Of a stretch of 46,345 nt of DNA, positions 1 to 46,345 are shown piece after piece (positions within the stretch are counted from its first letter, which is position 1; each line of letters begins with the position of its first letter). The stretch spans positions 1 through 46,345 of the forward strand of contig NZ_CAJQQI010000060.1 of NCBI RefSeq assembly GCF_905480415.1. The letters are read 5' to 3'. The notes beneath the pieces were generated by a model that saw only the letters and a program-made list of their open reading frames with translations, did not search any database and was not told the origin of the DNA. A program made the position numbers and the translations under genes. This DNA comes from an uncultured Algibacter sp. (GTDB lineage Bacteria; Bacteroidota; Bacteroidia; Flavobacteriales; Flavobacteriaceae).

Positions 1-2448
1 GCTGCAAAAGTTGAGGTAGTCAAAGCAAAGTCAACACTTGAAGGTCCAAAACAGGTCGGAAAAATTGATTTAGACACCAAAAAGCAAAAAGTAGAACCTT
101 CCCCCGATGCCACTCCACCACAAGAGAAAGAAAATACAGAAGAAGTCAAAAAGCCAACTGAAAAAGAGATATCCGTTACTGACTCAAATTCTGATGAATC
201 TAAAGTGGTCGAAGAAGTTAATGCTTCTAAAGGTGAAAAATTAACAGATACTGAAGAGCCAAAAGAGGAAAAAGTTGCTACGAAATATCAAAAGTTAACT
301 GGTCCAAAAATCTCAGGTAACAAAATTGATTTATCGCAATTTAATAAGCCTAAAAAGAAAAAAGAAGAAAACAAATCTTCGGATAAAGCCGCTGATGCCA
401 AGAAAAAACGAAGAAGAATTAGCAAAGCCAGCCCATCAACTGGGGGTGGTTCTGGTAGAGCATCAGGAAATAATAGAGCTTCTGGTAATAGAGGGAAAGC
501 AAGAGGAGGTCAAAGGAGACCTCAGGCAATAAAGGCTGAGCCAAGTGCTGAGGAAGTTCAAAAACAAGTTCGTGAAACGTTAGAAAAACTTCAAGGCAAA
601 ACTAACAAAGGTAAAGGAGCAAAATATAGAAGAGAAAAAAGAGATCAGCATAGAGAGCAAACAGAAATAGATCAACAAATTGAAGCAGCAGAAAGTAAAA
701 TTTTAAAAGTCACAGAATTTGTCACTGCTAATGAAGTTGCTACGATGATGGATGTTGGAGTTACTCAAATTATATCTGCCTGCATGTCCCTGGGGATGAT
801 GGTAACCATGAATCAACGATTGGACGCTGAAACATTATCGATTGTTGCTGAAGAATTTGGTTATAAAGTTGAATTTATTACTGCAGATATTGAAGAGTCT
901 TTTGAAGAAATTGAAGATAAAGAGGAGGATTTATTACCAAGAGCACCGATAGTTACTGTCATGGGACACGTAGACCATGGTAAAACATCCTTGCTTGATT
1001 ACATAAGAAAAGAAAATGTTATTGCAGGAGAATCTGGTGGAATAACTCAGCATATTGGTGCTTATGGAGTAGAGCTAGAAAATGGTGAAAAAATAGCCTT
1101 TTTGGATACGCCAGGGCATGAGGCTTTTACGGCAATGCGTGCCCGTGGAGCACAAGTGACTGATATTGCTATCATTGTCGCAGCAGCAGATGATGATATT
1201 ATGCCTCAAACTAAAGAAGCAATTTCTCATGCCCAAGCGGCAGGAGTACCAATAGTTTTTGCAATCAACAAGATAGATTTGCCAGATTCAAATCCAGAAA
1301 AAATAAAGGAAGGATTGGCTCAAATGAATCTATTGGTTGAAGATTGGGGTGGTAAAATTCAATCTCATGATATTTCTGCAAAAGTAGGAACTGGAGTCAA
1401 TGAATTATTAGAAAAAGTATTACTTGAAGCAGAATTATTGGAATTGAAAGCTAATCCAAATAAAGTAGCTCAAGGGACAGTCGTTGAAGCGTTTTTAGAT
1501 AAAGGACGAGGTTATGTTTCGACCATTCTTGTTCAGGCAGGAACTCTCAGAATCGGAGACTATGTGTTAGCTGGAAAGAATAGCGGAAAGGTGAAAGCCA
1601 TGCATGATGAGAGAGGTCATGATATCTTAGAGGCTGGTCCCTCAACACCAGTATCTATCTTAGGACTAGATGGTGCCCCACAGGCAGGGGATAAATTCAA
1701 TGTTTTTGAAGATGAGCGTGAAGCCAAGCAAATTGCGGTCAAAAGAACACAGCTGCAAAGAGAACAATCTGTAAGAACACAGCGCCACATAACATTAGAT
1801 GAAATTGGCCGACGAATAGCTCTTGGGGATTTCCAAGAACTGAATATTATTTTGAAAGGGGATGTTGATGGCTCTGTAGAAGCCCTCACGGATTCTTTCC
1901 AGAAACTATCCACGGAAGAAATTCAAGTCAATATTATTCACAAAGGTGTTGGAGCAATTACTGAAAGCGATGTATTATTAGCGACAGCTTCTGATGCTAT
2001 CATCATTGGATTTAACGTCAGGCCAATGGGTAATGCTAGGCAAATTGCAGATAAAGAAGAAATTGATATCAGGACTTACTCTATTATTTATGATGCGATT
2101 AATGATTTGAAGGATGCCATGGAAGGAATGTTATCACCTGAACTTAAAGAAGAGATAACAGGGACAGCTGAAATTAGAGAAATATTTAAAGTTTCTAAAA
2201 TTGGAAGCATAGCCGGTTGCATGGTGACTAATGGTAAGATTATTAGGAATTCTGGCATCCGATTAATTAGAGACGGTGTCGTAATCTACACAGGTGAACT
2301 AGCTTCGCTTAAACGTTTTAAGGACGATGTTAAGGAGGTTTCAAAAGGATACGACTGTGGAATGCAAGTCAAGAATTACAATGACATTCATGAAGGTGAT
2401 ATCATAGAATCTTTCCATGAAGTAGCAGTTAAGAAGAAATTGAAATAA
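1..2448 (+). CDS. infB: Translation initiation factor IF-2 (5'-truncated by window edge; the reading frame is open from base 1)
   Basis: G1 motif [24 protein letters not shown]-terminal IF-2 domain; charged low-complexity N-terminus continues upstream in the same frame ([24 protein letters not shown]...), so the listed ATG at 205 is internal. Confidence 0.97.
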
Positions 2449-2462
2449 TTTAGTAAAACAAT

Positions 2463-2493
2463 AAAAAAAGGGGCTTATAGGCCCCTTTTTTTA
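2463..2493. terminator. Bidirectional intrinsic terminator between infB and the convergent SPOR gene
   Basis: aaaaaaaGGGGC-ttatag-GCCCCtttttttattg hairpin with A-tract and T-tract on both sides. Confidence 0.85.
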
Positions 2494-2892
2494 TTGTTTT
2501 GGATTGGTGCTATCAGTTTTTGGTTTGAAGTAGAAGGCATTTGAGAATTTACGCTTGATTTTTACCAATGCTCGGTCAGCTTCAAGGCGTGTTTTAAAAT
2601 TTCCAACCCATATTTTATAATTAGGTGTTTCAAATTGTTTCTCAGAATGCCATTCAGAAAAAGATTGATTAAACTCTTTTTGAGCTTTTTCTGCACCAGA
2701 TCTCACGCCACTGAAAATTTGAATTTTATAATTTAATTCCGAAAGGTTGACTTCTTTTTTTAGTTTAATTAAGGTGTCAATTTGACTATTTTTATGGATT
2801 CGAACAGTTCCTTTTTGACCATGCATTTCATGACTTAAAAACAAAGATAATGAGCTAAGTAACACGATGAAATTTAAAGAAATAGGTTTCAT
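2491..2892 (-). CDS. SPOR-domain containing exported protein
   Basis: N-terminal signal peptide; YKIQIFSGVRSGAEKAQ...YKIWVGNFKTRLEADRALVKIKRKFSNAFYF is a typical SPOR repeat. Confidence 0.8.
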   Translation of the reverse strand: MKPISLNFIVLLSSLSLFLSHEMHGQKGTVRIHKNSQIDTLIKLKKEVNLSELNYKIQIFSGVRSGAEKAQKEFNQSFSEWHSEKQFETPNYKIWVGNFKTRLEADRALVKIKRKFSNAFYFKPKTDSTNPKQ

Positions 2893-3102
2893 TTTTTTTT
2901 CATTTTTGACAAATGTAAAGTATATCGATCGAATCTTATCTAAATTTATTATTTAGAATGTCTATAAATTATGAATTAACGCTTCTGTAACATTTCTAAA
3001 ATCGACTTTATACCTTACTTTTGTGCGAGATTTTTATAACCGAACTTAAATTCTTTTATGAAAAAATCGTACCAAAGATTAGAAGACAATTCTACTAACA
3101 AT

Positions 3103-4398
3103 ATGAAACAGGTAAAATACCGCAACTCAGTCTCAAAATTACGTCTTTTTGGTTCCGTCTTTTTACTCGCCTTTTCCTTGTCTTTATTTGCACAGGATGG
3201 AGATCCTACCAAAGGAAAGTCCTTATTCAATACGAATTGTGCTGCTTGTCATAATCTAGATAAAAAGATGACAGGACCAGCCTTAAGGGGTGTTGAGGCA
3301 AGGCTTGCGAATGATGAAGGACTTGACAGAAATTGGCTAAACTCATGGATTCGCAACAGTTCTGCTCTTATCAAGTCGGGAGATGCGTATGCGAACAAAA
3401 TCTATGCTGAATATAACGGGGCTGCTATGACCGCATTTCCACAATTTTCAGATCAAGACCTTTCAGACATATTAGCATATACAGCTCAAGAAAAAGCACA
3501 GCCAGCTGCAGTAGCCGCGGCTTCAGGAATTCCTTCTGCTCAAAACGGCTCTGATTCAGGATTGACAAATAATATTATCCTAGGTGCTTTGGCAGTAATG
3601 TTTATGTTGTTAGCGATCGGTTTAATCCTTGTAAAACAAACATTACGTCGATTTGCAGTAGCCAATAATGTTGAAATAGCAGAAGCTACAAAGGGTAAAT
3701 CTCTTTGGAAAGCTTTTATTCAAAATCAATTTTTGATGTTGATTGTGGCTATTTTCTTTTTACTATCAAGTGCGTACTTTGTTTATGGCTATTTGATGCA
3801 AGTAGGAGTAGATCAAGGATATCAGCCAGTGCAACCAATACATTTCTCACACAAAATTCACTCGGGAGATAATAAAATTGACTGTAAATACTGTCACTCA
3901 TCCGCTAGGGTAAGTAAACATTCGGGAATACCATCTGTAAATATTTGTATGAATTGTCACAAATCGATTTACGAATACAATGGAGAGGTAACAGATGAAT
4001 ATAGTAAAGAATTTTATGATGCTGAGATTCAAAAAATATATGCTGCTGCTGGATGGGATGATGTTGATCAACAGTACACAGGAGAGACTCAACCAATAAA
4101 ATGGGTGAGAATTCATAATCTCCCTGATTTTGCTTATTTCAATCACTCACAACACGTCTCAGTGGCTGGTATTGAATGTCAGACATGTCATGGTCCTGTA
4201 GAAGAAATGGAAATCATGTATCAGTATTCTTCATTAACTATGGGTTGGTGTATAAATTGTCACAGAGAAACAAACGTCAAGGTTAAGGACAACGAATATT
4301 ACACAAAAATACACGATCAATTATCCAAAAAATATGGTGTTGATCAGTTAACGGCAGCCCAAATGGGAGGTCTGGAATGTGGTAAATGTCATTATTAA
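3103..4398 (+). CDS. actA: Alternative complex III subunit ActA, multiheme c-type cytochrome with fused N-terminal monoheme domain (ORF can also start at 3058)
   Basis: Six CXXCH motifs (CAACH, CKYCH, CMNCH, CQTCH, CINCH, CGKCH); signal peptide MKQVKYRNSVSKLRLFGSVFLLAFSLSLFAQ starts at 3103; first gene of the act operon order. Confidence 0.88.
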   Translation: MKQVKYRNSVSKLRLFGSVFLLAFSLSLFAQDGDPTKGKSLFNTNCAACHNLDKKMTGPALRGVEARLANDEGLDRNWLNSWIRNSSALIKSGDAYANKIYAEYNGAAMTAFPQFSDQDLSDILAYTAQEKAQPAAVAAASGIPSAQNGSDSGLTNNIILGALAVMFMLLAIGLILVKQTLRRFAVANNVEIAEATKGKSLWKAFIQNQFLMLIVAIFFLLSSAYFVYGYLMQVGVDQGYQPVQPIHFSHKIHSGDNKIDCKYCHSSARVSKHSGIPSVNICMNCHKSIYEYNGEVTDEYSKEFYDAEIQKIYAAAGWDDVDQQYTGETQPIKWVRIHNLPDFAYFNHSQHVSVAGIECQTCHGPVEEMEIMYQYSSLTMGWCINCHRETNVKVKDNEYYTKIHDQLSKKYGVDQLTAAQMGGLECGKCHY

Positions 4399-4427
4399 AA
4401 TATTTAAGAAGTTAACAAAGTTAGATT

Positions 4428-7400
4428 ATGTCATCAAACAAGAAATACTGGAAAAGTGTTGAAGAGCTAAATGAAAATAGCTCTATTGTTGAGGCTCTAG
4501 AACAAAACGAGTTTGTAGCAGAGATTCCTACTGATGAATTTTTAGGTGATAAAGAGACATTAGAAGAAACATCTACAACGCGACGCGATTTCTTAAAGTA
4601 TGTAGGATTTAGTACTGCGGCTGCTTCATTAGCTGCTTGCGAAGGTCCTGTGAAAAAGTCCATTCCTTACATAGTACAGCCAACAGAAATTATTCCTGGT
4701 GTCGCTAATTACTATGCGACAACAATTGCTAATGGTTTTGATTTTGCAAGTGTTTTAGTAAAAACGCGCGAGGGTCGTCCAATAAAAATTGAAAACAATA
4801 CGATGGCGGCTACAAATGGTAGCGCAAATGCTAGAGTAAATGCTTCAGTTTTAGGTTTATATGACAGTTTAAGAATCCAGAGTCCAAAAAAAGGAGATGC
4901 AACCATTTCTTGGACGGATTTTGATGTTGATACTACAAAAAAATTAGTTGATATTGCTGCTACGAATAAAGATATTGTGTTACTTACACAAACTTTTGCT
5001 AGTCCTTCAACGAGTAAGTTAATTTCTGAGTTTAAAGAAAAATATGGTAATGTTCGTCATGTAGTATATGATTCTGTTTCAGAATCTGCTGCGTTGGATG
5101 CGTACCAGGCTAAATATGGAGAACGCGGATTAGCGAATTACAATTTTGAAAAAGCCATGACCATTGTTTCTGTTGGTGCAGATTTCTTAGGAGATTGGCA
5201 AGGTGGCGGATTTGATTCTGGATATTCTAAAAATAGAGTGCCAGATCATGGTAAAATGTCAAAACATGTGCAGTTTGAGTCTAATATGTCTTTAACTGGT
5301 GCTAATGCAGATAAGCGTGTGCCTTTAACGCCCTCTCAACAAAAAATAGTTTTATCTAAATTACATAGCCAAATTGTTGGAGGTTCAGTTTCTGGAGACT
5401 TACCTGAACATATTGAAGAGGCTGTTAAAAAGGCAGCGTCTCAATTGAAGAAAGCAGGACGTAATGGCGTTGTAGTTACCGGTATTAATGATATAAATGC
5501 ACAATCGGTTGTTATAGAAATTAATGAATCTCTTGGTAGTAAGGCTTTTGATTCTAAAACACCAATTAAAACAAGACAGGGTAATGATAAGGCCGTAGAA
5601 CAATTAGTAGCTGATATGAAAGCTGGTAAAGTTGGAGCTATAATCATGAGTGGTGTAAACCCAATGTACACCTTGGCAAATGCTTCAGATTTTGCTGAAG
5701 GGTTGAAAAAAACAGAATTATCTGTGGCGTTCTCAATGAAATCTGATGAAACGTCTTCAGAAACACAATATATTGCAGCAGCACCTCATTATTTAGAATC
5801 TTGGGGGGATGTTGAACTTAAAAAAGGACACTATGCTTTAACACAGCCAACAATTCGTCCTTTATTTGATACGAGACAATTTCAAGACGCTTTATTAAAG
5901 TGGACTGGGAACGATGTATCGTATCATGATTATATAAAAGACGCTTGGGGTACTACTATTTTAGGCGAAAGTTCTTTCAATGAAGCTTTGCATGATGGTG
6001 TGTTCGTTGGAGCTATTGCTACTAAGGTTGAAGATACGACAGAAGTAGTTGAAGAAGGAAATACAACACTTTTTGGAAATGCAGCACGTTCTTTAGCAGC
6101 TTCTGCACAATCAGAAGGTTTAGAATTAACTTTATATACGAAAGTTGGTATGGGTGACGGTCAACAAGCCAATAACCCATGGTTACAAGAGTTTCCAGAT
6201 CCAATTACAAGAGCATCTTGGGATAACTATTTAACTATTTCTAAGTCAGATGCAGACCGTATTGGTTTAACGAATACGCATGTAGCTAACGGTGCCTTAA
6301 ATGGGAGTTATGCAAATGTTACTGTAAATGGTGTAACCGTTACTGCTCCAGTAATGATTCAACCAGGACAAGCGAAAGGTTCTGTTGGATTAGCTTTAGG
6401 ATATGGTAGAACATCTGGTTTAAAAGAAGAAATGCAAACTGGTGTCAATGGGTATTCATTATACCAAAATTCTAATAACGTTCAAAATGTAATCATTGAG
6501 CCTGCAACTGGAGAGCATGAATTTGCCTCAGTTCAGCTTCAAAATACATTAATGGGACGTGGAGATATCATTAAAGAAACTACTTTAGAGGTATTCAATA
6601 CTAAAGATAGGGATGTATGGAATAAAGTGCCTACAGTATCTTTAAATCATGTAGAGACTCCAGTAACATCTCCAGAAGTAGATTTATGGGAGGAATTTGA
6701 TCGTTCGATTGGGCATCATTTTAACTTATCAATCGATTTAAATGCTTGTACAGGATGTGGGGCTTGTGTTATTGCATGTCACGCTGAGAATAATGTACCT
6801 GTAGTAGGTAAAACGGAAATTAGACGAAGTAGAGATATGCACTGGTTGCGTATCGATAGATATTATTCATCTGAAGAAACATTTGCAGGTGATAATGATA
6901 AAAAGGAAGAAACAAAAGGATTAGGGATAATAGGTGCTTTAGAAGAAATGGAATCACCTTCTTATAATCCACAAGTGGCATTCCAACCAGTAATGTGTCA
7001 ACATTGTAATCATGCACCTTGTGAAACGGTTTGTCCGGTGGCAGCAACATCACATGGTCGTCAAGGTCAAAATCACATGGCCTATAACCGTTGTGTAGGT
7101 ACTAGATATTGCGCGAACAACTGTCCTTATAAAGTGCGTCGTTTCAATTGGTTCTTATACAATGGTAATGATGAGTTCGATTATCATATGAATGATGATT
7201 TAGGACGTATGGTACTAAATCCAGATGTTGTAGTGCGTTCTCGTGGTGTGATGGAAAAATGTTCTATGTGTATTCAAAAAACACAAAAAACAATTCTTGA
7301 TGCAAAACGTGACGGACGTGAAATTAAAGATGGAGAATTCCAAACAGCATGTTCTGCAGCTTGTAGTAATGGAGCAATGACTTTTGGAGATATTAATGAT

Positions 7401-7520
7401 AAAGACAGTAAAGTTGCAAAACTTTTAAAAGATGATCGTATGTATCACTTATTAGAAAGTGTTGGTACAAAGCCTAATGTGCAGTATCATACAAAAGTGA
7501 GAAATACAACAGAAGCATAA
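4428..7520 (+). CDS. actB: Alternative complex III subunit ActB (molybdopterin-oxidoreductase-like domain fused to Fe-S ferredoxin-like domain)
   Basis: Tat-like TTRRDFLKYVGFSTAAASLAAC; Fe-S clusters CTGCGACVIAC, CQHCNHAPCETVCP, CANNCPYKVRRFNW, CSMCIQKTQ/CSAACSNGAM; follows actA. Confidence 0.92.
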   Translation: MSSNKKYWKSVEELNENSSIVEALEQNEFVAEIPTDEFLGDKETLEETSTTRRDFLKYVGFSTAAASLAACEGPVKKSIPYIVQPTEIIPGVANYYATTIANGFDFASVLVKTREGRPIKIENNTMAATNGSANARVNASVLGLYDSLRIQSPKKGDATISWTDFDVDTTKKLVDIAATNKDIVLLTQTFASPSTSKLISEFKEKYGNVRHVVYDSVSESAALDAYQAKYGERGLANYNFEKAMTIVSVGADFLGDWQGGGFDSGYSKNRVPDHGKMSKHVQFESNMSLTGANADKRVPLTPSQQKIVLSKLHSQIVGGSVSGDLPEHIEEAVKKAASQLKKAGRNGVVVTGINDINAQSVVIEINESLGSKAFDSKTPIKTRQGNDKAVEQLVADMKAGKVGAIIMSGVNPMYTLANASDFAEGLKKTELSVAFSMKSDETSSETQYIAAAPHYLESWGDVELKKGHYALTQPTIRPLFDTRQFQDALLKWTGNDVSYHDYIKDAWGTTILGESSFNEALHDGVFVGAIATKVEDTTEVVEEGNTTLFGNAARSLAASAQSEGLELTLYTKVGMGDGQQANNPWLQEFPDPITRASWDNYLTISKSDADRIGLTNTHVANGALNGSYANVTVNGVTVTAPVMIQPGQAKGSVGLALGYGRTSGLKEEMQTGVNGYSLYQNSNNVQNVIIEPATGEHEFASVQLQNTLMGRGDIIKETTLEVFNTKDRDVWNKVPTVSLNHVETPVTSPEVDLWEEFDRSIGHHFNLSIDLNACTGCGACVIACHAENNVPVVGKTEIRRSRDMHWLRIDRYYSSEETFAGDNDKKEETKGLGIIGALEEMESPSYNPQVAFQPVMCQHCNHAPCETVCPVAATSHGRQGQNHMAYNRCVGTRYCANNCPYKVRRFNWFLYNGNDEFDYHMNDDLGRMVLNPDVVVRSRGVMEKCSMCIQKTQKTILDAKRDGREIKDGEFQTACSAACSNGAMTFGDINDKDSKVAKLLKDDRMYHLLESVGTKPNVQYHTKVRNTTEA

Positions 7521-7548
7521 ATTTAATTAAAGAATCAATTATATAATT

Positions 7549-9285
7549 ATGGCGTCTCATTACGAAGCACCTATTAGAAGACCTTTAGTTACAGGCGAAA
7601 AATCATACCACGATGTTACTGTGGATGTGGCAGCGCCTGTTGAAGGAAAAGCGAATAAACAATGGTGGATAGTTTTTTCTATAGCACTTGCCGCTTTTCT
7701 GTGGGGAATTGGATGTATCATTTATACAATATCGACAGGTATTGGAACTTGGGGTTTAAATAAAACCGTAGGTTGGGCTTGGGATATTACTAACTTCGTT
7801 TGGTGGGTAGGTATTGGTCATGCAGGAACACTTATATCTGCTGTACTTTTATTGTTTCGTCAGAAATGGAGAATGGCAATTAACCGTTCTGCTGAAGCAA
7901 TGACCATTTTCTCTGTAGTTCAAGCTGGTTTATTTCCAATTATTCACATGGGTCGACCGTGGTTAGGGTATTGGGTGTTACCAATTCCAAATCAATTTGG
8001 ATCACTATGGGTTAACTTTAACTCGCCTTTACTTTGGGATGTATTTGCAATTTCTACGTATTTATCGGTTTCAATGGTATTCTGGTGGACAGGTTTACTT
8101 CCTGATTTTGCAATGCTTAGAGATAGAGCTATTAAGCCTTTCCAAAAGAAAATATATTCTTTATTAAGTTTCGGTTGGTCTGGTAGAGCAAAAGATTGGC
8201 AACGTTTTGAAGAAGTATCTTTGGTTCTTGCCGGTTTAGCAACACCTTTAGTACTATCTGTTCATACGATTGTATCATTTGACTTCGCAACATCAGTTAT
8301 TCCGGGATGGCATACTACGATATTTCCACCATACTTTGTTGCCGGAGCTGTGTTTTCTGGGTTTGCTATGGTAAACACACTTCTTATAATTATGAGAAAA
8401 GTGTGTAATCTTGAAGATTATATTACTGTACAGCATATTGAATTAATGAATATTGTAATCATGATTACAGGTTCTATAGTTGGTGTAGCTTATATTACAG
8501 AGTTATTTATAGCTTGGTATTCTGGAGTAGAATATGAACAATATGCATTCCTAAACAGAGCAACTGGACCTTACTGGTGGGCTTATTTATTAATGATGAG
8601 TTGTAATGTATTCTCCCCACAATTTATGTGGTTCAAGAAATTAAGAACAAGTATAATGTTCTCTTTCTTTATCTCAATTGTGGTAAATGTTGGTATGTGG
8701 TTTGAGCGTTTTGTAATCATTGTAACCTCGTTACATAGAGATTACTTGCCATCATCATGGACGATGTTCTCTCCAACATTTGTAGATATTGGAATTTTCA
8801 TTGGAACTATAGGATTCTTTTTTGTGTTATTCTTATTGTATTCAAGAACATTCCCAGTAATTGCACAAGCAGAGGTTAAAACGATTTTGAAATCTTCAGG
8901 AGAGCGTTATAAAAATATAAGAGAAAGAGGAGATAGTTTAGCAGGAACAGGTTCTGATGCAAGAACATCCGGTATTGCATTGTCTAAACCTTCACTTAAA
9001 TCTAAAGAGTCTTCTAAAGGAGATAATTCAGATAAGGTAAGTAGTTTACTAGGGAGTATTGGTGCTTTTGATGCTGCGACCCAAACAGCTGACGATTTGA
9101 AAAAAGTAAGTGGTATCGGACCAAAAATGGAACAAGTACTTAATAGTATTGGTATTTATACCTTCCTTCAAGTAAGTAAGATGACCAAAAAAGAATACGA
9201 TTTGTTAGACAGTATTACAGGTTCTTTCCCAGGAAGAGCAGAACGTGATGATTGGTCTGGACAAGCTAAAAAATTAATAAACTAA
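7549..9285 (+). CDS. actC: Alternative complex III subunit ActC (NrfD/PsrC-like integral membrane protein) with C-terminal helix-hairpin-helix-like extension
   Basis: Multiple TM helices, NrfD-like sequence (WWVGIGHAGTLISAVLLLFRQKWR...), position after actB; C-terminus DDLKKVSGIGPKMEQVLNSIGIYTFLQVSKMTKKEYDLLDS. Confidence 0.9.
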   Translation: MASHYEAPIRRPLVTGEKSYHDVTVDVAAPVEGKANKQWWIVFSIALAAFLWGIGCIIYTISTGIGTWGLNKTVGWAWDITNFVWWVGIGHAGTLISAVLLLFRQKWRMAINRSAEAMTIFSVVQAGLFPIIHMGRPWLGYWVLPIPNQFGSLWVNFNSPLLWDVFAISTYLSVSMVFWWTGLLPDFAMLRDRAIKPFQKKIYSLLSFGWSGRAKDWQRFEEVSLVLAGLATPLVLSVHTIVSFDFATSVIPGWHTTIFPPYFVAGAVFSGFAMVNTLLIIMRKVCNLEDYITVQHIELMNIVIMITGSIVGVAYITELFIAWYSGVEYEQYAFLNRATGPYWWAYLLMMSCNVFSPQFMWFKKLRTSIMFSFFISIVVNVGMWFERFVIIVTSLHRDYLPSSWTMFSPTFVDIGIFIGTIGFFFVLFLLYSRTFPVIAQAEVKTILKSSGERYKNIRERGDSLAGTGSDARTSGIALSKPSLKSKESSKGDNSDKVSSLLGSIGAFDAATQTADDLKKVSGIGPKMEQVLNSIGIYTFLQVSKMTKKEYDLLDSITGSFPGRAERDDWSGQAKKLIN

Positions 9286-9294
9286 ATATAGTCA

Positions 9295-9825
9295 ATGGAA
9301 GCTTCAAAAGTTATTCACGCTATTTATACTGATGATGATGTATTAATGTCGGCTGTTAAAAAGGTTAAGGCAGAAAGACATCATATTGAGGAAATATATA
9401 CACCTTTTCCAGTTCACGGACTAGACAAAGCTATGGGGTTAGAACCAACACGTATTGCTATTACAGCTTTTATATACGGTTTGATTGGTTTAACTGTATC
9501 CGTATTAATGATGAATTTCATCATGATAGAAGACTGGCCTCAAAACATTGGTGGAAAGCCGAGTTTTAGTTATATAGAAAACATGCCGGCTTTTGTGCCA
9601 ATTATGTTTGAGCTTACCGTGTTTTTTGCAGCGCATTTAATGGTAATTACTTTTTACTTACGTAGTAGAATGTGGCCTTTTAAAAATGCTGAAAACCCTG
9701 ACCCAAGAACGACTGATGATCACTTTTTAATGGAAATAGCAATTCATGGAAACGAAAAAGAGCTAGAAAGTTTACTCGCAGAAACTGGAGCAGTAGAAAT
9801 TAATTTAGTTGATAAAGCCCATTAA
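9295..9825 (+). CDS. actD: Alternative complex III subunit ActD (DUF3341-type)
   Basis: Two TM helices, HHIEEIYTPFPVHGLDKAMGL motif, operon position. Confidence 0.9.
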   Translation: MEASKVIHAIYTDDDVLMSAVKKVKAERHHIEEIYTPFPVHGLDKAMGLEPTRIAITAFIYGLIGLTVSVLMMNFIMIEDWPQNIGGKPSFSYIENMPAFVPIMFELTVFFAAHLMVITFYLRSRMWPFKNAENPDPRTTDDHFLMEIAIHGNEKELESLLAETGAVEINLVDKAH

Positions 9826-9833
9826 TAATACAT

Positions 9834-10385
9834 ATGAAAAGCTTAATTAAAATATTAGTAATAGCAGTTGTTTTAGTTGCTGTATCATGTAAAAAAGATA
9901 CGGCACCAAATTATCAGTTCATGCCAAACATGTATGAATCGGTAGGATATAAAACGTATGGTGAAGCTGCATTTCAAAATGGGATTGAAGCACAAATACC
10001 TGCTCAAGGTTCTATACCTCGAGGTTACGTGCCTTTCGATATTGAAAATTCTACTGCAGGATACGAGTTAGCAAAAGCGACTTTATTAAGTCCTTTAGAT
10101 TCAACTAAAGTAGAATTAAATAGAGGAAAAGAGTTGTATGATATTTACTGTGGAATTTGTCACGGTAATAAGGGTAAAGGACAAGGTAAGTTAGTGCAGC
10201 GCGAAAAAATACTTGGTATTCCAAGTTATGATGATGTTGGTAGAGCTATAAACGAAGGGAGTATTTATCATACTATTTACTACGGAAAAAATGCTATGGG
10301 TTCTTATGCTAACCAATTGAATGAAGAAGAACGTTGGCAAGTAGTATCGTATGTATTAAAATTGAAAGTAGATTTAGAAAAGTAA
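9834..10385 (+). CDS. actE: Alternative complex III subunit ActE, monoheme cytochrome c lipoprotein
   Basis: Lipobox VAVSC; single CGICH heme motif; operon position. Confidence 0.9.
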   Translation: MKSLIKILVIAVVLVAVSCKKDTAPNYQFMPNMYESVGYKTYGEAAFQNGIEAQIPAQGSIPRGYVPFDIENSTAGYELAKATLLSPLDSTKVELNRGKELYDIYCGICHGNKGKGQGKLVQREKILGIPSYDDVGRAINEGSIYHTIYYGKNAMGSYANQLNEEERWQVVSYVLKLKVDLEK

Positions 10386-10407
10386 GATTGATAAGATTAT
10401 TATAGAT

Positions 10408-11799
10408 ATGTATACATTTTCAAATAAATTAAAGACATTTTCTTTTATTCTAATGATTTTAGGAGCATTAGGTGTGGGATATGGTTTTATGACATCTCAT
10501 AAATCTTTAGATGAAGTAAAAACAATGCTTGCTGAAGAGGCAACTGGTCATGGTGGTGGACACGGAGAAGATGCTTCACACGCTGTTTCAGATTCGGATC
10601 ATGCTCAGGCTGAAGAAGCTCATGAAGAAACGTCGCATGGTGAAGAAACTCATGCAGAAAATGCGCATCATGGTGATGCTCACGCAGAACACGTGCAACA
10701 TCAATTAGCAAACAGACCTTGGTCTGCACTTTACGTAGCAGCATTTTTCTTTATGATGATTGCTTTAGGCGTTTTAGCTTTTTATGCGATTCAAATTGCA
10801 TCACAAGCAGGATGGTCGCCAGTTCTATTTAGAGTTATGGAAGGTATTACAGCATATTTACTTCCGGGTGCTTTAATTGTAATGGCCATCGCTGTAGGTT
10901 CTCATTATTTAGGTCATGATAGTATCTTCATGTGGATGAACCCGGATGTTATAAATCCAGAAAGCGAACATTACGATAAACTAATTGATGGAAAATCTTC
11001 ATTTTTAAATTTACCTTGGTTTATTATAAGAGGATTAATTTTTATTGCCGGTTGGAGCGCATATCGTCACTTCTCGCGTAAATTCTCTATCGCTCAAGAT
11101 ACAGCAGAAGATCAAAGTAATTTCAAAAAATCATTTCGTATTTCGGCAGGATTCTTAGTATTCTTTATTTATACAGAATCTATGATGTCTTGGGATTGGA
11201 TTATGAGTGTAGATCCACACTGGTTTTCTACATTATTTGGTTGGTATGTGTTTGCTAGTATGTTTGTAAGTGGTATTACTGTTATAGCTTTAATTACTAT
11301 TTATCTAAAATCTAGAAATTTCCTTGAATTTGTAAACGAAAATCATTTACATGATGTGGCTAAATTTATGTTCGCTTTTAGTATTTTTTGGACATATTTA
11401 TGGTTCTCACAATTTATGTTAATCTGGTATTCTAATATTCCTGAAGAGGTAACCTATTTTGTAACACGTTTCCAAGATTATAAATTACCATTCTTAGGTA
11501 TGGTGGTTATGAATTTTGTATTCCCAATACTGATGTTAATGAATGCTGATTACAAACGAATTCCTTGGTTTGTAGTTATGTCAGGTTTAGTCATCTTATT
11601 TGGACACTATATTGATATATTTAATATGATTATGCCTGCTACTGTTGGAGACAGATGGTTTATCGGCATACCAGAAATAAGTTCAGTTCTACTGTTCGCC
11701 GGGTTATTTATATTTGTTGTGTTTACGGCTTTAACAAAAGCACCATTACTTGTAAAAGGATATCCTTTTAGAAAAGAGAGTGAAGAATTTCATTATTAA
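10408..11799 (+). CDS. actF: Alternative complex III subunit ActF (membrane protein) with His/Glu-rich N-terminal segment
   Basis: Multi-TM quinol:cytochrome c oxidoreductase subunit; operon position; His-rich insert ~10546-10704. Confidence 0.87.
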   Translation: MYTFSNKLKTFSFILMILGALGVGYGFMTSHKSLDEVKTMLAEEATGHGGGHGEDASHAVSDSDHAQAEEAHEETSHGEETHAENAHHGDAHAEHVQHQLANRPWSALYVAAFFFMMIALGVLAFYAIQIASQAGWSPVLFRVMEGITAYLLPGALIVMAIAVGSHYLGHDSIFMWMNPDVINPESEHYDKLIDGKSSFLNLPWFIIRGLIFIAGWSAYRHFSRKFSIAQDTAEDQSNFKKSFRISAGFLVFFIYTESMMSWDWIMSVDPHWFSTLFGWYVFASMFVSGITVIALITIYLKSRNFLEFVNENHLHDVAKFMFAFSIFWTYLWFSQFMLIWYSNIPEEVTYFVTRFQDYKLPFLGMVVMNFVFPILMLMNADYKRIPWFVVMSGLVILFGHYIDIFNMIMPATVGDRWFIGIPEISSVLLFAGLFIFVVFTALTKAPLLVKGYPFRKESEEFHY

Positions 11800-11828
11800 T
11801 AAGTTATAAATAAAGACGAACGACACCA

Positions 11829-12902
11829 ATGACTGCGTTATTAACAATTATAGTTTTAGTATTTATTTTAATTGCCATTTGGCAAATGGTTAAGATTTTC
11901 GATTTAGCTCAAGCTAAAAACGAAAACACTACCGCTGGGGTTGCTACCGATAAGGATAATACAATGAATGGTTATTTAATGATGGGCTTTTTAGCATTCA
12001 TCTACATTATAACTATTGTATGTTTTGTTAAATATGGTGATTTACCGTTAATGTCCAATTCAGCTTCAGAGCATGGTCAAACTATTGATAGTTTAATGGT
12101 AATTACCATGATAGTTATCTTTTTTGTTCAGACTGTAACTCAATTTTTATTGCACTATTTCGCTTTTAAGTATAAAGGTGAAAAAGGTAAAAAAGCTTTA
12201 TTTTTTGCAGATAATAATAAGCTAGAAGCCATTTGGACTATAATACCAGTTATTGTTTTGGCTGGTTTAATTATTTATGGCTTAAACGCGTGGATTACCA
12301 TTATGGGTGTTGACGAAAGTGAGGATCCGTTAATAGTGGAATTGTATGCACAGCAGTTTAACTGGAAAGCGAGATATGGTGGTGCAGATAATACTTTGGG
12401 TAAAGCTAACGTGCGTTTAATTGATATTGACCGTGCTAATATTTTAGGTTTAGATGAATCTGATCTTAGCGCGCAAGATGATGTCATTACTACAGAATTA
12501 CATTTACCGGTTGGAAGACCAGTATTATTCAAAATGCGTTCTCAAGATGTTTTACATTCCGCATACATGCCTCATTTTAGAGCTCAAATGAATTGTGTGC
12601 CAGGAATGATTACACAATTTGGTTTTACACCAACAGTTACTACGGCTGACATGCGTGAAACACCTCAAATGCAAGAAAAGATTACAAGAATTAATAAAAT
12701 TAGAGTTGAAAAAAGCGAAAAGCTCTTGGCTAAAGGTGAAGAGGCTTTAGAACGTTATGAATTTGACTATTTGTTATTGTGTAACAAGATTTGTGGAAAA
12801 TCGCACTACAATATGCAAATGAAAATTGTTGTAGAAACTCAAGAAGAATATGATGCTTGGGTAAAAGAGCAAAAGGAATTTAAAAATTCGCTAATTAATT
12901 AA
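11829..12902 (+). CDS. coxB: Cytochrome c oxidase subunit II
   Basis: Two N-terminal TM helices; CuA ligands LHSAYMPHF and CNKICGKSHYNM. Confidence 0.93.
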   Translation: MTALLTIIVLVFILIAIWQMVKIFDLAQAKNENTTAGVATDKDNTMNGYLMMGFLAFIYIITIVCFVKYGDLPLMSNSASEHGQTIDSLMVITMIVIFFVQTVTQFLLHYFAFKYKGEKGKKALFFADNNKLEAIWTIIPVIVLAGLIIYGLNAWITIMGVDESEDPLIVELYAQQFNWKARYGGADNTLGKANVRLIDIDRANILGLDESDLSAQDDVITTELHLPVGRPVLFKMRSQDVLHSAYMPHFRAQMNCVPGMITQFGFTPTVTTADMRETPQMQEKITRINKIRVEKSEKLLAKGEEALERYEFDYLLLCNKICGKSHYNMQMKIVVETQEEYDAWVKEQKEFKNSLIN

Positions 12903-12928
12903 TAAAAAAGAAAAAACGATATAAGATT

Positions 12929-14722
12929 ATGTCAGCACACGCAGATACTCACGCTACCGACGACGACCACGGACATCATCATAAAGAAACGTTTGTAACT
13001 AAATATATATTTAGTCAAGACCATAAAATGATTGCTAAGCAGTATCTGGTTACAGGTACTATTATGGGGGTTATAGGTGTTTTAATGTCTATGATGATGC
13101 GTATGCAAATAGCATGGCCAGAAGAACCTAATGTGCTTTTTGAGGCATTATTAGGCAAATGGGCACCAGATGGTGTTATGGATGCGGATATTTATTTGGC
13201 ATTGGTTACTATTCATGGAACTATAATGGTATTCTTTGTATTAACAGCTGGATTGAGTGGTACTTTTAGTAACCTATTGATTCCGTTGCAAATTGGTGCA
13301 CGAGATATGGCGTCAGGTTTCTTAAATATGGTTTCTTATTGGTTATTCTTTTTGTCAAGTGTAATCATGGTTATTTCCTTATTTGTTGAGGCAGGTCCTG
13401 CGGCAGCTGGATGGACAATCTATCCACCATTAAGTGCTCTTCCAATGGCACAAGGTGGTTCTGGTATGGGTATGACCCTATGGTTAGTATCTATGGCTAT
13501 ATTTATCGCTTCTTCTTTATTAGGATCTCTTAATTATATTGTTACCGTAATTAACTTACGTACAAAAGGGATGTCTATGACAAGATTACCTTTAACAATA
13601 TGGGCGTTTTTTGTAACGGCCATCATAGGTGTTATTTCATTCCCAGTATTATTGTCTGCAGCGTTATTGCTAATCATGGATAGAAGTTTTGGAACATCAT
13701 TCTTTTTATCTGACATATTTATTCAAGGAGAAGTGCTACATTATCAAGGAGGTTCACCAGTATTATTTGAACATTTATTTTGGTTTTTGGGACACCCAGA
13801 GGTCTATATCGTAATATTACCAGCGATGGGGTTAGTGTCTGAGATTTTAGCGTCTAATTCTCGTAAGCCCGTATTCGGCTATCGAGCTATGATCGCATCT
13901 ATTTTAGCTATTGCATTCCTTTCAACAATTGTTTGGGGTCATCATATGTTTATTTCAGGAATGAATCCGTTCTTAGGCTCTGTGTTTACTTTTACAACTT
14001 TATTGATTGCTATTCCATCAGCAGTGAAAGCATTCAACTGGATAACTACACTTTGGAAGGGTAATTTACAGATGAATCCTGCCATGTTGTTCTCAATTGG
14101 TTTTGTGTCAACATTTATTACAGGTGGTTTAACAGGGATTATTTTAGGTGATAGTGCATTAGATATTAATGTACATGACACCTATTTTGTAGTGGCTCAT
14201 TTTCACTTGGTTATGGGTATTTCTGCATTGTACGGTATGTTTGCTGGTATTTATCACTGGTATCCTAAAATGTTTGGACGCATGTTAAACAAAAACTTAG
14301 GTTATATACATTTTTGGGTAACAGCTGTCTGTGCTTACGGGGTATTCTTTCCAATGCACTTTATAGGTATGGCAGGCTTGCCACGTCGTTATTATACAAA
14401 TAGTAATTTCCCATTATTTGATGATTTAGCAAATGTAAATGTCATTATTACTATGTTCGCTTTAATTGGTGGAGTAGTTCAAATAGTATATTTATATAAC
14501 TTTTTTATTAGTATCTTTTATGGAAAGAAAGCAGTTCAAAACCCATGGAAATCTACTACTCTAGAATGGACAGCACCTGTTGAACACATGCATGGTAACT
14601 GGCCTGGCGCTATTCCTCATGTATATCGTTGGCCTTACGATTATAGTAAGCCAGGTTACGATGTAGATTTTGTTCCTCAAAATATTCCGTTAAAAGACGG
14701 TGAAGAAGAGTTACAGCACTAA
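12929..14722 (+). CDS. coxA: Cytochrome c oxidase subunit I
   Basis: Heme-copper oxidase signatures FWFLGHPEVYIVILPAMG, WGHHMF, HDTYFVVAHFHLV. Confidence 0.96.
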   Translation: MSAHADTHATDDDHGHHHKETFVTKYIFSQDHKMIAKQYLVTGTIMGVIGVLMSMMMRMQIAWPEEPNVLFEALLGKWAPDGVMDADIYLALVTIHGTIMVFFVLTAGLSGTFSNLLIPLQIGARDMASGFLNMVSYWLFFLSSVIMVISLFVEAGPAAAGWTIYPPLSALPMAQGGSGMGMTLWLVSMAIFIASSLLGSLNYIVTVINLRTKGMSMTRLPLTIWAFFVTAIIGVISFPVLLSAALLLIMDRSFGTSFFLSDIFIQGEVLHYQGGSPVLFEHLFWFLGHPEVYIVILPAMGLVSEILASNSRKPVFGYRAMIASILAIAFLSTIVWGHHMFISGMNPFLGSVFTFTTLLIAIPSAVKAFNWITTLWKGNLQMNPAMLFSIGFVSTFITGGLTGIILGDSALDINVHDTYFVVAHFHLVMGISALYGMFAGIYHWYPKMFGRMLNKNLGYIHFWVTAVCAYGVFFPMHFIGMAGLPRRYYTNSNFPLFDDLANVNVIITMFALIGGVVQIVYLYNFFISIFYGKKAVQNPWKSTTLEWTAPVEHMHGNWPGAIPHVYRWPYDYSKPGYDVDFVPQNIPLKDGEEELQH

Positions 14723-14744
14723 ATAGTCAATACATATTTTATAA

Positions 14745-14775
14745 ATAAAGCTCATATATTAAAGATGGGCTTTAT
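14745..14775 (+). terminator. Possible terminator hairpin downstream of coxA
   Basis: ataaagctcat ... atgggctttat near-perfect inverted repeat (one G-T pair), weak T-tract. Confidence 0.45.
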
Positions 14776-14781
14776 CTGTTT

Positions 14782-15012
14782 ATATACGCTCATACAAATA
14801 CCCGAGGCCCAGATGAGTACAGCTTAAACGTATGGAAAAAACGTGTCGCTTCAATACATGAATATTAAGTGAATCAAGGCATTGAAAGGAATCGATTAAA
14901 AAGTATTGGCTATGGCGAAATGCAATCACTCGATGAGTGTGTTAAAGAAGGCATTTGCGATGATAGCGAATATGATATTAACCGTCGCTGCGAGTTTACA
15001 ATTTTGAATTAA
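14782..15012 (+). pseudogene. Remnant of the C-terminus of an OmpA-family peptidoglycan-binding protein
   Basis: Frame reads IYAHTNTRGPDEYSLNVWKKRVASIHEY*VNQGIERNRLKSIGYGEMQSLDECVKEGICDDSEYDINRRCEFTILN*; TAA at 14866-14868 replaces an expected Leu codon; no start or N-terminal domain upstream. Confidence 0.8.
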
Positions 15013-15043
15013 TCAACCAATTTATAATCAATTAGATTTTTGA

Positions 15044-15073
15044 AACGCCTTTCCAATTCGGAAAGGCTTTTTG
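15044..15073. terminator. Intrinsic terminator downstream of the OmpA-like remnant
   Basis: acGCCTTTCC-aattc-GGAAAGGCtttttg stem-loop plus T-tract. Confidence 0.75.
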
Positions 15074-15137
15074 TTTATATTTGGCATACGTAAAGAAGTT
15101 TATGTATTTTTAATATAATATAGAAACCCTTGATAAT

Positions 15138-15347
15138 ATGATTAAGTTTTGGATTATAACAATATGTATATTTTTAATTATAACTTACTTTCTTAACAAA
15201 GTAATTAATAAATATTTTAAAGGTGATAAAAAAAAGTATGACGGACGATGGAATATATATTATTGGGAAGGTTTAGTTGCCTTAAGTTCTGGATTAACAT
15301 TTGTGATATTGTTTATTTTGAATTCAACTCATCTTTTATCCATATAA
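15138..15347 (+). CDS. Small hypothetical membrane protein (69 aa)
   Basis: Two predicted hydrophobic segments (FWIITICIFLIITYFL; LVALSSGLTFVILFIL); no recognised family. Confidence 0.45.
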   Translation: MIKFWIITICIFLIITYFLNKVINKYFKGDKKKYDGRWNIYYWEGLVALSSGLTFVILFILNSTHLLSI

Positions 15348-15360
15348 ACCTTTAATGAGT

Positions 15361-15440
15361 TGTCATTCCTGCGAAGGAAGAAATCCATTTTTTTAATTCG
15401 AAACGAAATGTCACCTTGAGCATTACTGAAATGAAAAGAT
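15361..15440. repeat. Degenerate flavobacterial-type intergenic repeat
   Basis: TGTCATTCCTGCGAAGGAAGAAATCC ... TGTCACCTTGAGCattactGAAA resembles the widespread 'GTCATTCCTGCGAAGGCAGGAATC' and 'GTCACCTTGAGCG..GTCGAAAG' intergenic repeats (recalled, not searched). Confidence 0.5.
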
Positions 15441-15487
15441 ATTTTCATTGAAAGTACAAAGCAAAGCTTTAAAATAAGGTATTAAAT

Positions 15488-16510
15488 ATGAATGAAAACC
15501 TAGATCCGACTGACGAAAATTTTTCACCCGAAGAATTAGATATAGAAAGAAAGTTAAGACCCTTGTCATTTGATGATTTTACGGGTCAGGATCAAGTACT
15601 TGAAAACCTTAAAATCTTTGTTCAAGCGGCTAACTTAAGAACAGAAGCTTTAGATCACACGTTGTTTCATGGGCCTCCTGGCTTAGGAAAAACCACCTTA
15701 GCTTATATTTTAGCTAACGAATTAACTGTGGGTATCAAAGTAACATCTGGTCCTGTTTTAGACAAACCAGGTGATTTAGCAGGGTTGCTTACAAATTTAG
15801 AAGAACGTGATGTTCTGTTTATTGATGAAATTCATCGATTAAGTCCAATAGTTGAGGAGTATTTATACTCAGCAATGGAAGATTATAAAATCGATATCAT
15901 GATTGAATCTGGGCCAAATGCTCGTTCAGTACAAATCAATTTGAATCCGTTTACTTTAGTTGGCGCAACAACGCGTTCTGGTTTGTTAACGGCACCAATG
16001 CGTGCACGTTTTGGTATTCAAAGCAGATTGCAATATTACAAAACCGATTTACTTACAACTATTGTACAACGAAGTGCCGAAATATTAGATGTACCCATTT
16101 CAATGGAAGCAGCTATTGAAATTGCAGGCAGAAGTAGAGGCACACCAAGAATAGCGAATGCTTTATTGCGCCGTGTACGCGATTTTGCGCAAATAAAAGG
16201 TAATGGAAGTATTGATATTAAAATTGCAAAATATGCTCTAGAAGCCTTAAATGTTGATGCACACGGATTAGATGAAATGGATAATAAAATTTTAACCACG
16301 ATCATTGAAAAGTTCAAAGGTGGTCCCGTTGGCATTTCTACTATTGCAACAGCGGTAAGTGAAAGTCCTGAAACTATAGAAGAAGTTTACGAGCCCTTTT
16401 TAATACAACAAGGTTTTATTATGCGAACTCCACGCGGACGAGAAGTTACAGAACAAGCTTATAAACACTTAGGAAAAGTTAAAGGGCCAACACAAGGTGG
16501 ACTATTTTAA
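15488..16510 (+). CDS. ruvB: Holliday junction branch migration DNA helicase RuvB
   Basis: [14 protein letters not shown], Walker [14 protein letters not shown], Walker [28 protein letters not shown]. Confidence 0.97.
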
Positions 16511-16683
16511 TTATAAAATTTTAGAGTATTAATTTTCAGTTAATTATAACTTGTATTTCATCGGGTTTTATGCAGAACAGCTAAGAATATTGTTTTTCAT
16601 CAAAATTTTTCTATGGTTTTAAGATTATCGTTTATGTTTGGCTCCATAACATTCAGATTCCCCAATCTATAATCTATCAAAAT

Positions 16684-18024
16684 ATGAAAAACCTAAAAAG
16701 TTTTACCCTATTAATGGTGTTCGCTTATCTCTCAAGTTCTTGCGCAACTGATCAGGACGACTATGTTCAAACGCCATTGCAGTCTAGTTTAGAAAAGCAA
16801 ATCATAGAGCTATTTGGTTCTAAAGAATCACTTATACTTCCAGCCTCAAATGATTATAATATTATTCCTAACGATGCAAAAAACAGTATTACTAAAGCAA
16901 AAGTTGAATTAGGAAAATTATTATTTCACGAAACGTTTCTTGGTAAAAACCCAAAAATGGATGAAAGTATGAATTCCTATTCATGTGCTAGTTGTCATCA
17001 TGCTGCAGCTGGTTTTCAAAGCGGCTTATTACAAGGAATTGGTGAAGGCGGTATAGGTTTTGGATTACGCGGTGAAGGTAGACTTAAATCTTCAAGCTAT
17101 CTAGAAAGAGATTTAGATGTACAACCCATTAAAAGCCCAAGTATATTGAATGTGGCTTATCAAGATGTTATGCTCTGGAATGGTCAATTTGGAGCTGTAG
17201 GCTCTAACGCAGGAACAGAAGCAAATTGGACAGTTGGAACACCAAAAGAGAATAATAGTTTAGGTTTTGAGGGTGTTGAAACTCAAGCTATAGCTGGTAT
17301 AGGTGTACACCGTCAGCTTATAGATGAAGATTTTATTAAAAGTTCATCTTACAAAGCACTATTTGACGTGGCTTTTCCAAATGATACCGAAGATAATTGT
17401 TATACAAAGTTAAATGCGGCACTTGCAATAGCTGCTTATGAAAGAACAGTTTTGTCAAATGAAGCACCTTTTCAGTTGTGGTTAAATGGAGATGATTTTG
17501 CTATGAGTGATGATGAATTACAAGGGGCTAGATTGTTTTTTGATAAAGGACAATGTTATACTTGTCATTCAGGTCCTGGTTTAAATGGTATGGAGTTTCA
17601 TGCCTTAGGAATGAATGATTTAGCTGGAGAAAACGTATTAACCGTTATCGATGAAGCGACTAAAAAAGGACGTGGCGGATTTACGGGAAATAGTGAGGAT
17701 GATTACAAGTTTAAAACACCGCAACTCTATAACTTAAAAGATGTTGATTTTTATGGGCACGGAGGAAGTTTTACATCCGTACGAGACATTATTAGTTATA
17801 AAAATGAAGCTGCGCATGAGAATAGTGATGTATCTTCAAATAAATTATCTTCTTTATTTCATCCATTAAATTTAACTGATGAGGAAGTTGATTTAATCGC
17901 GTTATTTGTAGAAAACTCACTTTACGATCCAAATTTAAAGCGTTATCAGCCAGTTAGTTTGCCTAGTGGCAATTGTTTTCCTAATGCAGACTCTCAATCA
18001 TCTATAGATATGGGGTGTAATTAA
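16684..18024 (+). CDS. Di-heme cytochrome c peroxidase / MauG-family lipoprotein
   Basis: Lipobox SSSC; two heme motifs CASCH and CYTCH; LGKLLFHETFLG; TPQLYNLKDVDFYGHGG. Confidence 0.87.
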   Translation: MKNLKSFTLLMVFAYLSSSCATDQDDYVQTPLQSSLEKQIIELFGSKESLILPASNDYNIIPNDAKNSITKAKVELGKLLFHETFLGKNPKMDESMNSYSCASCHHAAAGFQSGLLQGIGEGGIGFGLRGEGRLKSSSYLERDLDVQPIKSPSILNVAYQDVMLWNGQFGAVGSNAGTEANWTVGTPKENNSLGFEGVETQAIAGIGVHRQLIDEDFIKSSSYKALFDVAFPNDTEDNCYTKLNAALAIAAYERTVLSNEAPFQLWLNGDDFAMSDDELQGARLFFDKGQCYTCHSGPGLNGMEFHALGMNDLAGENVLTVIDEATKKGRGGFTGNSEDDYKFKTPQLYNLKDVDFYGHGGSFTSVRDIISYKNEAAHENSDVSSNKLSSLFHPLNLTDEEVDLIALFVENSLYDPNLKRYQPVSLPSGNCFPNADSQSSIDMGCN

Positions 18025-18107
18025 ATGGTGTTAAAAATCATAAAATAAAAACTAAATCGTAGTTTAGGACTTTAAAATTAAGAGTGAAAAATCTAAACTA
18101 TTCTAAT

Positions 18108-19004
18108 ATGATAAAAACCGAAGCCAAACGCCTCGGTTTTTTATCTTGTGGTATAAGTAAAGCTGAGTTTTTAGAAGAAGAAGCCCCTCGTTTAGAGAAT
18201 TGGTTAAAGAACAATATGCATGGGAAAATGCAATATATGGAGAACCATTTTGACAAGCGTTTAGATCCAACACTTTTAGTTGAGGGCTCTAAAAGTGTCA
18301 TTTCTTTATTACTTAATTATTTTCCTTCAGAAGAGCAAACCGATAAAACAGCTCCAAAGATTAGTAAGTATGCTTATGGAACCGATTATCATTTTGTTAT
18401 TAAAGACAAACTGAAACAATTGCTTCATTTTATACAAGATGAAATAGGAGATGTTCATGGTCGTGCTTTTGTAGACTCAGCACCCGTGCTCGATAAAGCG
18501 TGGGCCGCCAAATCTGGATTGGGCTGGATTGGGAAGCATAGTAACCTACTAACACAACAAGTAGGCTCTTTCTATTTTATTGCTGAACTCATTGTTGATT
18601 TAGACTTAGAATACGATTCCGCAACTACTGATCACTGTGGTTCATGCACAGCTTGTATTGACGCGTGTCCTACCGAAGCGATAACAGAACCTTATGTGGT
18701 AGATGGCAGCAAATGCATTTCATACTTTACTATAGAATTAAAAGAAAATATTCCTACTGAGTTTAAAGGTAAAATGGACGATTGGATGTTCGGTTGTGAT
18801 GTTTGTCAAGATGTTTGTCCTTGGAATCGATTTTCAAAACCGCATAGCCAACCTTTGTTCAATCCACATCCTGAATTATTATCATTGACAAAGAAGGACT
18901 GGGAGGAAATTACGGAAGATACTTTCAAAAAAGTATTTAAAAATTCAGCAGTAAAACGCACTAAATTTTCAGGATTAAAAAGAAACATAGATTTTCTAAA
19001 ATAA
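18108..19004 (+). CDS. queG: Epoxyqueuosine reductase QueG (ORF extends to GTG at 18084)
   Basis: [44 protein letters not shown], two 4Fe-4S motifs [16 protein letters not shown] and [11 protein letters not shown]. Confidence 0.95.
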
Positions 19005-19178
19005 TCAGCAAGATTCTCTAATTATTAACCCTATTGGAAGTTCTGTAGTTCGAGGTTCAATTAGGATATTATTATTACTTAGAATTAATTTCACTCTTCA
19101 AGAATTTTAATAGTTGATTACTCCAATAGTACTTTTTTTAGATCACGTTTATAATTTTTACAATCAAAAAGTGAGCTT

Positions 19179-19208
19179 TATATAATCGAAAACGTTTTCG
19201 ATTATATA
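19179..19208. promoter_or_regulatory. LacI-family operator palindrome upstream of the sugar porter
   Basis: Perfect 30-bp inverted repeat tatataatcgaaaacgttttcgattatata centred on CG, ~86 nt before the ATG at 19294. Confidence 0.85.
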
Positions 19209-19293
19209 GTTAGTGATTTGTATAGTATTAATCAGGATTACAATAAAGTTTAATTAATTTAACTCATTAATATATAACCAATTAAGCTAAGTT

Positions 19294-20619
19294 ATGAATA
19301 ATAAAATTTTAATATGGTCAATAACTGCTGCTTTAGCTGGATTTCTTTTTGGGTTTGATACTGTTGTTATTTCTGGAGCAGATAAAAAATTACAGGCACT
19401 TTGGGGTTCTTCTGACGCTTTTCATGGATCTGTTGTTATGGCAATGGCGCTGTGGGGTACCGTTATTGGAGCGTTGTTTGGTGGGATTCCTACCAATAGA
19501 TTAGGAAGAAAGAAAACGTTAATTTGGATTGGAATCTTTTATTTTATTTCCGCAGTAGGGTCCTCTTTGGTTAATGATCCCTATACTTTTGCTTTTTTTA
19601 GATTTCTAGGAGGTGTTGGTGTTGGTGCTTCAACCATAGCTGCACCAGCTTATGTTTCTGAAATTTCTCCCGCTAAAGATAGAGGTAGGTTGGTAGCCTT
19701 ATACCAGTTTAATATTGTATTAGGGATATTAATAGCCTTTTTATCTAATTATTTACTAAGGAATGTAGGCGAAAATGCATGGCGTTGGATGATAGGCGTT
19801 GAAGCATTTCCTGCCCTTATTTACACACTACTCATTTTTACCGTTCCAAAAAGTCCAAGATGGTTAATTTCAAAAAATAGAAATGAGGAAGCTAAAAAAG
19901 TTTTAGACCTTATTAATCCAGATGGAGATGCAGAAAAATTAATGCTAGAAATAAAAAAAGAAAGTGAGAGTCATGCCTCTGGCGAAAATATATTCATGAA
20001 AAAATACCGTTTTCCCTTGATACTAGCTTTTTTAATAGCCATGTTCAATCAATTCTCAGGTATAAACGCCTTTCTGTATTACGCTCCAAGAATTTTTGAA
20101 GAAGCTGGTTTGGGTGAAAGTACGGCTTTATTAAGTAGTATAGGTATTGGTGTAACTAATTTGATGTTCACATTATTAGGTGTTTTCTTAATTGATAGAT
20201 TAGGCAGAAAAGTATTAATGTACATAGGTTCCATTGGCTATATAATTTCATTAAGCTTGGTTTCAATGGCGTTCTTTTTAGATTGGGGAGGCTTAGCTGT
20301 TCCCATATTCTTATTTATGTTTATAGCATCGCATGCCATTGGTCAAGGTGCTATAATTTGGGTGTTTATTTCCGAAATTTTCCCAAACCATTTAAGGGCA
20401 AGTGGTCAATCCTTCGGGACATCTACACATTGGGTTTTGGCCGCCATTATACCTTCTTTAGTACCGTTGCTTTTTTCAACTATTGGTGCAGGAGTGGTTT
20501 TTATGATATTCGCTATTATGATGGTTTTCCAACTGTTATTTGTAATTTTTATGATGCCAGAAACAAAAGGAATTTCACTTGAAGAATTAAGTAAAAAATT
20601 AACACGAGATGAAAAATAA
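19294..20619 (+). CDS. MFS sugar porter family transporter (fructose/sucrose type candidate)
   Basis: Sugar porter signatures NRLGRKKTL, RFLGGVGVGASTIAAPAYVSEISPAKDRGRLV, PKSPRWLI, PETKGISLEEL. Confidence 0.9.
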   Translation: MNNKILIWSITAALAGFLFGFDTVVISGADKKLQALWGSSDAFHGSVVMAMALWGTVIGALFGGIPTNRLGRKKTLIWIGIFYFISAVGSSLVNDPYTFAFFRFLGGVGVGASTIAAPAYVSEISPAKDRGRLVALYQFNIVLGILIAFLSNYLLRNVGENAWRWMIGVEAFPALIYTLLIFTVPKSPRWLISKNRNEEAKKVLDLINPDGDAEKLMLEIKKESESHASGENIFMKKYRFPLILAFLIAMFNQFSGINAFLYYAPRIFEEAGLGESTALLSSIGIGVTNLMFTLLGVFLIDRLGRKVLMYIGSIGYIISLSLVSMAFFLDWGGLAVPIFLFMFIASHAIGQGAIIWVFISEIFPNHLRASGQSFGTSTHWVLAAIIPSLVPLLFSTIGAGVVFMIFAIMMVFQLLFVIFMMPETKGISLEELSKKLTRDEK

Positions 20620-22228
20620 AAAACCATACTATATATTATTTGTTTTTTTGGTAGCCTTCTTTTTTGTGACTTCAATAAGTTGTAAAAAAAACATAAAAAA
20701 AAATGATACCGAATCAATAGCTTCATTTGAAGAGAATAGGGAAGAAGTTTTATACAGACCTAATTTTCATTTTACGCCAAAAGCTAATTGGATGAATGAC
20801 CCCAATGGGATGTTTTATTTAAATGGCAAATATCATTTGTATTTTCAATATTTTCCTGATGGTAATGTTTGGGGACCAATGCATTGGGGGCATGCCATTA
20901 GTGAAAATATGATTACTTGGGAAGAACAGCCTATTGCACTTTATCCAGATGATTTAGGTCTTATTTTTTCGGGAAGTGCTGTAGTGGATAAAAATAACAC
21001 CTCCGGATTTGGAAAAGATGGTATTTCTCCAATAGTTGCTATTTATACGTATCATAATATGAAGGGGGAAAAAGATGGTGATATAGACTTTCAAACTCAA
21101 GCCATTGCGTATTCATTGGATGAAGGGATGACGTGGACTAAACACGATAAAAACCCAGTAATCTCTAACCCAGGAATTAAAGATTTTAGAGATCCAAAGG
21201 TGACCTGGGATGATAAAACTAACAAATGGATTATGGCTTTGGCAGCCGGTGATAGGGTTATGTTTTACAGTTCAACCAATTTAAAAGGTTGGAATTTAGA
21301 ATCTGAGTTTGGAAAAGCTATTGGGCAACATGGTGGTTTATGGGAATGCCCAGATTTATTTCCTATAAAAATTAACGGAACTGATAAAACAAAATGGGTG
21401 TTAATTGTAAGTATAAACCCAGCTGCGCCAAATGGAGGTAGTGGTACACAATATTTTATCGGAGATTTTGATGGTAACAAATTCACACTTGATGTTGATT
21501 TTAATACACAATTACAGACACAAAAAGCTGCATGGTTAGATTTTGGTAGAGACAATTATGCTGGTGTAACGTGGTCCAATATTCCGAAAGAAGATGGGCG
21601 AAAATTATTTATTGGTTGGATGTCTAATTGGGAATATGCTAGAGATGTGCCAACAGAAACTTGGCGCAGTGCAATGACCGTTTCTAGAGAGCTCAAACTT
21701 AAAAAAATGGGAGACAAATATGTATTGGTTTCTAATCCTATTACAGAGCTTTATAAATTTGTTTCTAAAACCATTATTAAGGATACCTTGGTTGTAGACA
21801 AACAGAAAACAATTATTTCTAGAAACGAAGTAGATTTATCTCGTTTAAGTGTGGAACTTGAAATTAATAATTTAACAGAAAATAAATATACATTTCTATT
21901 TCATAATAAATTTGGAGACAGTCTTTCATTTGGTTTAGATAATATTGAAAAGAACTACTTTGTGAATAGGCAAAAATCAGGAAAGGTTGATTTTTCAGAT
22001 AAATTTGCGAATATTATATCAGAAGCAAAGAAAATAAGCCCATCTAATACTTTAAGAGTACGTGCCCTTATAGATAAAACCTCAATAGAGGTTTTTTATA
22101 ATGAAGGAGAAACTATAATGACTGAGATTTTTTTTCCTAACGAGCCGTTTGAGACTTTATCGATGGAGACTTCAGATGAACAGTTTGTAATGGAAAATAT
22201 AAAAATTGAAGAATTTAAGTTTGAATAA
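20609..22228 (+). CDS. Glycoside hydrolase family 32 lipoprotein (levanase/inulinase/invertase type)
   Basis: Lipobox SISC; nucleophile motif NWMNDPNGMFYLNGKYHLYFQYFP, FRDPKV, WECPDLF; overlaps the transporter by 11 nt. Confidence 0.95.
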   Translation: MKNKKPYYILFVFLVAFFFVTSISCKKNIKKNDTESIASFEENREEVLYRPNFHFTPKANWMNDPNGMFYLNGKYHLYFQYFPDGNVWGPMHWGHAISENMITWEEQPIALYPDDLGLIFSGSAVVDKNNTSGFGKDGISPIVAIYTYHNMKGEKDGDIDFQTQAIAYSLDEGMTWTKHDKNPVISNPGIKDFRDPKVTWDDKTNKWIMALAAGDRVMFYSSTNLKGWNLESEFGKAIGQHGGLWECPDLFPIKINGTDKTKWVLIVSINPAAPNGGSGTQYFIGDFDGNKFTLDVDFNTQLQTQKAAWLDFGRDNYAGVTWSNIPKEDGRKLFIGWMSNWEYARDVPTETWRSAMTVSRELKLKKMGDKYVLVSNPITELYKFVSKTIIKDTLVVDKQKTIISRNEVDLSRLSVELEINNLTENKYTFLFHNKFGDSLSFGLDNIEKNYFVNRQKSGKVDFSDKFANIISEAKKISPSNTLRVRALIDKTSIEVFYNEGETIMTEIFFPNEPFETLSMETSDEQFVMENIKIEEFKFE

Positions 22229-22240
22229 CCCGATTTAAAG

Positions 22241-23128
22241 ATGTCAAATATTGTTTGTTTTGGTGAAGTTTTGTGGGATGTTTTTTCAACGTATAAAAAA
22301 ATTGGAGGGGCCCCACTTAATGTGGCTTTAAGGCTTAATTCTTTTAATGATAATGTAACCATGATAAGTTGTGTTGGTGATGATGCAAATGGTAAAGCGT
22401 TATTAGTGTATGCAGAAAAAGAAGGGTTGGATAATTCACATATTCAAATTAATAAAGAATTTAAGACGAGTGAAGTTATAGTAAGTTTGGACAATACAGG
22501 CTCTGCTAGTTATAAAATAGAATTTCCTTGTGCATGGGATTACATAGTTATTAATGATCCGATTTTGGATTCTGTCAAAAGCGCTGATGCTTTTATATTT
22601 GGCAGTTTGATTGCAAGAAATAATATCTCGTATAACACCTTATTAGAACTTTTGGATGGTGCTTTATTTAAAGTGTTTGATGTGAATTTAAGATCACCAC
22701 ATTATACAATAGGCATTTTGAAAGAGCTAATGGAGAGGGCTGATTTTATTAAGTTTAATGATGATGAACTATTTGAAATTTCTAGAAACCTAGGTTTTAA
22801 CTCGGATGATTTGCAAAAGAACATTGAGTTTATTTCCAAAAAAACAAAAACAGATACCATTTGCGTAACCAGAGGAGGAAATGGAGCGATATTATATATA
22901 GATGAAACTTTTTATAATAACACAGGTTACAAGGTTCTTGTTGCAGATACAGTTGGTGCTGGCGATTCTTTTTTAGCATCATTAATACATAAATTACTTA
23001 AAAGAGAAACACCCCAAAACGCTATTGATTTTGCTTGTGCTGCAGGTGCTTTAGTAGCGTCAAATTTTGGAGCCTATCCTAAAATATCCAATAAAGCAAT
23101 ATTTGAATTAATTAAAGGCTCAGGTTAA
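22241..23128 (+). CDS. PfkB-family carbohydrate kinase (fructokinase)
   Basis: FGEVLWDVF, GGAPLNVALRLNSF, C-terminal ADTVGAGDSFLASL. Confidence 0.92.
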   Translation: MSNIVCFGEVLWDVFSTYKKIGGAPLNVALRLNSFNDNVTMISCVGDDANGKALLVYAEKEGLDNSHIQINKEFKTSEVIVSLDNTGSASYKIEFPCAWDYIVINDPILDSVKSADAFIFGSLIARNNISYNTLLELLDGALFKVFDVNLRSPHYTIGILKELMERADFIKFNDDELFEISRNLGFNSDDLQKNIEFISKKTKTDTICVTRGGNGAILYIDETFYNNTGYKVLVADTVGAGDSFLASLIHKLLKRETPQNAIDFACAAGALVASNFGAYPKISNKAIFELIKGSG

Positions 23129-23146
23129 AATTTAAATTTTAAAAGA

Positions 23147-24169
23147 TTAGGTAGATTTTCTAATCACTAGCGCAGTATCAATAACAACTTTTTGATATTC
23201 AACATTAATGTTTTTGTGTTTGTATTCGATTTCTTGAAATAGAATTTCAGTTGATTTCTCACCCATCTTGTATGCGTTTTGTTCAATTGTAGAGAGTGAA
23301 GGTGAAATTACAGATGACATAAACCAATTACTAAAACCACACAGTGCTATCTTTTCTGGGATAGCGATCTTTTTTTGATTAAAATAATTTATAGCTCCAA
23401 TAGCAATAAGGTCATTAACTGCAAATATGGCATCAACATGGTCTCCATGATCTTCAATTAGTTTTTTAGCACTATTGTAACCATCTTCAAAATCTAAGTT
23501 GGTATTGCATATATAAACTAATGATGGGTCGTAGGGAATATCATTATCTATTAAAGCCTTTTTATAACCTAAGAACCGATCAATTGAATTTTGAGGGTTG
23601 AGATCTCCTCTAAAATGAGAAATACGCTTGTAGCCCTTTTTTATAAGATATGTAACAGCATCGTAAGCAGCTTTTCTATCATCAATGATAACTTTAGAGC
23701 AGTTAATGGTTTTTGCGATTTTATCAAAAAGCACTAAAGGCACCTTATAATCTAAAATCTTTTGTAAATGTTTAAAGTCTCTCGTCCTATTTGATAATGA
23801 AATTAAAATTCCATCAACACCTTTATTTAAAAGTAAATCTACTTGCTTTTTTTCGAGTTCGTAATTTTCATTAGATTGCATTATAATAACCATATAATCT
23901 CTGTTCTCGGCTTCTTTTAAAACGGCATCAATAACGGTTGAAAAAAAATAGTGAACCATGGTGGGTATTATAACACCTATAGTTTTAGATGTTTGTGAGC
24001 GTAAACCAACAGCAAAAGAATTTGGTACATAATTTAATTCATACGCTAGTTTTTTTACTAAAGCTTTAGTTTTTTTACTTACATCAGGATAATCTTTAAG
24101 AGCCTTGGAAACTGTTGTGATTGATAACCCTAACTGATCTGCTATATCTTTTAATATTACGGGCTTCAT
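23147..24169 (-). CDS. LacI-family transcriptional regulator
   Basis: N-terminal HTH VILKDIADQLGLSITTVSKALKDYPDVSKKTK and periplasmic-binding-like effector domain; divergent from susC. Confidence 0.95.
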   Translation of the reverse strand: MKPVILKDIADQLGLSITTVSKALKDYPDVSKKTKALVKKLAYELNYVPNSFAVGLRSQTSKTIGVIIPTMVHYFFSTVIDAVLKEAENRDYMVIIMQSNENYELEKKQVDLLLNKGVDGILISLSNRTRDFKHLQKILDYKVPLVLFDKIAKTINCSKVIIDDRKAAYDAVTYLIKKGYKRISHFRGDLNPQNSIDRFLGYKKALIDNDIPYDPSLVYICNTNLDFEDGYNSAKKLIEDHGDHVDAIFAVNDLIAIGAINYFNQKKIAIPEKIALCGFSNWFMSSVISPSLSTIEQNAYKMGEKSTEILFQEIEYKHKNINVEYQKVVIDTALVIRKST

Positions 24170-24591
24170 TATTGTTTAGTTGAAAAGTAAAGAAACTAAT
24201 TATATCAAGAAATTTACGATATTTATTACTCTATATTTAATTTATACTAAAATATTTTTTCTTTTTTTATCTACACCTTTAATTTTTAGATATTTTATTA
24301 GTGTAATAAATACTCAAGGATTTATTTTAGTACCAATAGTTTAAATTTATTCATTTTAGCTTAGAACATTATATTACTTTTTATATTACTAATATAAATG
24401 AGTTTTAAGCTGATTAGATTTTTGATTATTTTTTTTGCAGCAATTTATTTTTACAAAAAACGGAATTATCATCTTTAAAGAAATGACTTAAAAATACTGA
24501 TTTAGTAAAAGATTATGATTTAGTAAATTTAACATATCTATATTGTATAAGTGCCAATTTCACTAGCGTTTAATTGGTGTATTGTTAAAAT

Positions 24592-24605
24592 CGAAAACGT
24601 TTTCG
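24592..24605. promoter_or_regulatory. LacI-family operator in the lacI-susC divergent intergenic region
   Basis: cgaaaacgttttcg perfect 14-bp palindrome matching the 19179 site core; ~293 nt before the susC ATG. Confidence 0.8.
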
Positions 24606-24897
24606 TGATTTTTTTGAGTGTTTAACCATTGTTTTTTTTTGATTGTTTGTTAAATAAATGTAAACTTACCCTTATGTTTTTCGCCAAGGAATCTGATTGA
24701 CTTAAATTATTTAGTGCATTTTTTTTTAATTTTAACAAAATGTTTGAATTCTTTCACTGAATAAATATAGACATTAATCAATTATGAATTTTTTATTTTG
24801 GCATATCATAATAATTAAACAATTAATTTTAACCAGTAATTAAAACTACTTTTCTGAAAAAAAGTAACTAAACTAAATTTTAATTAAACTCAAACAA

Positions 24898-27879
24898 ATG
24901 AAAAACAAATTACTCAAAAAGCTATTGCTTCCTTTTGCTTTATTGCTAGGAAGCTTTATTTATGCTCAAACCGTAACGGGGACTGTAAGTGACGCTTCAG
25001 GGCCACTGCCCGGTGTTAATGTATTAGTAAAAGGTACTGCAGTAGGGTCGGTTACAGATTTCGATGGGAATTTTCAAGTTAGTGCCAATAATGGAGACAC
25101 TTTAGTGTTCTCATACATAGGTTACTTGACTCAGGAAGTTCTAGTAAGTGAATCAACAATGAACATTACTCTTGAAGACGATGCTGCTCAACTTAATGAA
25201 GTAGTGATAGTTGGTTATGGTAGTACAACTAGGAAAGAGGTTACAACTGCTGTTACTAGCGTTGGAGCAGAAGATTTTAATAAAGGTGTTATTAGTGATG
25301 CCACACAGCTATTACAAGGTAAGGTTGCTGGTCTTACGGTTTACAATAAAGGGGGTAACCCAAACTCAAGCGCAACAATTCGTTTGAGAGGTATTTCTAC
25401 TGTAGGTGGTAATACAGAGCCACTAGTAGTAATTGACGGTGTTTTAGGACAGTCGCTGAGCAATGTTGATCCAGCAGATATTGAAAATATCACAGTTTTA
25501 AAAGATGGTTCAGCAGCAGCTATATATGGTACTCGTGGATCGAGTGGTGTAATTTTAGTAACAACGAAGTCAGGTAAAAATGGTCAGCCATTTAGTGTTT
25601 CTTACAATGGGCAATTTTCTACTGCATCTATATCAAATCAAATTGATCTTATGGGTAGACAAGAGTTTTTAGCAACAGGAGGTACTGATCTTGGAGCTGA
25701 TACGGATTGGAGAGATGAAGTTACTCGTACAGCTGTATCTAAAATACATAATATTTCAGCAGTCGGGGGAACAGATAAAGCAAATTACCGTGTATCTGTT
25801 AATTTAAGAGATGCTGAAGGGATTTTAATTAATTCAGGTTTTAATCAAGTAAATGCTAGAGCTAAACTATCAGGTAAAATGTTAAATGATAAATTGAAGA
25901 TTAGTTTCAATACCTCATTAACTCAACGCGATAGTGATTTCGGGTTTAACGAAGCCTTGCGTTATGCATCAGTATATAATCCAACTGCTCCTGTATTAGG
26001 TTCAGATGCGCCTTTTGCATTTAATGGTGATCAGTTTGGTGGCTATTTTGAAACCTTAGGTTTATTTGATAGTTTTAATCCTGTATCAATTGCTGAACAA
26101 AACAAAAATTATGGTTCTAGAACTATAATCAACTATAGTTTAGATTTTAGATACTCTTTTACAGATGATTTATCGGCTAATTTAATGGTTGGTGAGCAAA
26201 TAGAAAAGAATACAAATAGACAATATTATCCTGTAACTTCTTTTTTCAGAGGAAATGCTGTAAGTCCTTTTAGAAAAGGTAGAGCAGATTTCTATAACAA
26301 CGAAATTAGAAACAAAACGTTTGAGTTATTTGGTACATATAATAAATCAGTGAATGATTCATTTAGTTTCAAATTTACAGGAGGATATTCTTGGCAAGAA
26401 ACTGACTTTAACGAATACTATTTGCAAATTGGAGATTTTCCTCCTGGTGTAAATTTTGATTTTAGTGATAATATCGAGATTTCTCAAGATTTATTGGAAT
26501 CAGGTCGTATTATAGCTAATAGTGGTCGTAATGATGATGATAGAATTATTGCCTTTTTTGCTAGAGCAAATGCTACAATAAGCGATGCTATTTATGTGAA
26601 TGCTTCAATTAGAAGAGAAGGATCAAGTAGATTCGGTGATGACGAACAATGGGGTATTTTTCCTTCAGCTGCGATAGGAGCCGATTTGAATAAGTTTTTA
26701 GAATTAGATAATGTAAACTTATTGAAAGCAAGATTAGGTTATGGTGTTACAGGTGCAATCCCTCCTGGTGTTGGTTTGTCTCAAACAACTTTCGGAGTTA
26801 GTAATGGTGGAAGCGGTTTCGGTTCTTCAAGTACTGGTTTAGGTAGTAGAGCTCCAAACCCTGGATTAAAATGGGAGGAAAAAAGAGAATTAAATTTAGG
26901 TTTTGAATATGAAACAGACCGTCTGTCTGCTACATTAGACTTATATAATAGAGATATTGTAGATTTTATTACAAATCAAAATATCGATGCAGCTGCTAAT
27001 GATGGGTTTACTAGCCAATTCCAAAACGGAGGTGAATTAAATACCAAAGGTATAGAGTTGAGTTTAAATTATGATTTTGTTAATAATGATAAGCTTACTT
27101 ATAATTCTGGAATCATATTTTCATCTTACAAAACGATTCTTGAAAAGAATACAGGTGGAGATAGAACTACAGCAAATTTAGGAGCGCCAGGTCAAAACAG
27201 TACCAATGTTATTTTGGTGAAAGAAGGTCAAGAAGTTGGTCAAATATGGGGTCCTGTATTTTCTGGAGAAGTTGATGCTAATGGAACGCCAATATTGGTT
27301 GATGTAAATGGTGATGGTAATTTGGTTACAGATCAAGGTAGTGCTCTGAATGACGATGTTGATTTTAAGGTATTAGGTAAAGGTATTCCTGATTTTGAAT
27401 TAAGTTGGACACATTCAGTAAAGTATGGTAACTGGGATGCTAATGTATTGTTTAGAGGTGCATTTGGACACAGTTTAGTTAATACGTTCCGTGCGTTTTA
27501 TGAGCCAAGAATTGGTTCTCAATCATCTTACAACTTTGTAAATACAGAATTAGCTAGGAATGATATTAAAACAGCTCAATTTAGTTCTTACTACGTTGAA
27601 AAAGCTGATTTCTTTAGATTAGATAACCTATCTATTGGTTATAATTTCGATATCAAAAATGAGTATATTCAAAATATGAGAATATCATTAACGGGTCAAA
27701 ATTTATTTACAATTACCGATTATACTGGATCTGATCCAGAACCAGCTTTACAAGATTTTGGTGCTGTAGATAACGGTGGAGATTTAGGATCGGCAAATGT
27801 ATTAGCTCCTGGTGTTGATAGACGATATAATTATTTTCAGTCTAGAACAATTACTTTAGGATTAAATATTAACTTTTAA
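24898..27879 (+). CDS. susC-like: SusC/RagA-family TonB-dependent outer membrane transporter
   Basis: Signal peptide, CarboxypepD_reg-like domain, TonB box/plug (LNEVVIVGYGSTTRKEVTTAVTSV; VIDGVLGQSLSNVDPADIENITVLKDGSAAAIYGTRGSSGVILVTTKSG), C-terminal beta-barrel. Confidence 0.96.
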   Translation: MKNKLLKKLLLPFALLLGSFIYAQTVTGTVSDASGPLPGVNVLVKGTAVGSVTDFDGNFQVSANNGDTLVFSYIGYLTQEVLVSESTMNITLEDDAAQLNEVVIVGYGSTTRKEVTTAVTSVGAEDFNKGVISDATQLLQGKVAGLTVYNKGGNPNSSATIRLRGISTVGGNTEPLVVIDGVLGQSLSNVDPADIENITVLKDGSAAAIYGTRGSSGVILVTTKSGKNGQPFSVSYNGQFSTASISNQIDLMGRQEFLATGGTDLGADTDWRDEVTRTAVSKIHNISAVGGTDKANYRVSVNLRDAEGILINSGFNQVNARAKLSGKMLNDKLKISFNTSLTQRDSDFGFNEALRYASVYNPTAPVLGSDAPFAFNGDQFGGYFETLGLFDSFNPVSIAEQNKNYGSRTIINYSLDFRYSFTDDLSANLMVGEQIEKNTNRQYYPVTSFFRGNAVSPFRKGRADFYNNEIRNKTFELFGTYNKSVNDSFSFKFTGGYSWQETDFNEYYLQIGDFPPGVNFDFSDNIEISQDLLESGRIIANSGRNDDDRIIAFFARANATISDAIYVNASIRREGSSRFGDDEQWGIFPSAAIGADLNKFLELDNVNLLKARLGYGVTGAIPPGVGLSQTTFGVSNGGSGFGSSSTGLGSRAPNPGLKWEEKRELNLGFEYETDRLSATLDLYNRDIVDFITNQNIDAAANDGFTSQFQNGGELNTKGIELSLNYDFVNNDKLTYNSGIIFSSYKTILEKNTGGDRTTANLGAPGQNSTNVILVKEGQEVGQIWGPVFSGEVDANGTPILVDVNGDGNLVTDQGSALNDDVDFKVLGKGIPDFELSWTHSVKYGNWDANVLFRGAFGHSLVNTFRAFYEPRIGSQSSYNFVNTELARNDIKTAQFSSYYVEKADFFRLDNLSIGYNFDIKNEYIQNMRISLTGQNLFTITDYTGSDPEPALQDFGAVDNGGDLGSANVLAPGVDRRYNYFQSRTITLGLNINF

Positions 27880-27897
27880 TTAAAAAAAAACAATAAA

Positions 27898-29508
27898 ATG
27901 AATCGTTTTATAAAATTAACATTCTTAAGTAGTATGCTGGTTATGGCATATTCTTGTACAGATCTAGATGAGGTCTTAGAAGATGAATTAACTACTGAGT
28001 TTTCGGATGATGGTGTTACTGTAGTAGAAGGTGCTACCGATGGTGGAATTCTTCCTTCAGGAGCATTGACGCCTTCTTATGACAGACTTAGAAATGGATC
28101 TGCAGGGCATGGTAGCTATTATTCTGCTCAAGAAGTTTCATCAGATGAAATGACCTTAGGTCAAAAAGGTGGTGACTGGTTTGATGGTGGTATATGGTTG
28201 CGTATGCACAGACATACTTTTGATGCCTCGAATGGTACGTTTAACAATATCTGGAATGATGCTTACGGAGGTATTGGTGAAGTGAATTTAGCTTTAAATG
28301 GCGGTTCTTTATCACCTGCCGAAATGGCACAGGCTAAAACAATTAGAGCTTTCTTTTACTGGAGATTGTTAGACAACTTCGGTAATGTGAAAATAATTAC
28401 AGCCCCAGGTGGTGATGCGCCACAAACGGATAGTCAAGCAGCTTTTAACTTTGTTGAAAGTGAATTGTTAAGTGTATTAGGAATTAGTGAAGTTACAGCT
28501 AGTTTAGATTTATCTGGTAGTTCTTTAGGTACTGCCGCTGAACCATATTTAGTGAATCAATTTGGAGCACTAGGTTTATTAGCTAAACTATATTTAAATG
28601 CAGAAGTATATACAGGAACGCCACATTATCAAGAGGCTGACTGGGCTGCTACTTATATTATAGACAATGGTCCTTACCAGTTATGTGCTGATGGTTGTAC
28701 TGTTATTAACTTGGCACAACGACCAGCGGTGGCTTCTGATCCTGATAACTTAGAAGGTTATGCTGCGATATTTGCTCCAAATAATCAATTCAACCCTGAA
28801 ATGATTTGGTCTATACGTTACGATGCTGTTTCTGCTGGGGGAATGAATTTCTCTCAAATGAATTTTCATTACAGTACTCAGTTAACATATGCTTTAGACG
28901 CACAGCCATGGAATGGGTATCAAGTTGTTGAAGAGTTTTATAATAGTTATGATGATGCTGATGCCAGAAAAGTAGCAAACTTCTTATCAGGACCACAGTT
29001 GGATTTTGGTGGTAATGCTTTACTAGATTTTGCTGCAGATGATGATAATCTTCAACTGAATTACACGCCGAACATTAGTGAGTTAGAGCCAAATTCTGTT
29101 AGAGAAAGTGGTGTTCGTGGTAAGAAATTTAGCTTCCAATTATTTGGTAGACCGGAAATGAATAATGACTACCCAATTTTTAGATTAGGTCAAGTACATT
29201 TAATACGTGCTGAGGCAAAAGCCAGAGCTGCAGGTAATTGGAGTTTAGCTGAGCCAGATGTTACTGCTTTAAGAGCAAGAGTTGGTTTAGGCCCATTAGG
29301 ATCAATCACAGCAGATACTTTCTTAGCTGAAAGAGGAAGAGAGATGTTTATGGAATCTTCTCGTAGAACTGATTTAATCCGTTTTGGTAAATTCGGAGGT
29401 TCTTGGTGGGAAAAAACAAATTCTGATTCGTTTAGAACTTTGTTTCCAATACCTCTAGAGCAAATTAATGCTTCAAGTGGTAGTCTAAGTCAGAATCCAG
29501 GTTATTAA
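27898..29508 (+). CDS. susD-like: SusD/RagB-family outer membrane glycan-binding lipoprotein
   Basis: Lipobox AYSC; RAFFYWRLLDNFGNVKII; C-terminal ERGREMFMESSRRTDLIRFGKF; directly after susC. Confidence 0.95.
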   Translation: MNRFIKLTFLSSMLVMAYSCTDLDEVLEDELTTEFSDDGVTVVEGATDGGILPSGALTPSYDRLRNGSAGHGSYYSAQEVSSDEMTLGQKGGDWFDGGIWLRMHRHTFDASNGTFNNIWNDAYGGIGEVNLALNGGSLSPAEMAQAKTIRAFFYWRLLDNFGNVKIITAPGGDAPQTDSQAAFNFVESELLSVLGISEVTASLDLSGSSLGTAAEPYLVNQFGALGLLAKLYLNAEVYTGTPHYQEADWAATYIIDNGPYQLCADGCTVINLAQRPAVASDPDNLEGYAAIFAPNNQFNPEMIWSIRYDAVSAGGMNFSQMNFHYSTQLTYALDAQPWNGYQVVEEFYNSYDDADARKVANFLSGPQLDFGGNALLDFAADDDNLQLNYTPNISELEPNSVRESGVRGKKFSFQLFGRPEMNNDYPIFRLGQVHLIRAEAKARAAGNWSLAEPDVTALRARVGLGPLGSITADTFLAERGREMFMESSRRTDLIRFGKFGGSWWEKTNSDSFRTLFPIPLEQINASSGSLSQNPGY

Positions 29509-29533
29509 TTTGAATTAAGTTTTTTTATTAAAG

Positions 29534-29562
29534 GGTTGTTCTTAGGAACAACCTTTTTTTTT
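29534..29562 (+). terminator. Intrinsic terminator/attenuator hairpin after susD
   Basis: GGTTGTTC-ttag-GAACAACC followed by a T8-9 tract; next ORF ATG only ~14 nt downstream. Confidence 0.85.
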
Positions 29563-29575
29563 GTATTATGCACTA

Positions 29576-32500
29576 ATGAAATATATTTTACCTTTTCTAC
29601 TATTTCTACTAATTTCCTGTTCTACTAAAGAAGAACAAAAGAAAACCCTATTTGTTTTAAATGATAGTGATAATGGTATGTCATTTGAAAATGCATTGAT
29701 ATACGACGAAGCTTTTAATCCTTATGTATATCGCAATTTTTATAATGGAGGTGGTGTTGCTATAGGAGATGTCAATAATGATGGACTCGAAGATATTTAT
29801 TTTACCGGTAACATGGTTGATAATAAGCTATTTCTGAATAAGGGGAATTGGAAGTTTGAGGATATTACAGCTAAAGCAGGTGTTTCCTGTTCCAATGTTT
29901 GGTCCAGTGGAGCCATATTTGCAGATATAAATGGTGATGGTTTGTTGGATTTATATGTTTGTAAGGCAGGTAAGCCTGGCGGAGAAAATAGGCACAATGA
30001 ACTTTTTATTAATAATGGAGATCTTACATTTACTGAATGTTCTAGACAGTTTGGTTTAGATATTACAGGTTTATCTGTGCATGCGGCATTCTTCGATTAT
30101 GATAAAGATGGAGACCTGGATGCTTATCTTTTAAATAACTCAATAAAATCGATAGGAGCTTTTGATCTTATTAAGGATCAACGATTGATTCCGAATACTT
30201 CCGGAAGTGGTAATAAATTCCTAAGAAATGACTCTGGTAAATTTATCGATATAACCGAAGAGGCTGGGATTTTTTCAAGTAAAATTGGTTTTGGTTTAGG
30301 TATTACTTTAGGTGATTTTAATGATGATAACTGGACTGATATATTTATTTCGAATGATTTTTTTGAAAAAGACTACCTATATATTAATGATAGGAAAGGA
30401 GGGTTTTCTGAACAAATTGAAGAATATTTTCAATCTATATCTATGGGTTCAATGGGAGCGGATTTGGCAGATTTAGACAATGACCTTAAAACGGATTTAA
30501 TGGTTACTGAAATGCTACCAGAAACTGACGAACGCCAAAAAACAAAAACTATTTTTGAGTCTTGGGACAAACATCAATTAGCTGTAAAACAGGGGTATTA
30601 TAATCAATTTTCTAGAAATACTCTTCAAAGAAATTTAGGTAATGGAAACTTTATTGAATTAGGACGCCAAGCCAATGTTTCGGCAACTGAATGGAGTTGG
30701 AGTACACTGTTATTTGATATGGATAATGATGGCTATAAAGATATATTTGTTAGTAATGGTATTTATAAAGATTTGTTAGATCGAGATTACCTTACTTACG
30801 AAGCTAATGATGAAACTATTAGGAGTAGAATAAATAGTAGCGAAAAGGAAGTCATAAAGAAGTTAATCGATGCAATGCCATCGAAAGCTGTTCCTAACGC
30901 TGTTTTCCGTAATTTAGGTGGTTTTAATTTTGAAAATAAAAGTAAAGACTGGGGTTTAGATAAGCCAAGTTTTAGCAATGGGAGCGCATACGTTGATCTT
31001 GACAACGATGGAGACTTAGATATTGTAGTTAATAATGTAAACATGCCTTCTTTTATTTACGAAAACAAAACAGACACACTAAAACATCGAAGTGTCATAC
31101 TAAAATTTGTGCAAAAAGACAAGAATGTTTTTGGTATCGGAACTAAGGCAACAATACAATATGCCAATAATAAAAAGAGCTACGGTGAAAACTATAATTC
31201 TAGAGGGTTTCAAAGTAGTGTTGCAAACGGATTGCATTTTGGTGTTGGTGATTCGGAATATATAGATTCTCTCTTTATTACATGGCCTAATGGAAAAACA
31301 TTGACAATGTCAAATTTAAGAACGAATGAAACGTATTCCATTGAACAACCTAAAGTGCTAGATAGTATTCATGAGGTTAAAGTAAAGAAATTAGAAAAAC
31401 AGATACTTGAAGAGATAAGTCCTTTGTTTGATTTTGCTCATGAAGAAAATAGTTATATCGATTTTAACAAAGAACGCTTGTTAACACAGATGTATAGTAA
31501 TGAAGGCCCTTGTATTGCAGTAGGGGATATTAATAATGATAATAGCATGGATTATTTTGTTGGTGGTGCTAAAAATCAATCTGGTACTTTATTTATTTCA
31601 AGTGCATTTGGTTTTAGTGAAATCACGAAACCATTTATAGATGATATAAATTCTGAAGATACAGATGCTGTTTTTTTTGATGGAGATAATGATGGAGATC
31701 TAGATTTATATGTTTGTCATGGGGGTAGGGCATTTTCTCAATATTCAATTGCTTTAAACGATTCATATTACATTAATAATAATGGAACATTTGAAAAATT
31801 ACCGAAAGCAATATCCTTACCGAAAACAATAAGTTCATCAGTAGTTAAACCAGCCGATTATGATAATGATGGTGATCTAGATTTATTTGTTGGAGAACGT
31901 TATAAAACAAATCTGTATGGAAAGCCATGTTCTGGATATCTATTAGAAAATGATGGAAATGGTAACTTTAAGTATATGAAGAATGATACCATGGAAAATA
32001 TTGGTATGATTAAGAATGCAAGTTGGGTAGACATTAATAACGATGGTTGGCAAGATCTAATAGTTTCTGGAGAATGGATGCCTATTAAAATTTTTATCAA
32101 TGAGAATAGGGAATTAGTTGATAAAACTAATATTTATCAAATGGAAAACACGTGTGGGCTTTGGTCTGCTATGGAAATGATAGATGTTGATCATGATGGG
32201 GACTTAGATATTATAGCCGGAAATAAGGGATTGAATAATTTCTTTGAATCAGATATGAGAATGTATATTTATGATTTCGACAACAATGGTTTTGAAGAGC
32301 AACTTATTTGCAAGAAAAAAGGTGATAAATACTACCCGATAGTAGATAAAGATGAGCTAATTTCACAAATACCATCGTTGAAAAAGAAATTGCTGTACTA
32401 TAAAGATTATGCTCAAGCTAGTATTGAATCTATTTTATCGAAAGAACTTCTCGATCAAGCTTATTTTGTTGACTTAAAAATGTTAAAAAGCACTATATTT

Positions 32501-32842
32501 TTGAATGAAAATAATAAATTTGTTTCGCAAAAGTTACCAAGTGAATTGCAATATTCGCCTATCTATGCGATTACAGCCAATGATATAAATAAAGATGGAA
32601 ATACAGACTTATTTTTCGGAGGCAATCAGTATTTAGTAAAACCAAGGTTTGGTCGATATGATGCCTCTATGGGATGGGTTTTATATGGCTCAAAAGAAGA
32701 AAGCATATCAACATCAAAACCAGTTCCTTTAAATATTAAAGGGCAAATAAGAGGTCTTAACTGGGTAAAACATAATAATATCAAACTATTAATTGCAACT
32801 ATAAATAATGAAAAAACAAGTTTCTATAGTATTAAAGAATAG
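29576..32842 (+). CDS. VCBS/FG-GAP repeat protein with ASPIC/UnbV-like domain, lipoprotein (paralog 1; ORF extends to TTG 29561)
   Basis: Lipobox LLISC; repeated DxDxDGDxD motifs (GDVNNDGLEDIYF, DYDKDGDLDAYL, DLDNDGDLDIVVNN); ASPIC-like SRGFQSSVANGLHFGVG..DSLFITWPNGK. Confidence 0.9.
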   Translation: MKYILPFLLFLLISCSTKEEQKKTLFVLNDSDNGMSFENALIYDEAFNPYVYRNFYNGGGVAIGDVNNDGLEDIYFTGNMVDNKLFLNKGNWKFEDITAKAGVSCSNVWSSGAIFADINGDGLLDLYVCKAGKPGGENRHNELFINNGDLTFTECSRQFGLDITGLSVHAAFFDYDKDGDLDAYLLNNSIKSIGAFDLIKDQRLIPNTSGSGNKFLRNDSGKFIDITEEAGIFSSKIGFGLGITLGDFNDDNWTDIFISNDFFEKDYLYINDRKGGFSEQIEEYFQSISMGSMGADLADLDNDLKTDLMVTEMLPETDERQKTKTIFESWDKHQLAVKQGYYNQFSRNTLQRNLGNGNFIELGRQANVSATEWSWSTLLFDMDNDGYKDIFVSNGIYKDLLDRDYLTYEANDETIRSRINSSEKEVIKKLIDAMPSKAVPNAVFRNLGGFNFENKSKDWGLDKPSFSNGSAYVDLDNDGDLDIVVNNVNMPSFIYENKTDTLKHRSVILKFVQKDKNVFGIGTKATIQYANNKKSYGENYNSRGFQSSVANGLHFGVGDSEYIDSLFITWPNGKTLTMSNLRTNETYSIEQPKVLDSIHEVKVKKLEKQILEEISPLFDFAHEENSYIDFNKERLLTQMYSNEGPCIAVGDINNDNSMDYFVGGAKNQSGTLFISSAFGFSEITKPFIDDINSEDTDAVFFDGDNDGDLDLYVCHGGRAFSQYSIALNDSYYINNNGTFEKLPKAISLPKTISSSVVKPADYDNDGDLDLFVGERYKTNLYGKPCSGYLLENDGNGNFKYMKNDTMENIGMIKNASWVDINNDGWQDLIVSGEWMPIKIFINENRELVDKTNIYQMENTCGLWSAMEMIDVDHDGDLDIIAGNKGLNNFFESDMRMYIYDFDNNGFEEQLICKKKGDKYYPIVDKDELISQIPSLKKKLLYYKDYAQASIESILSKELLDQAYFVDLKMLKSTIFLNENNKFVSQKLPSELQYSPIYAITANDINKDGNTDLFFGGNQYLVKPRFGRYDASMGWVLYGSKEESISTSKPVPLNIKGQIRGLNWVKHNNIKLLIATINNEKTSFYSIKE

Positions 32843-33419
32843 CGTAAAATTTTTGATAATATTTTTTTTATTAATACAGCTGAGCTGTAATAAATCTGAA
32901 TATACTAAGCTTGTAAATAATGAAATGGCGAAAAATATTGTGAATGATTCGCTCATTTTTGGAATGACATTTGGTCAAACAAGAAAATTGTTTTTCGATC
33001 AATGTTGGAAGCTAAACAATCAAAAAATAATCAATCAAGGATCCTCAAATAATTTTGTTGAATATCAATTGCCTAAGAAAAAAGGAGATAGTCTAAATAG
33101 CCCAATTACATTGCTATTTTATGGGATATTTAATAAGGAAAAAATCATGACAGGAATGGATATGAAATTTCGTTATGTAGCTTGGTCACTTTGGAACAAA
33201 TCGTTACAATCAGATAAGTTAGTACCGGTGGTTAAGGATAGTCTAAAAACTTGGTTTCCTGGTAATGATTTTATAGTAATACCAGCTAAGAAAACCAAGG
33301 GAGAAATACATGTTAAAATAGATGGAAATCGACGGATTTTAATAGAACCTATTACAGATAGCAGAACAGTTGATGTTAGAATTGATGATTTAAGGTATGT
33401 GCTTGATAAAATAAACTGA
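32808..33419 (+). CDS. Small orphan lipoprotein of unknown function (203 aa)
   Basis: Signal peptide with lipobox IQLSC; start overlaps the upstream gene by 35 nt, and its stop overlaps the next start (TGATG). Confidence 0.75.
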   Translation: MKKQVSIVLKNSVKFLIIFFLLIQLSCNKSEYTKLVNNEMAKNIVNDSLIFGMTFGQTRKLFFDQCWKLNNQKIINQGSSNNFVEYQLPKKKGDSLNSPITLLFYGIFNKEKIMTGMDMKFRYVAWSLWNKSLQSDKLVPVVKDSLKTWFPGNDFIVIPAKKTKGEIHVKIDGNRRILIEPITDSRTVDVRIDDLRYVLDKIN

Positions 33420-36400
33420 TGAAAGGAAAATTGATGAATTACGTTAAATTAATAGCAGTCTTATTACCGTTTTTTATGGTTTCCTGTAAAAAACATAATG
33501 AGCCTACCATAAAAAATTTCGAATTATTAGACAAATCAATTACGGGTATTGACTTTTCAAATGACCTATCATACGATAATGATTTTAACGTATATAAGTA
33601 CCGCAATTTTTACAATGGTGGAGGTGTCTCAGTTGGCGATGTAAACAATGATAATTTATTAGATATATATTTTACATCTAACCAAAATCAGAACAAACTA
33701 TTTCTCAACAAAGGTGATTTTAAATTTATAGATATTACTGATACGGCTGGTGTAAGTGGTGAGAAACCATGGTCAACTGGTGTTACAATGGTTGATATTA
33801 ATGGAGATGGACTTTTAGATATTTATGTATGTAATTCTGGTGATTTAAAAGGAGAGAACAAACAGAATGAGCTCTTTATTAATAATGGAGATTTAACTTT
33901 CACCGAAAAGGCAGAAGAATATAACTTAGGAGATAAAGGATTCTCAACACATGCTTCATTTTTTGATTTTGATAAAGATGGTGATTTAGATGTTTATATC
34001 TTGAATAATTCTTATCAAGCCATTGGGAGTTTTGATTTACGGAGAAATGAAAGACCAAATAGAGATTTACTAGGTGGTGATAAATTAATGGAGAATGTAG
34101 ATGGGAAATTTATAGATGTTAGTGAAAAAGCAGGTATTTATGGCAGTGTTGTTGGTTTTGGTCTGGGAGTTACAATAGGAGATATAAATAATGATGGCTG
34201 GGAAGATATTTATGTTTCTAATGATTTTTTCGAAAGAGACTATTTATATATCAATAATCATAATGGCACATTTTCAGAGAAATTTGAAGATCAAATAACG
34301 GCTACAAGTGGCGCTTCTATGGGTGCCGATATGGCAGATATAAATAATGACGGCTATAATGATATTTTTGTCACGGAGATGCTACCGTCTGATTATGAGC
34401 GTTTAAAGACAGTTACGACTTTTGAAGATTGGAATAAGTATCAACTAAAAGTGAATAATGGATACTACCATCAATTTACAAGAAATACATTTCAATTAAA
34501 TAACAAGAATAATTCTTTCAGTGAGATTGGAAGGTTAAGTGGAGTAGAAGCTTCGGATTGGAGTTGGGGAGCTTTGATTTTTGATATGGATAATGATGGT
34601 TTAAAAGATCTTTTTATTTCAAATGGTATCTATAGAGATTTAACCAATCAAGATTATCTTCAATACATATCGAATGAAGAAGTTTCAAAGTCAATGATGA
34701 TAAATAATGTAGTTGATTACGCTAAACTCATTGAAATCATTCCTTCAAATAAAATAAAAAATCACGCCTACCAAAACTTGGGAGGTTTGAAGTTTAAAGA
34801 TTACAAAGAATCAGGTTTGCAAACCGAAAGTTTTTCAAATGGCGCTGCATACGCCGATTTAGATAATGATGGCGATTTAGATTTAGTTGTAAATAATCTA
34901 AACATGAATGCTTTTGTTTATAAGAACTCCACCACGGAGAATAAAAACAAACCTTATTTAAAGTTTATTCTTAAAGGAGAAAATTTAAATACACAAGCCA
35001 TCGGTTCGAAAATTGAAATTATTTCAAATAAGCAATCGATAGAAAACCAACCAACAAGAGGGTTTCAATCGAGTGTAGATCCTCGGCCTAATTTTGGTTT
35101 AACATCAAATGACCCTGTGACTGTTAAAGTTACATGGCCTTCAGGTAAAACAACTGCTTTAAGCAATGTACAACCAAATCAAACCATCACACTTTCAGAA
35201 AGCGATGCGCTACTTACAGAAGTAATCGATGAAGTTAATCAACATGCCTTATTTAAAAAAAATCACGAAATTTTGAATTTTGTGCACAAAGAAAATAATT
35301 TTATTGATTTTAATCGAGATAGGTTATTACATCATATGTGCAGTACTGAAGGGCCAAAAATGTCAATGGCAGATATTAATAATGACGGAAAGCAAGATTT
35401 ATTTATTGGAGGCTCAAAAGGGTCATCAGCAACCATCTTACATGGTAAAGACAGTGGTTTTGTGATTGATAAAACAAAAGATTTTCAAAAAAACATCAAT
35501 TCTGAAGATATGGCGAGCCTTTTCTTTGACGCAGATAATGATAATGATTTAGATCTATATGTTTGTAGTGGCGGCGTAGAATTTTCACAATATTCATCTG
35601 ATTTTTTAGATAGACTTTATCTCAACGATGGTAAAGGCAATTTTACCCTTTCAGACCAAAGATTGCCTGTAAAAGGATCAATGCATAGTACATCAACGGT
35701 AATATCTTCAGATATAGATAATGATGGCGATTTAGATTTGTTTGTTGGTGAGCGCGTTGTGCCTTTAAAGTATGGGGTCAAGTGTTCTGGTTTTATCTTA
35801 GAGAATGATGGTAATGGAAACTTTACGGATGTTACTGAAACTAAGGCGAACAATTTAAAAAATATTGGTATGATTACCGATGCGATATTTAATGATTTGG
35901 ATGCAGATGGAGATGATGATTTGTTAATTGTAGGAGAGTTTATGGGTATTGAAATCTTTATTAACCAAGGCGGGATTTTTACTAGAAGAGAGGAAGGTCA
36001 AGTAAAAGACTTAAAAGGGTGGTGGAACACGATACATAAAGTTGATTTAGACAATGATGGTGATTTTGATTTTATTGTTGGAAACCATGGATTAAATAGT
36101 AGATTCAGAGCAAGTCCTGAAAAGCCAATTACACTCTTTTCAAGCGATTTTGATAAAAATGGTTTTATAGATCCGGTTTTGGCTTTTAGAGCATCTAATG
36201 GAAAAGATTATCCTTATGCCTTACGCCATAATTTAATTGATCAAATGAAAGGGTTAAAGAAAAAATTTCCAAATTATGAATCCTTTAAAGACGCTAGTAT
36301 GGATGTCATTTTTGCTAAAAATGATTTAGACGTTTCTAATCAATTAAAAGTAACAATATTATCCTCGATAGTTTTAATAAATAAAGGAAATTTAGAATTT

Positions 36401-36706
36401 GATGTCTTAGAACTTCCAATCGAAGCACAATTTTCTTCTATTTATGCAATTAATACAGACGATTTTGATAAGGATGGAGATCAAGATATTGTTCTAGGAG
36501 GTAACTTATTTAATGTAAAACCAGAAGTAGGGAGATATGATGCCTCATATGGCGTTTATTTAGAAAATAAAGGTAATATGAAGTTTAAAAGCCATAAGAA
36601 TGGTAATGGATTTTTCCTTAAAGGAGAGGTTCGTGATATCATAGTGCATGAACAAAAGCTCATCGTTGCTAGAAATAGTGATTCGTTAGCAATATTCAAA
36701 TATTAA
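33419..36706 (+). CDS. VCBS/FG-GAP repeat protein with ASPIC/UnbV-like domain, lipoprotein (paralog 2)
   Basis: Lipobox MVSC; YRNFYNGGGVSVGDVNNDNLLDIYF, DFDKDGDLDVYILNN, TRGFQSSVDPRPNFGL..VKVTWPSGK. Confidence 0.9.
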   Translation: MKGKLMNYVKLIAVLLPFFMVSCKKHNEPTIKNFELLDKSITGIDFSNDLSYDNDFNVYKYRNFYNGGGVSVGDVNNDNLLDIYFTSNQNQNKLFLNKGDFKFIDITDTAGVSGEKPWSTGVTMVDINGDGLLDIYVCNSGDLKGENKQNELFINNGDLTFTEKAEEYNLGDKGFSTHASFFDFDKDGDLDVYILNNSYQAIGSFDLRRNERPNRDLLGGDKLMENVDGKFIDVSEKAGIYGSVVGFGLGVTIGDINNDGWEDIYVSNDFFERDYLYINNHNGTFSEKFEDQITATSGASMGADMADINNDGYNDIFVTEMLPSDYERLKTVTTFEDWNKYQLKVNNGYYHQFTRNTFQLNNKNNSFSEIGRLSGVEASDWSWGALIFDMDNDGLKDLFISNGIYRDLTNQDYLQYISNEEVSKSMMINNVVDYAKLIEIIPSNKIKNHAYQNLGGLKFKDYKESGLQTESFSNGAAYADLDNDGDLDLVVNNLNMNAFVYKNSTTENKNKPYLKFILKGENLNTQAIGSKIEIISNKQSIENQPTRGFQSSVDPRPNFGLTSNDPVTVKVTWPSGKTTALSNVQPNQTITLSESDALLTEVIDEVNQHALFKKNHEILNFVHKENNFIDFNRDRLLHHMCSTEGPKMSMADINNDGKQDLFIGGSKGSSATILHGKDSGFVIDKTKDFQKNINSEDMASLFFDADNDNDLDLYVCSGGVEFSQYSSDFLDRLYLNDGKGNFTLSDQRLPVKGSMHSTSTVISSDIDNDGDLDLFVGERVVPLKYGVKCSGFILENDGNGNFTDVTETKANNLKNIGMITDAIFNDLDADGDDDLLIVGEFMGIEIFINQGGIFTRREEGQVKDLKGWWNTIHKVDLDNDGDFDFIVGNHGLNSRFRASPEKPITLFSSDFDKNGFIDPVLAFRASNGKDYPYALRHNLIDQMKGLKKKFPNYESFKDASMDVIFAKNDLDVSNQLKVTILSSIVLINKGNLEFDVLELPIEAQFSSIYAINTDDFDKDGDQDIVLGGNLFNVKPEVGRYDASYGVYLENKGNMKFKSHKNGNGFFLKGEVRDIIVHEQKLIVARNSDSLAIFKY

Positions 36707-36709
36707 GAA

Positions 36710-39700
36710 ATGAAACATGTAATAAAATTTGTAATTGTAGCGCTAGTATTTTTTTCGGGCTGTAAAGAGAAAAAAGAGATTAATGTAAAACGAGCTGCTA
36801 TATTTTTTGATGAAGTTCCTTCAGAATTAAGTGGGATTGATTTTTCAAATAACTTATTCCATAGCGATGACTTGAATATTATGGAGTACCTATACTATTA
36901 CAATGGAGGAGGTGTCGCCATAGGAGATATTAATAATGATGGGCTTGACGATATTTACTTATCCGCTAATCAAAAGTCTGACAAGTTGTACCTCAATTTA
37001 GGAAACCTAAAGTTTAAAGATATTACGGAAGAAGCAGGAATACAGATGGATTCTACATGGTCATCAGGTGTAACAATGGAAGATGTTAATAATGATGGGT
37101 TTTTAGATATTTATGTGTCAAAAGTTGGAAATTATAAAGTTCTAAAAGCACACAATTTATTATATATTAATAAAGGAGATAATTCGTTTACAGAATCTTC
37201 TAAAGTTTATGGAATAGATTTTTCAGGTCTATCGACACAAGCTTCCTTTTTTGATTATGATAACGATGGTGATATGGATATGTACTTAATGAATCACTCC
37301 GTTCACACACCTAGAAGTTATGGAAGTATAGATAGACGTAAAATTAAAGATTCACTTTCAGGAGATAAGTTATATGAAAATAGATTAGATCAAAATCAAA
37401 TAAAATTTGTTGATGTTACCGAAGCTTCTGGGATATACAGTAGCGCCCTTGGTTATGGATTAGCTTTAACAACTTCTGACGTAAATAATGATGGTTTAAT
37501 TGATATTTATGTAGGTAATGACTTTCATGAAAATGATTATTTATATATCAATCAAGGAAATAAAACTTTTAAAGAATCTGGAGTAGATTATTTGAGCCAT
37601 ACTTCCAGGTTTACCATGGGACTTGATATTGCCGATATTAATAATGATCAACAGTTGGATATTTTTTCACTAGACATGATGCCATTTGATCATGAGATAT
37701 TTTTAAAATCGGGCGGTGAAGATTCAGATAAGGTGAGTCAAATCAAGGAAAACTTTGGTTTTAGAAAGCAATACGCTAGAAATACATTACAGTTAAATCA
37801 GCAAAATAAAGCGTTTACTGATATCGCATTAATGACGAATACATACGCGACAGATTGGAGTTGGTCGGCTTTGATTCAAGATTATGACAATGATGGCCAT
37901 AACGATATTTATGTCACCAATGGTATTTATAAAAGGCCGAATGATCTTGATTATATTAATTATTTAAGTAATGTCAACTTTTCAAAATATAACCAATCAC
38001 AACAAAACGACTTAGAAGAAAGTATCATTAAACAAATACCAACGATTAAAATTCCAAATGTAGTATTTCGAAATAAAGGGGACTTAGAATTCGAGATGCT
38101 TACGGATAAAGCCGGCTCTAACCCATCTTACTCGAATGGTTCAGCGTATAGTGATTTAGATAATGATGGTGATTTAGATATAGTGGTCAACACAATCAAT
38201 CAAACAGCTTTATTATTAGAGAATAAAAGTACAGATACAATAAACAACAATTATATATCCTTCACTCTAAAAGGTGATAGTATTTATAAAAATACGACTG
38301 GTGCAAAGCTATATATATATGCAGATAATATGGTAAAATATAATGAGCTAAATGTAACAAGAGGCTTTCAGTCGTCATCAACACATAAGATTCATTTTGG
38401 CATTGGAAAAACACAAAAGATTGATAGTGTAAAAGTCCAATGGCTAGATGGAACGTTTCAAATTATAAAAGGAGTATCGGTTAATCAACATCATGTTCTT
38501 ACAAGAGACAACTCTGCACAAAAGTCAATAAAATTGACCGTAAGCGATGATAAAAATTTTTTTAGAACTTTTCCATTTTCCCATCTTGAGAACAATTATG
38601 TAGATTACGAAAAAGAACCATTAATGCCTGAGAAACTATCAACAGAAGGGCCAGCACTTGTAAAAGCTGATTTTAATGGTGATGGGTTAGAAGATATTTT
38701 TATAGGCGGGGCAAAACATCAATCATCTGAACTTTTTCTAAGAAAAGGTGATGGAACATATTTTAATAAAAGAGAGAATGATTTCAATAAAGATGTTATT
38801 TATGAAGATGTCGATGTTACAGCATTTGATTTAGAAAAAGATGGTGACCTCGATTTATATGTTATGAGTGGGGGTAATGAAAGTGTGGAAGGTGATCCGT
38901 ATTTAGAAGATCGTGTTTATATAAATGATGGCAATGCCAATTTTCGTCGTTTAATTGCTCCACTCATTAAAACGAATGGCGGTAGTGTTTCTTCTGGAGA
39001 TTTTGATGGCGATGGTTTTGATGATTTGTTTATAGGTAATAGATCAATGTCTAGAGGCTATGGTTTATCTCCATATAGTTTTATTTTAAAAAATAGTGGT
39101 AAAGGAAGTTTTGAAATTGTTAAGAAAGTAAGATTGGGTATGGTGACAGACAGTCAATGGACAGATCTTAATAATGATAAAAAATTAGAATTAGTGGTAG
39201 TAGGCGACTATATGCCCATAACAGTATATAGTTATCAACGAGATTCAACATTTGTAAATGACACAAAGAAATATGGATTAGATCAAACGCAAGGTATGTG
39301 GAACAGTGTTTTGGTAGCAGATATTGATGGTAATGGAGAAAAAGATATTATAGCTGGTAATGCTGGTTTGAACTTTAAATTTAAGGCATCTAAAGAACGA
39401 CCTGTAAAAATTTATATTGATGATTTTGATGATAATGGACAGGTTGACCCTATTATTTTTTACGATTTTTTTGGTAATAATGTGCCATTCGCATCAAAAA
39501 ATAAGTTAATGGATCAAATGCCCTCACTAAAGAAGAAATTTTTAAGCTATTCAAAATTTTCAAAGATTGCGAGTATTGAAGACCTCACAGGTAAGCCTGA
39601 GAAAGACATTCTTGAAATAAAAAAAATAGTTGAATTGCGATCCATGATGTATATGAATGTCGGTAACAAAACACAAGAAATACCATTACCAAATCAAGCT

Positions 39701-39976
39701 CAAATGAGTAGTATTGAGGATGTATTATTGGATACAACTGATAATAAGCAGCGAATTATTTTTGTTGGTAATTATTTAGATTATACTGCAGAACTTGGTG
39801 AAAGTAATGGGAATTCTGGTGGGGTCATTTCATTTTCTAATAAATTTGATTCTTACCATGATTTACCTTTACCAAGAAATTTAAATGCCAGAAAAATTAT
39901 CAAAATAAGCGAAAATGAATTTTTAGTTGTTGCAAATAATGACAAAACGTATATTTTCACCCTTACTAACGATTAA
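36710..39976 (+). CDS. VCBS/FG-GAP repeat protein with ASPIC/UnbV-like domain, lipoprotein (paralog 3)
   Basis: Lipobox FSGC; YYYNGGGVAIGDINNDGLDDIYL, DYDNDGDMDMYLMNHS, TRGFQSSSTHKIHFGIG..VKVQWLDG. Confidence 0.9.
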   Translation: MKHVIKFVIVALVFFSGCKEKKEINVKRAAIFFDEVPSELSGIDFSNNLFHSDDLNIMEYLYYYNGGGVAIGDINNDGLDDIYLSANQKSDKLYLNLGNLKFKDITEEAGIQMDSTWSSGVTMEDVNNDGFLDIYVSKVGNYKVLKAHNLLYINKGDNSFTESSKVYGIDFSGLSTQASFFDYDNDGDMDMYLMNHSVHTPRSYGSIDRRKIKDSLSGDKLYENRLDQNQIKFVDVTEASGIYSSALGYGLALTTSDVNNDGLIDIYVGNDFHENDYLYINQGNKTFKESGVDYLSHTSRFTMGLDIADINNDQQLDIFSLDMMPFDHEIFLKSGGEDSDKVSQIKENFGFRKQYARNTLQLNQQNKAFTDIALMTNTYATDWSWSALIQDYDNDGHNDIYVTNGIYKRPNDLDYINYLSNVNFSKYNQSQQNDLEESIIKQIPTIKIPNVVFRNKGDLEFEMLTDKAGSNPSYSNGSAYSDLDNDGDLDIVVNTINQTALLLENKSTDTINNNYISFTLKGDSIYKNTTGAKLYIYADNMVKYNELNVTRGFQSSSTHKIHFGIGKTQKIDSVKVQWLDGTFQIIKGVSVNQHHVLTRDNSAQKSIKLTVSDDKNFFRTFPFSHLENNYVDYEKEPLMPEKLSTEGPALVKADFNGDGLEDIFIGGAKHQSSELFLRKGDGTYFNKRENDFNKDVIYEDVDVTAFDLEKDGDLDLYVMSGGNESVEGDPYLEDRVYINDGNANFRRLIAPLIKTNGGSVSSGDFDGDGFDDLFIGNRSMSRGYGLSPYSFILKNSGKGSFEIVKKVRLGMVTDSQWTDLNNDKKLELVVVGDYMPITVYSYQRDSTFVNDTKKYGLDQTQGMWNSVLVADIDGNGEKDIIAGNAGLNFKFKASKERPVKIYIDDFDDNGQVDPIIFYDFFGNNVPFASKNKLMDQMPSLKKKFLSYSKFSKIASIEDLTGKPEKDILEIKKIVELRSMMYMNVGNKTQEIPLPNQAQMSSIEDVLLDTTDNKQRIIFVGNYLDYTAELGESNGNSGGVISFSNKFDSYHDLPLPRNLNARKIIKISENEFLVVANNDKTYIFTLTND

Positions 39977-39988
39977 AGTATTAAACAG

Positions 39989-41326
39989 ATGAAGAGAATT
40001 ATGAAGTATATTTTATTTGGAATGGTACTAAGCTGTCTCCTAGTTTTGACAGGATGTAAGCAGAATAATGCTTATAAAGAACAACTTCAAGACCCTGAAC
40101 TTTTTCACTCTGCAATGAGTAATTTAACGGATGTAATTGTATATGATATATTTTCACCCCCAGTTGCATCGCGGGTTTATATGTATCCGAGTGTAGCTGC
40201 TTTTTCAATAATACAAAAGGCCTACCCAGATAAATATAATAGTTTAGAAGGTCAACTAACAGATTTAAATGCTATACCAAAACCAAATAATGAGGATGTT
40301 GATTTCCATCTAGCTTCTATTCATGCATTTACTGTGGTTGGAAAACACTTCATTTTTTCTGAACAAAAAGTAACGGATTTTCAAAATGAAACTTATAAAA
40401 AATTAATTGATAGCGGATTGCCTAAAAAAACAAAAAAAGCATCAATTGAATATGGTGAGGTGGTTGCAAAACATATTTTGGAATGGGCCAAAGGAGATTT
40501 ATATAATCAAACTCGAACTTATCCTAAATACACAATCCTTGAGGATGATAAATATTGGAAACCTACACCTCCAGATTATATGGATGGGATTGAACCACAT
40601 TGGAATAAAATAAGAACGTTAGTTCTGGATTCAGCAAATCAATATGTTCCAGCACCTCCAATTGAAATAGATTTAACTGATGGCAGTGCATTCAAAAAAC
40701 AACTGATGGAAGTTTATAGAAAAGGGCAAGGTAGAGATCAAGAAAGTAAAGATATTGCTAGTTTTTGGGATTGTAACCCTTATGTTTCGCATCATCGAGG
40801 ACATGCTATGTTTGCTACAAAGAAGATAACACCAGGTGGACATTGGATAGGGATTACTAAAATTGCTACAAAGAAATCAAATAGTTCTTTTGATGAAACG
40901 GTTAATGCTTATACACATGTTAGTGTCGCGCTTTTTGATGGCTTTATAAGTTGTTGGGATGAAAAGTGGAGAAGCCTAGTGGTTAGGCCAGAAACGTTAA
41001 TCAATCAATATATTGATGAACAATGGGTCCCATTATTGCAAACACCTCCTTTTCCAGAATATACTAGTGGTCATTCAGTAATATCAAGAGCTGCTGCTGT
41101 AATATTAACGAATTTATACGGAGATGATTTTGGTTTCTTAGATACAACAGAAATGGAATATGGATTACCAGCAAGGAGTTTTAATTCATTTTATCATGCT
41201 TCTGAAGAAGCGGCAGTCTCTAGGCTTTATGGAGGAATACATTATCGAATGGCTATTGATGAAGGTGTGACTCAAGGACAAAAAGTTGGAGAATTTATAG
41301 TTCAAAAAATGCAGACTAAAAAATAG
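39989..41326 (+). CDS. Vanadium-dependent haloperoxidase / PAP2-superfamily lipoprotein
   Basis: Lipobox LTGC; catalytic motifs KWRSLVVRP (K-x6-RP), YTSGHS (variant of PSGH), SRLYGGIH (SR-x5-H). Confidence 0.85.
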   Translation: MKRIMKYILFGMVLSCLLVLTGCKQNNAYKEQLQDPELFHSAMSNLTDVIVYDIFSPPVASRVYMYPSVAAFSIIQKAYPDKYNSLEGQLTDLNAIPKPNNEDVDFHLASIHAFTVVGKHFIFSEQKVTDFQNETYKKLIDSGLPKKTKKASIEYGEVVAKHILEWAKGDLYNQTRTYPKYTILEDDKYWKPTPPDYMDGIEPHWNKIRTLVLDSANQYVPAPPIEIDLTDGSAFKKQLMEVYRKGQGRDQESKDIASFWDCNPYVSHHRGHAMFATKKITPGGHWIGITKIATKKSNSSFDETVNAYTHVSVALFDGFISCWDEKWRSLVVRPETLINQYIDEQWVPLLQTPPFPEYTSGHSVISRAAAVILTNLYGDDFGFLDTTEMEYGLPARSFNSFYHASEEAAVSRLYGGIHYRMAIDEGVTQGQKVGEFIVQKMQTKK

Positions 41327-41481
41327 CTTTAGTATATTATATTTTCTTATTTCCCAAGAATAACTTTTAATAGTTCAAAAAGCTTTTTTAAATAATAATT
41401 ACAAGTTATAATTCATGTTTTTTGGTATTTGATGGATAGTATTTATACTTTCTGTTAACAAAACGCATTGTTTTTTCTAAT

Positions 41482-41497
41482 TCGAAAACGATTTCGA
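41482..41497. promoter_or_regulatory. LacI-family operator upstream of the second sugar-transport/trehalase cluster
   Basis: tcgaaaacgatttcga, one mismatch from the perfect palindrome core seen at 19187 and 24592; ~194 nt before the ATG at 41691. Confidence 0.7.
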
Positions 41498-41690
41498 TTA
41501 AAGAATTCGCGTTTTGTGACTTGAAAATTGTAAAATATCTTAATAATAATGAAATTGTTGAGATTTGTTTAAAGACTGAGTTTTTTCATGCGATTCAAAA
41601 TGAACAGGTTTGTATTAATTTTTTTAGCAATTATCTGCGTACTAGATATTATAAATAATAAGGCATAGTGCTTTTACAACTTAAAATAAA

Positions 41691-43016
41691 ATGTCAAAAA
41701 TGAAACCAACTAAACCAAGATTATCTTTTTGGCAAATATTTAATATGAATGTTGGATTCCTGGGAATTCAATATAGTTTTGGGTTGCAGCAAACTGCAAT
41801 AAATCCGATATTTTTATATTTAGGTGCTCCAGAAGACATGTTGCCAATTTTGAATATTGCAGGTCCAGTTACAGGGTTAATAATTCAACCAATAATTGGA
41901 GCGATGTCAGACAAAACATGGTCTAACCGATGGGGTAGAAGAAAGCCTTATTTTTTAATTGGTGCTTTATTAGGGAGTTTGTGTTTATTCGCATTTCCAC
42001 ATAGCCCAATACTTTGGTTTGCTGTGGGATTACTTTGGATTCTCGATGTTGGTAACAATATGGCAATGGAACCTTACCGTGCTTTTGTTGGAGATAAATT
42101 ACCCGAAAAACAATTAAGTTTGGGGTATCAAATGCAAAGCTTATTCGTTGGTGCAGGTATTTTATTAGCTAATGGATCTATAGTTTTGTTTCAATATTGG
42201 TTTGGTGGAGAATCTGTTGAAGAAGTAGGTGTTATTCCACAATGGTTGTATTATTCATTCTATATTGGTGCATTCTTATCTTTAACTACCATTTTATGGT
42301 CAGTTTTTAAAACTCCTGAAATCCCGCCTTCCACTCAAGAGCTCGAAGAAATAAATACAATTAAGAGTATGCCCTTTAATAAACGTATTTCTCAACCTTT
42401 TCAAGAAATAGTGCAAGCTATAAAAGAGATGCCGAAATTTATGTGGAAAATTAGTGCTGTATATTTATTTCAATGGTATGCACTATTTATCTATTGGCAG
42501 TTTACTACACCTCTATTCAAATTAACCTTAGGTTTTTCAACATCTGAAGCTGCATCACAAGCTGCTAAAATGAGTTTAACCTATAATATAGTCACAATGG
42601 TAGTCGCCTTAGCTTTAGTTCCTTTAACGCTCCGGTTTGGTGGCAAAAAAGTCTATGCAATCAGTTTAATAGGTACGGCTATTGCCTTATTTACAATACC
42701 TTATATTTCAGACCCTGTTATGGTCCTTGTGCCTATGGTGCTATTTGGAATTGGATGGGCCGCAATGATGGGGATTCCTTATACCATGGTTTCAAAAATT
42801 GTGCCTCAAGATCGCAGAGGAGTATATATGGGTATTTTAAATATGATGATTGTAATTCCTATGTTTATTCAAACGCTAACATTTGGGCCAATATATAAAT
42901 ATGTACTTGGTGGTAATGCCATAAATGCAATGTTATTTGCTGGGTTGTTTTTTGCTATATCTGCTTTTTTAGCTTTTCGATTAAATGAAAACAAAGCTAT
43001 CGAAGATAACGATTAG
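41691..43016 (+). CDS. MFS transporter, SLC45/GPH-like disaccharide (maltose/sucrose type) transporter
   Basis: QQTAINPIFLYLGAPEDMLPILNIAGPVTGLIIQPIIGAMSDKTWSNRWGRRKPYFLIGALLG; 12 TM pattern. Confidence 0.85.
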   Translation: MSKMKPTKPRLSFWQIFNMNVGFLGIQYSFGLQQTAINPIFLYLGAPEDMLPILNIAGPVTGLIIQPIIGAMSDKTWSNRWGRRKPYFLIGALLGSLCLFAFPHSPILWFAVGLLWILDVGNNMAMEPYRAFVGDKLPEKQLSLGYQMQSLFVGAGILLANGSIVLFQYWFGGESVEEVGVIPQWLYYSFYIGAFLSLTTILWSVFKTPEIPPSTQELEEINTIKSMPFNKRISQPFQEIVQAIKEMPKFMWKISAVYLFQWYALFIYWQFTTPLFKLTLGFSTSEAASQAAKMSLTYNIVTMVVALALVPLTLRFGGKKVYAISLIGTAIALFTIPYISDPVMVLVPMVLFGIGWAAMMGIPYTMVSKIVPQDRRGVYMGILNMMIVIPMFIQTLTFGPIYKYVLGGNAINAMLFAGLFFAISAFLAFRLNENKAIEDND

Positions 43017-43064
43017 CCAGTATTTTTAGGAAAGGCACACTAATATATTTTACACTCGAAGAAA

Positions 43065-44294
43065 ATGAAAAACTTAGGCATTAAAATCTCCATCTATCTT
43101 AACTATTTTGTTTTTGCAATACTTTTAAATAGTGTTGGTATTGTAATTGAAAAATCTATTGATGTATACAAAGTAACGGAATCTCAAGCATCTACTTTAG
43201 AGGCCTTTAAAGATTTACCAATAGCCATCGTTTCTTTTATAATTGCATCTTTTCTACCGCGTTTTGGTTACAAAAAAGCCATGTTAGTAGCATTAGTTAT
43301 TGTGTTTTTTGGTTGTGTACAAATTATTTTAGGTAATTCATTCTTTTATACCAAAGTACTTTTTTTAACTATTGGAGTTAGTTTTGCCTTAATAAAATTA
43401 TCAGTCTATTCCCTTATTGGAATTTTAACCAATTCAAGAAAAGAACATGCCGCTTTAATGAGTTCTATAGAAGGGTTCTTTATGGTAGGAATTGCTTTGG
43501 CCTATTTTTTATTCCCAGCTTTTTATTCTTCTGATGAAAATTCTTGGTTAAATGTATACTACCTTTTATGCGGTCTGATTTTAGTTTCGTTTCTTTTTCT
43601 GCTTTTCTCTAAAATTACTTATCAAGTTGAAGCCATAAGTACTAGTTTGAAAGAAGACTTGAAAGAATCTCTTAAATTAATGGTTGTTCCGTTAGTTATG
43701 GTTTTTATCATTTCAGCTTTTTTGTTTGTAATGATAGAGCAGGGAATTATGACATGGTTGCCAACCTTCAATAAAAAAATATTCAATTTTAATTCAGTAT
43801 TAAGTGTTCAAATGGCAAGTATATTAGCCCTTTCTCTTGCTCTTGGAAGATTCGTTGCGGGATTTCTTACCAAATACATAAATTGGGTTTACCTCGTTAT
43901 TATATGTGTTATTGTTTCTGGCAGCATTTTAGTTTATGTTTTACCCCAATTACAGGGAGACATTGAATCTATTGGAGAAATTTCAAGCTTATCCCAAGTG
44001 CCACTATTAGGATTTATTTTACCACTAATAGGATTATTTATTGCGCCAATTTATCCGCTTTTGAATTCTACAGTGTTAAGCTCCTTACCTAAGAGTTTAC
44101 ATTCACCTATGTCTGGTTTAATAATTATTTTTTCTGCATTAGGAGGTACAATAGGTTCAAGAATAGTTGGTGAATTATTTGAAAATATAGGTGGTGCCAG
44201 TGCGTTTTACTTTTTGCTAATCCCAATGGGTTTGTTGATTATTTTTGTTTTATTAATCGACCGTATGTCTAAAAATCAAGAAGTAGCGCAATGA
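43065..44294 (+). CDS. MFS transporter (FucP/TsgA-like)
   Basis: 12 TM hydrophobicity pattern; RFGYKKAMLVALVIVFFGC; stop overlaps the trehalase ATG by 4 nt. Confidence 0.75.
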   Translation: MKNLGIKISIYLNYFVFAILLNSVGIVIEKSIDVYKVTESQASTLEAFKDLPIAIVSFIIASFLPRFGYKKAMLVALVIVFFGCVQIILGNSFFYTKVLFLTIGVSFALIKLSVYSLIGILTNSRKEHAALMSSIEGFFMVGIALAYFLFPAFYSSDENSWLNVYYLLCGLILVSFLFLLFSKITYQVEAISTSLKEDLKESLKLMVVPLVMVFIISAFLFVMIEQGIMTWLPTFNKKIFNFNSVLSVQMASILALSLALGRFVAGFLTKYINWVYLVIICVIVSGSILVYVLPQLQGDIESIGEISSLSQVPLLGFILPLIGLFIAPIYPLLNSTVLSSLPKSLHSPMSGLIIIFSALGGTIGSRIVGELFENIGGASAFYFLLIPMGLLIIFVLLIDRMSKNQEVAQ

Positions 44295-46162
44295 TTTTTT
44301 TTAATTTAAATATTGAAGCTACACTTCAAAAGTTATTATTGCAGGAAGACACAGATGGTGATAAAAGAATAACCATTGAAGATAAAGGCCCCAAAGCATT
44401 TGAAATAACATCAAGTAAACGAGAACCTTATATGGTAAAAGGAACTTACCATCTCTCAAATTTATTACAAGAATTAGTCATTGCAAAAAACAAAGGAAAA
44501 ACTACTGCACAAATTCCTTTAAAAGGCATTGAAGAACCACCAGTAGAAAGAGTTTCTAGAATGGTTAAAGATTATTTTTGGAGTGGGCTTACAAGAACAA
44601 TGGATGAAAAAGGGATTCAAAACCTTATAAACGATTCAAAAAATGAAACCCTTATTTCAAATAAATTAAGAGTTTATATTCCTTTTAATGATAAGATAGC
44701 TTTTAAATATTATAGAAATTTAGAAACAGATTTTCCTATCAAAGCCATTAAGCTTCCTAAAAAAATAACACCAAATTTTGTAAAACGCATCAACACAAAA
44801 CCAGGGATTCTATCACTCAAACTAAAAGAGGATAATGGACAAATTAATGGAATTCCTTTCGTTGTTCCTGGTGGACGTTTTAATGAAATGTATGGTTGGG
44901 ACAGCTATTTTCAATCTATTGGTTTAATAATAGATGGAAAAATAGAATTAGCAAAAGCTGTTGCTGAACATTTTCAATATGAAATTGAGCACTACGGGAA
45001 AATACTTAACGCTAATAGATCTTATTATCTTACGAGAACTCAGCCCCCTTTTTATTCGAGTTTGATTTGTGAAGTTTTTGAGGTTTGTAAAGATAAAAAT
45101 TGGTTAAAAAGTCATTTAAAAACTGCGATTCATGAATATGAAACTGTTTGGATGGTGGAAGGAAAACGTTTGATAAAAAACGGATTAAATCGTTATTTGG
45201 CTGAAGGTATTGGTTTTCCTCCAGAATGTGAAGAAGGGCATTTTGATGCTATTATAAAACCATTTGCAGATGCTGTACAGATATCAATAAATACCTATTT
45301 AGAGAAATATCAAAAAGGTGAAATCAAAAACAATCAACTAGATATTTATTTTTTAAATGACAGAAGTGTTCGAGAATCGGGTCATGATACATCCTACAGA
45401 ATAGATAGTAATTGTGCCGATTTAAACTTAGTTGAGCTAAATGCTTTTTTATATAAATATGAAATAGATTTTGCCAAATTAATTAAAGATGAGTTCGATG
45501 ATGTTTTCATCATCAATTCTAAAAATTATACAAGTAATTATTGGTTAGAAAAAGCAAGAAATCGTAAAAAGAAAGTAAATGAGTATTTATGGAATGAAAA
45601 TGATGGACTTTTTTACGACTATAATTTTACAACAAATAAGCAATCAAAATTTGTTTCAGCAACTACTTTTACGCCTTTGTGGAGTAAAATGGCAACCCAA
45701 AAACAAGCTGAAGAAATTTTAAAAAACGCATTGCCCTTATTGCTAGAAAAAGGAGGTATTTCGGGAAGCACCCAAGAAAGTAGAGGTGAAATTTCTAATG
45801 AACGCCCTGCTCGTCAATGGGATTATCCAAATGGTTGGGCGCCTCATCAAATGCTTATTTGGAAGGGATTATTGAATTATGGCTTTGAAACTGAAACTCA
45901 AGAATTAATGTATAGATGGTTGTACATGATTACCAAAAATGCTGTTGATTATAATGGGACCATTCCAGAAAAATATGATGTTGTACAAGCTACACACAAA
46001 GTGTTTGCAGAATACGGAAATGTTGGGACGGATTTTGAATATATAACCCAAGAAGGTTTTGGTTGGATGAACGCATCTTATCAATATGGTTTGTCATTAT
46101 TGACAAAAAACAACATCATGCATTTAAATCAATTAAAAAAACCAGAAGAACTTTTTATCTAA
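44291..46162 (+). CDS. Trehalase, glycoside hydrolase family 37 (no signal peptide, predicted cytoplasmic)
   Basis: Trehalase signatures PGGRFNEMYGWDSYF and QWDYPNGWAPHQ; N-terminal EDTDGDKRITIEDKGP. Confidence 0.93.
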   Translation: MIFFNLNIEATLQKLLLQEDTDGDKRITIEDKGPKAFEITSSKREPYMVKGTYHLSNLLQELVIAKNKGKTTAQIPLKGIEEPPVERVSRMVKDYFWSGLTRTMDEKGIQNLINDSKNETLISNKLRVYIPFNDKIAFKYYRNLETDFPIKAIKLPKKITPNFVKRINTKPGILSLKLKEDNGQINGIPFVVPGGRFNEMYGWDSYFQSIGLIIDGKIELAKAVAEHFQYEIEHYGKILNANRSYYLTRTQPPFYSSLICEVFEVCKDKNWLKSHLKTAIHEYETVWMVEGKRLIKNGLNRYLAEGIGFPPECEEGHFDAIIKPFADAVQISINTYLEKYQKGEIKNNQLDIYFLNDRSVRESGHDTSYRIDSNCADLNLVELNAFLYKYEIDFAKLIKDEFDDVFIINSKNYTSNYWLEKARNRKKKVNEYLWNENDGLFYDYNFTTNKQSKFVSATTFTPLWSKMATQKQAEEILKNALPLLLEKGGISGSTQESRGEISNERPARQWDYPNGWAPHQMLIWKGLLNYGFETETQELMYRWLYMITKNAVDYNGTIPEKYDVVQATHKVFAEYGNVGTDFEYITQEGFGWMNASYQYGLSLLTKNNIMHLNQLKKPEELFI

Positions 46163-46211
46163 AAAAGATGAAGTAAAGGTTCTTTTTTACACAATTTAAA
46201 ATATAATAATC

Positions 46212-46345
46212 ATGAAGCATTTTTTGCTTTTTTTAAGTTTATCAGTATCACTTTGTTTACAATCTCAAGATTTTTCAAACTCTCCTTGGCATATAGAGGC
46301 CAACAATATTGATCCAAATAATTATTACGGAATTACAGTTGCCAA
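46212..46345 (+). CDS. 5' end of an exported GH65-like glycoside hydrolase/phosphorylase (truncated by window end)
   Basis: Frame from ATG 46212: MKHFLLFLSLSVSLCLQSQDFSNSPWHIEANNIDPNNYYGITVA; signal peptide plus GH65-like N-terminal sequence (recalled pattern). Confidence 0.5.
   Translation, partial: MKHFLLFLSLSVSLCLQSQDFSNSPWHIEANNIDPNNYYGITVA

Follow-up and report, generated by a model that had tools for sequence, protein, structure and literature searches.

The window analysed here, a stretch of 46,345 nucleotides, encodes a bacterial neutral trehalase that, as judged from its sequence and its predicted structure, is homologous over its full length to the yeast enzyme Nth1, with an N-terminal Ca2+-binding domain and a GH37 catalytic domain. 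This finding is larger than the preliminary description of the DNA had stated, as it extends to a whole branch of neutral trehalases in bacteria. Taking the evidence together, we consider that the protein is probably a cytosolic trehalase that is always on and acts on imported trehalose, and that Ca2+ would serve in it as a structural clamp on the active-site lid.

Bacterial trehalases have been described as TreA/TreF-like, with calcium binding cited for fungi (literature including PMC10847541 and PMC4731906), and a review that sets Nth1 against prokaryotic trehalases regards the way in which phosphorylation, calcium and 14-3-3 control this enzyme as unique (PMC10847541). A search of the literature by the name of the Pfam domain returned papers on fungi only. 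In the literature searched, no description of a bacterial Nth1-type family or of its gene partners was found; the species lists of Pfam may already hold bacteria.

The trehalase and its likeness to Nth1

The gene starts within an ATGA, its start codon sharing 4 nt with the stop of the upstream MFS gene. The following features were assigned to the protein.

44291..46162, + strand: Nth1-type neutral trehalase, GH37, 623 aa (ORF, Pfam, PDB sequence search, AlphaFold2 model)
44324..44407, + strand: PF07492 (Trehalase_Ca-bi) Ca2+-binding domain, residues 12-39 (46 bits, E 4.3e-12; curated cut-off 25 bits)
44348..44383, + strand: 12-residue EF-hand-like loop DTDGDKRITIED, D20-D31 (alignment with Nth1)
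44534..46099, + strand: GH37 catalytic domain PF01204, residues 82-603 (453 bits; cut-off 21 bits)
45386..45388, + strand: predicted catalytic acid D366 (aligned with Nth1 D478 and TreA D312)
45968..45970, + strand: predicted catalytic base E560 (aligned with Nth1 E674 and TreA E496)

The Nth1-like Ca2+ motif that the preliminary description had placed ahead of the GH37 domain proved to be real, with a PF07492 match above the cut-off and in the same position relative to GH37 as in yeast Nth1. This match is the only one that the profile search found in the genome, and the trehalase is single-copy. The peptide originally singled out, EDTDGDKRITIEDKGPKAF, corresponds to residues 19-37 (44345-44401); the end coordinate given for it, 44392, falls at P34, short of the end of the peptide at 44401. 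Alignment to Nth1 and TreA showed that the catalytic Asp and Glu of GH37 are conserved as D366 and E560, which we take to be the acid and the base, respectively. The absence of a signal peptide, also claimed earlier, was upheld: none was visible in the N-terminus, MIFFNLNIEATLQK, by sequence inspection and a hydropathy rule, residue 3 aligned with Nth1 F97, and the structural model gave a strand at residues 3-7 and a helix at residues 8-19.

A sequence search of the PDB returned yeast Nth1 entries as the best matches, with 583 bits over residues 3-606, as against 142-151 bits for bacterial periplasmic trehalases (142 for E. coli TreA) and 116 bits for the Arabidopsis enzyme. Overall identity to Nth1 was about 45%, distributed as 42% (residues 1-81), 33% (82-188) and 49% (189-606), and the corresponding values for E. 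coli TreA were 6%, 14% and 33%. The motif itself aligned with the fungal Ca2+-binding domain. The protein thus has in common with Nth1 of S. cerevisiae (PDB 5n6n, 5jta, 5nis and 5m4a) the two-domain build, the Ca2+ loop and the catalytic Asp/Glu. It shares the GH37 fold and the catalytic residues with E. coli TreA (periplasmic) and TreF (cytosolic), which differ from it in lacking the Ca2+ domain, in their N-terminal 190 residues and in forming a separate clade. The link to the fungal enzymes that had been proposed from the motif is therefore strongly supported beyond it, since by bit scores, clade and fold the whole enzyme is of the Nth1 type.

Two other bacterial enzymes help to delimit the family. 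Equal activity is expected of TreZ of Zunongwangia sp., a TreA-type enzyme of Bacteroidota of about 530 aa with 44% identity to E. coli trehalase (PMC4731906), and TreA-type enzymes also occur in Flavobacteriaceae. The Granulicella tundricola protein WP_013572912.1 (L148), which scores higher against Nth1 (254 bits) than against TreA (212 bits), is a distant sister of the Nth1-type family with a very long branch; it has no Ca2+ loop, and its N-terminus resembles a signal peptide.

Distribution and phylogeny of the family

Among Bacteroidota, PF07492 was detected in 18 of 396 genomes, representing 12 of 172 genera. The phylum of the Phycisphaerae member had it in 2 of 246 genomes, and that of the Eremiobacterota member in 5 of 148; four of these five had two copies. 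When 84,980 species were scanned, each represented by a single genome, at least 583 GH37-type relatives emerged, the best 80 being of the Nth1 type. These best 80 of at least 583 came from Bacteroidota, Ignavibacteriota, Calditrichota, Gemmatimonadota, Myxococcota or other 'Deltaproteobacteria', Fidelibacterota, Planctomycetota, Elusimicrobiota, Deferribacterota and Vulcanimicrobiota; many relatives are metagenome assemblies, so that individual phylum assignments may be mistaken. The Ca2+ loop is common to more than 100 bacterial relatives (112 rows), which are spread over about ten phyla. The family is thus present in Bacteroidota, as had been described, and the restriction to that phylum was too narrow: this trehalase family is old and spread in bacteria.

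Among 151 genomes of the source organism's own family, 19 had an Nth1-type and 16 a TreA-type enzyme, as called from length and profile span and, for most, from the sequences. None had both, against about two expected by chance, a difference that is not significant. The viral contigs scanned contained no trehalase relatives, and the plasmid matches listed were only TreA/TreF-like or Granulicella-type enzymes, so that no mobile-element route was seen. The five genomes with PF07492 in the phylum of the Eremiobacterota member are G539, G806, G822, G828 and G834 (L163-L170); in the four with two copies, the Nth1-type trehalases fall into two clades, one with the MFS gene upstream and one without. 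The second copies of Vulcanimicrobiota without the MFS gene are likewise cytosolic.

Nth1 and the bacterial Nth1-type enzymes formed one clade, apart from TreA/TreF, in each of three trees (support 100/98, 99/99 and 100/100; 99-100 bootstrap), in which TreA/TreF served as the outgroup and fungi were represented by one sequence. In denser trees Nth1 lay inside the bacterial members as the sister of Vulcanimicrobiota, with a support of 89/91 when a long Acidobacteria row was included and 98/91 when it was left out. The addition of the Vulcanimicrobiota sequences moved the root and placed Nth1 deeper inside the bacteria, indicating that the order of the deep branches in the first tree is unreliable. 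AU tests of a topology with all bacterial members as a single clade beside Nth1 gave p values of 0.258, 0.461 and 0.334, and this topology was not rejected.

These trees bear on the direction of transfer. From the sequences, a transfer from bacteria to fungi, by which the fungal enzyme would derive from the bacterial family, is favoured but not proven. The opposite route, in which a fungal gene entered bacteria and then spread among them, appears unlikely, although it retains some appeal: the AU tests accommodate the single bacterial clade that it would leave, and a single fungal sequence stands in the trees. Against it, the best trees nest Nth1 beside Vulcanimicrobiota, the bacterial members are diverse, and the exported group branches outside. 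In an earlier study the trehalases of A. vaga grouped with Bacteroidetes, and the fungal trehalases stood apart in the same trees (PMC4498783).

Predicted structure and the proposed role of Ca2+

The loop of the trehalase, D20-T-D-G-D-K-R-I-T-I-E-D31, aligns without gaps with D114-T-D-K-N-Y-Q-I-T-I-E-D125 of Nth1, and D20, D22, D24 and D31 pair with D114, D116, N118 and D125, which we take to be the residues that hold Ca2+ in the yeast enzyme. Position 5 thus differs, being N in Nth1 and D in the bacterial protein. Across the 112 bacterial rows, a count that includes a few contigs fetched twice, positions 1, 5, 8 and 12 were D, D, I and D without exception, and position 3 was D in 111 rows, the exception being L090 with N. 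The conservation of the ligand residues makes it likely that the loop binds Ca2+, which is present in the Nth1 structure 5n6n (PMC9523730).

An AlphaFold2 model built from 38 family members had a mean pLDDT of 92.7 and a pTM of 0.92. In a Foldseek search against the PDB, chain 5n6n_C (Nth1 with 14-3-3) ranked first (TM 0.93, 645 columns), followed at a distance by the free Nth1 entries (TM 0.79-0.80, 556-557 columns), which have 548-551 resolved residues; the TreA structures reached a TM of 0.53-0.55. In the model, the Ca2+ domain is docked as in the activated Nth1-14-3-3 complex, which supports, without proving, that it adopts this position, as AlphaFold2 was trained on the PDB including 5n6n and the docked domain may copy that state. 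Only one segment of the model fell below a pLDDT of 50.

46016..46033, + strand: candidate lid loop, residues 576-581 (pLDDT below 50; equivalence to the Nth1 lid proposed by analogy, PMC9523730)

It is plausible, by analogy, that this segment is the counterpart of the lid loop of Nth1. When 14-3-3 binds the yeast enzyme, it sets the orientation of the Ca2+ domain, and the lid above the active site is stabilised as a result (PMC9523730); bound calcium makes this contact stronger (PMC10847541).

Nth1 carries an N-terminal tail of about 95 residues with its 14-3-3 sites, Ser60 and Ser83 (PMC10847541), whereas the bacterial trehalase lacks this tail and begins at about Nth1 position 95. A profile search with PF00244 found no 14-3-3 protein in the genome, an absence that is provisional since the genome is about 92.5% complete. 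With neither the phospho-tail nor 14-3-3, the yeast switch cannot operate. The conservation of the Ca2+ loop was moreover equal in the exported (28) and the cytosolic members among the bacterial rows. Exported enzymes meet steady, high Ca2+. The simplest reading of this equal conservation is a structural rather than a signalling role, and the sequences point to such a role in this trehalase. As a side observation, some exported members (L034, L036, L029 and L171) carry an insert of about 7 residues immediately behind the loop, e.g. DDPHIPGTNKGNK.

A regulatory function of Ca2+, in which binding to the loop would switch activity with cytosolic Ca2+, seems rather improbable to us. The near invariance of the loop in 112 proteins and the part of the domain in ordering the lid of Nth1 (PMC9523730) would fit it, but the loop is kept just as well in the 28 exported members exposed to high, steady Ca2+, and the tail and 14-3-3 are missing. 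For the same reasons, the suggestion that the enzyme is Ca2+-regulated in the fungal sense found no support. Still less probable is that the loop is a fossil or a mere folding element that holds no Ca2+ in vivo, or Mg2+ instead. Position 12 is Asp rather than Glu and L090 has Asn at position 3, as this would allow; however, Asp at positions 1, 5 and 12 in 112 of 112 rows goes beyond the needs of the fold, and the loop of Nth1, in which Ca2+ was seen (5n6n; PMC9523730), also ends in Asp. DxDxD loops are common, and an ordinary TreA/TreF trehalase might have come to resemble Nth1 in the motif through convergence or chance; this is refuted by the full-length match to Nth1, by the support of 99-100 for the shared clade and by the agreement in fold. 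The structural clamp is the reading that we retain below.

Gene neighbourhood, proposed trehalose uptake and significance

Unlike Nth1, the bacterial trehalase is encoded beside a transporter gene. Upstream of it lie a GPH-like MFS gene, a PAP2 gene, FG-GAP/ASPIC genes, a SusC/SusD pair, a LacI gene and a set encoding a sugar transporter, GH32 and PfkB.

19188..19199, + strand: palindrome GAAAACGTTTTC 5' of the sugar transporter-GH32-PfkB genes (palindrome search)
23147..24169, - strand: LacI-family regulator (PF00356, PF00532)
24593..24604, + strand: palindrome GAAAACGTTTTC 5' of susC (palindrome search)
24898..29508, + strand: SusC/SusD outer-membrane glycan uptake pair (PF00593, PF07715, PF07980)
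39989..41326, + strand: PAP2-superfamily lipoprotein-like protein (PF01569; in 14 of 112 loci)
41484..41495, + strand: palindromic operator-like site GAAAACGATTTC 5' of the MFS-MFS-trehalase genes (palindrome search)
41691..43016, + strand: MFS transporter of the GPH/SLC45 kind, sucrose-symporter-like (TIGR01301 102 bits, far below the cut-off)
43065..44294, + strand: MFS transporter (MFS_2), putative trehalose importer (PF07690)

A homologue of the MFS_2 gene was found directly upstream of the trehalase in 79 of the 81 members that lack a signal sequence and in none of the 27 that have one, signal sequences being assigned by the hydropathy rule. Two of the 27, L035 and L044, which are the same contig, have an MFS gene about 2.6 kb upstream, and their trehalase is probably cytosolic, with a later start codon. 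After correction for kinship, five independent supported pairs were left, of which four to five pointed in the expected direction and none against it (p 0.0625 in a sign test, the lowest value that five pairs can give). The natural explanation of the contrast between cytosolic and exported members is that the MFS protein would bring the disaccharide to the cytosolic enzyme and be needless when the enzyme works outside. A relative of the GPH-like transporter gene was found near the trehalase in 37 of 112 loci.

The two neighbouring transporters (41691-44294) share 88-91% identity with their counterparts in the nearest relatives (L082, L139, L144 and L134), as against 68-71% for the trehalase. 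Replacement of the trehalase gene was considered and rejected, because the relatives' own trehalases also differ more from one another than their transporters do; a trehalase that evolves faster than the adjacent transporters is the simpler reading of these sequences.

With one mismatch allowed, the palindrome GAAAACGTTTTC occurs at 3 sites in the window, compared with 0.22 expected by chance. Of 80 relatives, 31 had the operator word upstream of the trehalase, compared with a mean of 3.1 of 80 for control palindromes of the same make-up (next best 7), a figure that somewhat overstates the evidence since the 80 relatives are not mutually independent. These sites make a LacI regulon over sucrose and trehalose use likely. 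No GT20 trehalose-phosphate synthase was found in the genome, provisionally given its completeness of about 92.5%, and this fits the use of external trehalose. A related lead on expression comes from Polaribacter, in which a GH37 trehalase, MED152_05110, was up 4.7-fold when the bacterium was grown together with a green alga (PMC9870897).

Two further observations concern the locus. Between SusC/D and the transporters (29561-39976), three proteins are encoded, each about 1,090 aa long and with FG-GAP or similar repeats; UnbV_ASPIC domains are present in both of those tested, and such proteins recur near the trehalase in a few relatives. Downstream, positions 46212-46345 hold the 5' part of another gene, whose encoded N-terminus, MKHFLLFLSLSVSLCLQSQDFSNSPWHIEANNI, resembles a signal peptide; this gene is cut by the contig end and may be part of the trehalase operon.

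In the pathway that we propose, SusC/D would let trehalose through the outer membrane and the adjacent MFS permease would carry it across the inner one, and the always-on trehalase would split it in the cytosol into two glucoses. Docked against the catalytic domain, the Ca2+ domain would keep the lid of the active site ordered as in 14-3-3-activated Nth1, with no need for 14-3-3, and the bound Ca2+ would be a structural clamp and not a signal. A LacI-type repressor that binds the GAAAACGTTTTC operators would control expression, as the conservation of the sites suggests.

In conclusion, a bacterial family with the calcium domain, without the tail or 14-3-3, separates the regulatory layers of Nth1 and reveals what the calcium domain contributes on its own, and its members are single-protein models of the Nth1 active site. 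The context of the family also ties a putative trehalose permease to the trehalase gene. For the origin of the fungal enzymes, we give even weight for and against the proposal that neutral trehalases of fungi arose from a bacterial trehalase that already had the calcium clamp, the 14-3-3/phosphorylation tail being added in fungi ahead of an always-on enzyme. The bacterial family represents a natural 'before' state of a textbook 14-3-3 target.
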